Source: Thalassospira profundimaris (GTDB lineage: Bacteria > Pseudomonadota > Alphaproteobacteria > Rhodospirillales > Thalassospiraceae). Taken from it: 64,000 bases of DNA. Positions 1 through 64,000 of this stretch are shown in pieces. The notes under the pieces are model-generated. The model had not been told where the DNA came from. It searched no databases and saw nothing but the letters and a program-made list of their open reading frames with translations. Both the position numbers and the translations under genes were made by a program. Location of the stretch: positions 1 through 64,000 of the forward strand of contig NZ_JPWI01000015.1 of the NCBI RefSeq assembly GCF_003326795.1, in the 5' to 3' direction. Each line of letters begins with the position of its first letter. The first letter of the stretch is position 1.

Positions 1-418
1 TCCGGGCGTTCATCAAGCATCCGTTCAATGATTTCAGCGGGAACCAGCCCGCTTACGACATATCCGTCAATCTCGGCCAAATGGCAGCCCAGTCCTTGCT
101 CCGGAACACCGGCGGCAACGGATCGCTTGTCGAAATCGCGATCATCGACACGGGTAACCTGATATCCATTGGTCTCAAGATATTCGCCATAGGCATCACA
201 GCATCCGCAGTTCGGATCCCGATAAATTGTGATTGCTTTGCTTCTCTCACCAGCTACTGTCACGTTCGGTCCCGATAGATTGTGATCGATTTGCTTCTCT
301 CACCAGCTACTGTCACGTTCGTTTGCGCCTCTCCTTTTCCCGGAGCAAACATTGTAAATGCAGCACTTCCGGCAACAGCCAGAATCGCAACACCTGTCAC
401 AATCACTAATTTTCTCAT
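1..418 (-). pseudogene. DUF411-family metal-binding protein, frameshifted and cut by the window edge
   Basis: The start at 418 (ATG, with GGAG upstream) opens a signal-peptide-like stretch (MRKLVIVTGVAILAVAGSAA). A second frame then encodes a typical DUF411 body: a CGCC motif, GLGCHLAEIDGYVVSGLVPA, and an end in ERP at the window edge. The frames are separated by an imperfect tandem duplication (213-266 and 267-319, 54 and 53 nt), so the first copy runs into a stop near 260. DUF411 proteins are small periplasmic metal-binding proteins found in copper-resistance loci. As sequenced, full-length protein cannot be made unless translation restarts. The propeller gene lies just upstream on the same strand. 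Family assignment is confident; loss of function is inferred and a sequencing error is possible. Confidence 0.8.
213..319. repeat. Imperfect tandem duplication of 54/53 bp inside the DUF411 gene
   Basis: Two adjacent copies begin CGGATCCCGAT and CGGTCCCGAT and both end GCTACTGTCACGTT. They differ at a few positions and by one base in length. The one-base difference shifts the reading frame of the DUF411 gene between the copies. Confidence 0.9.
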
Positions 419-432
419 CTGTTTCTCCATCA

Positions 433-1374
433 TCATATGTTCGCAATGGCGGTCCACGTCCTGCCACCGTCTGGGCTTTGTAAAACCCCGTCGTTATTCA
501 CAATTACGAGATCATCAGCGCGTAGCGGATGAACCGCGAGTGCTGTTGCGATAACTTCTGAACGCTTTAACCAGGTGACACCCGCATCCTGCGATTGCCA
601 AATTCCGGATGGCAATCCGGCATAAAGTGTGGCCGGTCGCGATACCGCACTGACCAGCGCACTCACAGGTTCACCCTCAGGTAAGGGTACTTTGGGAGTT
701 GCCTGCTTTCCGGACGCAAGAGCATCCATGGCATCGCCCGGCTGAACATCCTGCCAACGGCAGAAACAATCCGGCACACGCGTTACACCGGTATCGGTTC
801 CGGCATATAGCCAGATCCCACCCATTCCGGTTGCCAGATCGACTGAAGACAGTGCTGTCAGATCTCGCTCGGCATTCGCTAACCATGGCCGGTCCATGAC
901 AAACACCCATGACTGACCAGCATCATCGCTCTGCCATAAGCCGTCACCGCGAATGGCGGCATATATGGTATCTGGGTTTGTCGCCGCAGTTGTGATGGCA
1001 GTGACTGCCGCTTTTGGCAGTCCTTGCCCACGTACGTCCCAACTTTTCCCGCCATCTACAGACAGAACAATCCTGCCGGTATCCAGACCACCAATAACTC
1101 GGCCCGGCCGTTCCGGATGTGTTGCAAGTGTGAGAATGGAACCTGCCGACATCTCCGGCAATGTTATCCAGTTTCGATCCCTATCGCGATACAGAAGCAA
1201 TGACCCGCGTGCAATAATCAGCGCATTGCTATCAAAAGCAATTGCACTGTTTGAGCTTTCACTAACCGCGGCAAGGGTTGTTGCTGGCAACAGGTAGAGG
1301 CCAGCACATGTCACGAGACCGCGAAGCAGCGCACGTCTGGAAACAGAGCCCGCGACTATGGTATTTCTTTTCAT
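433..1374 (-). CDS. Tat-exported Asp-box (BNR-type) beta-propeller protein
   Basis: The protein is about 313 residues from ATG 1374; an in-frame TTG at 1389 is a less likely start, and neither has a strong ribosome site. The N-terminus carries a twin-arginine signal (SRRALLRG followed by a hydrophobic run ending TTLAA), so it should be exported folded. Four Asp-box repeats of the form S-x-D-x-G-x-[ST]-W are visible (SVDGGKSW, SDDAGQSW, SQDAGVTW, SPDGGRTW), typical of sialidase-like propellers. No sialidase active site is evident, so it is probably a binding or scaffold protein. It lies directly before the DUF411 gene, which suggests a role in periplasmic metal handling, but its substrate is unknown. 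Confidence 0.75.
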   Translation of the reverse strand: MKRNTIVAGSVSRRALLRGLVTCAGLYLLPATTLAAVSESSNSAIAFDSNALIIARGSLLLYRDRDRNWITLPEMSAGSILTLATHPERPGRVIGGLDTGRIVLSVDGGKSWDVRGQGLPKAAVTAITTAATNPDTIYAAIRGDGLWQSDDAGQSWVFVMDRPWLANAERDLTALSSVDLATGMGGIWLYAGTDTGVTRVPDCFCRWQDVQPGDAMDALASGKQATPKVPLPEGEPVSALVSAVSRPATLYAGLPSGIWQSQDAGVTWLKRSEVIATALAVHPLRADDLVIVNNDGVLQSPDGGRTWTAIANI

Positions 1375-1401
1375 ATGCAAGTTTCTCAAGGAGTTGGAGC
1401 A

Positions 1402-1677
1402 TCAGAACGTAATCCGAATCCCGCTCACAATGATCCTATAAGGTTTGATCTTCAGAGGCCGGGCACCAGTAAAAGCGGGACGCTCAAGGCCGGGGCGGAT
1501 TGCCGCCTGCTCGTTGAGTGAAGCTGAAGCTATGCTTTGGTGCATGTCGCGACTGCGCCAAGAAATACCGACCAAAGCCGACATTTTGGCACCTGTAGAT
1601 CGGAAAACATGATTTCCAACCTTGTCTGAAGAAGCTCTCAAGCCCACAATAAAAATTGCGGGCACGAAGCACGTCAT
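1402..1677 (-). pseudogene. Possible outer-membrane barrel C-terminal fragment
   Basis: A 91-codon open stretch ends in YRIIVSGIRITF. Alternating hydrophobics with a terminal Phe are typical of the last strand of an outer-membrane beta-barrel, such as the copper-resistance PcoB family. No matching upstream part is present, because the region above 1712 is the 71-bp tandem repeat and the end of another gene. It may be the 3' remnant of a barrel gene lost by rearrangement. A chance ORF cannot be excluded. Confidence 0.3.
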
Positions 1678-1712
1678 GAGAAATCGCGGTGATGCCCCAT
1701 GACACTGATATC

Positions 1713-1854
1713 CTCAAACCAAAACGGATTAAGGAGATATCAGTTCAGAGTGTTGGTTCTGGGAGGGAATGGATCGGGAGAGTCTCAAACCAAAACGGGT
1801 TAAGGAGATATCAGTTCAGAATGTTGGTTCTGGGAGGGAATGGATCGGGAGAGT
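1713..1854. repeat. 71-bp tandem direct repeat
   Basis: Two head-to-tail copies (1713-1783 and 1784-1854) differ at only a couple of positions. Each contains the last codons and the stop of the DUF2946-like gene, so the duplication leaves a second copy of that C-terminal coding segment downstream of the real stop. Confidence 0.93.
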
Positions 1855-2140
1855 TTGAGCGACCAGTGAGGCTGCCTGTCGGCCCGAAATGCTCGACTGA
1901 GGCGAGTGCAGGTATTGCAACTTGTACAGGCGAAATTGCGATAGTTGATACCTGAGGGCACGCAATATCGCAGTCCGGCATGATGTCGCCGCTGCCAGAA
2001 CAATTCTGGCAATTGTCCATTGCCATGTCCGCCATCGGCATCCCGACCTCCATAACAGCAGCATTGACCGTCTGGAAACTTGTCCCGACGGCAAAAGCAG
2101 CGATCAAAAGTATGGTCAGAAGCCTGATACAAGCTAGCAT
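1811..2140 (-). CDS. Small DUF2946-like secreted protein
   Basis: The 109-residue protein starts at ATG 2140 with a signal peptide (LLTILLIAAFAVGTSFQTVNA). A Cys/Met/Asp-rich middle follows (MADMAMDNCQNCSGSGD, PDCDIACPQ), and it ends SPDPFPPR plus a short tail. A short secreted protein with paired cysteines and a C-terminal P-x-P-P-R motif is typical of DUF2946-like proteins found with copper-resistance genes. It probably binds metal in the periplasm, but the function is not established. The C-terminal coding segment lies in the 71-bp tandem repeat. Confidence 0.6.
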   Translation of the reverse strand: MLACIRLLTILLIAAFAVGTSFQTVNAAVMEVGMPMADMAMDNCQNCSGSGDIMPDCDIACPQVSTIAISPVQVAIPALASVEHFGPTGSLTGRSNSPDPFPPRTNILN

Positions 2141-2410
2141 ACTTATAGTCTTATCCCAAGAATGAATATCTGTCGATAATAAATTCCCGTGAACATTCCT
2201 CTGTCAATCAAGAACATGTCTCTGCGCATAGTCCAGATGGGAAAGTCAGTGGGCTGCCCGACCTTCAAGAGGAAATGACCGCACTACATTTATCGACAGA
2301 TTGCCCGCAAACTACGCTGGCAGATAGAGGAACAACTCATTGTGTCTACTCATCATTGGCAGGTTCGTGGTTCGGAAGCAATAAGTGCCTTCCTTTGTTG
2401 TTAAGGCCGT
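2141..2410. other. Intergenic region with a 12-bp inverted repeat
   Basis: No gene is seen. ATCTGTCGATAA (2168-2179) and its exact reverse complement TTATCGACAGAT (2290-2301) bracket about 110 bp. The arrangement could be a pair of operator half-sites or the ends of a short non-autonomous element. No target-site duplication was recognised. Confidence 0.5.
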
Positions 2411-2866
2411 TTATTTCCGATTGGCCAGATAATCCCTAAAAACCAGAAGGGTTTCTTCGCTAGCATAGTGTTCCATACCTTCAGCGTCAATTCGAGCCGT
2501 CTCCGCACTAATACCAAGGGCACAAAGAAAACTTTCGACAATCTGATGGCGCTCCCGGCTTTGTCGGGCGAGCTTGCGGCCTTGGGCTGTCAGGAAGATA
2601 CCACGGTAGGGTCTCTGTTTGATATATCCGTCAGAAGCGAGGCGCTTGAGCATTTTGGCAACGGTAGGTTGCGCAACGCCGAGCCTGCGAACAATATCGA
2701 CCTGACGAGCTTCTCCGCCATCAGTTATCAGGTCGGCAATCAGTTCGACATAGTCCTCAACCAATTCATTTCGGCGACTATTCCGCGTTTGCCGAAAACT
2801 CTCTACTTGTACGTTTTCATCAACAAGGGCACTCGAAGGCGCTTCTTCTGTCTGATCGGTAAGCAT
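2411..2866 (-). CDS. mntR: MntR, manganese-responsive DtxR-family repressor
   Basis: The 151-residue protein starts at ATG 2866 with AAGGAA seven to eight bases upstream. It has the MntR winged helix ([15 protein letters not shown], then [16 protein letters not shown] as the recognition helix). The dimerisation and metal half contains [10 protein letters not shown] and [10 protein letters not shown], which supply the His, Glu and His ligands used for Mn(II) in this family. MntR binds DNA when Mn(II)-loaded and represses uptake genes or, in some species, controls export. The gene is divergent from the oxidase-ZIP pair, and a 30-bp palindrome lies just upstream of its start, which suggests autoregulation. 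Confidence 0.92.
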
Positions 2867-2890
2867 GCGATTTCCTTGGTAGTTATCAGC

Positions 2891-2920
2891 AATAAGGTAT
2901 AGCTAAAGCTATACCTTATT
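2891..2920. promoter_or_regulatory. MntR-box-like palindrome upstream of mntR
   Basis: AATAAGGTATAGCT and AGCTATACCTTATT form perfect 14-bp arms around AA. The core ATAGC-N4-GCTAT matches the known MntR box pattern (ATAGC-N4-GCTAT in E. coli). It is 24 bp above the mntR start, a position suited to autorepression. Confidence 0.75.
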
Positions 2921-2975
2921 GCAATACAGCAAACTGTTGTCTGATTTAACAGGAACTGACGTGGTGATCTGTTTT

Positions 2976-2995
2976 AACATAGCTATTGCTATATT
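2976..2995. promoter_or_regulatory. Second MntR-box-like site, in the oxidase promoter
   Basis: AACATAGC-TATT-GCTATATT shares the ATAGC-N4-GCTAT core with the site near mntR and resembles the published E. coli MntR box more closely. It lies 50 bp above the oxidase start and overlaps a TATATT-like -10 sequence, so MntR binding would block this promoter. Confidence 0.7.
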
Positions 2996-3045
2996 ATAGA
3001 GTAAGTGCTTTTATTGATTGAAACCCCTGTATTAAGGAAACTCTC

Positions 3046-4185
3046 ATGCGTCGATGGCTACCAGTAGTTCTTAACCGTCGGAGGTTCCTCGGAGCTGGCA
3101 TCATCGCAACTGCGGGGGCGACCTTGGCTGCTCGGGAGACGCTTGGCCAATCGGACACATCACAGGGCACGAAGAACCATGATGGCGACAGATTGGGTAG
3201 CGGAAATATGTCGGAAATGCCGGGCCATGCTACTAACCATGGAACGATGATGACCGTTGGAGATGTCGACGAGGTGCGCAATGGCTTCGACACCTCAAAA
3301 CTTCTTACCGATTGGGATACAGGAACGATCTCGCAGCTACCTGATGGACGGCGTCTGCGTACTTTCGAAATTGATGCCATCGACAAGGAGATCGAAATTG
3401 CTCCCGGTGTCATGTTCCCCGCATGGACATATAATGGCCGGGTACCAGGTCCGGCATTGCGAGCAACTGAAGGCGAGCGACTCAGAGTCATCTTCCGCAA
3501 CTATGGCTCTCACCCGCACTCGATCCACTTCCACGGGATTCATTCGGCTCGCATGGACGGTGTGCCCGGGGCCGGAGTGGTTGGCCCAGGAGAAGAGTTT
3601 ATCTATGAATTCGATGCCGAACCGTTCGGCTGCCACCTCTATCACTGCCACGCACTCCCCCTAAAACGGCACATCCATAAGGGGCTTTACGGGCTCTTTA
3701 TCATTGATCCTGACCCGGGACGACATCCCGAAAATACTGATATCGCCAGATCCAGACTGCTAGGGACAAAGGAGAACAATCAGTGGCAGGAATTCGCAAT
3801 GGTAATGAATGCCTTCGACACCAACTTTGACGACGAGAACGAGGTCTACGCGGTCAATACTGTTGCACATGCCTACGTGAAGCGACCTATCCCTGTGAGA
3901 CGCGACAGACCGGTCCGCATTTACCTTGCCAATCTCGTCGAATTCGATCCGATCAACTCGTTTCACCTGCATGCGAACTTCTTCAACTATTTCGATCACG
4001 GCACCACACTAACGCCGACACAACTGACGATTGATACCGTCATGCAGTGTCAGGGGCAGCGAGGCATTATCGAGTTCTCGTTCGAGAATCACGAGCCTGG
4101 GCTCTACATGTTTCATGCGCACCAGTCCGAGTTCGCCGAACTGGGCTGGATGAGCTTTTTTGATGTTCAGGAGGCCAGAGCATGA
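3046..4185 (+). CDS. Two-domain multicopper oxidase, Tat-exported
   Basis: The 379-residue protein starts at ATG 3046 with AAGGAA upstream. NRRRFLG at residues 10-16 is a twin-arginine signal, followed by a His/Met-rich linker (residues 44-70). Domain 1 has HSIHFHG (158-164) and HLYHCHALPLKRH (197-209), the latter with the type 1 copper cysteine (C201). Domain 2 has FHLH (306-309) and MFHAHQSEF (355-363) without a cysteine. Two cupredoxin domains with type 1 copper in the first match the trimeric two-domain oxidases. It should oxidise a small reductant or metal ion in the periplasm. The MntR-type operator upstream points to a link with manganese. It overlaps the ZIP gene by ATGA. Confidence 0.88.
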   Translation: MRRWLPVVLNRRRFLGAGIIATAGATLAARETLGQSDTSQGTKNHDGDRLGSGNMSEMPGHATNHGTMMTVGDVDEVRNGFDTSKLLTDWDTGTISQLPDGRRLRTFEIDAIDKEIEIAPGVMFPAWTYNGRVPGPALRATEGERLRVIFRNYGSHPHSIHFHGIHSARMDGVPGAGVVGPGEEFIYEFDAEPFGCHLYHCHALPLKRHIHKGLYGLFIIDPDPGRHPENTDIARSRLLGTKENNQWQEFAMVMNAFDTNFDDENEVYAVNTVAHAYVKRPIPVRRDRPVRIYLANLVEFDPINSFHLHANFFNYFDHGTTLTPTQLTIDTVMQCQGQRGIIEFSFENHEPGLYMFHAHQSEFAELGWMSFFDVQEARA

Positions 4186-5390
4186 GTGACACGGACCCTT
4201 TAGCCCCAAACATCGATGCTCGGGATGCTTCACCTCGCAACAAGCTGGCTCTGATCTGGCTGGTCCTGCCACTTGCAGCACTTGCCGCCGCTATTGCATG
4301 GCTCGTTACGAGCGATCTTTTAGGCAGTTTTGACAACGGTGTACCACCAGTAGAGAATTTAACCTTCGAGCGGACAATTCTGTCCTCGGACGGCATTGCC
4401 ACTCGAGTTCGCGCCAGTGGTTCTGATCCGATGATGATTGCTCAGGTACTTGTGGATGATGCGTATTGGCAATTCGAGCAGACTCCTCCGGGACCCTTGA
4501 GCCGGGGGCAGAGCGCATGGATTCATGTGCCATATCCCTGGGTTCAGGGAGAAGCGCATGTGATCAAGACAATTACGAATACAGGGGCAACATTCGAGCA
4601 TGAGATCCCAGTGGCGGTGACGTCGCCAACCCAGAGTAATGGCACGTTGCTCTTCCAAACCCTTCTTGGCGTCTTCGTCGGTATCGTGCCGGTATCTATT
4701 GGCCTCCTGTTCTATCCCGCCTTGCGCGGCGTCGGCCAGCCGGGCATGAACTTCCTGCTCGCCATGACTGTTGGCCTGCTTGCTTACCTCATGATCGACG
4801 CTGCAGGAGAAGCGTTCGAACTCGCCAGTCAGTCTGCTGCCATCTTCCAAGGGCAGATCATGGTTGTCTTCGCCTCGGCGGCAAGCTTTCTCATACTTAT
4901 GGCTGTTGGTCGACGACATGGTGCGCCGACGGGTTTGGCTCTCGCCACATTTATTGCTCTCGGGATCGGGTTGCATAATCTGGGAGAAGGTTTGGCTATC
5001 GGTGCCGCCTTTGCGGCTGGCTCGGCCGGGCTTGGTACGTTCCTGATCTTGGGTTTTGCCATCCATAACATCACGGAGGGCATTGGAATTGCGGCTCCCA
5101 TTCTCAAAAAGCGACCGTCGTTAATCACTTTCCCGGCTCTTACCCTTCTTGCAGGAGGACCTGCAATCATTGGTTTGTGGATCGGAAGTCTGGCAGCGGC
5201 ACCGCAATGGTCGGCCCTCGCCCTGTCCATCGGAGCGGGTGCCATCTTGCAGGTTATCATCGAGGTCGGTTCCTATCTGGCCAGAAGCAACGGACGCGGC
5301 AGTGCAGCGCTTTATTCGCCTTCAGTGTTGAGCGGATTGATTTTTGGCGTTGCCTTCATGTACGCAACGGCAATGCTGGTGAAAATCTAA
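4182..5390 (+). CDS. ZIP-family metal transporter with an extra N-terminal periplasmic domain
   Basis: The 402-residue protein starts in the ATGA overlap with the oxidase gene. A membrane anchor (about 22-43) is followed by a soluble, beta-rich stretch to about 150, then a ZIP core of eight or so helices. The metal-binding helices carry HNLGEG (near 265-270) and HNITEG (near 295-300), the ZIP signature. ZIP proteins carry divalent metals such as Zn, Fe or Mn across the inner membrane. The 150-residue N-terminal part is not a normal part of small bacterial ZIPs. Coupling to the oxidase and MntR suggests manganese, although substrate and direction are inferred. Confidence 0.82.
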   Translation: MSDTDPLAPNIDARDASPRNKLALIWLVLPLAALAAAIAWLVTSDLLGSFDNGVPPVENLTFERTILSSDGIATRVRASGSDPMMIAQVLVDDAYWQFEQTPPGPLSRGQSAWIHVPYPWVQGEAHVIKTITNTGATFEHEIPVAVTSPTQSNGTLLFQTLLGVFVGIVPVSIGLLFYPALRGVGQPGMNFLLAMTVGLLAYLMIDAAGEAFELASQSAAIFQGQIMVVFASAASFLILMAVGRRHGAPTGLALATFIALGIGLHNLGEGLAIGAAFAAGSAGLGTFLILGFAIHNITEGIGIAAPILKKRPSLITFPALTLLAGGPAIIGLWIGSLAAAPQWSALALSIGAGAILQVIIEVGSYLARSNGRGSAALYSPSVLSGLIFGVAFMYATAMLVKI

Positions 5391-5605
5391 ACCTTTCACT
5401 GTCGAATACAGCGCCTTCATGCATTCAGACGTGGCTCGAACACATGATAGAGCATTTAAAGGCAGTAGATTGACGATTGCATGCCCGGCAATCACAATCA
5501 TCTTTGATGACAAGTCGCCGAATGCTTCCATAACGACTGCTATTGCACAGATGACAAAAGTCCCGGCCATTGGCAGACGTAAAAAATATACATGGAAAAA
5601 AACTA

Positions 5606-6447
5606 GGGCTTGTTGAGTATCACCGTCCATTGATAATGGCAGCGACAGCATAGATCATGGCGCAGAAGCTATCATCTGTCTTGTCGCTCCGCATGGCGAT
5701 GCGTTTGAACTCTTTGAGTTTGCAAAAGAAGTTTTCGATCGGATGCCGCCATTTGTACACTTCAAGGTCGATTTCCACGGGTTCGAGGCGCTGCGGGCGC
5801 TGTGATATGCAAATCATGGCACCGCGTTCATTGAGTTCATCTATAATCCAGTTGCAGTCGAACGCCTTGTCGGCCAGCAAGCCGCCGAAGTCGATGCCGT
5901 GGATCAGAGGTTCAACGCCAATTGTGTCGTAGCGATTGCCGGGCAGAAGCTCAAAACGAACGAGATTGCCAAGCGCATCGGTGAGCGCCAGGGTTTTCGT
6001 CGTCCAGCCCCCTTTAGATTTGCCTACAGCCTGGCTTTGAGTCCCCCTTTTGAGCCTTGACCATGACGATGAACCTTGACGATTGTGGCATCGATCATCG
6101 CGTATTCAATGTCCGGTACACCGCTTAAGGCATTGAACATACGATAGAATACATCGCGCTTGACCCATTCGCGAAATCGCTTGAACACCGTGTTCCACTT
6201 ACCAAAGCATTCTGGTAAATCCCGCCATGGGCTATCCGTGCGCGCAACCCACAAAACCGCTTCCATAAAAAGTCGACAATCACCGCCGGTACGCCCGGGA
6301 TCAGTCGGCTTGTCCAAGCAATGTGGTTCCATCAACACCCATATTCGATCCGTGATCACAAACCGATCTTCATTCATCAAAACCTCCTCAAAAGGAAGCT
6401 TGAATCACATTCGAACCGATTTGTGAATCCCAATACTCAACAAGCCC
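5606..6447 (-). mobile_element. IS5-family (IS427-group-like) insertion sequence, apparently complete
   Basis: The element is 842 bp, bounded by perfect 15-bp terminal inverted repeats (GGGCTTGTTGAGTAT at 5606 and its complement ending at 6447). TA flanks both ends (5604-5605 and 6448-6449), consistent with the TA target duplication of this group. It encodes one transposase in two overlapping frames. It sits between the ZIP gene and the second ZIP-like gene and interrupts no recognisable gene. Confidence 0.9.
5620..6377 (-). CDS. IS5-family DDE transposase made by -1 frameshifting
   Basis: The start is ATG 6377 with GGAGG upstream. Frame one runs through [17 protein letters not shown] to a stop near 6024. 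A slippery AAAAGGGGG lies about 20 bases before that stop, and a -1 shift there continues as [20 protein letters not shown], which is the normal IS427-group continuation. The fused product is about 253 residues. The catalytic triad is complete across the two frames: D in [11 protein letters not shown] in LLADKAFD, and E in [14 protein letters not shown] runs and family precedent support programmed frameshifting rather than a dead gene. Confidence 0.88.
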
Positions 6448-6449
6448 TA

Positions 6450-6798
6450 CACTGACGGGTGAAGAATCTGTCAGAGCCGCCGCTATTAAAGTAGACAGAA
6501 TAGGTGGGGCAGTTTCTTGTTCAGGTTACTTGCCCCAAACCGCAATCATCTGCGGAAGATCAGATTATACGTCATTGAAGATCATATCGGTAAACCTGCC
6601 TGCCGCATCGACTTGCTCCACAAGTGCCTTGGCAAGGTTTTGCGAGTTTTCGGGCAATTAGCTTTGAACACGGGCGTCATCTTTTTTGGTATATGACAAC
6701 ATTTGTAGTTAGGATGCCGTTTGCTGAAGCGTAAGCTGGGGAATGCTTTTCATTTGACTGTTCCGACAGTCGCTGTGTTAGAGATGAGGCCATTGGCT
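6450..6798. other. About 350 bp without a recognisable gene
   Basis: No intact gene is seen. On the minus strand a roughly 27-codon open tail (ENSQNLAKALVEQVDAAGRF onward, stop at 6565) has protein-like composition. It may be the C-terminal remnant of a lost gene, but the family was not recognised. Confidence 0.35.
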
Positions 6799-7551
6799 TC
6801 ATGGCATTACGCTTCCCAACCCCTCCGATACCAGAACGAACAGGACAAAGCCGCCGATGAAGGCCAAAGGTGAGATGTGGGTATCTTCTCCGCTTCCGTG
6901 AGCCTCGGATATCATGTCCTCGATGGCAGCGATCGTGAGAAGGCCTGCCGTGAACGTCAATGCCGCTAGTTTAAGCGCTTCTGATTGGTTCCTGAGCACG
7001 AAGTAAGCGAAGACGGTCGCCGAGAGTACAGGAATTGCAAAGGAGGCAGAGATCAACAGGCGTTTGCTGCGGGAAATCCCTTTGTCTTTCATGTTGGCGA
7101 TCGTCGCGAACCCTTCAGGAACGTCCGCGAGGACTTGTCCTGTCGCAAGAACTATTGCAACCGACGGCGAGACTGCCGACCCTGCTCCGATCAGAAGACC
7201 ATCACTGAACAGGTCAATGGACACTGCGATATAGATCATCCAGACACTTGTCTGACTGTTGTCTTCCTGCTTGCCTCGTCGCGTGTAGAGAGACTCCACG
7301 AACTTCTCGATACCTGTGTAGGCGATACCACCCAATGCAAAAGCAACGGCTATTACCCAGCCTGAAAGGTTATCTAGTGCACGTGGCATGATTTCAACAG
7401 CCACTACAGCAATTACAAGGCCAGCGGCCCCATGAAGAGCGTAGTTGAGATGGCGTCCTGTGACTCGAGATACCTCCGCGGCAAGACCACCACTAAAGTT
7501 CCCCAAGGCGGGAAATAGCGCTAGACCGAGGACCAGCCAGATACTATCCAT
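6799..7551 (-). CDS. ZIP-family-like membrane metal transporter
   Basis: The chosen start is the second of two adjacent ATGs (7551), preceded by GGGAGAAGG; it gives 250 residues and about seven to eight membrane helices. ZIP-like motifs are SIDLFSDGLLIGAG and LADVPEGFATIANMKDKG, where the usual HNxPEG appears as DVPEG. The altered motif suggests a divergent substrate or direction of transport. It is transcribed on the same strand as the SCO gene upstream but is separated from it by about 350 bp. Confidence 0.75.
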   Translation of the reverse strand: MDSIWLVLGLALFPALGNFSGGLAAEVSRVTGRHLNYALHGAAGLVIAVVAVEIMPRALDNLSGWVIAVAFALGGIAYTGIEKFVESLYTRRGKQEDNSQTSVWMIYIAVSIDLFSDGLLIGAGSAVSPSVAIVLATGQVLADVPEGFATIANMKDKGISRSKRLLISASFAIPVLSATVFAYFVLRNQSEALKLAALTFTAGLLTIAAIEDMISEAHGSGEDTHISPLAFIGGFVLFVLVSEGLGSVMP

Positions 7552-7903
7552 CATCCTTCTCCCTTTATTAATTCCTGGGAGCGCCAATTTGAAACCGCAA
7601 TCTTTCGCTACTCGTTGTTGTTCCGGTCTGACTTGGATGTTAAGGATTGTAACGATAGATAGCGAAACACAACCTTATCCATTTGTCCGGCTCACATCGA
7701 TTTTCATTGCCAAAGCCAAACTCATACCATCAGCAAATGAGATAAGACAGTTGCTGCCAGATCGCTATCATCTCCGCGAAATCAGACTCTAAATTGGAGT
7801 GACTGCCGGAGACATTGATAATGGTTAGGGCGTTGCTATTCTTCTGATCTGGAAACGGTTCTTTCTGGCAAACCGTTCGGGCGTCCATATCACTTCGTCA
7901 CAG
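7552..7903. other. About 350 bp intergenic, no gene seen
   Basis: No convincing coding region is present in either direction. AACGGTT and AACCGTT (about 7854-7880) make a weak hairpin just downstream of the SCO gene that could serve as a terminator, although there is no T-run. Confidence 0.35.
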
Positions 7904-8518
7904 TCACAGTACCTGTCTGATTTTGGGAACGGCTATGTCCCTTGACTCGTGAAAATCGATAACGCCAGCGAAAATTCCATCGGCGTCATAGACGAAAACA
8001 CCTGCGGTATGATTCATCGTATAGCCGTTTTCTGTTGGAACTCGTTCGTATTTGGCCCGAAAAGCCCTTGCCGCTTTATCGATTTCATCAAGAGGACCGG
8101 TATAACCTTTGATGGAGGGATGGAAATTACGAACATATTCGGCCATTGCCTGAACGGTATCTCGTTGAGGATCGACCGTGATGAAAACCGCATGCAACCG
8201 CGAGGCATCCTCTCCGAGTTGTTCGAGCCAGCGAGTTATGTCGGATAAGGTCGTCGGGCAAATATCGGGGCAATATGTGAACCCGAAAAACACGAGTGTG
8301 GGGCTACCGATCCAATCTTCCGGGCCGACTTTCCTGCCGGAATGGTCTGTCAGTTGAAAATCCATCTCAGAAAAGGGAAGAGGCAAAGCGCTGATGCGTG
8401 TTTGACGCTGAGGGGCAGCTGGTCCATCCACCCGCCACCATCCCGTCAGCAAAGTTGCTACGAGCATGCTGACCGCTCCAGCAGCAGTCCAAACCATCTT
8501 ACGCCTTGAGACAGGCAT
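7904..8518 (-). CDS. SCO1/SenC-family copper chaperone (first copy)
   Basis: The 204-residue protein starts with a membrane anchor (KMVWTAAGAVSMLVATLLTGW) and continues as a thioredoxin-fold SCO domain. It has FGFTYCPDICPTTL (the CxxxC copper ligands) and, near the C-terminus, YTMNHTAGVFVYD with the third ligand His. SCO proteins insert or reduce copper at the CuA site of cytochrome oxidase, or protect against copper and thiol stress. It follows lspA by 46 bp on the same strand, so it may belong to that operon. A second SCO gene lies at 10910-11512. Confidence 0.9.
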   Translation of the reverse strand: MPVSRRKMVWTAAGAVSMLVATLLTGWWRVDGPAAPQRQTRISALPLPFSEMDFQLTDHSGRKVGPEDWIGSPTLVFFGFTYCPDICPTTLSDITRWLEQLGEDASRLHAVFITVDPQRDTVQAMAEYVRNFHPSIKGYTGPLDEIDKAARAFRAKYERVPTENGYTMNHTAGVFVYDADGIFAGVIDFHESRDIAVPKIRQVL

Positions 8519-8564
8519 CGTTTACTCCTCTAATATGGCGTTAAAATGGGTTCTGTTTTCCAGC

Positions 8565-9083
8565 CTAACTGGAGTTTTTACGTGCAACATCCGTTCTTTT
8601 TCCAAGGTCGGGTAAGAGCAAGCACAATGCCCCGATCGTAATGAAAACATCTGCGCTATTGAAAACGGGCCAATGGTATTGACCAACGTAAAGATTAAGA
8701 AAGTCTGTCACTGCATCGTCATAGAGACGGTCTATGAGATTCCCTATGGCGCCGCCAATGATCAAAGTGATGCCGATGATCTCGTTCATCCGTTGCGCCC
8801 GCCAGAGCCAAATAATCAGGACACCGACGATTCCAATCGCCAGGCCAGATAGAACGATGGGGCCCCAACGACCAAGGTCATCAAGAAGACCGAAACTGAC
8901 ACCTCGGTTGAAGACGAGGACGAGATCGAAGAAGGGCAGGAGAGGAATACGGTGCGGCGGATCCATGATGATCGTCTCTACGGCCCACTTTATCGTCAGA
9001 TCCACTACCGATAAAAAGGCGGCTCCCGCCAAGGAAAAGACGAATACAGGCAACTGCAACGGATATTTGCGGTTCTTATCCAT
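8565..9083 (-). CDS. lspA: Lipoprotein signal peptidase (signal peptidase II)
   Basis: The chosen ATG 9083 gives 172 residues, with GAGG-like bases within the M23 gene's stop region. Four membrane helices are present. Family motifs are FNRGVSFGLL, GGAIGNLIDR and FNSADVFI; the aspartates of the last two are the catalytic pair. LspA cleaves prolipoproteins in the inner membrane. This is likely an accessory copy, because it sits in a metal operon rather than beside ileS. It begins 4 bases after the M23 stop, so translation is probably coupled. Confidence 0.92.
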   Translation of the reverse strand: MDKNRKYPLQLPVFVFSLAGAAFLSVVDLTIKWAVETIIMDPPHRIPLLPFFDLVLVFNRGVSFGLLDDLGRWGPIVLSGLAIGIVGVLIIWLWRAQRMNEIIGITLIIGGAIGNLIDRLYDDAVTDFLNLYVGQYHWPVFNSADVFITIGALCLLLPDLGKRTDVARKNSS

Positions 9084-9087
9084 TGCC

Positions 9088-10437
9088 TCATCCCTCTTCC
9101 AGGATATAGGACTCATCCTGTGCTGTATTTTTCGGAGCTTTGATTTTCAGATCCTGCAACAATCGTTTAGCGGTCCGCCGGAACCGTGCAAGCTCGTCAT
9201 CTGTCAGTATCTGTCGTGAGGATAGCTCAACGGTCATCGGATTTACCTGCTTACCGTCTTGCATAACCTCGTAGTGCAAGTTAGGACCGCTGACCAGGCC
9301 GGTTGCGCCGACATATCCTATGACTTCGCCTTGCCGAACACGGCGCCCCTGCTCAACGTTGTCCTTGTACTTGCTGAGATGAGCGTAAGCTGTGGAGTAT
9401 CTGTTATCATGCCGGATACTGATATATTTCCCAAAACTTCCTTTGCGTTTCAGCTGGGTAACAATACCATCTCCTGCTGCGAGCACCGGCGTCCCCCGCG
9501 GGGCAGCAAAGTCTAGACCTTTGTGCATCCGTGTGTAACCGAGCACAGGATGTTCTCGCTGGCCAAACAGCGATGAAAGTTGTCCACCATCAACCGGGGT
9601 CTTTATCAGGTTCGTTTGAACGCTGTTACCTTTAGCATCGAAGAAGCCGGTAAAGCCTTCTCTGGTTTTATATCGGAAGTAGCTCAGTTTACGGTCGGCG
9701 AGGGTAACAGAGACGTAACTTAGCTTCCCGGGATGAGCTTGCTCATAATCGCCATCATCAAATCTTTCATAGCCCAGCGCGAAGCGATCACCTTCGCGAA
9801 TATCGCGTTGAAAATCGACGGCCAGCCCCATAACATCATATAATTGCAACAGAATAGACTGTGGTACTTCTTGTTTGCGTACTGCTTCGTAAAGACTGGT
9901 ATCCACCACGCCTGAAACAGATATCAATCTGGCGGAATGTTTGATTTGTTGGGTTTGTGCATCAAAACTATTGGAACTGGTGCGCTGGACAAAAATCAGA
10001 CGATCTGTCTCGGGTAGCAGAGTCAAATTTTCGAGGCGGCGTTCTTTCGCTTTTTCGGAGACTATACTGACAATCAAATCCAGTCTTTGCCCCACCTTTA
10101 GCGTACGGAGGTCAATCAATCCCTTCAGCCTGTTTATAGCCGCATATGCTTCGCTAGTGGGAATGCCGGCTTCGGTCAGCACGCCCAGCAGCGTATCCCC
10201 GGGGGCCAGAACCAGAGGTATGGTCATTTTGGTCGCCTCTTGCCGGATGGATGTCTGTTCTGGACTTGTATCTTCCCGCTGGGCATGATCAGTATCAAGG
10301 AACGCTGCGGCGGATGCCGACACATTCTGTTCTTTGATGTCCGGGTTTCGGGAAAAAGGCCACTCCAAAAGCATTATGATTGCCGTGATCCCCATAACTC
10401 CAAAACCGGTTAGACCATATACTTGAGTAGGCATCAT
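9088..10437 (-). CDS. M23-family peptidoglycan endopeptidase (MepM-like)
   Basis: The 449-residue protein has one N-terminal membrane helix (about 8-25), a LysM/OapA-like region (PGDTLLGVLTEAGI) and a C-terminal LytM domain. Zinc-site motifs are MHKGLDFAAPRGTPV, TAYAHLSKY and GPNLHYEV. Enzymes of this kind cut peptidoglycan cross-links in the periplasm. It overlaps the PCuAC gene by ATGA and is followed immediately by lspA. In such metal operons it may remodel the wall for an envelope complex; that role is inferred. Confidence 0.88.
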   Translation of the reverse strand: MMPTQVYGLTGFGVMGITAIIMLLEWPFSRNPDIKEQNVSASAAAFLDTDHAQREDTSPEQTSIRQEATKMTIPLVLAPGDTLLGVLTEAGIPTSEAYAAINRLKGLIDLRTLKVGQRLDLIVSIVSEKAKERRLENLTLLPETDRLIFVQRTSSNSFDAQTQQIKHSARLISVSGVVDTSLYEAVRKQEVPQSILLQLYDVMGLAVDFQRDIREGDRFALGYERFDDGDYEQAHPGKLSYVSVTLADRKLSYFRYKTREGFTGFFDAKGNSVQTNLIKTPVDGGQLSSLFGQREHPVLGYTRMHKGLDFAAPRGTPVLAAGDGIVTQLKRKGSFGKYISIRHDNRYSTAYAHLSKYKDNVEQGRRVRQGEVIGYVGATGLVSGPNLHYEVMQDGKQVNPMTVELSSRQILTDDELARFRRTAKRLLQDLKIKAPKNTAQDESYILEEG

Positions 10438-10913
10438 TCCTCAGGCCCTGAAGCACCCAGACTGTAGATTGGAACCGACACGTTTACCCGGCCTGCCTTC
10501 TCGAAAATCAAGGTCATTGGAAACCGTTCACCTTCTACCAACGCTCTTTGCAACCCAATGAGCATTATATGCAACCCTCCAGGAGCCAGTTTAACAGCAT
10601 CCTTCGCGGGTATTTCCACCGGACCAGCTGGCGACATTGTGGAAACGTTATCATTGGTCTTTATCTCATGAACTTCCGGCATGCTGGAAATTTCGGTTTC
10701 AATGCCGGTCAATACGTCGGCTGATGATCCTTCGTTTCTGATCGTGATATAAGCAGCTGATGGGCGAGATGTACCAATAGAAGCGCGGGCCCAAGGTGCT
10801 TCAACAACCAGATCTCCACCCCTAACAGACTCAGCAGTCGCCGGAAATGCAAACAGAAGGAATAACAATGACGAAAGAGTGTTGAATAAAACTCGAGACA
10901 TAGTGAACCTCAT
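10434..10913 (-). CDS. PCu(A)C periplasmic copper chaperone
   Basis: The 159-residue protein carries a signal peptide (FNTLSSLLFLLFAFPATA) and a cupredoxin-like PCuAC domain. The copper motif H-x(n)-M...H-x-M is visible as VHEIKTNDNVSTM and GGLHIMLIGL. It delivers Cu(I) to SCO or to the CuA site of oxidases in the periplasm. The ATG at 10913 overlaps the preceding SCO stop; an in-frame ATG at 10901 has a better ribosome site (GAGGTTCACT) and gives the cleaner signal peptide. It lies next to SCO, its usual functional partner. Confidence 0.9.
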   Translation of the reverse strand: MRFTMSRVLFNTLSSLLFLLFAFPATAESVRGGDLVVEAPWARASIGTSRPSAAYITIRNEGSSADVLTGIETEISSMPEVHEIKTNDNVSTMSPAGPVEIPAKDAVKLAPGGLHIMLIGLQRALVEGERFPMTLIFEKAGRVNVSVPIYSLGASGPEE

Positions 10914-11512
10914 AATCTCTGTTGGACGTCTGCTGCAATTTTTTCCGGAGACGTTCCGTAGCTGTAAGTACGGACAAATACACCTTCTGGCGAAATCAAA
11001 TATACTGCGGAAGTGTGACCCATGGTGTAGCCATCCGGAGCAGTTTCCTGTGGCAGCTTCTCGAAAAAAGCCTTGAAAGATTTAGCCGTCGCCGTGACTT
11101 CAGTCTCGGTCCCGGTTAACCCCACGATGGACGGATGAAAAGCAGAGACGTATTCTGCCATTGTTTCTACCCGGTCTCGTTCAGGATCAATTGAAATAAA
11201 CAACGGTTGGGTCTTTTGGGCGTCCGGGCCAAGCAGGTCCATCAATTGTGCAAGTTCACCAAGTGTCGTCGGACAGATATCCGGGCAGTTGGTAAACCCG
11301 AAAAAAACCAGAAGCCATTTGCCACGATAAGTTTGCTCCGTGACGGCATTTCCCTGGTGATCGGTTAGCGAAAATTCCGGACGAAGTGTGTCCGTGTTTT
11401 GCGATAACTCACTCACAAAACGTTGATTGCTACCCTGCGATGTGTACAGCCAGAGAAAGGCTGCCGATGCAACGACGACAGCTCCCCAAAGGGTAAGGCG
11501 TACAGTTTTCAA
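10910..11512 (-). CDS. SCO1/SenC-family copper chaperone (second copy)
   Basis: The 200-residue protein has an N-terminal membrane anchor, a thioredoxin fold with FFGFTNCPDICPTTL and a C-terminal YTMGHTSAVYL His ligand. It overlaps both the DsbA-like gene upstream and the PCuAC gene downstream by 4 bases, so all are co-translated. With PCuAC it should move copper to a periplasmic or membrane acceptor; the redox genes next door may keep its cysteines reduced. Confidence 0.92.
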   Translation of the reverse strand: MKTVRLTLWGAVVVASAAFLWLYTSQGSNQRFVSELSQNTDTLRPEFSLTDHQGNAVTEQTYRGKWLLVFFGFTNCPDICPTTLGELAQLMDLLGPDAQKTQPLFISIDPERDRVETMAEYVSAFHPSIVGLTGTETEVTATAKSFKAFFEKLPQETAPDGYTMGHTSAVYLISPEGVFVRTYSYGTSPEKIAADVQQRL

Positions 11513-12156
11513 TTTTTTTCCACCTCTGCCTTGACCAAATCATTCAGTTGTTGAGCACCGAACTCTGTCAGCGGCTTCCCGTTCACGAAGAATGTTGGCG
11601 TCTTGTTCACGCCGACTGCGCTGACATCCATCGCATCCATGTTCATCGTTCCCACAATATCGGGCATTTTCGCATCCGATTTTGCTTTTGGGATATCAAG
11701 ACCTGTGCCATCCAGAACTGTCCACGCGCTATCCGCAGGTCTTCCATGGGGCGCCCATCGAGGTTGAGTTTCCATGAGGCGTTCAAGAACCGGTTCAAAT
11801 TTACCCTGCAACCGAGCGGCTTCAAGAATACGAACGGCTTCCTCCGATGTTGGGTGAAACGCCGCATATCGAAGTATCAGGCGCACCTTGTCAGGATACG
11901 TCGACATGATTTCCTTGACGACGGGATAAAATGCCCGGCACGCTTCGCAGGCAGGGTCAAAAAATTCGACAATGGTAACTGGCGCGTCATCAGGGCCCAG
12001 CATAGGAGCGTGCGGTCGCACAAGTGGCGCGCTGTTTGCGTCCGAAGGTAAAGGGGGCGACAGGTTGTCACTGACAGGTTGATAAAACATCGCGCCGACG
12101 GCAAAAGCACCAAGAGCGACGACGGCAGTACCTGCTACAAAGGTTCGGCGGTTCAT
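11509..12156 (-). CDS. DsbA/DsbG-like periplasmic thiol-disulfide protein
   Basis: The 215-residue protein has an N-terminal signal or anchor (RRTFVAGTAVVALGAFAVGA, with a twin-arginine-like start). The thioredoxin fold has an FFDPACEACRAF active site (C-E-A-C) and a KTPTFFVNG cis-proline loop. The DsbA-type helical insert lies between them. It overlaps dsbB by ATGA, so the pair is likely an oxidation couple. The substrate may be SCO or PCuAC encoded downstream. Confidence 0.88.
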   Translation of the reverse strand: MNRRTFVAGTAVVALGAFAVGAMFYQPVSDNLSPPLPSDANSAPLVRPHAPMLGPDDAPVTIVEFFDPACEACRAFYPVVKEIMSTYPDKVRLILRYAAFHPTSEEAVRILEAARLQGKFEPVLERLMETQPRWAPHGRPADSAWTVLDGTGLDIPKAKSDAKMPDIVGTMNMDAMDVSAVGVNKTPTFFVNGKPLTEFGAQQLNDLVKAEVEKN

Positions 12157-12581
12157 GTCGAGGCCTTTCTGAATGGAATGGTGAGCAAAAGAATAATTGC
12201 GGCAAAGGCAGCGACCGAAAGAAACGGTAACGGCAAAGCTCCGAACAAGGTCTGCTCATTTCCGGTACAGGACGGTCCTCCTCGTGAACAGGGTTGCACC
12301 GTCTCAGGTATAATTCCCAAAAACAAAAGACTGTGCCACAGAGCTACAAGGCCTCCAATCACTGCTATCGGCAATGCATAACGGCGAACTGCGTTGTCAG
12401 ACAGGTAGGCAGCAATACCTAGTATAATGGTGAGGGGAAACATTGCGATGCGCTGGTACCAGCACAGAACACACGGTGTCCGTCCCATGATCTCGCCAAG
12501 GAATAGCGCGACAAGAGTAGATACAAGCGCGACTAACCAAGCCATATAGAGAGCGTTTTTTTGTGTTTGCACGGTAGGCAT
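12153..12581 (-). CDS. DsbB-like disulfide bond formation protein
   Basis: From ATG 12581 the protein is 142 residues with four membrane helices. TPCVLCWYQRIAMFPL carries the first CxxC, and QPCSRGGPSC the second cysteine pair, as in DsbB. DsbB reoxidises DsbA and passes electrons to quinone. A TTG 36 bases upstream would add residues but overlaps the CDF remnant. It is the first intact gene of the coupled operon reading to lspA. Confidence 0.85.
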   Translation of the reverse strand: MPTVQTQKNALYMAWLVALVSTLVALFLGEIMGRTPCVLCWYQRIAMFPLTIILGIAAYLSDNAVRRYALPIAVIGGLVALWHSLLFLGIIPETVQPCSRGGPSCTGNEQTLFGALPLPFLSVAAFAAIILLLTIPFRKAST

Positions 12582-12594
12582 CTGATCATTTGTC

Positions 12595-12798
12595 CTAGTC
12601 GGCAGAATCAGTTTCAACGGAATATCGGCTTTCGCGAACTGCCTGCGTAATAATCTGCAACGCTGACCAAAGGAAAATCCTGGTCGTTACGCCAGCGACG
12701 ACCAAGTCCGGCCATGCGGTGCCTGTAACAAAGACGCCGCTGGCTGCTAACAAAACGGCAACATTTCCAATAGCGTCGCGGAAACCTTCTGACGCACC
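12595..12798 (-). pseudogene. CDF-family cation efflux gene, 3' remnant
   Basis: An in-frame stop (12799-12801) precedes an open stretch reading GASEGFRDAIGNVAVLLAAS and then GVFVTGTAWPDLVVAGV. This is the characteristic DAIGN...WPDLIVA segment of cation diffusion facilitators (CzcD-like). Only about 68 codons remain, ending just before the dsbB start. It faces the MerR gene across the MerR-type operator, so an intact metal exporter once started this operon. The missing 5' part is not present elsewhere in the window. Confidence 0.7.
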
Positions 12799-12884
12799 CT
12801 AGAATTTTGGTTCGTTATCATCGCAGCTGGCAGATATGATTGTCTCAAAACTCTTTGATACATTCCCAATTCTCACGAAAGGTA

Positions 12885-12903
12885 CTATCTCTAGTAGCTA
12901 TAG
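12885..12903. promoter_or_regulatory. MerR-type operator/promoter
   Basis: CTATCTCTAGTAGCTATAG is a near-palindrome lying between merR and the former CDF gene. MerR-family heavy-metal promoters typically carry such a dyad in an over-long spacer (compare CTCTAGTAACTAGAG-type sites). It would control the leftward dsbB-lspA operon, though the exporter is now lost. Confidence 0.6.
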
Positions 12904-12922
12904 GTTCAAGGAGAAAATAAGA

Positions 12923-13363
12923 ATGATGAACTTGCTCACAATCGGCCGCGCGGCTGAAGCCGTCGGTTGCAAGGTGCAAACAATTCGGTATTACGAGCAG
13001 ATTGGCCTTTTGCCATCTCCATCCCGATCCGGAGGCAATCAACGACTGTATGACGAAGAAGCAATCAGACGGCTTAGTTTCATTCGTCATGCGCGAGAGC
13101 TTGGCTTCCCATTGCAAACCATTCGGGATTTGATAAGCCTTGCTGACAATCCCGAATACTCGTGCGAGGCAGCGGATGCGATAGCAAAAAAACAGTTGGA
13201 GGATGTTGATCGGCGTCTAAAACGACTTCAGGCGCTTCGACGCGAGCTTGAGCGTATGGTGGAGCAATGCAAAGGAGGGCGGATTGCAAATTGCCGAGTG
13301 ATAGAGACGCTTGGCGATCATACTCTGTGCGAAGCCAAGAATCATGACATACCTAAAGTTTGA
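12923..13363 (+). CDS. MerR-family metal-responsive regulator
   Basis: ATG 12923 is preceded by CAAGGAGAAAATAAGA and gives 146 residues; earlier in-frame starts run through the operator. The N-terminal winged helix reads LTIGRAAEAVGCKVQTIRYY, with NQRLYDEEAIRRLSFI after it. A dimerisation coiled coil follows (LEDVDRRLKRLQALRREL). Cysteines after it (YSCEAAD, VEQCKGG, ANCRVIETL) resemble the metal sites of the CadR/PbrR/ZntR branch, sensing Cd, Pb, Zn or a similar ion. It is divergent from the CDF remnant. Confidence 0.85.
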   Translation: MMNLLTIGRAAEAVGCKVQTIRYYEQIGLLPSPSRSGGNQRLYDEEAIRRLSFIRHARELGFPLQTIRDLISLADNPEYSCEAADAIAKKQLEDVDRRLKRLQALRRELERMVEQCKGGRIANCRVIETLGDHTLCEAKNHDIPKV

Positions 13364-13709
13364 CCATGACAATTCCTTGCAAAATCACTCTTTGCGATGT
13401 CGCTATTGATTGATACAGGCTGTAAGAAGTTCTGCAGCTATTCCCTTATTGATTGGTGTGATATGACATTCGTTTTCATTAGCGAGGTTAGGTGTCAGTA
13501 ATAGGAGCGTTTTCCGGTCTAATCGTCAGTGGCACATAATGTGATTTCACGGCGATGATTTCGATCTGGCGGCTATTAATCTGATCTCGTTCGCAGATAA
13601 AGTGGCTTTGGCACACGTGATAAAATCACTTTATCTGAACCAGAAATGCGCGATGAGTGCGAGTTTGGCCGCCGATAAGTGCAATCCTCTACAGATAACC
13701 GGCAAAGTC
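13364..13709. other. About 350-bp boundary region with an inverted repeat
   Basis: No gene is seen. CAGATAAAGTG (13594-13604) and CACTTTATCTG (13627-13637) are perfect 11-bp arms around a 22-bp loop. The region divides the metal island from the conjugative part. The hairpin could terminate the leftward gene that ends at 13710, or mark a junction or binding site. Confidence 0.5.
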
Positions 13710-16208
13710 TCACCGCTTCGGACCGGATCTGCGTTTCTGGGATTGGTCGACAGGCATTTCAGGCTTGTTGTCGCCACTGAAGAACTCGATACCCTTCGAT
13801 CGCATGACTTCCTGCAATGCCGTTTTGCCCAAGGCCAGTTCGCGACGCTCTCGCATGTCCTTGGGTGTCGTGCTATTCGACAATGCCGCATGCGCTTCTG
13901 TCGTCTTCTTGTGACGCGCTTTGAGTTGTTCAGGTGACAGGTCAGAGAGTGCCTTGCGAGCGGCTTCCTTGATGCGCGGATCAGCGGATTCCTGAACCTT
14001 GAAAGGCTCTGTTTTGCCCACTGACGCTGCCATGGCAAGTGCTTCCTTAACGGGGGTTGCTTGCTGTCGGCCGATTGCCGTTGGCGGAGCCGATGTGACA
14101 CCCGGGGCGAGATCCGGGCTCGAAGTCTTACGCGCTTCTGCTGTTGCTGGAGTTGCCGGTGACACTCCATCCCGGTTTCGATCAAAAGGAACAACATTGG
14201 GCGTTTTGGAAACGATTTCCTCTGCTGCTGCACGCATATGACGATCGCCTGCCTGGCGTGCAGCTTGGATGAATTCATTCCGTCGGCCTGCGTGCCAGGT
14301 CCCGTCGTTGAGCTGAAAAATTACATCTCCGGATTTTAAAGGATAGACGAAAGCATTCAGATCACGTTTCCCGATCGCATCATCAAGTTCCTTATCGATC
14401 ATATTGCTGTTCTTCAGAAGCCTGATATCTGCATTGTCAGACTGGCCAGCACGATTGAGCTCCCCGGCAAGACGCTCGGCAGTTGGACTGGCTGGCCCGT
14501 TTGATATCCGCTCAAAGGCCTGTATCATGGCAAAAGCACCATTTTCAGTTGCCTCTCCAGCCAGTGGTACCGGGTTTTTAAGGTCCGGATGATGCAGATT
14601 GACGTCAAGTTTTCCGGAATCAGAGGATGCAACCGAAATCCTGCCTTCCCCGATTTCCATCGATGCGCGCATTTTGCTATGCATCTGCTGATTGAAATCA
14701 TCACGCGGCGAAACGGGTGGAACCTGCTGGCGTGTCCCAGGATCGGGCATCTGAAGGATGTTTGAAACGTCCTGGCCCGCGCGGCGCCGTTGCTCGGCTT
14801 TCAATGCAGCAAGGCCGCGATTAAGCTCTTTGAGTTCCTTCCGATCCTTGCGAAAGGCGGCATTTCCTCGGCTCTTGCCATGTGCGGTCTCCTTGATGGC
14901 ACCAGGCGAGCCGCTGCGGATCAGGTTATTGATTGGAGCGCGGTATCGGAAAAGAGAATTCGCAATCGAATATTGTTTTTTGCGTGTTTCATTCAAGACT
15001 GACTGCTGTTCGCGGATTGCCAGAGCTAATTCCTGCCCGGTCATATTTTTGATTGCACTGCGCATACGATCAGCATTACCAGGATCGTCTGAAGGCAAAG
15101 GCATTCTGAGCCCAGGTTTCGCAGTCCTGTTGGCGGCTCGCTCACCTATTTCACCTGATCTTGCGCGCTTAAGAATGTCTTCAGCAGTCTGGAAGCCTCG
15201 AAGATGAAGAAGGTTTTTGCTACGTTCGAAAAAGTCCTTGAACGGTTTCAGGGCACGTTGGGCCAGAGGGTCGGGACGACGCTTTGCGGCATACATACCT
15301 GCAAAAGCAATTGCGGCACGCTCAATGGTTTTTTCTCGCTCGAAAGGTTCAGTCCTGATCCTGACTGCGCTCTCCTGGATTTCTCCATCTTCATTTACAA
15401 GCGTACCGATTTCGGGATTTTCCCTGTCCGAGACAAGACTTTGCCCTTCAGGAGCTTCTTCCCAGGTTTTCCCTCCGTCTCTTGAAAAGCGTGTTGCCAT
15501 TCCAAACGTCCGATCAAGAACTTCTCGTTCTTTTTCGGTCAACCCGGATGCAATGCTCGAAAACAGTTCTCGATGCACCGTTTTGTCCTGATCGAACTTG
15601 GACGGATTCAGAGAAAGGGAAATTGTCTGAGCCAGAGGATCGGTTTCAGGATCCTGTTCGGTCATGAAGCCTTTCTCTATCCCGGCCAGTTTCATTTTTG
15701 GATTAATCTGGCGAACAAGTTCCGCCAGATCTGACCGATAGCCCTCGATGTCACTGGTTTGCGCTTCCAGACGAGCAAACCGCTCAGGTGAGACATGCTT
15801 TTCAAGCAAAGCTGTCATTCGATGATCTTCTTGCTCTGAAACCCTGAAATTCCTCAGGGAATGTGTGAACATGCGGAATTTATCCGGTCCGACTTCATTT
15901 CGAAGTGCTTCGAGATATTCACTGTTCGGGGCGATCATGCCATCTGGGCCCATTGGGCCTCGCGACGAGAATGAATCATAGGCCGGTAACCACAATGCCT
16001 CAATCCCCCTGATCAGGTTGTCTGCGCGTCTGGGATCAAAACGACCGTTGGCCGACAATTCTCTAAGCAAGTCAGCACGATCCGCAACATAATTACGGCG
16101 TGCTTCCTGTAATAGCATACGGGATTTGATATGTCCGTTTTCCAGTCGTTGCAAATCTGCGGGCAGCATCCTGTTCCTCGCTTTCACAAACTCATGAGAG
16201 ACGAACAT
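13710..16208 (-). CDS. Large protein with a degenerate zincin-like domain (polyvalent-protein relative)
   Basis: The track-length protein is 832 residues from ATG 16208. An in-frame ATG at 16169 has a much better ribosome site (GAGGAACAG) and may be the true start. Residues about 150-370 resemble the zincin domains of the giant protein and of the 36.4-kb gene. Here the motif reads VHRELFSSIASGLTEKE instead of HELYHSL or HESWHSI, so the second His is missing. The downstream IERAAIAFAGMYA segment is conserved. The C-terminal half is charged and low in known motifs. Catalysis is unlikely; a structural or decoy role is possible. Confidence 0.6.
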   Translation of the reverse strand: MFVSHEFVKARNRMLPADLQRLENGHIKSRMLLQEARRNYVADRADLLRELSANGRFDPRRADNLIRGIEALWLPAYDSFSSRGPMGPDGMIAPNSEYLEALRNEVGPDKFRMFTHSLRNFRVSEQEDHRMTALLEKHVSPERFARLEAQTSDIEGYRSDLAELVRQINPKMKLAGIEKGFMTEQDPETDPLAQTISLSLNPSKFDQDKTVHRELFSSIASGLTEKEREVLDRTFGMATRFSRDGGKTWEEAPEGQSLVSDRENPEIGTLVNEDGEIQESAVRIRTEPFEREKTIERAAIAFAGMYAAKRRPDPLAQRALKPFKDFFERSKNLLHLRGFQTAEDILKRARSGEIGERAANRTAKPGLRMPLPSDDPGNADRMRSAIKNMTGQELALAIREQQSVLNETRKKQYSIANSLFRYRAPINNLIRSGSPGAIKETAHGKSRGNAAFRKDRKELKELNRGLAALKAEQRRRAGQDVSNILQMPDPGTRQQVPPVSPRDDFNQQMHSKMRASMEIGEGRISVASSDSGKLDVNLHHPDLKNPVPLAGEATENGAFAMIQAFERISNGPASPTAERLAGELNRAGQSDNADIRLLKNSNMIDKELDDAIGKRDLNAFVYPLKSGDVIFQLNDGTWHAGRRNEFIQAARQAGDRHMRAAAEEIVSKTPNVVPFDRNRDGVSPATPATAEARKTSSPDLAPGVTSAPPTAIGRQQATPVKEALAMAASVGKTEPFKVQESADPRIKEAARKALSDLSPEQLKARHKKTTEAHAALSNSTTPKDMRERRELALGKTALQEVMRSKGIEFFSGDNKPEMPVDQSQKRRSGPKR

Positions 16209-16226
16209 TATATCACAAGAAAAAGA

Positions 16227-16248
16227 CGGGTGATAATTGTTTCACCCG
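16227..16248 (-). terminator. Intrinsic terminator after the giant gene
   Basis: CGGGTGA and TCACCCG are perfect arms around an 8-base loop, followed on the minus strand by TCTTTTTCTT. It lies 28 bases below the giant gene's stop. A TTGCAAGAAAA half-site (16251-16261) just before it may belong to the promoter of the next gene. Confidence 0.7.
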
Positions 16249-16275
16249 CCTTTTCTTGCAAATAAGATTTAATGG

Positions 16276-19200
16276 TTAGATGCCTCGTCCCTTACGCTTG
16301 ACCGGTTTGGTCGTGCGGTCGGGACGCTGAACAGTTTTCTGTTTCTGGTCCATGCCTTCTGCCAATCGCTGGTCCGCAGTTTTGCGGGCTCTGTTGATGA
16401 TCTCGGTTTGCAGAAGGTCCATTCCTTTTGACAGCTGGCCCTTCTTTGCAGGATCTGCTGTCAGGCTTTCTGCCTGAGCTGTTTTCAGACTTGCTGATGC
16501 AAGGGTATTCAGCGGCAAGCGGGCAAGCTGTTCGCTTAAGCCTTTAGTGTCAGTTCCGGCTACAACAGACGGAACTTTCTCGACATAGGACTTGCGCATC
16601 TCATCGCCGACGCCAGAGCCGAGATACCCCGTTTCGATGTTGGCATAACCCTGTCCTGTCGAACGAGCCCTTGCTTCAACCACGCTGAGTTTCACCTGAT
16701 CGGGAACGGGCAGTTTCTGTTCTATCGCTTTATCGACCATTGCCCCATGTGCTGCCTGAACCAGTTCACGGGCAGAGACTTTCGCACCAAGCGGTGCCGC
16801 TGTTTTGAAAATGGTTTCCTCCGAACCCTTGCGTTTCAGGGATAGGGTTTCAACTCCATTTTCTTCATGGCGCTCGACGGCATAATGCTTCTTGAAGACC
16901 TGCCCAAACTGACGTGAAGTGAGTTTCCAGGGCATTTCACGAGAATCATCAGCCCATATTTTGCGCCGTTCGCCACGGCGAGCCATGTATGTTGCAGCCG
17001 CAACACCGGCACCAATCGTACCAGCGGTCACAGCTCCACTTGCAACCGCTGACAGACCAGCAGTGCCACCGATTGTTGCAACTGCTGCTGTAACTTTCGG
17101 ACCAAGAGTGTTTTGCATTACGTCAATTGCCGGCTGGGCAATTGATTTTACACCCTGCATCCAGCTGTCCATCGTGCCGGCAACCTGAGCCTTCAGCCCA
17201 GGCAGCGTCTGATCGACTACACTTGTTTTCAGTTCAGATAAACCGGGAGCAAAACTGACATCTGGCGGGGTGATATTCCGAACAGCTTCGCCTGCAGATG
17301 CCGCAAAATCGCTTATCGTGTGCATGTCTGTGTAGAATTGCGATTTGACATGACTAAAGAATTCATCCGCGGAGGAAGAATTTGCCAGTTTTTCCGGAAA
17401 TGCAGTGAGCGCAGAATAAAACTGGTCAAATTTTTCCGAAATCAGTTCTTTTGCCAGTGCCGCGGTCGGGCCTGCATTCACAATCATGCTTTCAAAGAAT
17501 TGTTGCGTGTCAGCAGACAGACTTTGCCACAATTCCTGAGCAGATTCGGTGAAGCTGTTATTCTGAACAATCTCGCGCCACTGACCATCATCCATTCGTT
17601 CGAACATGGCTTCGATTTCACCTGCATTATCTGGTGAAATCGGAGCATTCGGAACGGTTTGAACAGCTGCTTCGGCTGCCTGGATCTGGGTGGAAGCAGC
17701 GGCAGCACCACCGATGCCGGCAGAAAACAGGGCAGATCGACCAACTTTTCGAACGACATTTGGCCCAAGCTCGGCCTCAGACTCTGCTGTATCGATATAT
17801 GCAACATTCTGACGCCGAATTTTCTCGTTGAACTGCCGTTCACGCCAATCCGCGTAACGATGCATGCGTTCTTCAGTTACTCCGAAACGCTTTGAAAGTG
17901 TCTCGGCCTGGGGAGAATGCTTGTCTACATAATAAAGTCGGTAGTCGGACCGTTCATCGAACCGCGCGCCTTGAAGGCGCGCCATTTGAACTTCGCTTTC
18001 ACCGATCGGATAAATATAGAGGCGATCTTCTTCCGGAATTTGACGGGCTATGACCTGGAATTCCGAGAGTGTCTGGGCAATTCCGGCTTCCTGATGGCTC
18101 CGGTGTTCAAGCCACTTTTCCCGTGCTTCAATCGTCCCGTAATTTTCGAGCAGATACCCGGCTTCAGGATGATCAAGAGTGACATAATATGCGCCGCTCA
18201 CTGCGTCGAAATGCAATCCGCGTTCGTCAGAACCGACGATTTGTCGTTCGACGAGCTTATCCATATCGCCCGGAACTACAAACAAGGGCCGGGCATTTGC
18301 ATCAATGATATTGGCAGAACCACGTGTCGCCATCGGGATTGTCGTTTCCTGTCCTGCTAGCTCGATCATGTCAAGAGTGCCACCGTTATTACCAATAAAC
18401 GCATTATGTTGCAAATATTGTGGAGACTTTGACAGAATAAGTCCAACGTCATCTTGCAACATAATGTCTTTTATATTGGATGCCAGTGGAGACTTTGTAG
18501 ATGTACGCTCTAACAAGTTGTTTTGCAAGATTTCAGCCTTCTCCGTCTTATAGCGGATGACCCGTGGTTGTTCCATGCGGCGACGGATAGAGGGCTGTGG
18601 TCGAACGCCTGCCGGAGATCGCCGCGCAAGGGCCGGACTACCTTGCTCGGATCGCCGCGCGATATAGGGATCGCTCGATCCGATATCTATCGGAGTCAGT
18701 TTCTGATGGCGCGCCAAATCCAGAGCAATTGTATTCATGCGCGTCGCAGGAATGGACGAAATGTTCTGCTCATCACTGATTCTGTGATATCCGGCCCGTG
18801 TCGCTGCTCTTGTGATTTCCATATCATCAAGGTGCTGAGCCATCATCTGATAGACTGTTTCCATTGGAATCATGTCGGATTTAAGACGACGACCATACAT
18901 CATGATCGCGTCACCAAGGGCTGGCAGATTTGCCGCCTCTGCGAGTTCTTTGGCCATCTCGACAGTCAGATCAGACGACATTTCCAGGACTTTTGCGCGC
19001 CGGGCAACTTCACCAGTGCGCGTCTGTCGGAACACATCCTGCCAGGAACGGAAACCATTGCCCTGAAGAATATTATTCATCCGTTCAAAAAGATTCCGCA
19101 AGGGACCGAGACGTTGGCCATCACCTGTTCCAAGTGCCCATTGCGCAAATGCTTCAGCCGCTCTTTCTTCGCCACCGAAGCCACTCATGATCACCCGTTG

Positions 19201-22200
19201 CTCTTCGGGGGTCAGAAGCGGCACAAGCGAATGATAAAGCTCATGCAATCCGGTTAAGCGTGGATCACCTTTGCTGATATCGGTTGATATCGGCATGGCA
19301 TCAGTATGACGGAAATAAAGCCCTAGCACCGGTTGCCGATCCGGATTTCCTTCAATGGTACCATCGGCAAAAAGGCGATCCACAAAGCGAAGATCCACAT
19401 CCGGATTGATTTCTCCTACCAGTTCCGTCAGCTCCTCCTTGATCCTTGCAAGTTGGGGTTCGAATGCTGCATCAAGCTGGTTGAGATAGAATGCCGCATA
19501 GTCGGAAATCTGATCAGACATTTCGGGCGCCCAACGCCCGTATAATGACCCGCGCGGCCCTGTTGCGGAGACAAAATCGCGAATGGTGGCATAAACCCAT
19601 TTCCCGTTGTCGCCTGGATAAAGAACATAACCCGGGGAAATGGGGTGAACTTCATCGGTATAGCGATTAATACGGCCTGCCAGCGTACCATTCAGCAGGC
19701 CGATTTCCCGAAGATATGAGGATCGTTTGTCCCCTGTACTTTCCTCGCTATCAAAAGCTCGGGTAATTTCATCAAGAACATGTTTGAGCTCTTCCCGACT
19801 TTGCGGTGTAGCCTGATAAGCAAGTTTTAAACCGTCAAAACCGAACCGATTGGGAACGAACTTGCTCTCCGGGGTCGTGGTCATTGAATGGTCAAACCGG
19901 TTCATCCCGGTGTTTTGCAAGGAGGATGTTGCAGTTTCAGCCAAATTCGAACTTTTCTGATGTGTAAGCGCTATCGTATTGACGGGAATGACGGATTCCG
20001 GATCAAACGCGTGTCCGACTTCATACCCATACTCATCAAGCATGAGTGCACCATCAAATCCAAGTTTGCGCAGCTCACTGAATATGCTTCGGCGCAGGTC
20101 GAGAGGATCTCCGCCGATGCCTTGTTCAGCAAGTCGGTTTTCCCACCAGCTGACCACTCGGCCATCGGCAAGGATGTCGCGCAATTGCTCAGGTGTTTCA
20201 ATTCCATAACTCTCTTTAAGGTTTTCCACCATTTTCAAGAGGTTCGCGCGCCAACCATAACCGTTTAGTTCTGTGCTCGTAAGTTTTGCCATGTTCTTGA
20301 CACGGACATGAACCTCGATCTGACTGTGACCAGCAGCAACAGGATCGTTGTAATAGGCAATGCCATCAATCATTGGCCGCCCGACAAAAGCTCCCGATGG
20401 ACTGACTGGGGCATACATTTTCCTGGTGAGATCAAAGCCGCGTCTTGCCGCGGCATCTTTCTCAACAGCAGGGTAGTCCGGTTGCTGACGGGTCGCTGCA
20501 TGACTTTCTGCCAAATATTCTCCGTCCTGTTGCTTGAGAACAACAAGATCGATGGAGCGATTGCGCAATTGCTCAATCGCACGCTCCAGCATTTTGTTGT
20601 TCATTGTGCCAGAGACGCGAACCCGCGACATATCATCAAGGAACTTTCCGAGCTGATTACGAACAGGCTCAAAGTGCCGCGCGACCAGACGGGCATCCCC
20701 ATCAAACAGTACATATTTGTCACCATTCTGAACGAGGAAGACAGGAGCAGGGTTATTTGTCTTCTGTTCGTCAAAGACCCGCACAAGTGCGGCCAAACCG
20801 CCCTCCTTATCATGGGGCGTTTGATCTTCGAGATCCTGTTCCGTTTGTGTTATCTTGCGTGCAGAGACGACGGCGTCTTTGTTCTCCCCACTAATGGCTG
20901 TCGAAATGTCGCTGTCGCGCACCACTTCTGTTTGGGGATCAAAGTTCTTCAGGCTGATATTGCCGTCAAGCCCGGCCGCCACAGAGACTTTCAGCCCGCG
21001 CAAGGTCATTTGCCTGGCTTGATAATCTATTTCTTCGCGATCAATGGCGATTGATCCGACGTTATGAACTTTCTCGAATTTGCTTGTCAGTTGCGGGTCT
21101 GCCTTTGCGATGGTCTCAACATTGGCGCCAAATGTCCGGAAGCCCTCACCATCTTCAACAAAGACAACACGATCCGGGTGACGCTTTGCCAACTCCGCAT
21201 GCCGATCGATAACTGATTGTGCAGAAATTTCTTCCTGCGCTTCGGTTTCTGCGGCACTGCCGACACGTGCCTGACGCCAGGTGGCTCTGCTAAGGCCCTC
21301 GGCAAGCATCAGGCGCTTGTTCAAGGATGCGAGTTTGGCAGTGACCTCCGGAATATCTGCTTCTTTGAAGGAAGTAATGTCCTGATCAGGCTCAAAATTG
21401 GTTTTGAGCAATGGCACGTCGTCTGAAAGTTGACGGGCCAGCAATCCGGCAATCACATAGCGATCGCCATCGATCAGGGCAGGAACTTCGCGGTTACGCG
21501 CTGCCAAATGGAGATCAGCGTAGCGATCTGCAATCGGCTTCTCCGTCCAGGTACTTGCGCGTTGGCGCGCGCGTTTGGTTTCGCGTTCTTGTCTGAGCTG
21601 GGGATCATCGATGTCCTCGATCGAAAGGGTTTCGATCTCGCGCTGGTTGCCAGAGAAGCTCTCAAGTGCAATCTTGCGATTATCATCAAGACGGGCAATG
21701 ACAACGCGATGTTGCCCAGCCAGCGTCGCGGCGATCTGCTCAACGTCCTGCGCGCTCACTTCGATCTCTGCAATATCGCCGATCTCGACAAGCGGGAGCG
21801 TTTCAATCATATCGAAGGCTCGCTTCGCATCCCGGTCAAATATCTGTGCTTTGTCATTCTCGATGAAAATGAGAAGCGCATCGTTACCGGCAAGACGGCG
21901 AACTTCTTCTGCTTGCATAAAAATGCTGGCCAGCCGTGCATCGGCCTCTGCGGCTGCTCGTCCTTCTGGACCTGTAAGAAGCAAACGCGGAGCCTCTAGA
22001 GCCGCAGCCTGTTGAGCGGCAGCCAAAGCTGGGCCGACCATCGTATCGGTCGCTCGACGGTAGATGCTTTTGCGCTCAATCGCATCCCACGCAACTGAGA
22101 CGTCCGACGTGTCGGCAAGAAGTGTCCTTTTTGTGCCGTTCGAATTGAACTGCACGAAATCGAGACCTTTGGCCCAGGCCAGTTCAGTTACGGCCGAGAT

Positions 22201-25200
22201 GACGGATTCATCGATATCCCCCCCGGGTAGGTTTGCAAGAGATACAGCAGCCAGTCCCGGTGTTTGTGCCAATTGTGCAAGAAAATCATGCGCTGTTGGG
22301 TTGTCGCTGGTGAGGTCGACCCCATTTCCCCGGCGCAAATAGACCGGTACTGCTTCGTCAAACAATCCGTCACTTTGAGCATCAGTACGACGCGTGAAGA
22401 GCTCGGGTTTGCTGTTCGCGTAAGCCTTTTCGAGTTCGGGATACTCCTTGTTTGGCACCGACAGCCAATGCACGTCGTTGACGTTATATCCGCGCTCCTG
22501 AAGGACGGCGAGATCGAAAGAATCTTTCTGCTCTGCTTTCCAGTCTTTCAGACGCTCGATCTCGGCTTCGCCGCGCTCCTGTTCCCAACGTGCCGTACGT
22601 TCGGCATGTTCAGCTTTTTCGCGACGGGCCATTTCGATTGAAGTCTCGAGTTGATCCCAAGCAAGTTCCACGTCACGGGAGTTGAAAATGACCAGTTCTT
22701 TCTGGTCATAATCGTAGGGTTCCCAGAGCTTTACACCATCGAATTTGTCAGATAGCCATGCCATCAATGCGTCTTTGAGATCACCGTTATAGTTCCCAGC
22801 TGCAACATAGTCTTGACGTCGGATGGCATCCTCAAATGCCGTATAATCCAACTCATTGACCTTCTCTGAGACAAATTCTGCGATGACCTTATCTTCATCT
22901 TCACCAGAATCGACCCTATCTCTGACCACCTCAAATTCATGTGCGATGTCGTAATAGGTTGTCGACAAGCCTAGCTTAAGCATGTCTTCATGCGTTTTGA
23001 AGAATTCTTCAGTGATCGCCCGAACGTCCGCTGCCCAGGGCTCGACTGTCAGGTCAGCAATCCGGCCAAGATGCGCACGTACAGGTGCTGCGTCTTCCAT
23101 GCCGATATCGAGAGCAAGATCGCGATCCGGATAGAGATAAAAACAGCCGGACGTCTGCGACATCTCTGCTGCCAAATCGATATCCGGATCTGCGGCGTCG
23201 TCGACAACCAACCAATAGATATCGGATTTGGAAAATTCAGGCGAAACACCCTGCTTCAGGTTGTGTTCAATATAGGCATCGCGGTCGATGCTGCGCGCAT
23301 CACTGTAGCCATCTTCAAGAACCTTGTTGGCATGAGCCCGTTCAGTGCGGCTCATTTGGTCTGGTGATATCAGGTTTTTGAAGTCATAACCTTTGGCCAT
23401 CTTCAGGGCTGCGGCAGCAGCACCTTGAGCGGTATACATGAAGCGATTGCCTGGCAACAAAGCCTGACCGCTTTCCTTATGCAGGACGACAAAGCGCAAT
23501 GAATCGCTATCAAACGAGCCTGGACGCAAACCCGGGCGCGGGAAGGGCACAACAGCCAGTCCTGGTGCATCCGGGTGGATGAAGCCGGGATATCGTACGG
23601 GACCGCTGGGCGAAAGCAATGGAACGTCGGCCGTTGTCCAACCTGCCGGTGCTGCGCCTCGGCGCATTGCCCAAGTGTCATATTGGTGATGTGCCGGGAA
23701 GCTTTTGACTTGATCATCATTGTAAATGGTCAAACCATTATCGCCAGTGCCGGTCGAGTAATAGACATTGTTAAACCGGTGCACAAAGCGACCTGCATCC
23801 GCTTCCAGATGAAGTGCGGATAGCAACTGATCCTCGCTGACATAATCGGGCACATCGAGAATACGATGAATGCGACTGCCATCGGGCTGCGGTCCCGGCG
23901 CACCGGCATGACGGACAGGGACCAGTCCGCCTTCTTCTTCCTCGCGCAATGCCACAGGCCGCCCGGATGAGAACTGCAAGGAACGGGCGAAGGGGGCTTG
24001 TGCCTCACCGCGGAGTTCCCACGGCATGACGAAGCGCCCTTCGCTTGCAAGAGCGCGTGCCTTTTCCTTGCTGACCCGCTTCTCGGTCATTTCCGGAACC
24101 GCAGCACCGGTAATTATCCGTGCTTCTGCCAGTTTGTCTGATGCCCGAAGATTGATCTTCTTGTCTTCCATCATGGCGAACAGGTTGGACAGTTGATCGG
24201 AAGAAATATTGGCGACCATTGAAGTGCCGCTTGAGACAAAGTCACCGGTCAGTTGGCGAATGTCGCGATCAAGCCAGTATTTTCCGCCACTTGAGCGTGC
24301 TCTGTTGGCGCGCAGCTCAATCTGATCCTTACGTTTGATAAGGGCTAGTGCGTTGTCTGTCGTAACCGTCACGCCACCTTCGTCAAGATATCTGCGGACG
24401 TGATCCAGTGTTGTCAGAGGGACCTGTGCGTGCGAGAGAACCTGTTTGAGCTCAGTGCCTCTTGGCAAAAGCAGCCCAGGCTGAACACTGCCATCAGCAG
24501 TCGTGAAGTAGAGCACCTGAGCATCACGGAATTGATCCGCTGCGGCCAACACGTTACCGGTGGCGATCAGGCGTTCCTCTCGATCAGCTCTGGCCGGGGC
24601 GTCGAATGCCTCCGGGATTGCAATGCTTCGAAGCTTGCCATCAACCATGTGGCTGGCTTGAGAGGCTTTCGTCAGCGTGTAGTCTCCCGCCAAGGCCTTT
24701 TCACCAGGCAGACACAGCTCATTTAAACGAAGTTCAATTTCCTTGGCCCCGTTCGCAACATAAAGCTGCACGGTCCATGCCGAGGGAGCCACCGGGTTGA
24801 CAGATTGGCCGCGCTTCTTCAAGCCACCGACAACCCCATACATATCCTTCCCATCGGGCGTGTTGATCAGAACCGTGCTGCCGATATGAAAGTTGTCAAT
24901 CAGCTTTTCAAAACGCTGGCGATCGCCATTCAGACGTTTCTCCACATTCTGCCTCCGGCGTGGAGATGCTCGATCTACAGAACGCGCAGCGTAACGCGAA
25001 AACTGTTCGCCAATGCGTTCTTTAAGGGCCGCGGCATGGGCGCGACCACTCTTCGCGGTTTCTGACAAGGCCGTGTCATCCGGCAACCCCAAAGAACGGT
25101 TCGTTTCGGCCAGGACACGGGCGAATGGATATGGTTTGTCATTGTTGCGCACATCCATTTTCTTGATGTGTACAGGGCCCCCAAATGGCGATTCCGCCCG

Positions 25201-28200
25201 GGTCGATTTGGTCAGTTGCACCTGACCGAGCTCGCGTGCATCGAGATCAAGAACGCGGGCTTCATCACGCAACAGTCCGAGCCGTTCTGCGCGTTCATGT
25301 TCAGCCTTGAATTCCGTCTCGAATTCATCAAACAGCTTTTCCTGAAGCTTGATTGGCAACATGATCATCCGACCGGTGACTTTTCGCGCAGCGCCGTCGA
25401 TCTCCAGACCACGTGCACCTGAGGCAAGTTTCAGGGGGAATCCGAAACGACGATGGATTGCCGGATTGTTCTCCATCACTGTTGCCGCAGCTCGATCACC
25501 AATTTCGTTCAGGAAGTCGACACCGCCTGACTGGAGCAGACTTGATTGATTGGCGGTCGTGTTTGCGTTCAATGACCGAAGTTTTTGCTCAAGTCGGGCA
25601 GCCTGGCGCTTGGCAGCCGGGATGTTCGTCAACAAATGCAGGTAACGTGGCAGGGTTACCTGACCTGTTCTGTTGACCCGACCTTTCATTTGGACATGTT
25701 TGGTGACATCAGGATGCGCCTGGGCAGTGATGTCCAGGCGGGGTCTTTGATCGGCAAATGTCGCGCTTGCATGCAGACTTGTGCCACTTGCAACGCTCTC
25801 GTTGCCCAGGACCGCGTCCAGCGATCCATTATTAAAGGCAGTTTCGGTCCGAACGTCTGCAGCTTTTGAGCGTTCGGCCGCAGATCGGCGATAGTAAACA
25901 GGGACATCGCCCGAATAATCGATACCTTCAGCGCGCCCGGTGAACTCACCGAACGTATAACCCGCTTTTTCGATGCGCGACTTGATGTGATCGATCGGAC
26001 TGACTGGCATACCAGTCCAGTCGGCCTTGGCGATCAAATCAACGACAGCGTCATAAAGGGCAATTCCCTTACTGCCAAGCTGTGCGTCTGAAAGATGGAT
26101 GCGCTCTTTTTCAGAGAAAGGCGTCCCGATCGTGACATCCCGCGAGCGATCAAGATATCGCTTGAGCACATCTCCAAAATTCGCATCTATGGCGTCACCG
26201 GGTTGCATCTCATAGGAGGCAGCGAATTCAGAGAGAAATGCCCCCATGGTGTTTGCAAGGGTAATGAATGGCTTCTCGCCGTTCTTAAGACCTTCGATAG
26301 CCTTATCCGCAACTGTATCGGCCATCAGCGACAGCTCGGCTTGTTGGGCGATATTATGTAGCAGAGAAGTGAAATTGACCGAATTAATCCCGATTTCACC
26401 GGTTGCACCATCTGGCAGAGCACTTTCGCCGGCCGCTTTTATCTGATTGCCGAGATCCCCTGCCAGCAGGTCTTGTTTGTAATTATCAAAGGCAGCAATT
26501 GCCTCAAGAATCTCAGCAAAGCGATCGAAACGGGCGTCATCGATATCAACCACTTCAAAATCGTATTTGATGCCGGTCATGGCGCGCTCAAGTCGCATAT
26601 ATTGCCCGGATTCAGACAGCATTGATGAAACCATTTGCTGCATGGGCAACCCATGCTGAGAGATGATGTTGCCAATTTCCTTGGGATCTCGCACCGCATG
26701 GCGAAGATCTGTCCGCCCATAGAGATCCATCGTATGGGGGGCCTTGGCCCAGGTGGCCGAACTATCGTAAACACCCTTGGCATCCCACATAAGTTCACGC
26801 GCAAACTCTGCCCGATTGGGCGGCCCAGGCTTCTTGAACAATTGATCTTGCCCGCCGCCATTATGACTTTCATCGCGCACCAGAAGGGCATTGCGGCTAA
26901 GGCGCTGTAACAGCATTCGACGCAGCGTTTCCTGACCTTGCACTGTCTGGGTCTGAGCCCAGGTCGTCATCACAAAATCATAGTCTTTCCCGAGATGACC
27001 CTGGTTCCGAATACGGATGAGTTCAGCGTCATGAACTGCTTTGTTTGGCGTTGAAAGCCTGCGTCCGTCCGGTAGGTCAAGTGCTTTCGCACCGGACAGC
27101 CCGTCATTTGTGATAAGCGGGCGCAAGTGTCCATAGCCAATGTCTGTAAGGTCGCGCATGATGGCGGGATAGAGGTTCGGGCGTTCAGTAATAAAAACAG
27201 GCGTCAGTCCATTCAAATGGGCATAGACAAGCATTGCAGCTGCAACACGCCCCTTCCCAATCCCCATAAGGTGACCGTTGATGAAGGACGCACCTGTTTC
27301 ATGCTGGTGAATCGCAAAGGCCGTGGCATCAATCTGTTCTGCCGACAGGGCGTTGTAGAGCTCCTCATGGTTCGCATAACCCAACTTTTCCTGCACAAAA
27401 TCATCGATATCACCAACGGCGCGGAGCAGTCGCTGCTTCGCCTTGTCAAAGCTGTCCACGAGGTTCGCTGGCATGAGCGTGTCGAGCGGTTTGCCTGCTG
27501 ATAGGGGATTATATTGAACAAGAGTATCGCTCATGCCGACAGCTCCATCAGAACCTCGTCCAGATCCAGCATTGTTTGGGCGTTGGGTATCTTCGTCTGC
27601 GGTGTTGTCGGCAGGTTCCACGTCAGGGGAGCCAGCCAGGCTTGAAATTCCAGAGAGTCCATCAGCTCTTCCGGCTCCGTTTCCGTCAGTTCCGGACGGA
27701 TTGCTTTTGCGATCATCTCTGTCGCTCCGGGAAGAACCGTTTCGATCGCGACCAGCTTCGCCAGAAGAGCTTTCAGATAAATCGCCCGGGTGACGCTTTT
27801 GGTCTCGATCGGCAGAATTACTGTCCCGAACAGAGGAAACTCTGTCGGAGAGAAGCTTTGCCATGCCTGAAAAGGAAGTGCGTCGATCCAGCTTGTTGCT
27901 GTCATTTTCGAATGCATTACAAATTTCCTTCAGCTGATCGATGGAGTGGATCACAGGTGGTGTCGTCAAAGTGGGAAGGGGCAAGTTGGACTTGCCTTTG
28001 CCATTGACCACAATAATGTCAACAGGCCAGGACGCCCCTTGCTGGCGATAAAGATCACCAGACAGGGTCACATGGTCGACGACATTGAACGTGTCATAGA
28101 GCTTCCAGTGGAAGCGTCGCAGGCCTGCCTCATCGTAGGCTTTTGCCCGTTCTTCCGAGTTAAATGCTCGAACAGAGGGCAGGATGAGGACAGCACGGCC

Positions 28201-31200
28201 ATCCGCGGGCAAGCTGGTTAAACCCTGCCATACAATTGCGTGATGGAGCCGGGACGTTGAAACGACCGGATCTCCGGAATAGCGAATGGGCGAAAGCCCG
28301 TTATGCGACATGTAGAGGACTTTACCCTGACCCTCAGAAAGCGCCCCAAATGGCGGGTTGGCAACCAGATGATCAATCTCTCTTGGCGGTTTGCCATTGG
28401 CCGCATCGAAGTTCCATTTATGCCGAGCCTGCAGGCCCCGAAGGCGGGTTGGATCGATTTCGTTCGCCACCCGATCTTCCGGGCGCTGCCCAATCAGTAA
28501 AGCGCCGTTACCTGCTGTCGGGTCATAGACTGTTTCACCGGGTTTTGCGCCGAGCAGGCGATTGACAAGGGCTGCGATCGTCAGCGGCGTTGAATAGGCC
28601 TGCAGCTCGACGGAACGTGATGTACGTTTGGCAAAGTTTGGTAATTGGCTCTGCAGGTCTGACATCTTGTCGATCAAATCTGCTGTCGATCCCGCGTGGT
28701 TTTCATAAATTTGACGGGCCGTGGCCACCATCGCTTGTTCCGCGATTTCTTCTACGGTTCGGGAAAGCGGGTCGGAAACCCTGATCTCGATACCGAGACA
28801 CTGGGCTGCCAGATCACGCAATTCACGCGCCGACTTGAAACGATATCCTTCGGCAATTTTTTCTTCGAACGCGTTTTTCAACAGATCAGCATTTTCAGGT
28901 GATATCGTGTCCTGGAAAACTGACTTGAAGGCAACAGGCCCGGCAATACGGGCATCTCTGTTCGAACCATTTGAACGCGCCTGGTCCAATCGTTCCTGCC
29001 GTCCGGCATCAATTGAGCTGAGAATGTGATTTTCAATTAACTCAAAGCAGGATCGCCGCGTGTCGTGGTTCTCAGGGGCATTTATCCAGCTCTGCGCATC
29101 TGCGCGTGTAACATTGAGTTCGGAGACCTTTTCCAGTTCCAGCACACAGCTTTTTGCCGCTTGTTCTGATGCAAATCGGTGACGCAGAGCGTTGCAGGAA
29201 AAACCGGTTGGCAGATGTGTAATGTGCCAGCCGGGCTTTGATGACAGGCTCCGCGAGATTGCGAATTTGCCATGAACCAATGCATCATCAAGTTTATTAA
29301 TGACAAACACGCCAGGGCGGACTTCCGGCCCGGACACAAAAATGTAATCACGTCTGGCAAAGTCCTCTTGAGGTCCGTCCGGGTTCAAGGGCCGCGAACT
29401 ATCGCGCAATGCAACGACATCTTTCCCTTGCGCATGCGCAATCGCCAGGACCTGAGCTTCAGCAAAAGTCGCAGCCTGAGTGACCTCTATGCCGTGAAGT
29501 TTGAGTTTGAAAGCTGAATCTGATGGACTGGTCCAAATCTGATATCCCAAACCAGAGTCATCAGCGATAGATCTCGGGGCCGCCTGGTGCAGTTCTTCAA
29601 AGGCCGCATCGCGCGCACGGCTTTCTGCCTCGATGAAGATACTGTTTTCGTAATGGTTCAGAAGTCGCGTTGTATCAATATCGCCGCTATAGAACCCTTT
29701 GGCTTCCAGTTCTTCTCTGACAATCGCACGTGCAGTCCCTTCTACATCCTCAGGGTCCGTAGCATGACCAAGAACTTCAAGACGTGCGATTGCTTGATCT
29801 TTGTATTCATGGGCAAGTGCTGCGATATAATTCTCATCAATAGAGAAATCCTGTTCATAGCGCGACAGGTACTCGGCTTTAACCTGGCGTGAATAGAACG
29901 GATAGAGTTCTTCGGAGCGCGCTGTGATGACGCCATCGTCGGGAAGATCTTCAGGCGCAACCGTCATTTCCGCATCCGGGTCAAAGAACGGTACAGTGTC
30001 ACCAGTTTTCCAACGTGGTGTTGTCAGAGCCTCATAGGTAATATCGGGTTCCCCGTAATGCTCGCAATAGGCATCGAAGCGGTTTTCATAGTCTGCAACA
30101 CGATCGAGCAAAGGTTGTGCCTGGCGCAGTGTTGTTGGATGTGACAGCTCAAGATTATCAAGGAAAGCACCGACTTTTGAGCCGAGTTCCTTATGGTAAT
30201 CGTCATAGAGTTTGTGTGGCGGCAAAGCCTCTCGCTCCGGGTGAGGTTCCGAAAAGCCAAATTTTTCGGCAGCATCAAATACAAGATTGGCATGCCACAG
30301 CAGGTCCTTGACATCCTGCAAGCGTGTATATTCCCCCGGTACACCGGGTGCAGGATCATTTGATGGGACAAATGTATGCTCCATCAAGTCCGGCCCTGCG
30401 CCCAATTTTTGCAGGGAACGCGACAGATCGTGATAGTTTTGGCCAGTTGAAAACTGGACTTCTGCTTCGTCGTCCAGCAGTCCGCCAAATTGATGCGACG
30501 CATCCTGGATCGCGGAACGTTTGTTCAGAATGTCCTCATAGCGCGCCTTAACATAGGCCGGGGTCATCATTGGTTTGCTGAATTGCTCAAGCGACAGTGT
30601 ATTTCCGTGTGAAACAACAGCAGGTATGCCTCGAAGGGACATGTTCAGATAGGCCATATCGCAGGCTGTGCGATCGATATCCGTCAAGTGGGCGCGGAGA
30701 TGTTTTTTGGGGTCAATATGCCGATTATTCAGGGCTTCTGCCTTGGCAATTGCCATCACGCCCGCGCCGCAGGCAGGATCGGTCATCGAGACGTAGCTTT
30801 TACCGTCAAGCAGATCTGCGCGCTGTTTGTTGGTCAGATCGCCCGTGGTGATCTCACTCATCAGTCTTGCGATGCTGTAGGGCGTGAATTCTTGACCGAG
30901 GGCGGAATTTGGCGCGATCTGCATATGGAGATTGCCAAGCACATCGTCGTCAATCTTGTTCGCGGCGTTTGTTACCTCGGCAAGGATCGCTGGATAGGCC
31001 TCTCGTATGTCCGCCAGACGGCGTTTCTGGCGGTAACGATCGACGACATCGAGATACTGGTTCTCGTTTTCACGCCAGGCATCTGAATTCTTGGGCATTG
31101 AGGCCCCGAGAAATGCGCAGCGCGAGAGAGTGAGGAAATCATCCCATTTCTGAGACATCTGCAATGAAGGATCGGCACTTTCCAGGTGGCCGAGGATGTT

Positions 31201-34200
31201 TTTTTCATAATGGCGGTGATCAAGCGCTTTGAAGGCCACAGCACCTGCAAATCCGCCCGTGCGCTCATCGCGGATTACGGGCTCTGCCTTTTCCTTGATG
31301 CGGTTTGCCAAACGGATTGTATTGCTTGTTTGTCGCGCGATATTGCGCAAGTTTGCGCTTTCTCGTGCGAAATCTTCATGATCAATAAGATCGTGCCAAT
31401 CTGCTTTCTTCTCGATAAGTTCGGCAAAAGCCATGGCATCCTGGTCTCGACGGAAGAATGGCTTGATCGGAAGGCCGGTTGCCAGATGAATAACCGCCGT
31501 TCCCGGCTGCTTCTCGCCCAGATGCCAGTCAGTCCGAACGAGCCCAAAGCTTCCGCGCGCAAACCCTTGCGCAAGGCGCGACGGGCAGGGCGTTTTTTCG
31601 GAGAGGATCAGAAGGCGCGGCGTCCACCGATCATCAGGCATTTGAGGATTGAGTTCTTTGAAAAGATCCTCGCCATCAATCGCGCGTACACCGCGCAAGG
31701 CATATTGACCCCCAATGTCATGCGCGTCTTCGAGCGCATCCATGGCCGTTTCACCGCGGGCATATCCAAGGAACGTCTCATCACTGATAGGCCCGGGCGC
31801 AAAGACTTCCATATCCGAGGGATCATCCTCGCGGAAAATCGCGCGATATCCTTGACCAGACAGGTCTGTCAGCACAATCGCATGGGCAAAATGGGCCAGT
31901 TCTGCATCGGCGAGTTGACCCAGATGTTGCTCAAATTCGTCGGCAAGTTCAGTGAAGATCAACTGGTCCTTGACATCATCGTCATTGGCCATGTGCTCCA
32001 AAAGCGTTTCGCGTTCACTTTCGTCAAGCTGATGCCATTTCCAATAAGTCGCACTTGCCCAGCTGCGAAGAGCTTCGCGCGAGGGAGTGTAGCTATCTAT
32101 ATTCTCCTCATGCCAGTTCTCCGCAATGTGGCTCTCAAAGGCGTTTTCGCGGATCCGTGACACAAACCAGTTCTTGTCCTGCTCGGTCGGCTCAAACCGG
32201 GCATGTTTATCAAGGTCAAACCGCGGGGGTTCTGTGTCGAGCAGATTTGCTGAAAATGCGACAGGACCGGCAAAGCCCGCAAGCTTTTTGACAGGCTGTT
32301 GGTGAAGGCGATTACGCTGTTGGCTGCGCATGACGCGCATGTTCTCAGCGGCTTGTCTACCTGCCTGTTGTTGAGTCGTTTGAACAATATCTTCGTAATC
32401 TGGAAGATTGTCGTGGGTCAGTTTTGCCCAATCAGCCTGTGGGCGGAGTAAATCGACAAATCGCTTCGCAGCATCCTCTGTTCCCCATACTTGCCCGACT
32501 TCAACCCCGGTCGGCAAATGATAAGCCTGATGTCCCGGTTGGCCCGAAAAAGGAGACACAAGCGCGAAGTCTCCACGTAACCAGCTCGGACGACGAGCGG
32601 CATTGGTACCCGACGGTGTGATGATCCGGATTGATGACAGTGAATTTGCAGTTCGCCGCCAGCCTGTATCATCATGACTTTCGTTGAGGGGCCACGACAC
32701 TGAGCGCATACCATAGCGCGCATGGCCGACAGCTGCACGAACTGCATCGTTATAGTTTTTCGTTTCACACAGACGTTCTGCTTGATGGCTTGCAACATCG
32801 CAATAGACGTAATATTCGCCTGTTGCTGTGCGCATAATGGCGTAATCCGCTATTTCCTGTTCGTCAAACCCGGCAATGACATGTGCACCGTCAAATCCGT
32901 CTTCCAGGCGCTCTCTGATCAGTTCATATTCATTGTCATAGAAGGTCTCCCAATAAAGATCGTGGTTGGCATCATTGACTTCCCACGTCCAGGCATCGTG
33001 TTCGACATCTTCTCGAGCGACTTCCTTGAGCTCGTCAACCAGTGCGTCGGCAATCAGGTCATACAGGTCTGCAGATTGTTCGTTATCGAGCCTGACATTA
33101 TCAGCAATGTCGTTATCGATCCGAAATTCCTGTTCGATACGACGACGTGTTTCATCTGCGAAGGAAGCGCTCTCTGCAAGCTCTAGCAACTCATGGGTGG
33201 GTTTGTAAAAATCCTCGGCATGAGTTTCGATCAGACTTTCTTGCGTAAGCTGTGTGCAACGAATTTGATCGGTCCAATCGCAATAAAAGTCCTCCTGCTC
33301 TGCCTCTCTTTCAGCGTTCCAGATCGCTTCGCCCATTTCATGCGTTTCAATGGGCTCAAAGTCGTTCTCGGACCCGAATTCCGGGAGGGGACGGAAATCG
33401 CCAGCCATATTGGCGGGCAGATATTTGCGCATATGCGGATAGTCATCGAAGACCTCGGCTGGAACCGGGAGTTTCTTTTCGATGGCTGCGCGTATTCGGG
33501 CAGCGTGTTCCTGAGAAAGTTTTTCTTTGCAGTTCTGGCTGTAGCGGCGGATCTCGGCGCGTTTCGAAAGTGACGAAACAATTTCTTTAAAAGTGTGTTC
33601 CTCCCCATCGAAGACATGCAGCAAGCCGTCTTTAAGGACTGCTGATGCCTGCGGCTTTTTGTTCTCGAAATAAGTAGGTTTGCGGAAAACGACGTAATCA
33701 TTCGGGTTTTCGACATCGGCGAATACTGAAACCGCACCCTTGATTGAACTCGCCACAGCTTGCTCATAGTTTCGACCAGCCATTTCCTGCAAAGCGATCT
33801 GATCATCGATACTCAGATTGATGATCTCATATTGTTGCAGATATTCGTCTTTTGAGAGAGACCAATCCTGTCTTCCTGAGGAAAAGACTGCACCTTGAGC
33901 CTTGAGCAAGGCAGCCGCTTCCTGAGTTTTGGGGGCGACCATATTCAAAGCATCCGGGGCAGACAGATCAAGTTTGATCGACCAGTCGGTCAGCGAGCCG
34001 GGCTTGCCGTCAATCAGTTCGTTAATCGCGAGACGTGCTTCATCCTGATGGGAAAATGCAGATGCATCGCTCAATCGCGTCAAGTTCAGAAGAGCGATCT
34101 GATCAAGGTTGCTGGAGGGCCATTCTTCTTCATGAATGCGCCATCCATGACCGCTCGGAAGCCCGGCCTCAAAGATGGCTACATCGACAAAATTTCCGGT

Positions 34201-34494
34201 ATGCCAAGCGCGTACCGAAGTATTCTCTTCGGCGACATAGCGTTGACTTGATGCATGGGATTCGCCTGATGAAAAGACGGCCTTGCCGTCAATAGTTAGC
34301 CAGACTGGTGGCTGCACAAATCGGCTGTGACCGATTTGGTCTCGCAGGTCGAGATATTGCTCGACCTGATCTTGCCCTGTCGTCCCATTGCCGATAACCC
34401 GTCTTTCCAGGCGCTTGAATTTGCCAACCTGCGTGCTCGACGCCGAGACTGGTCGTGAAAGCAACAATTGGGATTTATCAAGCGAGATAGGCAT
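16276..34494 (-). CDS. Giant polyvalent-type protein: two methylase domains, Strawberry-notch-like helicase, ART-like and zincin domains
   Basis: ATG 34494 has AAGGTGG upstream and opens about 6,072 codons without a stop. Three repeats with HL[PA]TG and [FI]AG[PA]VAF motifs lie in residues 640-1860. A first methylase domain has TDPACGAG (near 1238) but no NPPY; a second has YDPTAGNGALL (near 1989) and NPPFG (near 2045). After a Ser/Asp/Arg-rich linker, a helicase has GIGKGR (near 2409), RDESHN (near 2538) and QMKGRVNRTGQ (near 2935). ART-like ends lie near 3920 and 4815, and a zincin HELYH near 5083. Glycine/alanine-rich hydrophobic stretches lie near 5590 and 5800-5840. Such proteins are thought to be delivered with mobile DNA to protect it in the recipient; that role is inferred. 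Confidence 0.85.
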   Translation of the reverse strand: MPISLDKSQLLLSRPVSASSTQVGKFKRLERRVIGNGTTGQDQVEQYLDLRDQIGHSRFVQPPVWLTIDGKAVFSSGESHASSQRYVAEENTSVRAWHTGNFVDVAIFEAGLPSGHGWRIHEEEWPSSNLDQIALLNLTRLSDASAFSHQDEARLAINELIDGKPGSLTDWSIKLDLSAPDALNMVAPKTQEAAALLKAQGAVFSSGRQDWSLSKDEYLQQYEIINLSIDDQIALQEMAGRNYEQAVASSIKGAVSVFADVENPNDYVVFRKPTYFENKKPQASAVLKDGLLHVFDGEEHTFKEIVSSLSKRAEIRRYSQNCKEKLSQEHAARIRAAIEKKLPVPAEVFDDYPHMRKYLPANMAGDFRPLPEFGSENDFEPIETHEMGEAIWNAEREAEQEDFYCDWTDQIRCTQLTQESLIETHAEDFYKPTHELLELAESASFADETRRRIEQEFRIDNDIADNVRLDNEQSADLYDLIADALVDELKEVAREDVEHDAWTWEVNDANHDLYWETFYDNEYELIRERLEDGFDGAHVIAGFDEQEIADYAIMRTATGEYYVYCDVASHQAERLCETKNYNDAVRAAVGHARYGMRSVSWPLNESHDDTGWRRTANSLSSIRIITPSGTNAARRPSWLRGDFALVSPFSGQPGHQAYHLPTGVEVGQVWGTEDAAKRFVDLLRPQADWAKLTHDNLPDYEDIVQTTQQQAGRQAAENMRVMRSQQRNRLHQQPVKKLAGFAGPVAFSANLLDTEPPRFDLDKHARFEPTEQDKNWFVSRIRENAFESHIAENWHEENIDSYTPSREALRSWASATYWKWHQLDESERETLLEHMANDDDVKDQLIFTELADEFEQHLGQLADAELAHFAHAIVLTDLSGQGYRAIFREDDPSDMEVFAPGPISDETFLGYARGETAMDALEDAHDIGGQYALRGVRAIDGEDLFKELNPQMPDDRWTPRLLILSEKTPCPSRLAQGFARGSFGLVRTDWHLGEKQPGTAVIHLATGLPIKPFFRRDQDAMAFAELIEKKADWHDLIDHEDFARESANLRNIARQTSNTIRLANRIKEKAEPVIRDERTGGFAGAVAFKALDHRHYEKNILGHLESADPSLQMSQKWDDFLTLSRCAFLGASMPKNSDAWRENENQYLDVVDRYRQKRRLADIREAYPAILAEVTNAANKIDDDVLGNLHMQIAPNSALGQEFTPYSIARLMSEITTGDLTNKQRADLLDGKSYVSMTDPACGAGVMAIAKAEALNNRHIDPKKHLRAHLTDIDRTACDMAYLNMSLRGIPAVVSHGNTLSLEQFSKPMMTPAYVKARYEDILNKRSAIQDASHQFGGLLDDEAEVQFSTGQNYHDLSRSLQKLGAGPDLMEHTFVPSNDPAPGVPGEYTRLQDVKDLLWHANLVFDAAEKFGFSEPHPEREALPPHKLYDDYHKELGSKVGAFLDNLELSHPTTLRQAQPLLDRVADYENRFDAYCEHYGEPDITYEALTTPRWKTGDTVPFFDPDAEMTVAPEDLPDDGVITARSEELYPFYSRQVKAEYLSRYEQDFSIDENYIAALAHEYKDQAIARLEVLGHATDPEDVEGTARAIVREELEAKGFYSGDIDTTRLLNHYENSIFIEAESRARDAAFEELHQAAPRSIADDSGLGYQIWTSPSDSAFKLKLHGIEVTQAATFAEAQVLAIAHAQGKDVVALRDSSRPLNPDGPQEDFARRDYIFVSGPEVRPGVFVINKLDDALVHGKFAISRSLSSKPGWHITHLPTGFSCNALRHRFASEQAAKSCVLELEKVSELNVTRADAQSWINAPENHDTRRSCFELIENHILSSIDAGRQERLDQARSNGSNRDARIAGPVAFKSVFQDTISPENADLLKNAFEEKIAEGYRFKSARELRDLAAQCLGIEIRVSDPLSRTVEEIAEQAMVATARQIYENHAGSTADLIDKMSDLQSQLPNFAKRTSRSVELQAYSTPLTIAALVNRLLGAKPGETVYDPTAGNGALLIGQRPEDRVANEIDPTRLRGLQARHKWNFDAANGKPPREIDHLVANPPFGALSEGQGKVLYMSHNGLSPIRYSGDPVVSTSRLHHAIVWQGLTSLPADGRAVLILPSVRAFNSEERAKAYDEAGLRRFHWKLYDTFNVVDHVTLSGDLYRQQGASWPVDIIVVNGKGKSNLPLPTLTTPPVIHSIDQLKEICNAFENDSNKLDRRTSFSGMAKLLSDRVSSVRDSNSADRDQKRHPGDLSESSSGEAGRDRNGSSRSDRDDRKSNPSGTDGNGAGRADGLSGISSLAGSPDVEPADNTADEDTQRPNNAGSGRGSDGAVGMSDTLVQYNPLSAGKPLDTLMPANLVDSFDKAKQRLLRAVGDIDDFVQEKLGYANHEELYNALSAEQIDATAFAIHQHETGASFINGHLMGIGKGRVAAAMLVYAHLNGLTPVFITERPNLYPAIMRDLTDIGYGHLRPLITNDGLSGAKALDLPDGRRLSTPNKAVHDAELIRIRNQGHLGKDYDFVMTTWAQTQTVQGQETLRRMLLQRLSRNALLVRDESHNGGGQDQLFKKPGPPNRAEFARELMWDAKGVYDSSATWAKAPHTMDLYGRTDLRHAVRDPKEIGNIISQHGLPMQQMVSSMLSESGQYMRLERAMTGIKYDFEVVDIDDARFDRFAEILEAIAAFDNYKQDLLAGDLGNQIKAAGESALPDGATGEIGINSVNFTSLLHNIAQQAELSLMADTVADKAIEGLKNGEKPFITLANTMGAFLSEFAASYEMQPGDAIDANFGDVLKRYLDRSRDVTIGTPFSEKERIHLSDAQLGSKGIALYDAVVDLIAKADWTGMPVSPIDHIKSRIEKAGYTFGEFTGRAEGIDYSGDVPVYYRRSAAERSKAADVRTETAFNNGSLDAVLGNESVASGTSLHASATFADQRPRLDITAQAHPDVTKHVQMKGRVNRTGQVTLPRYLHLLTNIPAAKRQAARLEQKLRSLNANTTANQSSLLQSGGVDFLNEIGDRAAATVMENNPAIHRRFGFPLKLASGARGLEIDGAARKVTGRMIMLPIKLQEKLFDEFETEFKAEHERAERLGLLRDEARVLDLDARELGQVQLTKSTRAESPFGGPVHIKKMDVRNNDKPYPFARVLAETNRSLGLPDDTALSETAKSGRAHAAALKERIGEQFSRYAARSVDRASPRRRQNVEKRLNGDRQRFEKLIDNFHIGSTVLINTPDGKDMYGVVGGLKKRGQSVNPVAPSAWTVQLYVANGAKEIELRLNELCLPGEKALAGDYTLTKASQASHMVDGKLRSIAIPEAFDAPARADREERLIATGNVLAAADQFRDAQVLYFTTADGSVQPGLLLPRGTELKQVLSHAQVPLTTLDHVRRYLDEGGVTVTTDNALALIKRKDQIELRANRARSSGGKYWLDRDIRQLTGDFVSSGTSMVANISSDQLSNLFAMMEDKKINLRASDKLAEARIITGAAVPEMTEKRVSKEKARALASEGRFVMPWELRGEAQAPFARSLQFSSGRPVALREEEEGGLVPVRHAGAPGPQPDGSRIHRILDVPDYVSEDQLLSALHLEADAGRFVHRFNNVYYSTGTGDNGLTIYNDDQVKSFPAHHQYDTWAMRRGAAPAGWTTADVPLLSPSGPVRYPGFIHPDAPGLAVVPFPRPGLRPGSFDSDSLRFVVLHKESGQALLPGNRFMYTAQGAAAAALKMAKGYDFKNLISPDQMSRTERAHANKVLEDGYSDARSIDRDAYIEHNLKQGVSPEFSKSDIYWLVVDDAADPDIDLAAEMSQTSGCFYLYPDRDLALDIGMEDAAPVRAHLGRIADLTVEPWAADVRAITEEFFKTHEDMLKLGLSTTYYDIAHEFEVVRDRVDSGEDEDKVIAEFVSEKVNELDYTAFEDAIRRQDYVAAGNYNGDLKDALMAWLSDKFDGVKLWEPYDYDQKELVIFNSRDVELAWDQLETSIEMARREKAEHAERTARWEQERGEAEIERLKDWKAEQKDSFDLAVLQERGYNVNDVHWLSVPNKEYPELEKAYANSKPELFTRRTDAQSDGLFDEAVPVYLRRGNGVDLTSDNPTAHDFLAQLAQTPGLAAVSLANLPGGDIDESVISAVTELAWAKGLDFVQFNSNGTKRTLLADTSDVSVAWDAIERKSIYRRATDTMVGPALAAAQQAAALEAPRLLLTGPEGRAAAEADARLASIFMQAEEVRRLAGNDALLIFIENDKAQIFDRDAKRAFDMIETLPLVEIGDIAEIEVSAQDVEQIAATLAGQHRVVIARLDDNRKIALESFSGNQREIETLSIEDIDDPQLRQERETKRARQRASTWTEKPIADRYADLHLAARNREVPALIDGDRYVIAGLLARQLSDDVPLLKTNFEPDQDITSFKEADIPEVTAKLASLNKRLMLAEGLSRATWRQARVGSAAETEAQEEISAQSVIDRHAELAKRHPDRVVFVEDGEGFRTFGANVETIAKADPQLTSKFEKVHNVGSIAIDREEIDYQARQMTLRGLKVSVAAGLDGNISLKNFDPQTEVVRDSDISTAISGENKDAVVSARKITQTEQDLEDQTPHDKEGGLAALVRVFDEQKTNNPAPVFLVQNGDKYVLFDGDARLVARHFEPVRNQLGKFLDDMSRVRVSGTMNNKMLERAIEQLRNRSIDLVVLKQQDGEYLAESHAATRQQPDYPAVEKDAAARRGFDLTRKMYAPVSPSGAFVGRPMIDGIAYYNDPVAAGHSQIEVHVRVKNMAKLTSTELNGYGWRANLLKMVENLKESYGIETPEQLRDILADGRVVSWWENRLAEQGIGGDPLDLRRSIFSELRKLGFDGALMLDEYGYEVGHAFDPESVIPVNTIALTHQKSSNLAETATSSLQNTGMNRFDHSMTTTPESKFVPNRFGFDGLKLAYQATPQSREELKHVLDEITRAFDSEESTGDKRSSYLREIGLLNGTLAGRINRYTDEVHPISPGYVLYPGDNGKWVYATIRDFVSATGPRGSLYGRWAPEMSDQISDYAAFYLNQLDAAFEPQLARIKEELTELVGEINPDVDLRFVDRLFADGTIEGNPDRQPVLGLYFRHTDAMPISTDISKGDPRLTGLHELYHSLVPLLTPEEQRVIMSGFGGEERAAEAFAQWALGTGDGQRLGPLRNLFERMNNILQGNGFRSWQDVFRQTRTGEVARRAKVLEMSSDLTVEMAKELAEAANLPALGDAIMMYGRRLKSDMIPMETVYQMMAQHLDDMEITRAATRAGYHRISDEQNISSIPATRMNTIALDLARHQKLTPIDIGSSDPYIARRSEQGSPALARRSPAGVRPQPSIRRRMEQPRVIRYKTEKAEILQNNLLERTSTKSPLASNIKDIMLQDDVGLILSKSPQYLQHNAFIGNNGGTLDMIELAGQETTIPMATRGSANIIDANARPLFVVPGDMDKLVERQIVGSDERGLHFDAVSGAYYVTLDHPEAGYLLENYGTIEAREKWLEHRSHQEAGIAQTLSEFQVIARQIPEEDRLYIYPIGESEVQMARLQGARFDERSDYRLYYVDKHSPQAETLSKRFGVTEERMHRYADWRERQFNEKIRRQNVAYIDTAESEAELGPNVVRKVGRSALFSAGIGGAAAASTQIQAAEAAVQTVPNAPISPDNAGEIEAMFERMDDGQWREIVQNNSFTESAQELWQSLSADTQQFFESMIVNAGPTAALAKELISEKFDQFYSALTAFPEKLANSSSADEFFSHVKSQFYTDMHTISDFAASAGEAVRNITPPDVSFAPGLSELKTSVVDQTLPGLKAQVAGTMDSWMQGVKSIAQPAIDVMQNTLGPKVTAAVATIGGTAGLSAVASGAVTAGTIGAGVAAATYMARRGERRKIWADDSREMPWKLTSRQFGQVFKKHYAVERHEENGVETLSLKRKGSEETIFKTAAPLGAKVSARELVQAAHGAMVDKAIEQKLPVPDQVKLSVVEARARSTGQGYANIETGYLGSGVGDEMRKSYVEKVPSVVAGTDTKGLSEQLARLPLNTLASASLKTAQAESLTADPAKKGQLSKGMDLLQTEIINRARKTADQRLAEGMDQKQKTVQRPDRTTKPVKRKGRGI

Positions 34495-34597
34495 TCGACC
34501 ACCTTGGATATTACTTTGCAAGATTAATGCAGTATATCTGCGTTTGGCGTGGCCGAAAAGGAATTATATTGCAAGAAATTAGATTGTCTAAGCAGTC
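34495..34597 (-). promoter_or_regulatory. Promoter region of the giant gene with two TTGCAAGA half-sites
   Basis: TTTGCAAGATTAATGCA (from 34515) and TTGCAAGAAATTAG (from 34570) both contain the half-site seen as a perfect palindrome elsewhere in the conjugative part. A TATAAT sequence lies close by on the minus strand. The first site looks like a palindrome with a degraded second arm. Confidence 0.5.
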
Positions 34598-35203
34598 TCA
34601 GGCAAATTTGCGGCTTGCCCAGGGAGGGAAATATTCGAGATATTTCTCCGCAACAAGATCAGGTGCCATGATCTGAATGGGTCTATCGAGTAATCCAAGC
34701 TCACGTAAGGTGTCCAGCGATGGCTTTGCTGAAGGGGGCAGGGCGGCTTCCGGATATCGTGCAAATCGATAAAGGTTCAGGTAATGGCCTGCCGTAATAG
34801 CCTTTTCCGCATGATCTCTATCAGTGGTGAAATCGTCAGGAAGGCTGTCAAATCGTCGTAGAACCTTGTCGTTTAGTAACTCACGAACACGCTTTAGCTG
34901 ATCGAGATACCCGGGTTCAAGAACCTGAGTAATTGGTACGGTAACCCCTTTGAAGACATATTGCCAGGCGGCTTGCAAGAGCAGATAGCGGATGACACGG
35001 GGATCATTTGAGTTTGAAAAATGATTAAAGATGCTCACGGCATGAAGTGCGGATTGACCCACAGATATTTCAAGCGTCAAGGGTCCGACATAGACCGGCA
35101 TTTCGGCCAAATTCTTGGCAATATCGGTAATGTCGATATGGGTTTGTAAAGGACGCAGTGGATCGAACTCTATGCCGCAGGGCAGGGTGATAACACCAAA
35201 CAT
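34598..35203 (-). CDS. Degenerate HD-domain (YfbR-like) protein
   Basis: The 201-residue protein begins in a TGATG overlap with the GapR-like gene. It follows the layout of small HD phosphohydrolases: an N-terminal ID-DIA segment, SVGQSALHAVS in place of SVAxH, LLLQAAWQYVFKG in place of LLHDxxExxxGD, and later W/F-P-P-A near the end. The catalytic His and His-Asp are changed (to S51, Q77 and A78), so it should not bind metal or hydrolyse nucleotides. It resembles the intact HD protein at 37180-37932. A binding or regulatory role is inferred. It is also possible that the similarity is only partial. Confidence 0.5.
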   Translation of the reverse strand: MFGVITLPCGIEFDPLRPLQTHIDITDIAKNLAEMPVYVGPLTLEISVGQSALHAVSIFNHFSNSNDPRVIRYLLLQAAWQYVFKGVTVPITQVLEPGYLDQLKRVRELLNDKVLRRFDSLPDDFTTDRDHAEKAITAGHYLNLYRFARYPEAALPPSAKPSLDTLRELGLLDRPIQIMAPDLVAEKYLEYFPPWASRKFA

Positions 35204-35448
35204 CAGACCATCCCCAACGCACGTTTATAAACATCGAGAATTTCTTCCTGTTCAATGCGTTCATGCTCTTCCATTTTGCGAAGCCGGATGATCTGTCGCA
35301 GGATTTTGACATCGAAGCCCAAAGCCTTGGCTTCGCCATAGACTTCTTTGATATCAGCCATCAGGTTGGCTTTTTCTTCCTCAAGCTTTTCTATCCGTTC
35401 AACGTAGCTTGCCAGCTGATCAGCTGCGATTCCACCAACATCTGTCAT
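35203..35448 (-). CDS. DUF2312/GapR-like nucleoid protein
   Basis: The 81-residue protein starts at ATG 35448 with GGAGAAATCGTCG before it, and overlaps the zincin gene by ATGA. It reads YVERIEKLEEEKANLMADIK then EVYGEAKALGFDVKILRQII and RLRKMEEHERIEQEEIL, the signature of the DUF2312 family. Caulobacter GapR, the characterised member, is a small helical DNA-binding protein that clamps overtwisted DNA. Plasmid and phage copies are common in Alphaproteobacteria. It may manage torsion during replication or transfer of this element. Confidence 0.9.
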   Translation of the reverse strand: MTDVGGIAADQLASYVERIEKLEEEKANLMADIKEVYGEAKALGFDVKILRQIIRLRKMEEHERIEQEEILDVYKRALGMV

Positions 35449-36446
35449 CGACGATTTCTCCTGGTGCGCCTGGCTGATTTAACAGGCGCACGGATTGCTT
35501 CAGAATTTGTATCAAGTGATTTGGTCGCGCTGGGCCTTTGAGATTGACTTTTGGCAAGAAAAGCTGGATTTGCGTTTGCCATCATTACGGACATGCGCCT
35601 GCCCAGCGACCCGTCATAGGCTTTCTCGAAAATCTCTCCGACAGGTTTTTGTTCCGCAGTCAGCAGAGCTTCACGAAGTTTAACATAAGCCGCGCGCTCT
35701 TTTCGGTTTTCACCTTGAGGCAAACGATCGCGCAATTTGGCCCATCTTGCGAAAGCAACCGCAACGCGCTCTGTGCTTGTCATATGGCTGTTTGTTGGAA
35801 ATGCTCTTTGTAATGTTGCTTTCTCCTTTTCAGAAAGCACCGGCTCGATCGAATGCCAACTTTCATGCCAGGCAGTATCTTCCCGATCAAATCTGGGCGA
35901 TATTGAAACCGTAACCAGATGTTTCATTGGCTCGTACATCCCGGCCACTTCGGTTCGGTCGGAACTTTTTAACCCGGACGCGATCAGACCAGGACCTTCT
36001 GCAAAGAGTTCCTTTGGCAAATGAATATCAACAGTCGGATTAACGCGGGCAGCAATGGCAATCAACCGCTGCCGCAAGCTTCCCTGATCGCGTAATGCTT
36101 CCAGCCGTCCCCTCACGTCAATGCCAGCGTGATCTGCCAATTCTATCCCGGCACGATGTACCCGCCCTGCTGCTTCTCCAAAAGACCTGTAAGCATTTAC
36201 CCAGTTTGCCGTAGCATCAGGACCGGCCCAGCGACCAATCTTTTCAAGAATGCTTGCATTTTCAGGATCAGAAAGGGGTTTGTTGCCGCTTTCAATGATC
36301 GACATCCATTTTCTGGCTGTAACTTCCGGAACAGATGCTCTTTGAACGATGAATGCTCTGGCACGGGTCAGGTTCTCCCAACAGGCATCTTCCTGCCGTC
36401 CAGCATCAGCAAAGCTGTTTTCAAGAATGGAGGTGACTGGGCTCAT
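35445..36446 (-). CDS. Zincin-like metallopeptidase-domain protein (HESWH)
   Basis: The 333-residue protein has an intact HExxH motif (AWHESWHSIEPVLSEKE, near residue 192) and the downstream TERVAVAFARWA, whose Glu may be the third zinc ligand. The same pair of motifs appears in the giant protein (HELYH and EERAAEAFAQWA) and, degraded, in the 13710-16208 gene. It is a stand-alone version of that domain. Zincin domains of this group are common in polyvalent proteins of phages and conjugative elements. The target is unknown. It opens the operon with gapR-like and the degenerate HD gene; a TTGCAAGA half-site lies 5-15 bases upstream of its start. Confidence 0.7.
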   Translation of the reverse strand: MSPVTSILENSFADAGRQEDACWENLTRARAFIVQRASVPEVTARKWMSIIESGNKPLSDPENASILEKIGRWAGPDATANWVNAYRSFGEAAGRVHRAGIELADHAGIDVRGRLEALRDQGSLRQRLIAIAARVNPTVDIHLPKELFAEGPGLIASGLKSSDRTEVAGMYEPMKHLVTVSISPRFDREDTAWHESWHSIEPVLSEKEKATLQRAFPTNSHMTSTERVAVAFARWAKLRDRLPQGENRKERAAYVKLREALLTAEQKPVGEIFEKAYDGSLGRRMSVMMANANPAFLAKSQSQRPSATKSLDTNSEAIRAPVKSARRTRRNRR

Positions 36447-36449
36447 TGT

Positions 36450-36461
36450 TTTTCTTGCAAC
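36450..36461 (-). promoter_or_regulatory. TTGCAAGA half-site at the zincin-gapR operon start
   Basis: TTGCAAGAAAAAC on the minus strand ends a few bases before the ATG at 36446. TATTAT and TATAGT sequences farther upstream are possible -10 elements. This is one of the recurring half-sites of the conjugative part. Confidence 0.45.
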
Positions 36462-36538
36462 ATAATAACTTTAGTTACTATACTCGCCTTCGAGCCGATT
36501 TCAACCTTCAACAAAGGGTGTTTTGGCTTACCCCGACC

Positions 36539-36572
36539 GAGACCGGCCGTCTGACCCCAGGCGGTCGGTCTC
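36539..36572. other. Inverted repeat between ssb and the zincin operon
   Basis: GAGACCG (36539-36545) and CGGTCTC (36566-36572) can pair with further G-T pairs inside. On the plus strand TTTGTTTT follows. It could be a leader hairpin of the zincin operon or a second terminator facing the other way. Confidence 0.5.
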
Positions 36573-36594
36573 TTTGTTTTCAGGCACAAAAAAA

Positions 36595-36613
36595 AGCCCG
36601 GCAGAACCGGGCT
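36595..36613 (-). terminator. Intrinsic terminator after ssb
   Basis: AGCCCGG and CCGGGCT are perfect 7-bp arms around CAGAA. On the minus strand a run of eight Ts follows. It is about 30 bases below the ssb stop, so it ends that transcript. Confidence 0.9.
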
Positions 36614-36644
36614 GGCAAGTTTACAGGGAGGATTCGCTGTCGAA

Positions 36645-37058
36645 TCAGTACGGGATTTCATCTTCGAGATCCGGGGCGGGAGGCAAATCATCGGCTGGAT
36701 TTTCGTCACTGCCTCCTTCAGGTCCTTTCATCCATTCTGCCGGGATAGGCAAAAGGAAGTCTGTCGCACGGATATAACTGTAATAGTTGCCGTTCGTGCC
36801 CTGATAAGTACGTCGCTCACCTACAACGACCATATTCTTTGCCTTCGGCTTGACATGTTTAAGAATTACGTCCGCAGCTCCGCCGTAAAATACAACTCTT
36901 TCCCATTGTGGCGGATACTCGCGGAGTTCACCGGTATCCTTGTCGGTAAATTTCCGGCCGGCTGAGCCGATAACCACATGAGCAGATACGTTGCCGGAAT
37001 GCTGATTGTGGCGTTTATCAACAGAATGCACAAAGCCGGCGACAATTCCGATATCCAT
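36645..37058 (-). CDS. ssb: Single-stranded DNA-binding protein
   Basis: The 137-residue protein starts at ATG 37058 with GGGAGATC upstream. It has an OB-fold N-terminal part (GNVSAHVVIGSAGRKF, WERVVFYGGAADVI, YYSYIRATDF) and an acidic tail ending DLEDEIPY, the SSB partner-binding tip (normally DDDIPF). It coats single-stranded DNA during replication or when the transferred strand enters a recipient. It is shorter than chromosomal SSB and has little linker. It is divergent from the HD gene across the 20-bp palindrome. Confidence 0.85.
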   Translation of the reverse strand: MDIGIVAGFVHSVDKRHNQHSGNVSAHVVIGSAGRKFTDKDTGELREYPPQWERVVFYGGAADVILKHVKPKAKNMVVVGERRTYQGTNGNYYSYIRATDFLLPIPAEWMKGPEGGSDENPADDLPPAPDLEDEIPY

Positions 37059-37119
37059 GATGATCTCCCAGGTTCAACTATAGCGATAAGTTTTACCGAG
37101 AATACAGCGGATAAATTAT

Positions 37120-37139
37120 TTTGCAAGATTTCTTGCAAA
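37120..37139. promoter_or_regulatory. Perfect palindrome in the ssb/HD divergent promoter
   Basis: TTTGCAAGA-TT-TCTTGCAAA has perfect 9-bp arms with a 2-bp spacer. The same arms occur with a different spacer at 54761-54780. It is the probable operator of a plasmid regulator acting on both divergent units. Its left half also appears elsewhere as single half-sites. Confidence 0.8.
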
Positions 37140-37179
37140 GATGCATTATCTTCAAAACCCATGCATTGAGGATCTGCTG

Positions 37180-37932
37180 ATGATGGAAGACAATTTGGTT
37201 CGGACAAATCCAGGAAATGCTGATCAAGCAATCGAAAATGGACTGTCACTTGGCATCCTGGTTCCGACGGCCGTGCCGATGCTCGCTGCCACACCGATTG
37301 ATCGTTGCCGCTATCTTCGCTCTGATAGTCGTTTCGATCTCTTCGAGATCATCGATACTGGGAAGATCATATCAATCCCATTTCACCAGCAAGACCGTCA
37401 TCGATATCTCATCCACGAATTTGATCGCACCGCTGCGGCGCTGGCCCGAAAGCCACGCTGGAATGGACTGTGCTCTGTCAACATCGCCCAGCACGCTGTT
37501 CAGCACTCTCAGCACGCGAGTACGCCGGCAAAGCCTTATGCTCTTCTGCATGACAATGAAGAGCGCGATATCGGTGATCTGATCACACCTCTCAAGCATG
37601 AACTGCGGCGCCTCAAGGTTTGGGACACGATCGATACCCGGATCGTTCTTCCGATGCGTCAGCGTTTTGCCAGAATGGCCGGGCTGGAATGGCCATGGCC
37701 CGAAGCCATCGAGACTGAAATCAAAATCATCGACGAGCGCCTCAAATCAACCGAGGCAAGAGATCAGGTTGATCACTCGTTGCTCGATCAGATGCCTGAT
37801 CAGAAACATGAACCCTATCCCGAGTTTATGGAAGCCTGGTCCCAGATAGAGGCAAGGTCAGCCTATCTGCAGGCCTGCATCGAACTTTTCCCCTCACTGA
37901 AAGGTTTTTCAAATGTACAGTTGGCCGTTTGA
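37180..37932 (+). CDS. HD-domain nucleotide phosphohydrolase-like protein
   Basis: The chosen ATG 37180 has GAGGATC upstream; earlier in-frame ATGs start inside or beside the operator. The 250-residue protein has VNIAQHAVQHSQHAS (H105) and YALLHDNEERDIGDLITPLK (H124, D125, E128, D130), the metal site of YfbR-like HD phosphohydrolases. Later WPWPEAIETEI and IDERLKSTEARD resemble the rest of the fold. These enzymes hydrolyse nucleoside monophosphates or (d)NTP-like substrates. It overlaps the methyltransferase-like gene by 20 bases. An inactive-looking relative lies at 34598-35203. Confidence 0.75.
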   Translation: MMEDNLVRTNPGNADQAIENGLSLGILVPTAVPMLAATPIDRCRYLRSDSRFDLFEIIDTGKIISIPFHQQDRHRYLIHEFDRTAAALARKPRWNGLCSVNIAQHAVQHSQHASTPAKPYALLHDNEERDIGDLITPLKHELRRLKVWDTIDTRIVLPMRQRFARMAGLEWPWPEAIETEIKIIDERLKSTEARDQVDHSLLDQMPDQKHEPYPEFMEAWSQIEARSAYLQACIELFPSLKGFSNVQLAV

Positions 37933-38659
37933 AGGCAAAGAGGAAATAGCCCGCCAACTGGAGGCATCTGAAACGGCCCGCGAGGCGGCCAGGGCTATTC
38001 TAAGGTCAGAATTGTTAACTTCGCTTGTCTGGGACCCGGCATGCGGACGCGGCATCTGCGCTGAAGCAGCGAAAGAGGCCGGATATCAGGTATATGCAAG
38101 TGATGTTTACAATTGGGGATATGGCGATAATCGTGGCCTTGATTTCCTCAAACGAAAACATCCTCCAAAGATATTCGCCGGCCGTGAATTTTCGGTGTTT
38201 TCGAATGTGCCATTTTCCATGGCTTGCGAGTTTGTGCGCCAGAGCTTTGCCTTAGGCGCCCGCAAGCTTGTTCTGTTTCAACGACAGGCCTGGCTGGAAG
38301 GTGGGGACAGGAAGGATTTCTGGCGGGAATTTCCTTATCAAAGACAATATTTATGTCGAAAGCGGGTAAGTTGTTACTGGTTCCATTTCTCTCCTCAGGA
38401 AAGGGAAGATAAAAATAGCGGAACGACAGCTTACAGCTGGTATGTATTCGAGCGCGGGCAAAACAGCACGTTCCAGTCTGACTGGATCGATTTCATCGAG
38501 AGTGATTATCGCCCCATGCAAGGCATCGCCCATGCCAGCTTTGATATCAGGGTCTCTGAGGAAAAAGCGTTCAGGAAATCGATCCGGAAATATCTGCCCG
38601 AGCTTGCTTCGGGAAAAGAACCCGCATTAACTGGATTGCAGAATGTAGCTGCAGAGTAA
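37913..38659 (+). CDS. SAM-dependent methyltransferase-like protein
   Basis: The 248-residue protein has LVWDPACGRGICAEAAKEAG (motif I of class I methyltransferases) followed by an acidic YASDVY strand. The catalytic loop position reads SNVPFSMA, where adenine methylases have N-P-P-[FY]. LWEFP-type hydrophobic motifs of true adenine methylases are not clear. It may methylate DNA with altered chemistry, or be an inactive homologue. It overlaps the HD gene and is in the same plus-strand unit. Confidence 0.65.
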   Translation: MYSWPFEGKEEIARQLEASETAREAARAILRSELLTSLVWDPACGRGICAEAAKEAGYQVYASDVYNWGYGDNRGLDFLKRKHPPKIFAGREFSVFSNVPFSMACEFVRQSFALGARKLVLFQRQAWLEGGDRKDFWREFPYQRQYLCRKRVSCYWFHFSPQEREDKNSGTTAYSWYVFERGQNSTFQSDWIDFIESDYRPMQGIAHASFDIRVSEEKAFRKSIRKYLPELASGKEPALTGLQNVAAE

Positions 38660-38704
38660 CATGCAAAATGATGCTATCCTGAAATCTATTGCAGGCAGGT
38701 CTGA

Positions 38705-39019
38705 ATGATACATGAATCAGTCGACAACGTGGAACTTATAAAGGATGCCTGTTATGCTATCAGCAAGCTTGAAGAGGAGAGAGTATCCTTAAGAGTTAGG
38801 ATAGGAAAACTGGAAACCGATATTTACAATATGCCGGTCCCGCCAATCCCGAGAGAACAGGAGTTACGGGAAATGTCGCCGGCAGAAAAAGATAATCTGT
38901 TTCAAGCACGTGCAGATCGCGAAGAGCAGTTAAATAATCTTCAAGGCAGTCGGAAGCGCTTGCAATTTGTTGAGCAAGAGCTCTTGTCCTGGCGAGATCG
39001 AATAAGACAAAATCGATAG
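38705..39019 (+). CDS. Small coiled-coil protein, unknown
   Basis: The 104-residue protein starts at ATG 38705 with AGGCAGG upstream, 45 bases after the methyltransferase-like gene. It is charged and mostly helical: KLEEERVSLRVRIGKLETDI, a PVPPIPREQ break, then RADREEQLNNLQGSRKRLQF. The heptad-like pattern suggests a dimeric coiled coil. No family was recognised. Position suggests it is last in the HD-methyltransferase unit. Confidence 0.6.
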   Translation: MIHESVDNVELIKDACYAISKLEEERVSLRVRIGKLETDIYNMPVPPIPREQELREMSPAEKDNLFQARADREEQLNNLQGSRKRLQFVEQELLSWRDRIRQNR

Positions 39020-39166
39020 TCGGCCATCTGCTTAATCATGTCACTTTTGTCATAAGATATATTATGACTCGGCGCCTCAGATGTGCATAACCTACGGAAG
39101 TGTAAGAAGAAATCACTTCAATATAAAACAAAACGCGCCTGATATCCGCGTTCTGTCTCATTTCAA

Positions 39167-39191
39167 AGTATCTTTCGCAACCAAAGATACT
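39167..39191. terminator. Hairpin between convergent units
   Basis: AGTATCTTT and AAAGATACT are perfect 9-bp arms around CGCAACC. The hairpin lies between the plus-strand coiled-coil gene and the minus-strand 224-residue gene, which converge here. It could terminate either one, although T-runs are weak. Confidence 0.5.
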
Positions 39192-39217
39192 CGCCCTATA
39201 TGTGCGATCCTCTATGA

Positions 39218-39892
39218 TTAAACATCCTTTTCATTACTCTCGCTTTCCAGCCGTTTAAGTTGGTCCTTCAGCCCAGTCTGTCGATGAAGCAACTCATTTT
39301 CCTTTTGTTGGCTCTTTTCGTACGAAACCTGACTGTCAGCCAAATACCTTTCGGCTTTCTTCTTTAAGAAGAACGTTTCTCCCCCGATCTGATAGCGAGT
39401 TTTAAGACCTGGCAATTCTTCAATCCGGGCAGATTGAGACCATGCCAACCGTTTTTTCGTTGAAACGACTGATGAAAGATTATTGTTCAGTTCTTCGAGT
39501 TCGGATTTAAGACTCGATATTCTATCAGCAAGACGGCGTTCCTCGGATCGCCGGTCGAACTCATCCTGGCTGAGTTGCTCGACCTTTTGAAGGAACACGA
39601 TGGCACCGGAAATATTGCTAAGTCCCCAGCCATAACCATATCCCGCCCCACCATAACTTCCTTCAGAATTACTTTGGAACTTCCATTCCGCGTGATGGTG
39701 GGCGACACCTGTGGTCAGGGGCACACATCCAACAATTTGGAAGTGTTTGTCGTAATTGTTGCGAAGGATACGATCGAGTTCGGTATTCAATTCTTCAAGA
39801 TTGGTGTTCCAAAAAAAATTCCCGTTTCCGGAATTATTTTGATTCATCGAAAAATGAATAATTTCTGTCTTGGTTTCAACCCAGCTTGGCAT
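39218..39892 (-). CDS. Unknown coiled-coil protein with a DUF4177-like start
   Basis: The 224-residue protein starts at ATG 39892 with GGGAAG upstream. An N-terminal part (LEELNTELDRILRNNY, HFQIVGCVPLTTGVAHHHAE) looks like the small alpha-beta fold of DUF4177-type proteins. It is followed by a Gly/Tyr-rich patch (GGAGYGYGWG) and then a long charged coiled coil. There is no signal peptide or membrane segment. Function is unknown. It sits alone between the virD4 terminator and the convergent small gene. Confidence 0.55.
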   Translation of the reverse strand: MPSWVETKTEIIHFSMNQNNSGNGNFFWNTNLEELNTELDRILRNNYDKHFQIVGCVPLTTGVAHHHAEWKFQSNSEGSYGGAGYGYGWGLSNISGAIVFLQKVEQLSQDEFDRRSEERRLADRISSLKSELEELNNNLSSVVSTKKRLAWSQSARIEELPGLKTRYQIGGETFFLKKKAERYLADSQVSYEKSQQKENELLHRQTGLKDQLKRLESESNEKDV

Positions 39893-39954
39893 CGGTTCTT
39901 CCCGTTAAAGGCTTCATATTGAATGCATAAGGAATCTTATCCGGGAAAAATGAA

Positions 39955-39990
39955 AAGAGGAACCATATTGGTATAAATATGGTTCCTCTT
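39955..39990. terminator. Strong bidirectional terminator after virD4
   Basis: AAGAGGAACCATATT and AATATGGTTCCTCTT are perfect 15-bp arms around GGTATA. The hairpin begins immediately beyond the virD4 stop and closes the conjugation operon. It lies upstream of the 39892 start, so it also isolates that gene. Confidence 0.85.
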
Positions 39991-39992
39991 CT

Positions 39993-42503
39993 TCATGCGG
40001 CCGCTTTGAATGGATTTCGAGTTTTTGTTTTTTCTCGAGGTTTCAATTTGTCTTTGGCGGCCGGGACATGATGCAAATGCGCCAGCTTGCCGCAGAAGCC
40101 CATACCATTGGTCGTTTCCCCGTCCGGGTCGGGCTCGGGCGCCGGTATAGCCGTGAGTTTCGAAATATGCTTGTCATTATAGGCAAATGGCGTGTCACAG
40201 ACGATCGGGCGGTTATATTTCCGAAGAGCCAGAATGATCTGCTGGCCATTCTCCATTTTCCCGCCATTGTCCGTCGACATCAGATCGGATGCCGAGAAGA
40301 GCGGATGTCCTTTCAGACTTCTCGATTTATTGGTCGAGGTTGTGATCTGTTTGCCCGCCATTCCATCGAACATCGCTGAGATTGCCCCGCCGAAACCGTG
40401 ATAGCTGCCGCTCTCGGAACTGTCTTCAATCGTCTCGTTACCGATCGATTTGCTGATATCTTCTGCCGTCGCACTGTCGGTCAACGGGAAAATAAGCTTC
40501 CATTCCGTCGTGTCCTTGAGCTCTTTCAGACCAGTTGCCCCATATTTTCCCTCTATCTGACCATAGGATTGGGCAATCAGCAGGTTGGCAACCCGCTGTG
40601 AACGCCCGACGGCAGGTCCGGACAGCAGGGTCTGCATCTTTGGAATCTGTGCAAATTCATCGAGCAGGAACAGCACTTTTCTTGCCTTTGACGCAATATG
40701 TGCCGGCTGCGAGATCAATCGGGATTGCATCGCTTCGGTCAGCATGATCATGATCTGTGCCATCGATTGGATGTTTTCCAGACTGACAACCAGATACAGT
40801 GTGACCGGATAAGACTTTCCATCCTTGCCGGTCATCCCGCGCATATCTTCCAGCGCAAAGTCAGAAGTCGATGTCCGCTCGCGAACAGTCGACAGCTTGA
40901 AAATATTCAATCCGTTGGCAAGACTTGAGAAAATGCCGCCCTTTTCCTCTTCGCCAGCTGTCTTGAGATCGATCAGCTCTTGTCTGATTTGTTCAGGATA
41001 GCCATAGGCTTTACACTCATCTATCAGCGTATTTAGGGCCTCTGTTACAGCATCAAGCTGTTCTTGTGGGTCTTCGTCGATATCCCCGCCTGCTCCGGAA
41101 AGGGCATTTGACCACAAATCGATCATGCGGCCGAAATTTGGTTCGACACCGTCACGCTCCGCCCGGCAAATGGTCAGGCCCATCAGGGCAAAACCGGCTG
41201 CACGTGCACGATCGAGGAAGTGTTTCCCATTGCCTTGCGACCCCCCATCGGGTTCGGCAACAAGCCCCATTGAAAGCTTGCGAAGATAGGTCTCTCTTTG
41301 AGACTGAAACAGCCCCATTTTGCGCGCATGAGGTATGACCTTGTCACGAATGATCCTGATTATCTCCTTTTGATTTACGGAAGCTGGGGCCGTGCCGGCA
41401 GGATAAATTGCTTCGGGATCATCCAGCACGGTTTTGCGCCAGTCGGAATCATTGCGCATCAGGGATTGCAAGCTGATCCGGGCATCCTGAGCATGGTCCT
41501 CCCCATAGAGTTCACCCAGTGCCTTTTGCAAGGCCATCATTTCTAGATGACATTGTCCTTCATCCGGCAAAGAACGCATGGGGGAAAGCGGGTTCCAGCG
41601 AGCGCCCCGATCTCCACTGGGTTCAAAACGGATAACCGGCCCGATCGAGCTTCGATATCCCCCTGTTTTTTCGTAAAGCTCACCCTTGATGTCAAAGATG
41701 AACATACTCCATTTATCCATCCCTTTCGACAGGATGGTCGGAATGGCGATGCCCTGGGTTTTACCAATGCCAGGTGCTGCAAGAGCAAGAGCGGTCAGGG
41801 TTTCGTCACGTCTCAAATATGTTGAAGATTTAAGGCCTTGCTTGAACCGACCCAGCACGATCCCGCTTTCATCAAGAAAGCTCAAAGCCTGGCGTTTGCG
41901 ACAAAACCAGCCATCGCGCCATTGCCTCCAGCGTTTAAGATCGGCATAGGTGGCCAGACGCGAAAAGCCGTGCAACGTCCTTCGATCGTCATGCGGATTC
42001 TGGATTATCCCCATTACGATGAACAACGCAGAAACAATCAAAGCAGCAATCCATGTCACTGGTGGATTTAAACTGATCGCGGCATTGTAGGCCCAATCAA
42101 AATAGACCTCGCCAATCCGTCCCGGATTGACAACGAACATACGAAAATAGGCACCAAAGGTGTTATCCAGATCTACCTGCCCTCTTGCCTTGATAAACAG
42201 AGCTGTTGTCAGGCCTGCCAATCCTGTCGCATAGGCTAGTATGGCCAACAGCCAGGCCCACCATCTGATCCGCATATGTTTTGTCGATGACGACAACAAT
42301 AGAGCTGATCCGGCCAGGAACATCCCAAGGGACAAAGCAATGGCAAGAACAAAAACCTTGCCATAGACGTTCTGAATGAAAGTTGCCTCTGTTGGCCAGG
42401 ACAGCAGAAACAAGACCAGAAAGCTGAACGCAGCAACGATGGACCAGGCCAGATGATAACGATTGTGCCGATGATAATCTTCAACAAGCTTGTTTGTTTT
42501 CAT
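39993..42503 (-). CDS. virD4: VirD4-type coupling protein
   Basis: The 836-residue protein starts in an ATGA overlap with virB11. Four or so N-terminal membrane helices (to about 160) anchor a cytoplasmic ATPase. The Walker A is AAPGIGKTQGIAIPT (near 242) and the Walker B LFLLDEFAQIPKM (near 608). It links the relaxase-DNA complex to the secretion channel. The helical all-alpha insert is long and there is a Lys-rich tail. It is the last gene of the operon, before the terminator. Confidence 0.92.
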   Translation of the reverse strand: MKTNKLVEDYHRHNRYHLAWSIVAAFSFLVLFLLSWPTEATFIQNVYGKVFVLAIALSLGMFLAGSALLLSSSTKHMRIRWWAWLLAILAYATGLAGLTTALFIKARGQVDLDNTFGAYFRMFVVNPGRIGEVYFDWAYNAAISLNPPVTWIAALIVSALFIVMGIIQNPHDDRRTLHGFSRLATYADLKRWRQWRDGWFCRKRQALSFLDESGIVLGRFKQGLKSSTYLRRDETLTALALAAPGIGKTQGIAIPTILSKGMDKWSMFIFDIKGELYEKTGGYRSSIGPVIRFEPSGDRGARWNPLSPMRSLPDEGQCHLEMMALQKALGELYGEDHAQDARISLQSLMRNDSDWRKTVLDDPEAIYPAGTAPASVNQKEIIRIIRDKVIPHARKMGLFQSQRETYLRKLSMGLVAEPDGGSQGNGKHFLDRARAAGFALMGLTICRAERDGVEPNFGRMIDLWSNALSGAGGDIDEDPQEQLDAVTEALNTLIDECKAYGYPEQIRQELIDLKTAGEEEKGGIFSSLANGLNIFKLSTVRERTSTSDFALEDMRGMTGKDGKSYPVTLYLVVSLENIQSMAQIMIMLTEAMQSRLISQPAHIASKARKVLFLLDEFAQIPKMQTLLSGPAVGRSQRVANLLIAQSYGQIEGKYGATGLKELKDTTEWKLIFPLTDSATAEDISKSIGNETIEDSSESGSYHGFGGAISAMFDGMAGKQITTSTNKSRSLKGHPLFSASDLMSTDNGGKMENGQQIILALRKYNRPIVCDTPFAYNDKHISKLTAIPAPEPDPDGETTNGMGFCGKLAHLHHVPAAKDKLKPREKTKTRNPFKAAA

Positions 42504-43771
42504 GTCAGGCTCTCCCGAAAAACGGGCTCGTCGGCCGGTTCCGCCTCAAGCGGATCACTACCCGTGATCATGCGTTCTTCAGGTGACAGAAGAACGCTGT
42601 CATTGACCGTGCCGAAATGATCATCATTTGCGCGGTCGGTACGCATCATCGAGATCATCATTGCCCACATCTTCAGGCTTTCTTCCTGAATTTCGGACAG
42701 TTTCCGGCCACCATTCATGGCCTTTACCATTCGGCGCATATCCTCGGGTTCTGGCATGTTTGGGAAGACCGGTTCGGCGCGAAGCTCATCTCGGATTGAC
42801 TTCTTGTCGAGCACCTCTTTTGCGGATCGAACGTCGGTAATGAGACGTTTGTCTGCAACACCTTTGGCATTTGCAGGCATTCGTTCGACCTGGATCATCA
42901 GAGCCACACGATCGGCAAACAAATCCATGATGGCCGAGATCTCTGCCTCAGCACCTCCGGCCATTGCAATGCGGCGGCGCCAACCACGCAACGCGTCGAG
43001 CAAAGTCGGTGCATGCGTTGTTGCCGAGAAGGAATGTCCGAGATCCATAACCTGAACTGCGGCCAGCGCATTTCGGATCGAAAGCTCGGACATCCAATTG
43101 TGCTTGGGTTCCATGCGAACGATCGCATCGATCAGGTCGGCCGGAGTGATCCGGATCTTACTGTCGTAGCGTGAATAGACCAGATGCACACGATCGCGCA
43201 CATGATCAAAGACAAGCTCCCGCGTATCTTCCATGGTCATGACCCGGTCATCTGGCGGTATATCCTTTGCGGCCAGATTAAGAACTGTTGTCTTGCCGGC
43301 ATTCGTCCCGCCCGGGATCAAGACGGTCTCCCCATCGACAAAGGTTTGGCGAATACGGTCGATATCAGCGGTCTTCAGACCATAGTCTTCCCAACTGACC
43401 GTGATTGGCCGCTTGATACGGATCGAGCTTGCCATGCCCGTTCCATCCACTGTCGGGCCTGTAATACCCATCAAGCGATCACCATCAGGGGTTTTGCAGG
43501 CAAGCAACGGCATATTGTCGTTAAAGACGACCCCATAATGGGCTGCCAGGCCGCGATAGAGGTCAAAGATATAATCCCGGGTAAGAAAACTGGCGTCCTT
43601 CTCTGGCAGCCAAAGAACACCCTTTCCTGCCACATAGACATTGAGCATATGTGGCCCATTGATATTCACACTGGTGACGTCACCCTTCCATCGAGGTGAT
43701 TTGATCACTTTGCGCAGTGGTTCATAACGCTTGAGAAGAACCTGGGTATAGTTTTCCGTGGTTTGTGCCAT
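42500..43771 (-). CDS. virB11: VirB11-type secretion ATPase
   Basis: Starting at ATG 43771 in a TAATG overlap, the protein has 423 residues. The Walker A is PGGTNAGKTT (near residue 152), followed by an Asp box (MTMEDTRELVF) and a His box (SFSATTHAPTLLDAL). The Walker B region reads RMEPKHNWMSEL, unlike the usual RMRPDRIIVGEVRG. A C-terminal extension of about 100 residues follows the core. VirB11 hexamers power pilus assembly and substrate transfer at the inner membrane. It overlaps the upstream secreted-protein gene and virD4. Confidence 0.9.
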   Translation of the reverse strand: MAQTTENYTQVLLKRYEPLRKVIKSPRWKGDVTSVNINGPHMLNVYVAGKGVLWLPEKDASFLTRDYIFDLYRGLAAHYGVVFNDNMPLLACKTPDGDRLMGITGPTVDGTGMASSIRIKRPITVSWEDYGLKTADIDRIRQTFVDGETVLIPGGTNAGKTTVLNLAAKDIPPDDRVMTMEDTRELVFDHVRDRVHLVYSRYDSKIRITPADLIDAIVRMEPKHNWMSELSIRNALAAVQVMDLGHSFSATTHAPTLLDALRGWRRRIAMAGGAEAEISAIMDLFADRVALMIQVERMPANAKGVADKRLITDVRSAKEVLDKKSIRDELRAEPVFPNMPEPEDMRRMVKAMNGGRKLSEIQEESLKMWAMMISMMRTDRANDDHFGTVNDSVLLSPEERMITGSDPLEAEPADEPVFRESLT

Positions 43772-46140
43772 TACCACCACCCCCAACTACCCATGCAGCC
43801 GCTCTTTACAGAATCTGTATGGGCAGGCGCTCCACCTGAATTGCCGCGGTAATTGATCCAATATTGATATCCAGATTGCTTTTGCTCGTAAGCTCCGTAA
43901 GACGAGCTTGTTGTGCAAGTATTGCTTACAGGTTGACCGATAACTGTACCGTCCTCACGAACAGTCGTCTTCGTCCCGACGCTCGAGCTATAGTTGCAAT
44001 GGTTTGATAGGGAGACTGTTTGATTGACCCATGTCGAACCGTCTCCCCCCCCTTGGTTCACGAAGCCGCCGCTGGTATAGGTGCTGTTTCCGCATGGTCC
44101 ACCACTGTGGCCCTGCGGGGCGTTCCAGCTGCTGGTAGTGACAGCAGCCCAGCTGTAGGAAGTCTGACATCCATCACCCTGGCTGAGGGCCTGTCCTTCA
44201 CCTTTCACATCATCATAAACAGAAACCAGATCGCCTTTGAGGTATCGATCGACATCATTGCGACGCATGAATTTTTCACATGAGCTGTCGCTCTCGTAAA
44301 ACAGTTCACCTGTCGCAACCAGGATGGATTGCTGAAATACATAATCAAGCTGAGGCGCGCCTTCGCGCACTTGCGGGCCCGACACCAATTCTTCCCGTCC
44401 GAACGCTTCAATATAGATTTCTGTTTTTGGATAGGAGAACAGCTGGGTGTCATGATGTTCGTAACCGTTAATCCTGGTCTGATGAGCATATTTGACATCA
44501 TTGTCCTGAATGCAGGATGTCAAAGTAATCTCAGGCTTTCCGGTGATCTGGTATTTCCATTTCGTACTGCCATAAGACTCGCCAGAGGACAGGTAATGGA
44601 AAAAGGTGGTGTCACAGCCATTCGGGTCCTTAACCAGTTCAGCTGACTGATTGTCGATTGGCTGGCACTCTGTAATGTACGTTTCCTTACCATCAATATT
44701 GATGGCAATACGTTCCTGGGCAACCGCAACCAATGCCGCGTCGCCATCTTCATAATTTGCCAGATCTGCCTGACTTGGTGTCAGATCCGAGCAAACATTG
44801 GTTTTATGGAGATGGGTGAAGACGTTGCCGCTATCGACACATTCACTGACGATTCTTTGGACATCTTCCCAGACATAATATTTTCGAACCAGCTCATAGC
44901 TCTGGTCCTCATCAAATTCATGCCGCGGGACGCAGCCATCGGTCGTGCTCTGGATTTCGGCGGTTTCCCCTTCAATCCGCTCGCACCCACTGACTTCAAC
45001 ACGATTGTTATTCTTGTTCTGATAGTACCATTTGCCACGATTGAAGGCAGTACCAGGTTCCGGGGCAAGTTCGAGATCGAAGCTGCAAACACTTGAATCC
45101 TGATACATTTCGAATTCGAGATCGTCATCTTGAAGGCATTCGTCATCGATATATTGGGTCGTTCCACCCTGATCGACATAATAGCGACGGAAGGAAGCCC
45201 AAGCGCTTCTTGCATCGAGATCGACAATATCCTCACAAGCTGAATAGCTCTTCTGGATCGGCATGTTCAAGCCGCTGGGAGAGCAATCCCCTTGCGGGGT
45301 TCCGTTTTTGGTCGACTGACTCTGGACCTGAGCAACAGTCTTGTCTTCGGAAATCTTGATTGGACATCCAGCTTCAGTCAGCCCGATGTCATCAATTTTT
45401 TCTTCCTCTTCAGCAGTCCCTTCGGGCAATTCGAAACCTTCAAGCGCGGAATTTGAGGCTTCGCCGCCTGCTGCAGCATATTGTGAAGCCCCTGTGCCGC
45501 TTCCTGAACCTCCTGTGCTCTCACTTTCAACTTTCTCTTGGGGAAGGGTCCCGCCTTCTTCAAGTAATGCCCTGGCCGCTGCCAATGCGGCAGGAACATC
45601 CCCCTGAGCAGAAAGGGTTTGGCCGGTCGGAACCTCCGAATCACTCGTCGTGAAACGGCTTTCCAGTGACCCGCCAATATCGCGTTCTTCGTTGTTTTCC
45701 TGGTTGCGAACACCATACCAGTTCATGGTGCCCTTAATTTTTCCGTCGGTATCGGTCTCATATTCCATGAGGCCCTTCACCCGAATTTTTTCCCGGATTT
45801 CGGCTCCGGCAACTGAAGGATCAGAGAACTGGGCTTCGACGGGCCGCTTGCCGGCAGAAGCTGTGTCACCATCAAACTGGATCTGATCGGAAAGCGCAAA
45901 TGTGGTTCGCTCCAGATCAGCTGGAAGCTGGATTTTGGTTGCTTCTTCATTATTTTTGATGACGGTACCGGTCGTAATCGGAGCCTCGTCACTTTCTGGT
46001 TGAGACGTTGATTTGGTCTCTGGCGCAGTGACTGAAGTACCTGTTGCCGGTGTTAAAAGTTCAGGCATATCCTGAGCAAACAGGACGGATGGGGCAAGCA
46101 TTGCAAACCCCATGATTACAGCAATAAACTTACCCTGCAT
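43771..46140 (-). CDS. Large Cys-rich secreted protein in the conjugation operon, unknown
   Basis: The 789-residue protein has a signal peptide (AVIMGFAMLAPSVLFAQ), a Ser/Thr/Glu-rich N-terminal third, and then Cys-rich repeats. At least three degenerate units of about 60-70 residues share a pattern of GC, an aromatic pair and a later Cys (for example YELVRKYYVWEDVQRIVSEC and FRRYYVDQGGTTQYIDDEC). The last 130 residues are Ser/Gly/Asn/aromatic-rich and end SWGWW. It lies between virB10 and virB11 and is coupled to virB11. It may be a surface adhesin or pore component like the TraN-type mating-pair stabilisers, but no homology was recognised. Confidence 0.6.
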   Translation of the reverse strand: MQGKFIAVIMGFAMLAPSVLFAQDMPELLTPATGTSVTAPETKSTSQPESDEAPITTGTVIKNNEEATKIQLPADLERTTFALSDQIQFDGDTASAGKRPVEAQFSDPSVAGAEIREKIRVKGLMEYETDTDGKIKGTMNWYGVRNQENNEERDIGGSLESRFTTSDSEVPTGQTLSAQGDVPAALAAARALLEEGGTLPQEKVESESTGGSGSGTGASQYAAAGGEASNSALEGFELPEGTAEEEEKIDDIGLTEAGCPIKISEDKTVAQVQSQSTKNGTPQGDCSPSGLNMPIQKSYSACEDIVDLDARSAWASFRRYYVDQGGTTQYIDDECLQDDDLEFEMYQDSSVCSFDLELAPEPGTAFNRGKWYYQNKNNNRVEVSGCERIEGETAEIQSTTDGCVPRHEFDEDQSYELVRKYYVWEDVQRIVSECVDSGNVFTHLHKTNVCSDLTPSQADLANYEDGDAALVAVAQERIAINIDGKETYITECQPIDNQSAELVKDPNGCDTTFFHYLSSGESYGSTKWKYQITGKPEITLTSCIQDNDVKYAHQTRINGYEHHDTQLFSYPKTEIYIEAFGREELVSGPQVREGAPQLDYVFQQSILVATGELFYESDSSCEKFMRRNDVDRYLKGDLVSVYDDVKGEGQALSQGDGCQTSYSWAAVTTSSWNAPQGHSGGPCGNSTYTSGGFVNQGGGDGSTWVNQTVSLSNHCNYSSSVGTKTTVREDGTVIGQPVSNTCTTSSSYGAYEQKQSGYQYWINYRGNSGGAPAHTDSVKSGCMGSWGWW

Positions 46141-46195
46141 GACATTTCTCCATGTCCGGATGCAGGACGTTTCGACTTACCCCGACGATAAGTGT

Positions 46196-48016
46196 TCAAT
46201 GCGTAGTTGGTTGTGCGGCCAGAGATGGCGGACCTGATGACGACCCCTGATCGTCCGCTTTCTGGCTGTTGTTTGCCTCTTTGTCTTTCAGATTTGCCTG
46301 TTCACTTCCCGTTGATCTCCCCAGAACTCGGATGCGAGTGGGTTCAAATATAAGATCTATGGTTGGTTTCACCGTGAGACGTGAACCGGTCGGAATTGTC
46401 ATTATCGGTTTGAGATCGAGATTGTTGCTCAGCATCTGGGTAACAATCCGGCTTTCGCCTTCAACCAGAATCTGCTCTGCCCCCGAGAGACCTTCTGTAC
46501 CTTGAGGTACAAGCTCGGAGGCTATTGCTGTTAGGCCGGTCAGGAAAATGGGGGTCCCAAATTGCTCCCACATGCGATTATCGATTTCACCAGGCATGCT
46601 TGTCCGACCCATGGCATCCTGTGTCGGCAGTCCGTCAGGTAACATCAGCATGCTACCGTCGGGCTTCAACAGCCTCTGCCACAGGATTGAAAGTCTTGTA
46701 TCTCCCTGTTTTGCCAGGGGCGTATATGATCCCTGAAATTTCGATCCGCCCGGGATCAGGACATAGCGATGCTTGAAACCATGATAGGAATAAACATTCT
46801 GTTCAACGATGCAAACGGCCTGTCCCGGGTGTTGGGAATTGATCGAGTTCTCCAAAACGCACGGGATCGACTGAAAGGAGGTAATCATCCGCTCCAGATC
46901 GATTGGCAGTGTCACGTGGGCGTTTCCCGGAGCGGCATTCGGATCGTAATCCTGCTGGGTGATATATTCTCGCGGCGAGGGTTTTACCGGCTGGACAACA
47001 GATGAAACAACAGCACCTTTAGACAGACGACGGTTTAATTGAAGATTTGCCCGAAGTTGCCTGTAAGGATCTGGATCAGGTCGCTTTAAATGACCTTCAC
47101 CACGCAACGGTATGCGAAGGTCAGCAATCCTCTGATCTCCGTTTGCTTCGGTCTTTCCTTGTATGAGCAAGGTCCCTTCGAAAAGGCCGTCACTGTCGGG
47201 TTCAAATCTCAAACGTATTGTGCAATTGGCTCCTGCGGACAATTCCACACTGTTACAAGTTCCCGATACAATCCGGACCCGGTCCGCCGTTTCCTCAACT
47301 GCGCCTATCTGGATTGCAGTATCACCGGTCTGCCTGACTGTTACGTCAACATCATATGCTGAACCGGCATCGACCTTGCCAAAGTCGATCATGCTCGGTA
47401 CCGCCGTCAATCTCCCGACTTTTTGTCGGGGGGCAGGTTTTGGATCATTATCCGCTATTCGGACTTCAACGCGATTTCGCGTGCCAAAACTACCGCCTTT
47501 GACACTGATAATTTCGATATAATAATTTTCCGGAACATCCCCTTCATAATCGGTATCGTCCGGTATGGATTGAAGGATTGTGGGATTTGCTTCTCCAGGG
47601 CGAATGGTAAGCACGCCATTGCCGCTATCGACAAAGTCTTCCGGACTGGAAGCTGTTCCGCGCTCTATACGGTATGAAATCTCGATTTCTCTTTCTGGCG
47701 CAGCAGAAAGATGAAGAGGCACTTCGAGCTTACCGGAGCCTTCAATTACATCAATCACCCCATTGTCAAAACTGATTTCAATGGGTTGGACAAAAAGCAC
47801 GGGCGATGATTTTGACTTGCTTTCTGTTGTAACGGGCATTTCCTGCTCAGTGGGTATCTCATCTGGTGAACTGCCCCACAATTCACCAAGAACCTGCCAC
47901 AGAGAGGCGAACAGGCCTGTCTCTTCATCATTGGCAGCCTTTGCTCCTGAAGATGACAGCATCGCAAGAATCGACACCGTCACTGCCAGAGACCGGTAAA
48001 ACGAACGGCAAGCCAT
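46196..48016 (-). CDS. VirB10-like channel protein with Calx-beta-like and HYDIN-like domains
   Basis: The 606-residue protein starts at ATG 48016 with GGAGAAGAG. Residues 1-28 look like a cleavable signal peptide (SILAMLSSSGAKA) instead of the usual cytoplasmic tail and anchor. Residues 77-191 resemble a Calx-beta domain (SYRIERGTASSPEDF, GVLTIRPGEA, VRIADNDPKP). Residues 203-308 resemble a HYDIN/ASH-type Ig domain (PSMIDFGKVDAGS, FEPDSDGLFEGTL). The C-terminal part (about 370-570) is VirB10-like: PCVLENSINSQHPGQAVC, YVLIPGGSKFQGSY, WQRLLKPDGSML and LTVKPTIDLIF. VirB10 normally spans both membranes and gates the channel. Confidence 0.78.
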   Translation of the reverse strand: MACRSFYRSLAVTVSILAMLSSSGAKAANDEETGLFASLWQVLGELWGSSPDEIPTEQEMPVTTESKSKSSPVLFVQPIEISFDNGVIDVIEGSGKLEVPLHLSAAPEREIEISYRIERGTASSPEDFVDSGNGVLTIRPGEANPTILQSIPDDTDYEGDVPENYYIEIISVKGGSFGTRNRVEVRIADNDPKPAPRQKVGRLTAVPSMIDFGKVDAGSAYDVDVTVRQTGDTAIQIGAVEETADRVRIVSGTCNSVELSAGANCTIRLRFEPDSDGLFEGTLLIQGKTEANGDQRIADLRIPLRGEGHLKRPDPDPYRQLRANLQLNRRLSKGAVVSSVVQPVKPSPREYITQQDYDPNAAPGNAHVTLPIDLERMITSFQSIPCVLENSINSQHPGQAVCIVEQNVYSYHGFKHRYVLIPGGSKFQGSYTPLAKQGDTRLSILWQRLLKPDGSMLMLPDGLPTQDAMGRTSMPGEIDNRMWEQFGTPIFLTGLTAIASELVPQGTEGLSGAEQILVEGESRIVTQMLSNNLDLKPIMTIPTGSRLTVKPTIDLIFEPTRIRVLGRSTGSEQANLKDKEANNSQKADDQGSSSGPPSLAAQPTTH

Positions 48017-49213
48017 TTACTCTTCTCCTCTCGGTACCTCTGAAGAAGAGTCTTGAGGGAAAGGAGTTTCCTTCACATTCTCGAACGGCTTTCCAGGTGA
48101 CATTTCGGATGAAGAGGCAGGAGCCGTTGCCGGATGCACAACTGAAGATCTACGGACTTCCTTCTTGGCTTCACTATCTAGCCAAATCAGGCAAAGAACC
48201 CGATCTTCTCCGTTTCTCAGATAGAGGTTCTGACCAACCGAATGCACGACAATCACATTATGTTTTTTCGGGTGACGGTGAAAATCAACAGGTGAATTAA
48301 CCCCGTCCACCACCTTGCGTATTGCAAACCAGAGCATAGTGTCAGCCTCTATCTCGTCATATTCGAGATAGGTCCAGTAACCGTCATTCCATATTTGACG
48401 GGGCATCATTTTTGCGACTGCGGCTTCAGGGGCGTTTTCAGGCCGCATTGGTAAATAATCATCAACGCTGATCATCATTGGATCGAAAGGAATTTCTCTC
48501 AGATATTCCGGTGTTTTTTCGACATTGTTTCCATTTTTGGAAGATCGGCGGAAATCCGTCGATTTATTCAACCCAGATGACGCCGTCCCATCATCTCGAA
48601 CCTTGTCACGGATAAATACAAAAAAATCTGAAATGGTCTCTGAGTTGTAGGACCATCCTGAGAGAATGAAGAGATAGGTCCGACGGGTCCCGTCCTCGCG
48701 AAGTCTGCCAATGGCCGTCATGTTCGTATCCCCGCCGACCTGACCTTCTTTCAGGCTTGCGACCAGCACATTTTTGCGGGTCGGTTCAGACGAACCGTCC
48801 ACGCGCGGGAAATCAACATGAAAGATACTGCCATCGCCCAGCAGAACATCGTCTATCACTTCGTCTTCGGGGAAATAAATAAAGGTCTGTGCCAGATTCC
48901 TTATTTTGATTTCGACCGGACTGTAAGGTTCATGGTCAACGACCAGAACGCCTTTGGCCATCTGGTCATCCGGTTTCCTGATGTCGGGATCATAAAGGGC
49001 ATCCTGAAGCTGACGAAGATCGATCTCGATTGGCTGTTCTTCGTTTGGGCTAAACAGGCTTCTGTTGCTAACCTGACCGCCGCTACTTGTCCCACCACTG
49101 CCCAGCTGATCGATAAATTCAGCCGATGCAGGGGACATCATCAGACACAACAGCAGCAGAAGTCGCACACCGAAATTGATTGCCAGGGGGCATAAATTCC
49201 TTACACCGGTCAT
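48017..49213 (-). CDS. VirB9-type outer-membrane complex protein
   Basis: The 398-residue protein starts in an ATGA overlap with virB8. A signal peptide (VRLLLLLCLMMSPASA) leads into a VirB9-like periplasmic protein: VEIKIRNLAQTFIYFPEDE, RTYLFILSGWS, and a C-terminal domain (PRQIWNDGYWTYLEY, VHSVGQNLYLRNGEDRVLC) as in the part that binds VirB7 and VirB10. A Pro/Ser-rich tail of about 50 residues is extra. The T of the TAATG-style junction abuts virB10. Confidence 0.85.
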   Translation of the reverse strand: MTGVRNLCPLAINFGVRLLLLLCLMMSPASAEFIDQLGSGGTSSGGQVSNRSLFSPNEEQPIEIDLRQLQDALYDPDIRKPDDQMAKGVLVVDHEPYSPVEIKIRNLAQTFIYFPEDEVIDDVLLGDGSIFHVDFPRVDGSSEPTRKNVLVASLKEGQVGGDTNMTAIGRLREDGTRRTYLFILSGWSYNSETISDFFVFIRDKVRDDGTASSGLNKSTDFRRSSKNGNNVEKTPEYLREIPFDPMMISVDDYLPMRPENAPEAAVAKMMPRQIWNDGYWTYLEYDEIEADTMLWFAIRKVVDGVNSPVDFHRHPKKHNVIVVHSVGQNLYLRNGEDRVLCLIWLDSEAKKEVRRSSVVHPATAPASSSEMSPGKPFENVKETPFPQDSSSEVPRGEE

Positions 49214-50124
49214 TCAACAGCCCCCTTGTCGGTCAGTTTGGCTATCTCGATGTCAATCATATGGAAATTGAGTGCATTTTGGTATTTCTGCGCCCACTCT
49301 GGCCGATATATCTCATTGAAGGTTGTCCAGATCCTCACGCCCAGTTTCTGGGTATAGTAGGATTCAGGCTGATTTATCTGGCTTCCTCCTTTCTTCATAA
49401 CCTGACCGACAGGTTGAGCTCCTGCAAAACCTCTATTGTCATAGTCATCGAGCCGGATCTGGTATTCCCAAAGAAAGACCGTCTGTCCATTCTCGACATA
49501 TGTGTCCATCAGGAAGGGTTCTCGAAGCAGCGTAACCTCACGTGTTTGCCCCGCCTGGACCATTTTTGTAACTTCATCAAGGTTCGCAGCTACATATTGC
49601 GCATGAGCATTTTCTTCCATGCGGACAGGAAGATAAGCGCACAACTCATCTGCAAAATTGTCACCGGAAACAAGATCATCGACGCAGCCGGTTTGCCAAA
49701 TTCTTGCCATCTGGCGGTAATCACTGGTGATCTGAAAATAATAGCGAACAAACTGCGTGGTCTGGATCTCGTTAACAGGCAATTCTTTGCTGTTGCCATG
49801 ACGCCAAACAGCCTGTTCGATCGAAATGTCACCATTCTCGCGAACGATCATCACAGATGGAACATCCCGACGTAACGGAATGAGAGCTGCCACAGCGCTC
49901 GAGAGCACCAGAATAATCCCGATTGATCCGACAAGCAGAAAACACAGGTTTCTGACAACTTTTTCATAGCCTTTGTCGGTATCCCCGGTCCGAAATTCAT
50001 TAACGCCCGAAGGTAAGCGGTCTCCGGATTTCCGATGAGCATCTTCCGATGGAGTGGCAGACAGGCCTTTGCCGAAATCAACGGATCCCTGCTTTTCTGC
50101 TGAAACAGATTTGCGACCAAACAT
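49210..50124 (-). CDS. VirB8-type inner-membrane protein
   Basis: ATG 50124 (GGGTGATTGGA upstream) gives 304 residues. A cytoplasmic tail of about 60 residues precedes one membrane helix (LCFLLVGSIGIILVLSSAVA). The periplasmic part has the VirB8 NTF2-like fold: VRYYFQITSDYRQMARIW, DLVSGDNFADEL, FLWEYQIRLDDYD and GVRIWTTFNEIYRPEW. VirB8 nucleates the inner-membrane assembly. It overlaps virB9. Confidence 0.85.
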   Translation of the reverse strand: MFGRKSVSAEKQGSVDFGKGLSATPSEDAHRKSGDRLPSGVNEFRTGDTDKGYEKVVRNLCFLLVGSIGIILVLSSAVAALIPLRRDVPSVMIVRENGDISIEQAVWRHGNSKELPVNEIQTTQFVRYYFQITSDYRQMARIWQTGCVDDLVSGDNFADELCAYLPVRMEENAHAQYVAANLDEVTKMVQAGQTREVTLLREPFLMDTYVENGQTVFLWEYQIRLDDYDNRGFAGAQPVGQVMKKGGSQINQPESYYTQKLGVRIWTTFNEIYRPEWAQKYQNALNFHMIDIEIAKLTDKGAVE

Positions 50125-50129
50125 TCCAA

Positions 50130-50348
50130 TCACCCGTAAATTTCATGCATTGTCTCGATCGATCTTCGATCAAGGGGCGCAAGTTGCATTTCAATGCAGG
50201 AACAGGGTGAAAGCTTGTAATCATCTGTGGCCCTGCCCGGCCCGATCATGTCATCACTTTCAACAGGCGTCAGCGGATTGGCACAAGCTGATAACAGCAG
50301 CAATTGTGCGACAACCAGCATGATACAGGTGCGGGGAGCAAGACGCAT
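50130..50348 (-). CDS. VirB7-like small lipoprotein
   Basis: ATG 50348 has AGGATAAGG upstream and encodes 72 residues. A lipoprotein signal ends LLLLSAC, giving a lipidated Cys. The mature part contains PLTPVESDDM and CSCIEMQLAPLDRR; the free cysteines could bond with VirB9. Its position between virB5 and virB8 is right for VirB7. It overlaps no gene but is only a few bases from virB5. Confidence 0.7.
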   Translation of the reverse strand: MRLAPRTCIMLVVAQLLLLSACANPLTPVESDDMIGPGRATDDYKLSPCSCIEMQLAPLDRRSIETMHEIYG

Positions 50349-50352
50349 GACC

Positions 50353-51378
50353 TTATCCTCCCAACGCATTTCGCACCTCATCAGGATTGACCCATTCCTT
50401 AGAGTTTTGATTGTTATTTGCATTTTCGCCTCCAGCACCGGTTTCAGTGCCAGAACCCGTCGATTTCAGCCAGGGAAGTCCGTCAACAGTCCCGCTACCC
50501 TCGGCAGAACCGCCAGCACCGGTCTCTGTTTTGGTCTCGCTTTTCTCCGGCGCGTTCGGATTACTCCAGGAGCCATCCTGACTGCGTGCCTCCTGCTCGC
50601 GACTCAGGCGTTGGTTTTCGTTGACTGTGATTGTCTGCATGAGCTTCGTGAGCAGTCTGCTGTTTTGCAATACCGCCAGCGTATCAATGGCCTGAGCGCC
50701 TCGAAGGTTGCCATCAGATGTTGCCATCTGTCTGGCTGATTCTGCCAGGTCGGCAATGTCTTTTGCATAGTCGGGAAGATCTTTCATTGTTTCCCAATTG
50801 TATTCCATGGCCTGCTTTGTGCTGGCTTCACTGTACCCCTTGGCAGCTCGCTGCTTTTCAGGAACAGAAACATATTGACCAAACATCGTGTCATAAAGAC
50901 CGATCCCGTCTGCAAGGGTGACATTTTCAAGCCCTCCCCGCTCGATGATCGAGGCCCCGACTTTCGTAAGTTTGAGAAAATCATCGAAATTCATCTGGGT
51001 AGCACCGCTGTCCGCAATCATATCGGATAGGGGTCCATCCGATGCATCTCCGGCCGCACTGAAGGCCAGAGACATAGCGGGTGGCACAGCATCACCATAA
51101 CCTGTCGCCTGCAGGACATCCTCCGTGCGCGCCAGAACTTCGGAAGTTACTTCCCAGGTTTTTTCTGCTGTTGCCAAAACTTCCTTGGAAACGCCCATAT
51201 CCTTGATGGCCTGCGCCAAATTGGCGCCGTCAAAGACGGCCATGCCGGCATTCGCCTCCTCGATGATGGGGATCAGCCGCATCATCACGCCAGTTTGAAG
51301 GACAACGACGGCACCGAGAATTACAGCCAGAGGCTGGCGGTTCGCCTGAACCTTCAGTCGACGAAAAAATACCTTCAT
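50353..51378 (-). CDS. VirB5/TrbJ-like minor pilin or channel protein
   Basis: ATG 51378 (GGAGACGTGCA upstream) gives 341 residues; the signal sequence is RQPLAVILGAVVVLQTGVMM. The mature start AVFDGANLAQAI matches the VirB5/TrbJ family opening (VxDxxNLxQ). Helical coils follow and the C-terminal 70 residues are Gly/Asn/Glu-rich. VirB5 proteins are found at the pilus tip. It ends 5 bases before the lipoprotein start. Confidence 0.75.
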   Translation of the reverse strand: MKVFFRRLKVQANRQPLAVILGAVVVLQTGVMMRLIPIIEEANAGMAVFDGANLAQAIKDMGVSKEVLATAEKTWEVTSEVLARTEDVLQATGYGDAVPPAMSLAFSAAGDASDGPLSDMIADSGATQMNFDDFLKLTKVGASIIERGGLENVTLADGIGLYDTMFGQYVSVPEKQRAAKGYSEASTKQAMEYNWETMKDLPDYAKDIADLAESARQMATSDGNLRGAQAIDTLAVLQNSRLLTKLMQTITVNENQRLSREQEARSQDGSWSNPNAPEKSETKTETGAGGSAEGSGTVDGLPWLKSTGSGTETGAGGENANNNQNSKEWVNPDEVRNALGG

Positions 51379-51388
51379 TGCACGTCTC

Positions 51389-54004
51389 CTATGCTGCATC
51401 GGCGTCGCGCATGCGCGGAGCCGTTTTGGAATTGACGAATGCTTCGACACACCCCGGATATCCATACCGTTCTTCCATAACTCGGTACTCGTTTGCGGGT
51501 TTGTGACCTCCAATGAAGAGCGACAGCAAGTCGCCTTCCGGAGCATTTTTGAGGTTATCCAGATCGGTTTTGAGGATAACCGAGCCCAACGCGCCACTTT
51601 CCATTTGACGCTTGACCAGGACGAATCTCTCAAGATCCTGTGTGCTCGTATGACGTCTGGAAATCATGTCGAATTCCCGATGTGTAACATCGAGGGCTTC
51701 GCCGTAATGGGCCCATACTGCACGGGTATTGGGCAAAAACATCAGGTTCGCATTTGATTCACGTATCCGGTTGATTGACCCGGTTTCAATCATTTGCTCG
51801 ATGAATTGTAAGGCTCCGACGATGACACCCCGCTTGCGACGTGCTTCGTCAAGCCATGTGTTGAAAACCTCAACCATCATTTCCGAACCTTCAAGTAACG
51901 CCTTGAGCTCATCAAGGATCATCAGCCATGGGCAGCCAGTGCGCGCCACTTCCTTGGAAATCCGGTAATGGATGTAGGGCAGGATCGCTTCTGTCAGTCT
52001 TGGGTCAGAAAGAACCTCTTCAAACTCGAAACCGAATATCTGACAGTCATCGTCAAAAATCAGGGTATCCCTGACAGTTTCAGGGCGATCAGGATCAACA
52101 CGGAAAACGTTACTGTATGTCCCGGTTCCGACGAAATCCCGGAACCTGTCCCGGGCCTCCTGCGTATGAAGGTTCTTATAGAACTCATCCATATGGCGGT
52201 GCTTCTTTTCAAGGCCCGCCAAGCCCCTTATGGATTGTTCAATATCCTCAATAACGGCGGTGTCCATCGCATCAACCCGCGCGATGTGATCTCGGAGATA
52301 GCGTACAAGCCAGGGCGTTTCCCCTCCCATATCTTCGCGGATATCAAGCTGGAACGGATTCAGGCGACAGACGTCACCGGAAACAGCACCCGAGGTGTGC
52401 TGAAGCTGGAAATACCGACCGCCGAGAGCTTTGATGGTGATGTAACTGGCATCCCCACGATCAAATACGAAGCATTTAGTGTCAGGATAATGAGTACTCG
52501 ATGCCATCAGGAAATTCATCAGGACCGTTTTCCCCCCGCCCGTCTGACCTATGACAAACGTATGTCCGCGGGCAAGATCGCCAGCACTTTCATGCCAGAC
52601 AAAGCCGTATACCGACTTGTCTACCGTATGAAACAATTGAACCGGCCCCTGCCCCCAGTCACAACGTTCGAGCCCTTGTGAAGGGGACGAAAAGGGCATG
52701 AGATCAGCCACGTTCTGGCTTGTCGGATTAACCTTGAAAATATCAATCCAGTGCGGGGGAAGCATGGAGAGCCATCGATAAGGCAATTGTTCATCATTCA
52801 GCCGGATCGGCGAAAAATTATCCCGGATAAAAATGGACTCAATGCGCTCTATCCGCTTCCAGACATCTACAGGCGAAACACCCAGAACAAATATGGCCAA
52901 TTCAAAAGCAACCAGACGCTGGTCTTCAGCCACATTATCCCCTGAAAGACTTTCTTCGAGCATTTCAAACTGGGCTGCCTTTTGACGTCCCGTTTCCCCC
53001 GAGAGGAAAGACTTGTTGCGGATGGTTTTAAGAAGTTCTTCGCTGGTTTGACGATCCATCGGATCAATCCATTCGCAAAGCATCAGTTCGCTATCTTCTG
53101 CAAGAATTCGACTAATGGTCGCGGTATTGGCAACGGATGCCCAGGTCAGAATGGATACACCGCCAACATAGGTGTCGCTTCCGTTACACGTGAATCTGGC
53201 AAGTCCGCGATTATGCTTTCCCGGTCCAGCTGAAGGTTCATCTTCACCCGCAAGGAAATCGGCTTCTGAACGCACAAGAGTATGGGCGAGACGATGGCCG
53301 GGAATACCGGATTCTGCCATGGCATTTGTCGCAGTAACCAGAACGCCAGGATTCAGGATTGAAGCCAGCATTTCGAGAAGCTCGGATCGCTCTTCTGGTC
53401 GACCTATTGTCAGGATTTCCGGCGAAAAGGGCGACAATACCTGCATAGACATTCTGGTCGCATTTTCCAGTTCTTCGCTTGCTCCGGAACTGCTGCCATC
53501 AATTGACAGGATAATATAATGGCTGTTCCGATAGCTCGCTGTGAACAGCGATGCGTAACAGCGTAAAATGGCCTGGAGCCACCGACTGCGCTCCGACTTT
53601 TGCCCAGAGGTCATAATGTTCGCATATCGGGTCAGATCGACCCGCTGGCGTCGGGAAATCTTACGCATCTGAACGTTTGTATCCGCAAGACGGAACAAAA
53701 GTCCCTTGCGGGCATTTGTCAGATTATAGAGTGCCTCCTCGTCAATCGCGTTGAGATCAACCCCGCCGATTGCAATAATTCTGAAAAGGCTGCCATTCGT
53801 GCAACGTACAGTCTGTTTGTCCCGCAATATGCGGTCAAACAGGACATGATCAACCAGACGCTCTCGCTCCTGGACTGGATCGAGCCATTTTCGCAAGGGG
53901 GTTCCCAATAAAAGGCCACAAGCAATGGCAGGTATCAGGACCCCTGCAAAATAGGCCAGAAACGTCCAAGCGGCGGGCACACGTGAAATTTCTTCAACAA
54001 TCAT
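51389..54004 (-). CDS. virB4: VirB4-type conjugation ATPase
   Basis: ATG 54004, in an ATGA overlap with virB3, gives 871 residues. One N-terminal membrane helix (WTFLAYFAGVLIPAIACGLL) precedes a large cytoplasmic ATPase. The Walker A is IGQTGGGKTVLMNF (near 487) and the Walker B WLMILDELKALLEG (near 693). VirB4 drives pilin extraction and substrate movement. It is a full-length member; the upstream TTG-extended version overlaps virB3 and was not used. Confidence 0.92.
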   Translation of the reverse strand: MIVEEISRVPAAWTFLAYFAGVLIPAIACGLLLGTPLRKWLDPVQERERLVDHVLFDRILRDKQTVRCTNGSLFRIIAIGGVDLNAIDEEALYNLTNARKGLLFRLADTNVQMRKISRRQRVDLTRYANIMTSGQKSERSRWLQAILRCYASLFTASYRNSHYIILSIDGSSSGASEELENATRMSMQVLSPFSPEILTIGRPEERSELLEMLASILNPGVLVTATNAMAESGIPGHRLAHTLVRSEADFLAGEDEPSAGPGKHNRGLARFTCNGSDTYVGGVSILTWASVANTATISRILAEDSELMLCEWIDPMDRQTSEELLKTIRNKSFLSGETGRQKAAQFEMLEESLSGDNVAEDQRLVAFELAIFVLGVSPVDVWKRIERIESIFIRDNFSPIRLNDEQLPYRWLSMLPPHWIDIFKVNPTSQNVADLMPFSSPSQGLERCDWGQGPVQLFHTVDKSVYGFVWHESAGDLARGHTFVIGQTGGGKTVLMNFLMASSTHYPDTKCFVFDRGDASYITIKALGGRYFQLQHTSGAVSGDVCRLNPFQLDIREDMGGETPWLVRYLRDHIARVDAMDTAVIEDIEQSIRGLAGLEKKHRHMDEFYKNLHTQEARDRFRDFVGTGTYSNVFRVDPDRPETVRDTLIFDDDCQIFGFEFEEVLSDPRLTEAILPYIHYRISKEVARTGCPWLMILDELKALLEGSEMMVEVFNTWLDEARRKRGVIVGALQFIEQMIETGSINRIRESNANLMFLPNTRAVWAHYGEALDVTHREFDMISRRHTSTQDLERFVLVKRQMESGALGSVILKTDLDNLKNAPEGDLLSLFIGGHKPANEYRVMEERYGYPGCVEAFVNSKTAPRMRDADAA

Positions 54005-54354
54005 GCGCCAACCTTCCAGCGCGACGCTTTTCTGCGAAGTTTTCGGCCGGCGATCTGGTTGTCTTTGTTTTGATAATGGATTGCCGGAGGCATAAAACGA
54101 AGCCTCCAGCAATTTTCAAGGAAAGGATTGCGATAGGTCAGACCACGAAGAATGCCAAGCCAGATTGCCAATCCGCCCCATGGCAGCAGATAGGCCAGAT
54201 CTCCCACGAACGGGACGATGTTCTGCCAACCAAGTGGCAATGACAGAATGAAACACATCCCGCCCGTCACACCGATGCTCCAGATCATGATGCCCACAGG
54301 CCAGCCATATTGTGTGACCGGATATAAAATACTATTCGGAACTGGACTTGACAT
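54001..54354 (-). CDS. VirB3-type inner-membrane protein
   Basis: The 117-residue protein starts at ATG 54354 with GAGGATC. Two or three hydrophobic segments (GIMIWSIGVTGGMCFILSL, LLPWGGLAIWLGILRGL) precede a basic C-terminal tail. Size, place before virB4 and topology match VirB3 proteins. It overlaps virB4. Confidence 0.78.
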   Translation of the reverse strand: MSSPVPNSILYPVTQYGWPVGIMIWSIGVTGGMCFILSLPLGWQNIVPFVGDLAYLLPWGGLAIWLGILRGLTYRNPFLENCWRLRFMPPAIHYQNKDNQIAGRKLRRKASRWKVGA

Positions 54355-54366
54355 ATTTCGAGATCC

Positions 54367-54738
54367 TCAGGCCGAAATTGCAATCGACCAGATGACGGTA
54401 ATGATCGAAGCGCCCATGACAGCGAGGATCAAACCTGCGATCAACCAGCCAAAATGGGCGATGATCTGTTTTCCGCGAACAGTCATAAGAAGAGCCAGTC
54501 CGACGAAGACAACGGTGCCAATCGGCTTGCCAAGGTCCCGAATAAGGATCGTCAGGTTATCACTGGTCGTCGTCCCTTTCGTCACCAGCGCTTCTTTCGT
54601 TGTCGCTGTTGAACCGGTCAGAGCGAAAGTCGGTTCAATTACAGAAAGCAGAAAAATTGCTGCAATCAGGAATACCGGGAGATAAGGCAGAAGGGCACTG
54701 ACGCCACGACGCGTCTTGTGATAAAAATCTTGTAACAT
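54367..54738 (-). CDS. VirB2-like major pilin
   Basis: ATG 54738 (GGGGTCC upstream) gives 123 residues. It has an N-terminal hydrophobic segment (LLPYLPVFLIAAIFLLSVIE), which may be the signal region, and two further hydrophobic segments (PIGTVVFVGLALLMTV, HFGWLIAGLILAVMGASIIT). This matches VirB2 pilins. It is the first gene of the conjugation operon, and its start is downstream of the 54761-54780 palindrome. Confidence 0.75.
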   Translation of the reverse strand: MLQDFYHKTRRGVSALLPYLPVFLIAAIFLLSVIEPTFALTGSTATTKEALVTKGTTTSDNLTILIRDLGKPIGTVVFVGLALLMTVRGKQIIAHFGWLIAGLILAVMGASIITVIWSIAISA

Positions 54739-54760
54739 TGAATGGACCCCAAAAAATTGT

Positions 54761-54780
54761 TTTGCAAGAACTCTTGCAAA
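54761..54780. promoter_or_regulatory. Perfect palindrome between virB2 and the plus-strand genes
   Basis: TTTGCAAGA-AC-TCTTGCAAA has perfect 9-bp arms identical to the 37120-37139 palindrome. It lies in the divergent promoter region of virB2 (leftward) and the 252-residue gene (rightward), so one regulator could switch both transfer functions and itself. Confidence 0.82.
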
Positions 54781-54820
54781 TGGCATTCTATTAAAAATCG
54801 ACTGCAAGGAAAAGTTTATA

Positions 54821-55579
54821 ATGCAAGAAATTTTCAAATCTCTGGCCAAGCCACGATTGCCAGAGGTTCCAAAAGACAAAATCATCAAAAACTCCATCAA
54901 TCTCTCTGAGCAAAACCATCGTGCCATGACCGAAATCTGCGGTGCGATCCATGGTGTCATTTTGCGAAAAAGAGCAATTGCAGATATTTGCCAAATGCTT
55001 GTTGGCAAAGGCGGCCCTGCTGATGAGGCTACCGAAGCTGTTTTGACCTATCTGATGGACCACCCTGACGGGTCAGATGAAGAGCTGGAAAACCAGATCA
55101 CAAATCATCCCGCCCGTTTTCGTCTTGAAAATGTCGGCGGAATTTATGGTAAGCGGGCCAAGGCCGGGTTCTTTGATGAAAAGCGGTCTGATCTTCTCCG
55201 TTCTGCCGCCTTGTATCGTAAAGACCTGTTCCGTGGACGCACTCCGGAACAATGCCGGGCAATCAATGCTTTAATCGTCGGGAGAAAACCGTCTGCAGGC
55301 ATTGTTTTTGGCATGCTCGTCGAACTCGGACTTGCAACCAGCAAGCGCGAGAACATCAAGCTGGGCAAAGTTCATGAGGAAGAAACGACCAAAACGGCAG
55401 CACTCGAAATTCGCTCTTCGGTGTGGCAGGAAGTGAAGCAAATCCATGCGGAAAGCAGCATTGCCAATTATGTCATCGTCGCTGGGTTGCTACGATTTTC
55501 CCTTGCTCGCTACGAAACGCGCGATCTTATTCTGGAGGCTTTCATATGTCCGGTAAGAGAGTTGTCACTCAAAAAATGA
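54821..55579 (+). CDS. Unknown protein, possible DNA-binding transfer regulator
   Basis: ATG 54821 with AAGGAAAAG upstream gives 252 residues. The N-terminal SINLSEQNHRAMTEICGAIH resembles ribbon-helix-helix or relaxosome-type beginnings, but the fit is weak. Middle and C-terminal parts contain helical stretches without a known motif. Being divergent from virB2 across the palindrome, it could be its autoregulated controller or a relaxosome accessory. The family was not recognised. Confidence 0.5.
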   Translation: MQEIFKSLAKPRLPEVPKDKIIKNSINLSEQNHRAMTEICGAIHGVILRKRAIADICQMLVGKGGPADEATEAVLTYLMDHPDGSDEELENQITNHPARFRLENVGGIYGKRAKAGFFDEKRSDLLRSAALYRKDLFRGRTPEQCRAINALIVGRKPSAGIVFGMLVELGLATSKRENIKLGKVHEEETTKTAALEIRSSVWQEVKQIHAESSIANYVIVAGLLRFSLARYETRDLILEAFICPVRELSLKK

Positions 55580-55953
55580 TGGTTCGCCTTCCCGAAGCCT
55601 ATAATCAGGCATGGAAGCGAGAATTTACCGACAAGCAAAGATTTGCTGGCTTATATCGGGCATGGCAACTGGCCAAGCGCAAACCATACTTCTGGACGCA
55701 TTTCGCACAGAGAATCACAGAGGGCGAGCCGGGCAAAACCACAAGGCTCACCATGCCAATCGATATCGTCGAATATATAGCTGAAAACAAGTCGACGCTA
55801 CGCGTGCCTGTCTCCCACAGTGTGTCCGCCTTGCTCTTTCTGGCATTTACCGATCTCAGCAACATATTATATTGCAAGGACATCGATCAGGGTGACGGAT
55901 TGCATCTGGAAGATGCCGCACCTTCAAATGCAGAGGCAACAGAAGCGGCCTGA
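55546..55953 (+). CDS. Small unknown protein beside the relaxase
   Basis: ATG 55546 has GGAGG upstream and overlaps the previous gene by 34 bases. The 135-residue protein reads VTQKMMVRLPEAYNQAWKRE, then IDIVEYIAENKSTLRVPVSH and ends in Ala/Glu. No domain was recognised. Its stop abuts the relaxase stop (convergent genes). Position and size suggest a relaxosome accessory protein. Confidence 0.5.
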   Translation: MSGKRVVTQKMMVRLPEAYNQAWKREFTDKQRFAGLYRAWQLAKRKPYFWTHFAQRITEGEPGKTTRLTMPIDIVEYIAENKSTLRVPVSHSVSALLFLAFTDLSNILYCKDIDQGDGLHLEDAAPSNAEATEAA

Positions 55954-57900
55954 TTATCTCGGTCGCTTAATTTCCAATTTGCGTCGGACTATTCCTCCAA
56001 TTCTCCGGGATATATCTTCTGTCAGACCAGATTCACGAATGGCGCGCAACACCTGAACCTTTTCTCGACGCGCCTGAATGACAGGGTTCTCATCTACTGC
56101 CCCCTCATCTTTTGTCATATTTCTGACAAGGCGTTCGAGTTTGCGTCCAATATTTCTCAGACCCAGAACAACTTCACTTGCTTCTTCCCAGGACACGTCC
56201 ATACGCTCCCAGGATTTGGGGCCGCGGTTCACCTCACGTTCAACTTCATCCCAAGCCGTTCCATCAGGCAATCGGTTTCGCAATATCACACGCTTTTTAA
56301 GGAACGACCTCTGGCGCTCCAACAGCGTGTCATATTCCTTGCCGGTCCTGGTTTCTCGGCTTTTCTTCCAGGCCATCTCGGAAACAGCGCGCTCAATGGC
56401 CCCGTTAGCTCGGATCAGCTTTTCGAGATGAACCTCGACAAGCCAGTTGTGTTGCGCTGTCTCGACCTGTTTACGATCCTTGTCCAGACGTCTTTGGGCG
56501 TACTGGGTTGCCACGCCAATATTTCCGAACAACCTGCCATAAAATCTGTCCAGCTTGCGCGTATATCGCCTCGCAGAGGTTCCACACTCGGAATCTTCAA
56601 GAAGAAGCTCGAGCCGCGACCTCAGAACTCTGTGGCGTTCATGCAACCACTTCTGCTGATGTTGCCAATCGAGAACCGTTACATATTGTTTGGTTGCTCT
56701 GGTTACAGTTTCCAGATACCGGGCCTGTGCAATGCGAATTGCCGTCGTCGACGCTTTATTTTCATTGTCACGAACCGTAACTATTCGCCGATCAAGCCTT
56801 TCAGCAACAGCCAGTCTTTTGCGGATCCTTTCAATCTCGAACTCTCGATATCGCCAGGCCATTTCAGCTTCCGCAGCCTGTTTGCCCCGGGCTGTAACAA
56901 TTCCACGACGTTCCAGTCCAACGACTGCACTTCCCAGATGTTGCTGAGGGGGTTTATCTATGCCCATTTCCAGATAGGTTCTGGGGTCCCACAAGCGCTT
57001 TACCCCAGATCTTTCAAAAGCTTTGTTTACGATCTTGGCATAGGACGTCCGCAAATCCTTTATAAAGCTCTGTCCTCGCACCTTTTGGTTTTTCATACGG
57101 GCAAAAATAGGCTGATCCCAGGAATCCCAACCCAGAAGTGGACGATCATGGAAAAGAAGATGGAGATGATAATTTCTCGGATCAGATTGTTTTTCGGGAA
57201 GATGAACAACCCCATGCCATGGCAACCCCATATCGTCCAGAATTGCACCAAGCTGTGACAGTATGTCGCGTCGGCCTTCCGGCCCAATAGCTTCCTCATA
57301 TGGAAGTTCAGCAATCACTCTGTGCTGAATCCTCTTTCCGCCGCCTTCACGCCGTTCAACGGCATCCCAAAACATTTTCCGGAACTCGGTCTCACCGTGA
57401 ATATTGCCCACCGAGCTTTCTATACCGGCGGAAAATTCAACCGCATCATCCCTTTCGATATAGGCCTGAAATGCCGCGGCTCCTCCCACACGCAAGCGAG
57501 CCCCGTTAAAGGTTGAGACTTCGCGCATTCCGGCAGGAAGAGATTCGTCAAAGCGGAAGGCACCAATCCCGCCAGGGTGGCGAATATTTGGATGATATGT
57601 CAAACCGGCTTTTTGGGCCGCGGCAGGCTGACCGACACAGTAACGTTGCGACGCACCGACGGATTGCCAGCCTTTGAGGCTGAAGACAAAGGTTTGACCT
57701 CCAGAAGCTGATATCGGTCGGGATGTTTTGAGTGCCGGCACCAATGGGTTGCGACGGGATGCAGCGAACCTTTTAAAATCCCATAGGGGATCAGAATGCA
57801 GCAGGCGTTTAATCAACGCCTCCTCCGCCATGGTGACGCGTCCTAATTTGGGCCCGGTGTCTTCACCGCCATCGAGGAGATCATCAAAAAAAATGCGCAT
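55954..57900 (-). CDS. MobA/MobL-type (MOBQ-like) relaxase
   Basis: The 648-residue protein starts in a TGATG overlap. It has the HUH metal site DPRNYHLHLLFHDRPLLGW (near 240) of the MobA/MobL family, together with the conserved RIQHRVIAELP and LPWHGVVHLP segments. The catalytic Tyr cannot be pinned down; the N-terminal 120 residues (RYCVGQPAAAQKAGLTYHPN) contain candidates. The C-terminal half is charged and helical, without a helicase domain. It nicks oriT and is piloted into the recipient. It is the last gene of the minus-strand operon. Confidence 0.82.
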   Translation of the reverse strand: MRIFFDDLLDGGEDTGPKLGRVTMAEEALIKRLLHSDPLWDFKRFAASRRNPLVPALKTSRPISASGGQTFVFSLKGWQSVGASQRYCVGQPAAAQKAGLTYHPNIRHPGGIGAFRFDESLPAGMREVSTFNGARLRVGGAAAFQAYIERDDAVEFSAGIESSVGNIHGETEFRKMFWDAVERREGGGKRIQHRVIAELPYEEAIGPEGRRDILSQLGAILDDMGLPWHGVVHLPEKQSDPRNYHLHLLFHDRPLLGWDSWDQPIFARMKNQKVRGQSFIKDLRTSYAKIVNKAFERSGVKRLWDPRTYLEMGIDKPPQQHLGSAVVGLERRGIVTARGKQAAEAEMAWRYREFEIERIRKRLAVAERLDRRIVTVRDNENKASTTAIRIAQARYLETVTRATKQYVTVLDWQHQQKWLHERHRVLRSRLELLLEDSECGTSARRYTRKLDRFYGRLFGNIGVATQYAQRRLDKDRKQVETAQHNWLVEVHLEKLIRANGAIERAVSEMAWKKSRETRTGKEYDTLLERQRSFLKKRVILRNRLPDGTAWDEVEREVNRGPKSWERMDVSWEEASEVVLGLRNIGRKLERLVRNMTKDEGAVDENPVIQARREKVQVLRAIRESGLTEDISRRIGGIVRRKLEIKRPR

Positions 57901-58280
57901 CAGTTAAAAGCCATGCATCGGGTCGCAATGGTCTGTATATTGTCTGAGCTGCCTGCCTGAGTCCTGAGAGTGCAAAGGATCAGTGACGGCTTCCCGTCCG
58001 GTTTGGATAGATATATCTCCGTGTTACCTGACAGATAATTCAGGCTTACGCTGGCGGGCTCATAACCCTGTCCAAGGAGTGCTGCTATTGTTCTTGTCTC
58101 GAGCGTCAGAATTTCCTGGTTCCAGGTCCTGGTTTCCTCAGTCTGGGATGTGCGCGGAGTGATCTTCCCCCCGGCATTGCCCTGATAGGCATTCCAACTG
58201 CCTGATTGAGCCAACAACGGTTGGGGCAGAGCGCACAAGCAAATGCTTGCGCCGATTGTCATGATTGATTTCAGCCTCAT
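57900..58280 (-). CDS. Small secreted protein, unknown
   Basis: The 126-residue protein has a clear signal peptide (IMTIGASICLCALPQPLLAQ). The mature part is rich in Thr/Ser/Gly and has two cysteines in the second half. It is coupled by ATGA to DUF5131 upstream and TGATG to the relaxase downstream, so it belongs to the transfer operon. No family was recognised; it could be an envelope entry or exclusion factor. Confidence 0.55.
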   Translation of the reverse strand: MRLKSIMTIGASICLCALPQPLLAQSGSWNAYQGNAGGKITPRTSQTEETRTWNQEILTLETRTIAALLGQGYEPASVSLNYLSGNTEIYLSKPDGKPSLILCTLRTQAGSSDNIQTIATRCMAFN

Positions 58281-59155
58281 GCTGCTTCTCCGCTTTTAGT
58301 CATGCAACGACTGCACAGATTTGAGGAAGCCCAATGGCAGGTTCCATTATCCGTCAGACAGGCATGCAGATCATGGCACCCGCAGCTGATACAACGACGG
58401 ACATTTGATAAAGGAAACTCAAGGATTGACACGCCATCGATGACATTGCCGTGTGGCGCCACACGCCCCGCACCCCATTGCTTGAAGAAAACTGCAACGC
58501 CAGCTGCTTGGCATTGATCAATGAGATTGCGGACCCATTCATAATTCGCCACCAATGGTTCCGCATCTCCCATCTGCTTGCTTTGCCCACCAATGATGAC
58601 CCAATCGAGCAGATGCAGCCATTCAGTCAGATCCACCGGGCCCATGATCGGCTCGATGGATAGGCCCCGCACGATCGCTGGCACCGCTGCCAGCTTGGGC
58701 ATATCCCGATCGACTTCTTCCTGATTGACCATTGTCGCCAGCAACCAGGTATTGCTATAGCCGTGCTCCCAGTCGGCGGGCAGCATTTTAACCGCATTGC
58801 CAATCCGTTTGGTTACCAGGATAAAATCAAGATGATTGGTTGTCCGCAGTGTGTTCCAGACATCTTCGCGCCATTCCTCGGGTACTTCATTGTCGAAAAT
58901 GTCGGAAGCCGAATTCACAAAGAAGCGCTGACGAACACCCAGGCGTGCTGCTTGCTGACTGGCCTTGCGCACTTTCGCGCTAAAACCTTTCACCTTGTGA
59001 CGAGCTTTGCCTTGCCCCCATTCCACCATATGCAAGCGCTTGGCGAAAAGCGCATCGGCATAGCAAAGATTGCAACCCGGGCCGACTGCTGTGCATCCGA
59101 TCCAGGCGTTACCGGAATAATGCGTCCATTCAATACCGGATTCACGTATGGCCAT
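58277..59155 (-). CDS. DUF5131 (phage Gp37/Gp68-like) protein with C-terminal zinc ribbon
   Basis: The 292-residue protein starts at ATG 59155 (AAGGAAAC upstream). It has GCTAVGPGCNLCYADALF (C21, C28, C31), the CX6CX2C signature of the DUF5131 family. NSASDIFDN, FILVTKRIGN and WVIIGGQSKQM are further family blocks. A Cys-rich tail (CISCGCHDLHACL, NLCSRCM) adds a zinc-ribbon-like end. These proteins are common in phages and mobile elements and are thought to be radical-SAM-like; the reaction is unknown. Confidence 0.82.
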   Translation of the reverse strand: MAIRESGIEWTHYSGNAWIGCTAVGPGCNLCYADALFAKRLHMVEWGQGKARHKVKGFSAKVRKASQQAARLGVRQRFFVNSASDIFDNEVPEEWREDVWNTLRTTNHLDFILVTKRIGNAVKMLPADWEHGYSNTWLLATMVNQEEVDRDMPKLAAVPAIVRGLSIEPIMGPVDLTEWLHLLDWVIIGGQSKQMGDAEPLVANYEWVRNLIDQCQAAGVAVFFKQWGAGRVAPHGNVIDGVSILEFPLSNVRRCISCGCHDLHACLTDNGTCHWASSNLCSRCMTKSGEAA

Positions 59156-59192
59156 AATGTTTCCTTTCCAGTTCCATCAGGAGGACGGGGTA

Positions 59193-59255
59193 TTTGAGAG
59201 CAACCTCTGGGGCTTTCGCTTGCAACAGGTCCGCCGATCGAAAGCCGCTCTCAAA
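59193..59255. repeat. Nested inverted repeat between DUF5131 and the PD-(D/E)XK gene
   Basis: Outer arms TTTGAGAGC and GCTCTCAAA enclose inner arms GCTTTCG and CGAAAGC, so a long two-stage hairpin can form. It overlaps the stop of the 59251 gene. No T-run follows. It could be a processing or attenuation structure inside the operon. Confidence 0.55.
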
Positions 59256-59997
59256 TCCCGAAACTGGCAGGAATTGCAGTGCCAGTTGTTTTCCGAACAT
59301 GCTCGGCGAGCTCACGCATCTGTCGAGCTTGCGCTTGCAGCTGCCCTTCAAGTCTACCGCAGCGCTCCTTGGCATCCGCCAATGAGCGGCTTAAACGGGC
59401 TACAAGGTTCTGCTGCTCCCGTTTTCGGTCGAGCACCTCCTGGGCATCGGTGTTGTTGCGCAGTGCCGAGAGGAACAGCAGCAACTCGTGATCACGATTT
59501 CCGGCAAAACGCATCGCTTCGACCTTGGCGCGATGCTCTTTCCGATGCGGGGAGTTCTCGATATGCAGGCAGAGTTGAGGCTTTATGTGTCCACGGCTAT
59601 TCACCCAGATCAGGCCCCATTTCTCGGGCAGATCTGCCGGGGAAATGAGCCCTTCCGGACACAGATAGAACCGCCAGTCGCCAACACCGATTGACGGGTC
59701 AGCCCGAAAGCCCTTCTTTCGGTCTGCAAGAAAATCCGGGCGGCTGGTTTTAACCTCCACCAGATAAGTTCCCGACCATGGACCGGATGCTCGATATCCC
59801 AGCACATCAGGGCTTTCGCCTCCATAGATGCTGCTGATCTCGCGAAGCGCCAAATTGCAGCCAAGTCCACGTGATGAGTGGGCGCGCAACAGCCATTTTC
59901 GAGCGACTTCACAAAGCCTGTCATGCTCACTAAGCGTTCGCTCTTGCAGGTCGGCCGGCACTGTCGCCAGACTTTCAGTGCGTCGAACGATGGTCAT
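59251..59997 (-). CDS. PD-(D/E)XK-fold protein (MmcB-like) with coiled-coil tail
   Basis: ATG 59997 has GGAGAAATCCTG upstream and gives 248 residues. A nuclease-fold core shows E53, D64 (PDVLGYR) and E81-V-K83 (YLVEVKTSRPDF), followed by WGLIWVN and HIENSPHRKEHR. The pattern E...D...ExK is that of PD-(D/E)XK enzymes and of MmcB-like DNA-repair proteins. A helical tail (LDRKREQQNLVARLSRSLAD onward) follows. It might process DNA ends during transfer or act with the nearby methyltransferase; both are inferred. It overlaps the MazG-like gene by TGATG. Confidence 0.7.
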   Translation of the reverse strand: MTIVRRTESLATVPADLQERTLSEHDRLCEVARKWLLRAHSSRGLGCNLALREISSIYGGESPDVLGYRASGPWSGTYLVEVKTSRPDFLADRKKGFRADPSIGVGDWRFYLCPEGLISPADLPEKWGLIWVNSRGHIKPQLCLHIENSPHRKEHRAKVEAMRFAGNRDHELLLFLSALRNNTDAQEVLDRKREQQNLVARLSRSLADAKERCGRLEGQLQAQARQMRELAEHVRKTTGTAIPASFGI

Positions 59998-60818
59998 CAG
60001 GATTTCTCCGTAGATGCTGCAATGATGTCCCCTGGCAAGGGCGAGCCCTTTATTGCAGCAGCCTGCTTGGCACGAATGCGAGGGAATTCTTCCCACACGC
60101 GCGCAAGTTCATCTTCGCCGGCATGTAGAAGGTCAATGCCAAGAGCAGTGCACAATGTCGCGAGTGTCACCATCGTACCGCCCACTTCCTGATGCGGATC
60201 TCCGGTCGGCTTGTTGGACACATGGTGTACAAGCTGAATGATTTCGTCGGCGGTTCCACCAGCTGCCTGATGCAGCTCTATCGCTTCCTCCATGAAGCGA
60301 TTGCGGCGATGAAAGTGATCAATAGCCGTCTCTACCCCAAAACAGGCCGACGCCCAATCTCCGGCCCGTTTCTGATAATCGCCCTTAAGGTGATCTATCG
60401 TGGTCCAGATTTTCTTCGGGCACATGATCGTCAATCTGATGGGATGTTTGTAGGTCGCAAGTTCCTTAAACCAGTTATCCAGTCGCGCACTGCAATTGGC
60501 CCGACAGGACGCGGTAACGTTCAGGAATTCCTCAATCCCCACAGTGACGCGCCATCCCATGACTTCAGTGACTTCCTCATCACTGAGCCACCACGTCAGC
60601 CCACGGCCACGGTTGATGACAGCATGTTTCCACGGCAATCTGGTTTGAGCGAGAATATATCTCAGCTCAGTCTCACCATCTCGCTCACTAAAGATGCCCT
60701 CACCGGTCACTGTTAAAGACTCATCATCATTCGGGACCGGTTCAACCAACACACAAGTAACGCCATCAATCACGCGAGGATCAAATGGAACGGATGCCGT
60801 CTCGATTACCTTGGTCAT
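59997..60818 (-). CDS. Protein with C-terminal MazG-like domain
   Basis: ATG 60818 has GGAGTGCGCG before it and gives 273 residues. The C-terminal part has NRFMEEAIELHQAAGGTADE and EVGGTMVTLATLC, with acidic residues placed like the metal site of all-alpha NTP pyrophosphohydrolases (MazG/dUTPase-2 group). The N-terminal part of about 130 residues (WKHAVINRGRGLTWWLSDE) is unassigned. It may trim unusual nucleotides. It overlaps the methyltransferase gene by a few bases. Confidence 0.65.
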   Translation of the reverse strand: MTKVIETASVPFDPRVIDGVTCVLVEPVPNDDESLTVTGEGIFSERDGETELRYILAQTRLPWKHAVINRGRGLTWWLSDEEVTEVMGWRVTVGIEEFLNVTASCRANCSARLDNWFKELATYKHPIRLTIMCPKKIWTTIDHLKGDYQKRAGDWASACFGVETAIDHFHRRNRFMEEAIELHQAAGGTADEIIQLVHHVSNKPTGDPHQEVGGTMVTLATLCTALGIDLLHAGEDELARVWEEFPRIRAKQAAAIKGSPLPGDIIAASTEKS

Positions 60819-62011
60819 CGCGCACTCCTTTGTGAAAATCGCAATGTGCCGCCCGCGATGTAATGCGCAGACGGCTCCGATCCGATCCATCGACGCCCCA
60901 GCTGCTCAGCGGCAAAACACGTTGCAAGCGAACCCGCCATCGGATCGTAAACGAGATCGCCCGGCTCAGTTGTCAGACGGATAAATCGATCAGGCAGCGC
61001 CAAAGGCGAGATTGCCGGGTGCGGCTTGATACCAGCCGACTTGCACGCACGGCGATACGCGCTGTGAGGGCCTTCGTGAGATTGCACCTGAAGCACAGAC
61101 GGAATGGCAGTACCCGAAGTCTTCAAAAAGCCCTGCCCCGCTATCGCGCCGCCAGGGCGCTTGCCAAGGCCTGTACCGCTTGCCAATGCGTTTGCACGCC
61201 AGCGCGTCGTGTTCGGGCTTTCTGCCTCACGTACGTTGTCGTTGTTCGATTTGAAGTCCTCCGACTTAGAGAACCACAACACATGCTCGACTGTGTTTTT
61301 CAGTCGCTTCTTCTGCACCGATACCCACTGTACCGGCGATGGAAGTTTTGCAGGATTGTGCCAATAATGCTCATCCACCAGGTGCAAGCCGATCCGGTCG
61401 ATCAGGTCCAACTGGAAGCGTGCGGCATATGGATCCTTGAACGGCTTACCCGCCTCCGAAATCGATCCGATATTCACCACAAGAGATCCGCTGTTGGCCA
61501 ATAGACCTGACCACAGTTCCGACAGATCGCCCATCCATTTCAGCCAGTCGGCACTCTTCAAGTTTCCGTATTCTTTCGGCTGCAAAAGCGGATAAGGCGG
61601 ACTTGTGTAGATCAGATCAATGACACCGGGCTCAATAACGGCGGCCGCCTCCTCGGCGGACCCCCAAAGCACCTGTCCAAGCTCGGTCTCCCAGATCGTA
61701 AACACAATCCCGGTCTGGTTGTTGGCCAACTTATCCACGGCCTCTTCAGTAATCGCCCAGACACCTCGCCCAGCTGATCGCAACAAACCATCCTCAATAG
61801 CACGGTGACGGGCCCAGCGGACACGTTGCTGGAACTTTGAAACCGTTTTGCCTTGCCCGGACTTCACCGTTTCTGACAAGGCGTCGGCGCTCAAGTTAAA
61901 CTGCGCTTCAAGAGCCTCATACGCATCACGCGCTTGCAGTTTTCCGCCAGCGGCCTGACAGGCTTCAAGCAAAGGAAGAATGAGCTGCTTCTGGGAGGGA
62001 ATGGTGGTCAT
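60815..62011 (-). CDS. DNA methyltransferase (SPPY type) with N-terminal Mrr-N-like winged helix
   Basis: The 398-residue protein starts in an ATGA overlap with the XRE gene. Residues 1-95 resemble the Mrr N-terminal domain (QLILPLLEACQAAGGK, VSKFQQRVRWARHRA). The catalytic loop is YTSPPYP (136-141) and motif I is VYDPMAGSLATC (near 354-365), so the motifs are in the order seen in N4-cytosine or beta-type N6-adenine enzymes. No restriction enzyme was identified beside it. It may protect the element from host restriction during transfer; that is inference. Confidence 0.8.
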   Translation of the reverse strand: MTTIPSQKQLILPLLEACQAAGGKLQARDAYEALEAQFNLSADALSETVKSGQGKTVSKFQQRVRWARHRAIEDGLLRSAGRGVWAITEEAVDKLANNQTGIVFTIWETELGQVLWGSAEEAAAVIEPGVIDLIYTSPPYPLLQPKEYGNLKSADWLKWMGDLSELWSGLLANSGSLVVNIGSISEAGKPFKDPYAARFQLDLIDRIGLHLVDEHYWHNPAKLPSPVQWVSVQKKRLKNTVEHVLWFSKSEDFKSNNDNVREAESPNTTRWRANALASGTGLGKRPGGAIAGQGFLKTSGTAIPSVLQVQSHEGPHSAYRRACKSAGIKPHPAISPLALPDRFIRLTTEPGDLVYDPMAGSLATCFAAEQLGRRWIGSEPSAHYIAGGTLRFSQRSAR

Positions 62012-62487
62012 CGATGGCGCTCCATCACTTCCTCATTCGCCTCCCCAGCGCCCATCGCCTTCACAAGTTCGAAAAACTTCTTTCGGACACCGGGATCAAT
62101 GATGCGGTAGTAGGCGCGGACAAGCTCAAGTGTCTCGCGCCGATGCATCGGATCCGCTTCGTGTTTGACATCGGTCTGTCGGCGTTGCTCCGGCGTTTTT
62201 TGCTTGATCTCCTCAGGCATATCATCAAAGAAAAAGGAGACCGGAACATCCAGAATCGATGCGAGATCATAAAGGCGCGATGCCCCAATGCGATTGGCGC
62301 CCCGCTCATATTTCTGCACCTGCTGAAACGTCAAACCGATGTCACGCCCAAGCTGACTTTGGCTAAGCCCGATCAGCGTTCGACGCAAACGCAGTCTCGC
62401 ACCGACATGCACATCTACGGGGTTCGATTGACCTTTAATACCGCGTTGTCCGCGAGTGCGCTTTTCTACGGTCACTTCTTTATTCAC
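62008..62487 (-). CDS. XRE-family helix-turn-helix regulator
   Basis: The 159-residue protein starts at GTG 62487 with GGGAGAGAAGAA upstream. It has an XRE helix-turn-helix (RLRLRRTLIGLSQSQLGRD and GLTFQQVQKYERGANRIG), then ASRLYDLASILDVPVSFFF, typical of alphaproteobacterial regulators of this type. A C-terminal helical tail (ELVRAYYRIIDPGVRKKFFE) follows. It overlaps the methyltransferase by 4 bases, so it is probably its local controller. Confidence 0.85.
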   Translation of the reverse strand: MNKEVTVEKRTRGQRGIKGQSNPVDVHVGARLRLRRTLIGLSQSQLGRDIGLTFQQVQKYERGANRIGASRLYDLASILDVPVSFFFDDMPEEIKQKTPEQRRQTDVKHEADPMHRRETLELVRAYYRIIDPGVRKKFFELVKAMGAGEANEEVMERHR

Positions 62488-62521
62488 TTCTTCTCTCCCT
62501 GATCAAAGATTATGGGCACAA

Positions 62522-62983
62522 TTACTGCCCTTCATGCTCGATGTTATCACCGTTCAGAGACATGTACGCGTGTGCTTCCACAGCCTCTCTAATCTGGGCG
62601 GGCGTGAGCAAGAGCAGAAGGGCAATATCGTTGACCGTAACCTCCGCATTCTGGGCGGCCGATATGACTTGAACGATCAGTGACAATTCCCGCACATCAA
62701 TTACTGTGCGCGCAAACTGTCGATCCCTCACGAAGATCAGTGTGCCGTCACTCGTTCGCAGTGTTGAACGCCACGTTGCCGCTTGCTCGATGACAAACGT
62801 CGTCGTGTTGAAGGCTGCGCGGGCTTCCGAAACCGGTATGTCACGGCCTTGCAGAACAAGCCAGCCTGCCAGAGCTTTTGAGAAGAGATCGATCGAGATA
62901 CGGCCGCCATTCTCGATGTTCCAGAAGCCATCGTCATCCGGTCCCGTTTCCAAGCCGGTGATCAACATTGTGCCAACATTCAT
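62522..62983 (-). CDS. Unknown protein
   Basis: The 153-residue protein starts in an ATGA overlap with the ASCH gene (GGAG upstream). It shows alternating hydrophobic strands early (ISIDLFSKALAGWLVLQG) and a helix-rich C-terminus with a possible helix-turn-helix (NDIALLLLLTPAQIREAVEA). No family was recognised. It belongs to the same operon as the relaxase. Confidence 0.5.
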   Translation of the reverse strand: MNVGTMLITGLETGPDDDGFWNIENGGRISIDLFSKALAGWLVLQGRDIPVSEARAAFNTTTFVIEQAATWRSTLRTSDGTLIFVRDRQFARTVIDVRELSLIVQVISAAQNAEVTVNDIALLLLLTPAQIREAVEAHAYMSLNGDNIEHEGQ

Positions 62984-63615
62984 GCCGCGATCTCCTGATA
63001 AACCTCAATGTACGAGGATACAGGGCCCGCGATGGGCCGCTCATATGAAATTCGGTACACCATCTGATCAGCATTCCATACACCATAAGAAGCAGACCAG
63101 ATGGATTGAAAGAGACTTACGGCGCTTGGATGAAATCCAACACTTACGCGACCGATACAGGCCGACACGCCTTCGTCGACGGCATCTTGCTCACTGATGT
63201 CACCAAGCCGAACCAGGTCGATTGCTGTGATCCTCATAAAGAGCCGATTGCGCTCAAATGGCATATGCATCGCCGGTACCCATCGAATGCTGTTTGCGGC
63301 ACCGCGCAGCTCTTCATCCGCGCGATAGCGCACGGCCGAGATCGTGGACCGATCGCGCTCCTGCTTCGTCAGGTCGAAGTAGTCGCCTGACGTTCCATGT
63401 TCTGTTGCATAGGTCGCCTGCCATGCCTCGCGAACCCATCCCACAACATTAAGGCGCTGCTTCAACGCCTCCTGCGCATTGCGCAGAATGGCCGAACCAG
63501 CCGGTCGCCGGGTGGCGGTTTTAAGACCATCGCAATTGGCACGGACCATCTCTGACGAAAACGGCAACGGCACAAGATAAAACCCGTCATAGCGTGTACA
63601 GATCGGATCCAACAT
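62980..63615 (-). CDS. ASCH-domain-like protein (phage type)
   Basis: ATG 63615 with AGGAGAAAC gives 211 residues. It reads LPFSSEMVRANCDGLKTATRR, VVGWVREAWQATY, WVPAMHMPFERNRLFMRI and LGDISEQDAVDEGV. This is the layout of phage- and plasmid-borne ASCH proteins (K-T-x-T-R-R, then W-x-P-x-M-H-M-P). They may bind or process RNA; no activity is established here. It is second in the operon. Confidence 0.65.
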   Translation of the reverse strand: MLDPICTRYDGFYLVPLPFSSEMVRANCDGLKTATRRPAGSAILRNAQEALKQRLNVVGWVREAWQATYATEHGTSGDYFDLTKQERDRSTISAVRYRADEELRGAANSIRWVPAMHMPFERNRLFMRITAIDLVRLGDISEQDAVDEGVSACIGRVSVGFHPSAVSLFQSIWSASYGVWNADQMVYRISYERPIAGPVSSYIEVYQEIAA

Positions 63616-63639
63616 AGATGTGTTTCTCCTGCGCTACGA

Positions 63640-63906
63640 TTATTTCGAAGCTTGGAATAATGCCAATTCGTCATCAAAAAGCACGCGGCCCAATCCGATG
63701 GCATCGGCAAGGCTGAACGAACTCTTGCCATGAATCAGCCCGGCAAGACGATGACGACTGAGCATCCTGTGTCCTTCCTGGCGGATCGCAGCAGATAAGG
63801 AAGAAACTGAAAATCCCCTGCTCAGGCGGGCAGCTTCAATCTTTGCCGGCAACCCTTCTTCCAGGGAGACCAGATTGGCTTCGAGCTTTGGAACAATCGT
63901 CGACAT
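63640..63906 (-). CDS. Small helix-turn-helix-like protein, first gene of the relaxase-side operon
   Basis: The 88-residue protein starts at ATG 63906. It has helical segments (KIEAARLSRGFSVSSLSAAI, LSRHRLAGLIHG, FSLADAIGLGRVLF) resembling an XRE-type or small DNA-binding fold, but the match is weak. Two TTGCAAGA half-sites lie upstream of the start, the nearer one directly against it, so it may be a regulator or the regulated first gene. It is followed 25 bases later by the ASCH gene. Confidence 0.5.
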   Translation of the reverse strand: MSTIVPKLEANLVSLEEGLPAKIEAARLSRGFSVSSLSAAIRQEGHRMLSRHRLAGLIHGKSSFSLADAIGLGRVLFDDELALFQASK

Positions 63907-64000
63907 TTTCTTGCAATCCTAATTTTCTTGCAAATGAATTTCTTTCAATGTAATACATTTTGGGTAATGCGCCATAACAAATTGGCGATTTGACTGTTTT
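63907..64000 (-). promoter_or_regulatory. Promoter of the relaxase-side operon with two TTGCAAGA half-sites
   Basis: On the minus strand TTGCAAGAAAATTAGG is followed by TTGCAAGAAAATG, so two half-sites lie in the same direction about 19 bases apart. A TATTACATT-like sequence farther upstream is a possible -10. The window ends here. Confidence 0.5.

Follow-up and report, generated by a model that had tools for sequence, protein, structure and literature searches.

Here, we report that a single 18.2-kb gene in a stretch of Thalassospira profundimaris DNA (the window, 64,000 nucleotides at its full length) is real, conserved, rare and of a known kind, i.e., it encodes a giant polyvalent protein. 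Our preferred reading, to which we assign a probability of about 0.45, is that a conjugative Thalassospira plasmid uses this chain as a polyprotein for anti-restriction and establishment, which would be delivered and cut by zincins at its linkers; the delivery, the cleavage and the methylation target are what we infer. Zincin processing of polyvalent proteins was proposed in PMC5512222, the available part of which names no site, and a motif marking the joints of the chain, together with adjacent zincin genes, makes the idea testable. The arrangement as we read it from the sequence appears to be new: the giant contains a zincin-like domain, a second one has a gene of its own, a further relative is degenerate, and a candidate processing signal recurs along the chain. 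To the original prediction made for this DNA we add the zincin relatives encoded nearby, the MutS-I domains, a module present in three copies and the linker motif. If the reading is true, processing would explain how a chain of ~660 kDa can be useful during conjugation; in a stricter version of the reading, given below, the giant would be a conjugative counterpart of viral polyproteins, and polyvalent proteins would gain a cleavage code, for which we found no proposal among the titles and opening lines of abstracts in the literature. The features are collected in Table 1.

Table 1. Features of the giant gene and its surroundings, by position in the window
Feature	Position	Strand	Remarks
Downstream zincin relative, 832 aa	13710..16208	-	HEXXH lost: HRELFS; NQSVFV and NVAVFE in orthologues
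Giant polyvalent protein gene	16276..34521	-	6,081 codons from TTG 34521, no internal stops
Gly/Ala-rich hydrophobic segment, residues 5810-5843	16993..17094	-	Kyte-Doolittle
Two DUF5710-like repeats, residues ~5435-5469 and ~5518-5554	17812..18264	-	sequence comparison
Motif variant VIRYKT (Y5324), past zincin	18544..18561	-	VIRYSIG / VIRFSTG in orthologues
Internal zincin-like domain	18916..19500	-	HELYH at residue 5093; against Azospirillum C-terminal region E 2e-56
MutS-I copy B	20569..20787	-	PF01624 23.3 bits; E 1e-10 on segment alone
MutS-I copy A	20962..21204	-	PF01624 20.8 bits, cut-off 20.6
Weakly duplicated region, residues 3755-4180	21982..23259	-	internal similarity E 3e-4; ART-like by eye only
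Motif SLQFSSG (F3517), between helicase region and C-terminal part	23962..23982	-	SLQFSLG / AMFSLG in orthologues
Strawberry-notch SNF2-type helicase, residues 2390-3082	25276..27354	-	Pfam AAA_34 and Helicase_C_4
DNA adenine methylase domain 2, residues ~1960-2150	28072..28644	-	PHROGs phrog_6380 DNA methyltransferase E 1e-10
Module copy M3, residues 1690-1880	28882..29454	-	hhalign; C-terminal AGPVAFK
Motif variant AGPVAFK (F1865), end of M3	28924..28944	-	VAFK/IAFK in orthologues
Methylase-like domain 1, residues 1146-1330	30532..31086	-	Pfam N6_Mtase E 1e-15 at 1206-1319
Module copy M2, residues 950-1110	31192..31674	-	hhalign; C-terminal AGAVAFK
Motif variant AGAVAFK (F1097), end of M2	31228..31248	-	VAFK in both orthologues
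Module copy M1, residues 600-770	32212..32724	-	unknown fold, C-terminal AGPVAFS
Motif AGPVAFS (F756), end of M1	32251..32271	-	FSVG/FSLG in both orthologues
Candidate processing motif AVFSSG (F213)	33874..33891	-	AVFSxG in all three giants
ORF of 201 aa between upstream zincin and giant	34598..35203	-	no family found
Upstream stand-alone zincin-like protein, 333 aa	35445..36446	-	HESWH; HEMWH in both orthologues
VirD4/TraG-type coupling protein	39993..42503	-	T4SS-DNA_transf E 3e-45
VirB11-type ATPase	42500..43786	-	T2SSE E 1e-13
VirB10/TrbI	46196-48016	-	TrbI E 1e-31
VirB9	48017-49213	-	CagX E 2e-9
VirB8-like	49210-50133	-	VirB8 match 0.004, below cut-off
VirB4-like	51389-54112	-	VirB4-type matches 0.0015-0.004, below cut-offs
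MobA/MobL relaxase	55954..57900	-	E 1e-7

The uninterrupted gene that had been predicted at 16276..34494 proved to be real and free of internal stops; position 34494 is an alternative ATG at codon 10, from which the product would be 6,072 aa long. Two orthologues, WP_317336981.1 (6,154 aa) on the complete 166,794-bp T. lucentensis plasmid NZ_CP136683.1 and a 6,105-aa protein of Thalassospira sp. MCCC 1A01428, are also single full-length frames, and the long open frame is therefore not a product of chance. The window giant is 43.6% identical to the former over 5,949 aligned residues and 43.9% identical to the latter over 5,946. Per 100 residues against T. lucentensis, identity peaks at 79 past the helicase (bin 3601), is 72 in the helicase itself and falls to its minimum of 20-31 at both termini and in a single internal bin, 1801.

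Two methylase-like domains and a helicase with GIGKGR, DESH and QxxGRxxRxGQ motifs had been predicted, and all were located: motif I sites lie at residues 1248 and 1999, GIGKGR at 2420, DESH at 2550, and GRVNR at 2947 inside QMKGRVNRTGQ. Methylase-like domain 1, which has a homologue in the Azospirillum giant described below (E 9e-20), keeps DP[AT]CG[AS]G (DPACGAG in the window) and lacks NPP[FY] in the alignment of all three Thalassospira orthologues; it is probably a pseudo-methylase. Domain 2 retains NPPF (ANPPFG) in 3/3, in agreement with the NPP(Y/F) of gamma-class adenine methylases. Fused C-terminally to domain 2 is a SWI2/SNF2 ATPase, as in the DarB-like dyad, here of the Strawberry-notch subtype, with Pfam matches to AAA_34 at residues 2390-2663 (E 1e-7) and to Helicase_C_4 at 2858-3082 (E 3e-17), the latter matched nowhere else in the genome. 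Pfam gave no match at the position of LPD36 in DarB-like proteins, N-terminal to the methylase.

The ~160-residue module is triplicated, with hhalign E values of 1e-18 (M1-M2) and 9e-9 (M1-M3) and a range given as 1e-18 to 9e-8. Four tandem MutS-I repeats were considered and rejected: two exceed the curated cut-off, a third weakly resembles copy A (E 4e-4), and the fourth is unsupported. Outside the giant, MutS_I passed this cut-off on contig C1, in a MutS frame of 930 aa. The DUF5710 profile gave E 1.9e-4 in an orthologue (below cut-off) and E 8e-7 in the Azospirillum giant (above cut-off), and a short repeat joins residues ~335-368 with ~5921-5954 (E 1e-5). The ADP-ribosyltransferase-like ends of the original prediction gained no profile support: searches for ART domains with PHROGs, NCBIfam, PDB profiles and Pfam, the last taken to E 10, gave nothing credible; the best PDB sequence match of the weakly duplicated region is a serpin (E 0.006). 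AlphaFold2 with two-row alignments produced poor models of residues 3640-4200 (mean pLDDT 44.5) and of residues 4195-5310 including the zincin (mean pLDDT 37.7). As for the hydrophobic segments, one stretch does exist at residues 5810-5843, and it is weak: its best 19-residue Kyte-Doolittle mean is 1.46, and nothing in the window giant exceeds 1.6.

The MutS-I and helicase domains are DNA binders in known proteins, and the T. lucentensis plasmid encodes a topoisomerase and an SSB; both facts would suit a DNA-processing scaffold, in which methylase, helicase, MutS-I and DUF5710 aid second-strand synthesis and repair of the incoming single strands, with restriction evasion being secondary. We consider such a scaffold very improbable, since Pfam at E 0.01 found no primase, polymerase or ArdC-N domain in the giant.

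The zincin of the original prediction was borne out in its HEXXH, whose H, E and H are invariant in all eight relatives aligned. No Glu beyond HEXXH is invariant among these eight: the ER/DR position is Glu in seven and Asp in azo_C, and the Glu of AAEAF is present in the four internal zincin copies only. Searches against known zincins gave no Pfam match to E 10 and PDB matches of E 0.33 or worse. The third zinc ligand and the peptidase activity are therefore uncertain. HEXXH is missing from the downstream relative in 3/3 Thalassospira copies. In the Azospirillum giant, a domain of the upstream type (HEGWH) stands at the N terminus and one of the internal type (HEIYH) near the C terminus; this fusion suggests that the stand-alone upstream zincin of Thalassospira functions together with the giant.

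This Azospirillum protein is WP_137118925.1 of A. argentinense plasmid p5 (8,997 aa; NZ_CP032326.1 244195-271188, L019:16196-43189), annotated just as an AAA family ATPase; it contains two zincin-like domains, a DarB-like core, an AAA+ ATPase and DUF6884. It shares with the Thalassospira giant methylase-like domain 1, the region of residues 3459-4460, the C-terminal zincin and the FSxG motif, and it also has a VirD4 gene nearby. It differs in that a DarB-like core replaces the Strawberry-notch one, in its AAA+ ATPase, and in the N-terminal fusion of the upstream-type zincin.

The linker motif was first spotted as QFSLG-like strings in the Azospirillum chain and was then counted by an unbiased ranking. 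In the giant and its 1,928-aa neighbour, QFS ranked first among 10,271 three-residue patterns (9 occurrences versus 0.27 expected, P 2e-11), followed by FSxG (10 versus 0.84) and QYS (6 versus 0.17). One copy, RQYSLG at residue 331, directly follows the fused N-terminal zincin. None of the 12 [FY]S[LVITAS]G sites of the Azospirillum giant lies inside a recognised domain (P 0.003), where the domain intervals, 38% of the chain, were drawn by us from zincin, homology and domain searches. Upstream of the sites the sequence is linker-like, with fewer hydrophobic residues (P 0.003, 11 sites). The codons differ from site to site, and we therefore rejected repeated DNA as the source of these strings.

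When the Azospirillum motif was applied unchanged to Thalassospira, the three giants were found to contain 6, 6 and 7 copies versus 0.70, 0.76 and 0.79 expected. The copies fall into nine columns of the Thalassospira alignment, three common to all, four to two and two single. The cores are better conserved than their flanks when every match is taken (P 0.018, 0.0004 and 0.001, from one shared alignment). Several results weigh against the motif. The recurrence is weaker in Thalassospira than in the Azospirillum giant, the six copies of the window giant equal the maximum among 1,000 shuffles, and the unbiased ranking in the Thalassospira giants alone did not place FSxG among the top patterns. 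Likewise, QFS, QYS and FSxG are absent from the seven top patterns of each of 11 comparator phage and plasmid proteins. A universal signal of zincin proteins was rejected, as among nine distant HEXXH frames of at least 500 aa eight are without [FY]S[LVITAS]G and one has a single copy. In a relative from the same order (G042), three contig fragments hold two copies versus 0.16 expected (pooled P 0.011). The first copy precedes a zincin-like domain, the second follows a different one, and the third fragment holds none. Please note that one of these copies lies on fragment L029, whose zincin is without HEXXH, and had already been seen in the nine-frame comparison.

We take Q-[FY]-S-x-G to be a candidate signal at which a delivered polyprotein with an anti-restriction role would process itself. 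Briefly, the giant would be synthesised in the donor cell and would pass, entire or in parts, via the adjacent T4SS into the recipient; its own zincin and the stand-alone upstream zincin would cut linkers carrying [FY]-[SK]-x-(G), mostly preceded by Q in Azospirillum, and so release the modules. The methylase-helicase module might then track on the incoming plasmid DNA and methylate it while the MutS-I domains grip the DNA. Two non-catalytic partners would complete the set, namely methylase-like domain 1 and the downstream zincin relative that has lost HEXXH. A stricter version, i.e., a true plasmid-encoded polyprotein whose joints carry [FY]-[SK]-x-G preceded by Q or A, cut by the zincin pair and tuned by the dead relative, seems to us rather doubtful.

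It is quite possible, if short of probable, that the chain is an anti-restriction polyvalent protein acting uncut. At the domain edges, [FY]SxG would then serve as a structural cap or as a signal for docking or translocation, and any active zincin would hit recipient proteins. According to the available part of PMC5512222, the zincin-bearing ArdC and TraC1 are transferred at full length, and according to that of PMC11288057, T4SS substrates can have internal translocation signals. AGPVAF[SK] closes each copy of the triplicated module, so these three sites may belong to the fold, and the zincin lacks an invariant Glu as third zinc ligand among its eight relatives. Against action uncut, however, the Azospirillum motif occurs in many contexts, with the linker-like upstream sequence given above, including the place right after the fused zincin. 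Precedents for processing come from phage P1, in which DdrB is processed (available part of PMC5512222) and the prohead protease Pro cuts the N terminus of DarA (available part of PMC12810830). We found no zincin cleavage motif or site for polyvalent proteins in the literature as far as it was accessible, including the available parts of these two papers.

The window is the beginning of contig C7 (141,176 bp) of a 4.68-Mb genome. A RepA homologue is located on this contig at 96.4-97.5 kb, its longer piece being 41% identical. The T. lucentensis plasmid encodes RepA, VirD4, VirB11, VirB10, VirB9 and MobA/MobL as well. C7 is probably a plasmid or part of one, and conjugative. The VirB10/TrbI-like protein of the window has an unusual T4SS core extension, with a Calx-beta domain (E 4e-8) and weaker Ig-like (Cep192/ASH-type) matches, below cut-off, ahead of the TrbI domain. 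At 60815-62011 (minus strand), a 398-aa fusion of an N6_N4 DNA methylase with an Mrr N-terminal domain is encoded; it may represent an orphan methylase to which a reader domain of the restriction type has been attached. The region 3046-12156 carries a metal and redox cargo, in which a multicopper oxidase and a PCuAC copper chaperone are accompanied by two ZIP transporter-like genes (one of them matched below cut-off), a DsbA-like protein and an M23 peptidase.

For 166 of the 170 annotated features of the T. lucentensis plasmid, we ranked the net charge of the last 20 residues; the four excluded were merA, a 126-bp ORF and a pair of IS3 transposases. The upstream zincin came first (tied with the topoisomerase, second), the giant sixth in a tie at +4, the downstream gene 22nd and the relaxase 52nd; the basic C-terminal tails of the giant and the upstream zincin may point to transfer, and this is suggestive only. 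The Fic protein of the same plasmid (L065:4282-5682) has a very basic C-terminal tail as well (rank 5/166 in a tie) and may likewise be transferred.

In PLSDB, the T. lucentensis plasmid is classed as non-mobilizable despite its T4SS and MobA/MobL genes. This typing weighs against a cleaved and delivered polyprotein, along with the uncertain peptidase activity, the missing ArdC-N match, the low tail rank of the relaxase and the poor AlphaFold models. It is also in line with a giant that stays undelivered and defends the resident cell against competing phages and plasmids or excludes them from it. Use against other elements is allowed by the available part of PMC5512222; PADLOC reported weak methylase matches (best mads_2, E 3e-8), and methylase-helicase genes are common on plasmids, with residues 1-3000 matching 2,320 of 72,556 plasmid records. 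Such a resident role nevertheless seems unlikely to us, because the giant gene has transfer genes near it in the window, in T. lucentensis and, as VirD4, in Azospirillum, and because neither a nuclease nor a toxin domain was named when the giant was scanned with Pfam, PHROGs and NCBIfam.

The plasmid matches of residues 1-3000 start at ~1876 or later, i.e., in the methylase-helicase core, in 29 of 30 among the matches listed, and residues 3082-6081 match only 12 of the 72,556 records. The giant gene itself is present in 3 of 29 genomes of the family (one genus, own genome counted). A profile of residues 3,541-5,308 was matched in 4/317 genomes of the order, at one locus in wider genome contigs, and nowhere in viral contigs. 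The zincin profile was matched in 5/317 genomes of the order, 4/385 of the class and 3/398 of the phylum, the own genome being counted each time, and at four loci in viral contigs.

The proposal that the giant belongs to the polyvalent proteins of conjugative elements agrees with the presence of methylase, helicase, MutS-I and HEXXH domains in one chain and with the T4SS and relaxase genes that adjoin it. It is among the larger members, as expected, and not exceptional: 8,997 aa in Azospirillum and the 12,242 residues of a protein in the available part of PMC5512222 exceed its 6,081. The same source describes polyvalent proteins as proposed to be delivered, links the pairing of methylase and SNF2-type helicase to DarB, which shields DNA in cis from type I restriction, and reports ArdC-N in 93% of conjugative polyvalent proteins. 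Compared with the latter, as far as that part describes them, the Thalassospira giant has the same many unrelated domains per chain, a zincin-like HEXXH domain, the methylase-SNF2 dyad, MutS-I and the T4SS and relaxase context; it differs in that no ArdC-N was detected, in a zincin without Pfam match, and in the stand-alone and degenerate zincin relatives next to it. MutS-I is reported there from Bacteroidetes and Firmicutes, whereas here it occurs in an alphaproteobacterium.

Strawberry-notch plasmid proteins of Gloeobacter, Chroococcidiopsis, Leptolyngbya and Pseudomonas resemble the giant in methylase 2 and helicase (31.5-40.4% identity, from about residue 1876), the Gloeobacter match extending over two annotated genes; they differ in length (1,492-2,578 aa) and in a chain without HEXXH. 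With DarB of phage P1 and the DarB-like phage giants, the Thalassospira protein shares an adenine methylase joined to an SNF2-type ATPase, and HEXXH is found too in the DarB-like giants of Klebsiella phage LASTA (4,433 aa) and Erwinia phage Pavtok (5,007 aa). In contrast to these, the Thalassospira helicase is of the Strawberry-notch type, and the phage context and packaging are missing. QFS, QYS and FSxG are not among the top patterns of the LASTA and Pavtok proteins. In Pseudomonas phage Itty13 (L058), a DarB-like open frame of 4,112 aa lies on the strand opposite the annotated genes, and this record seems to be misannotated in the DarB-like region.
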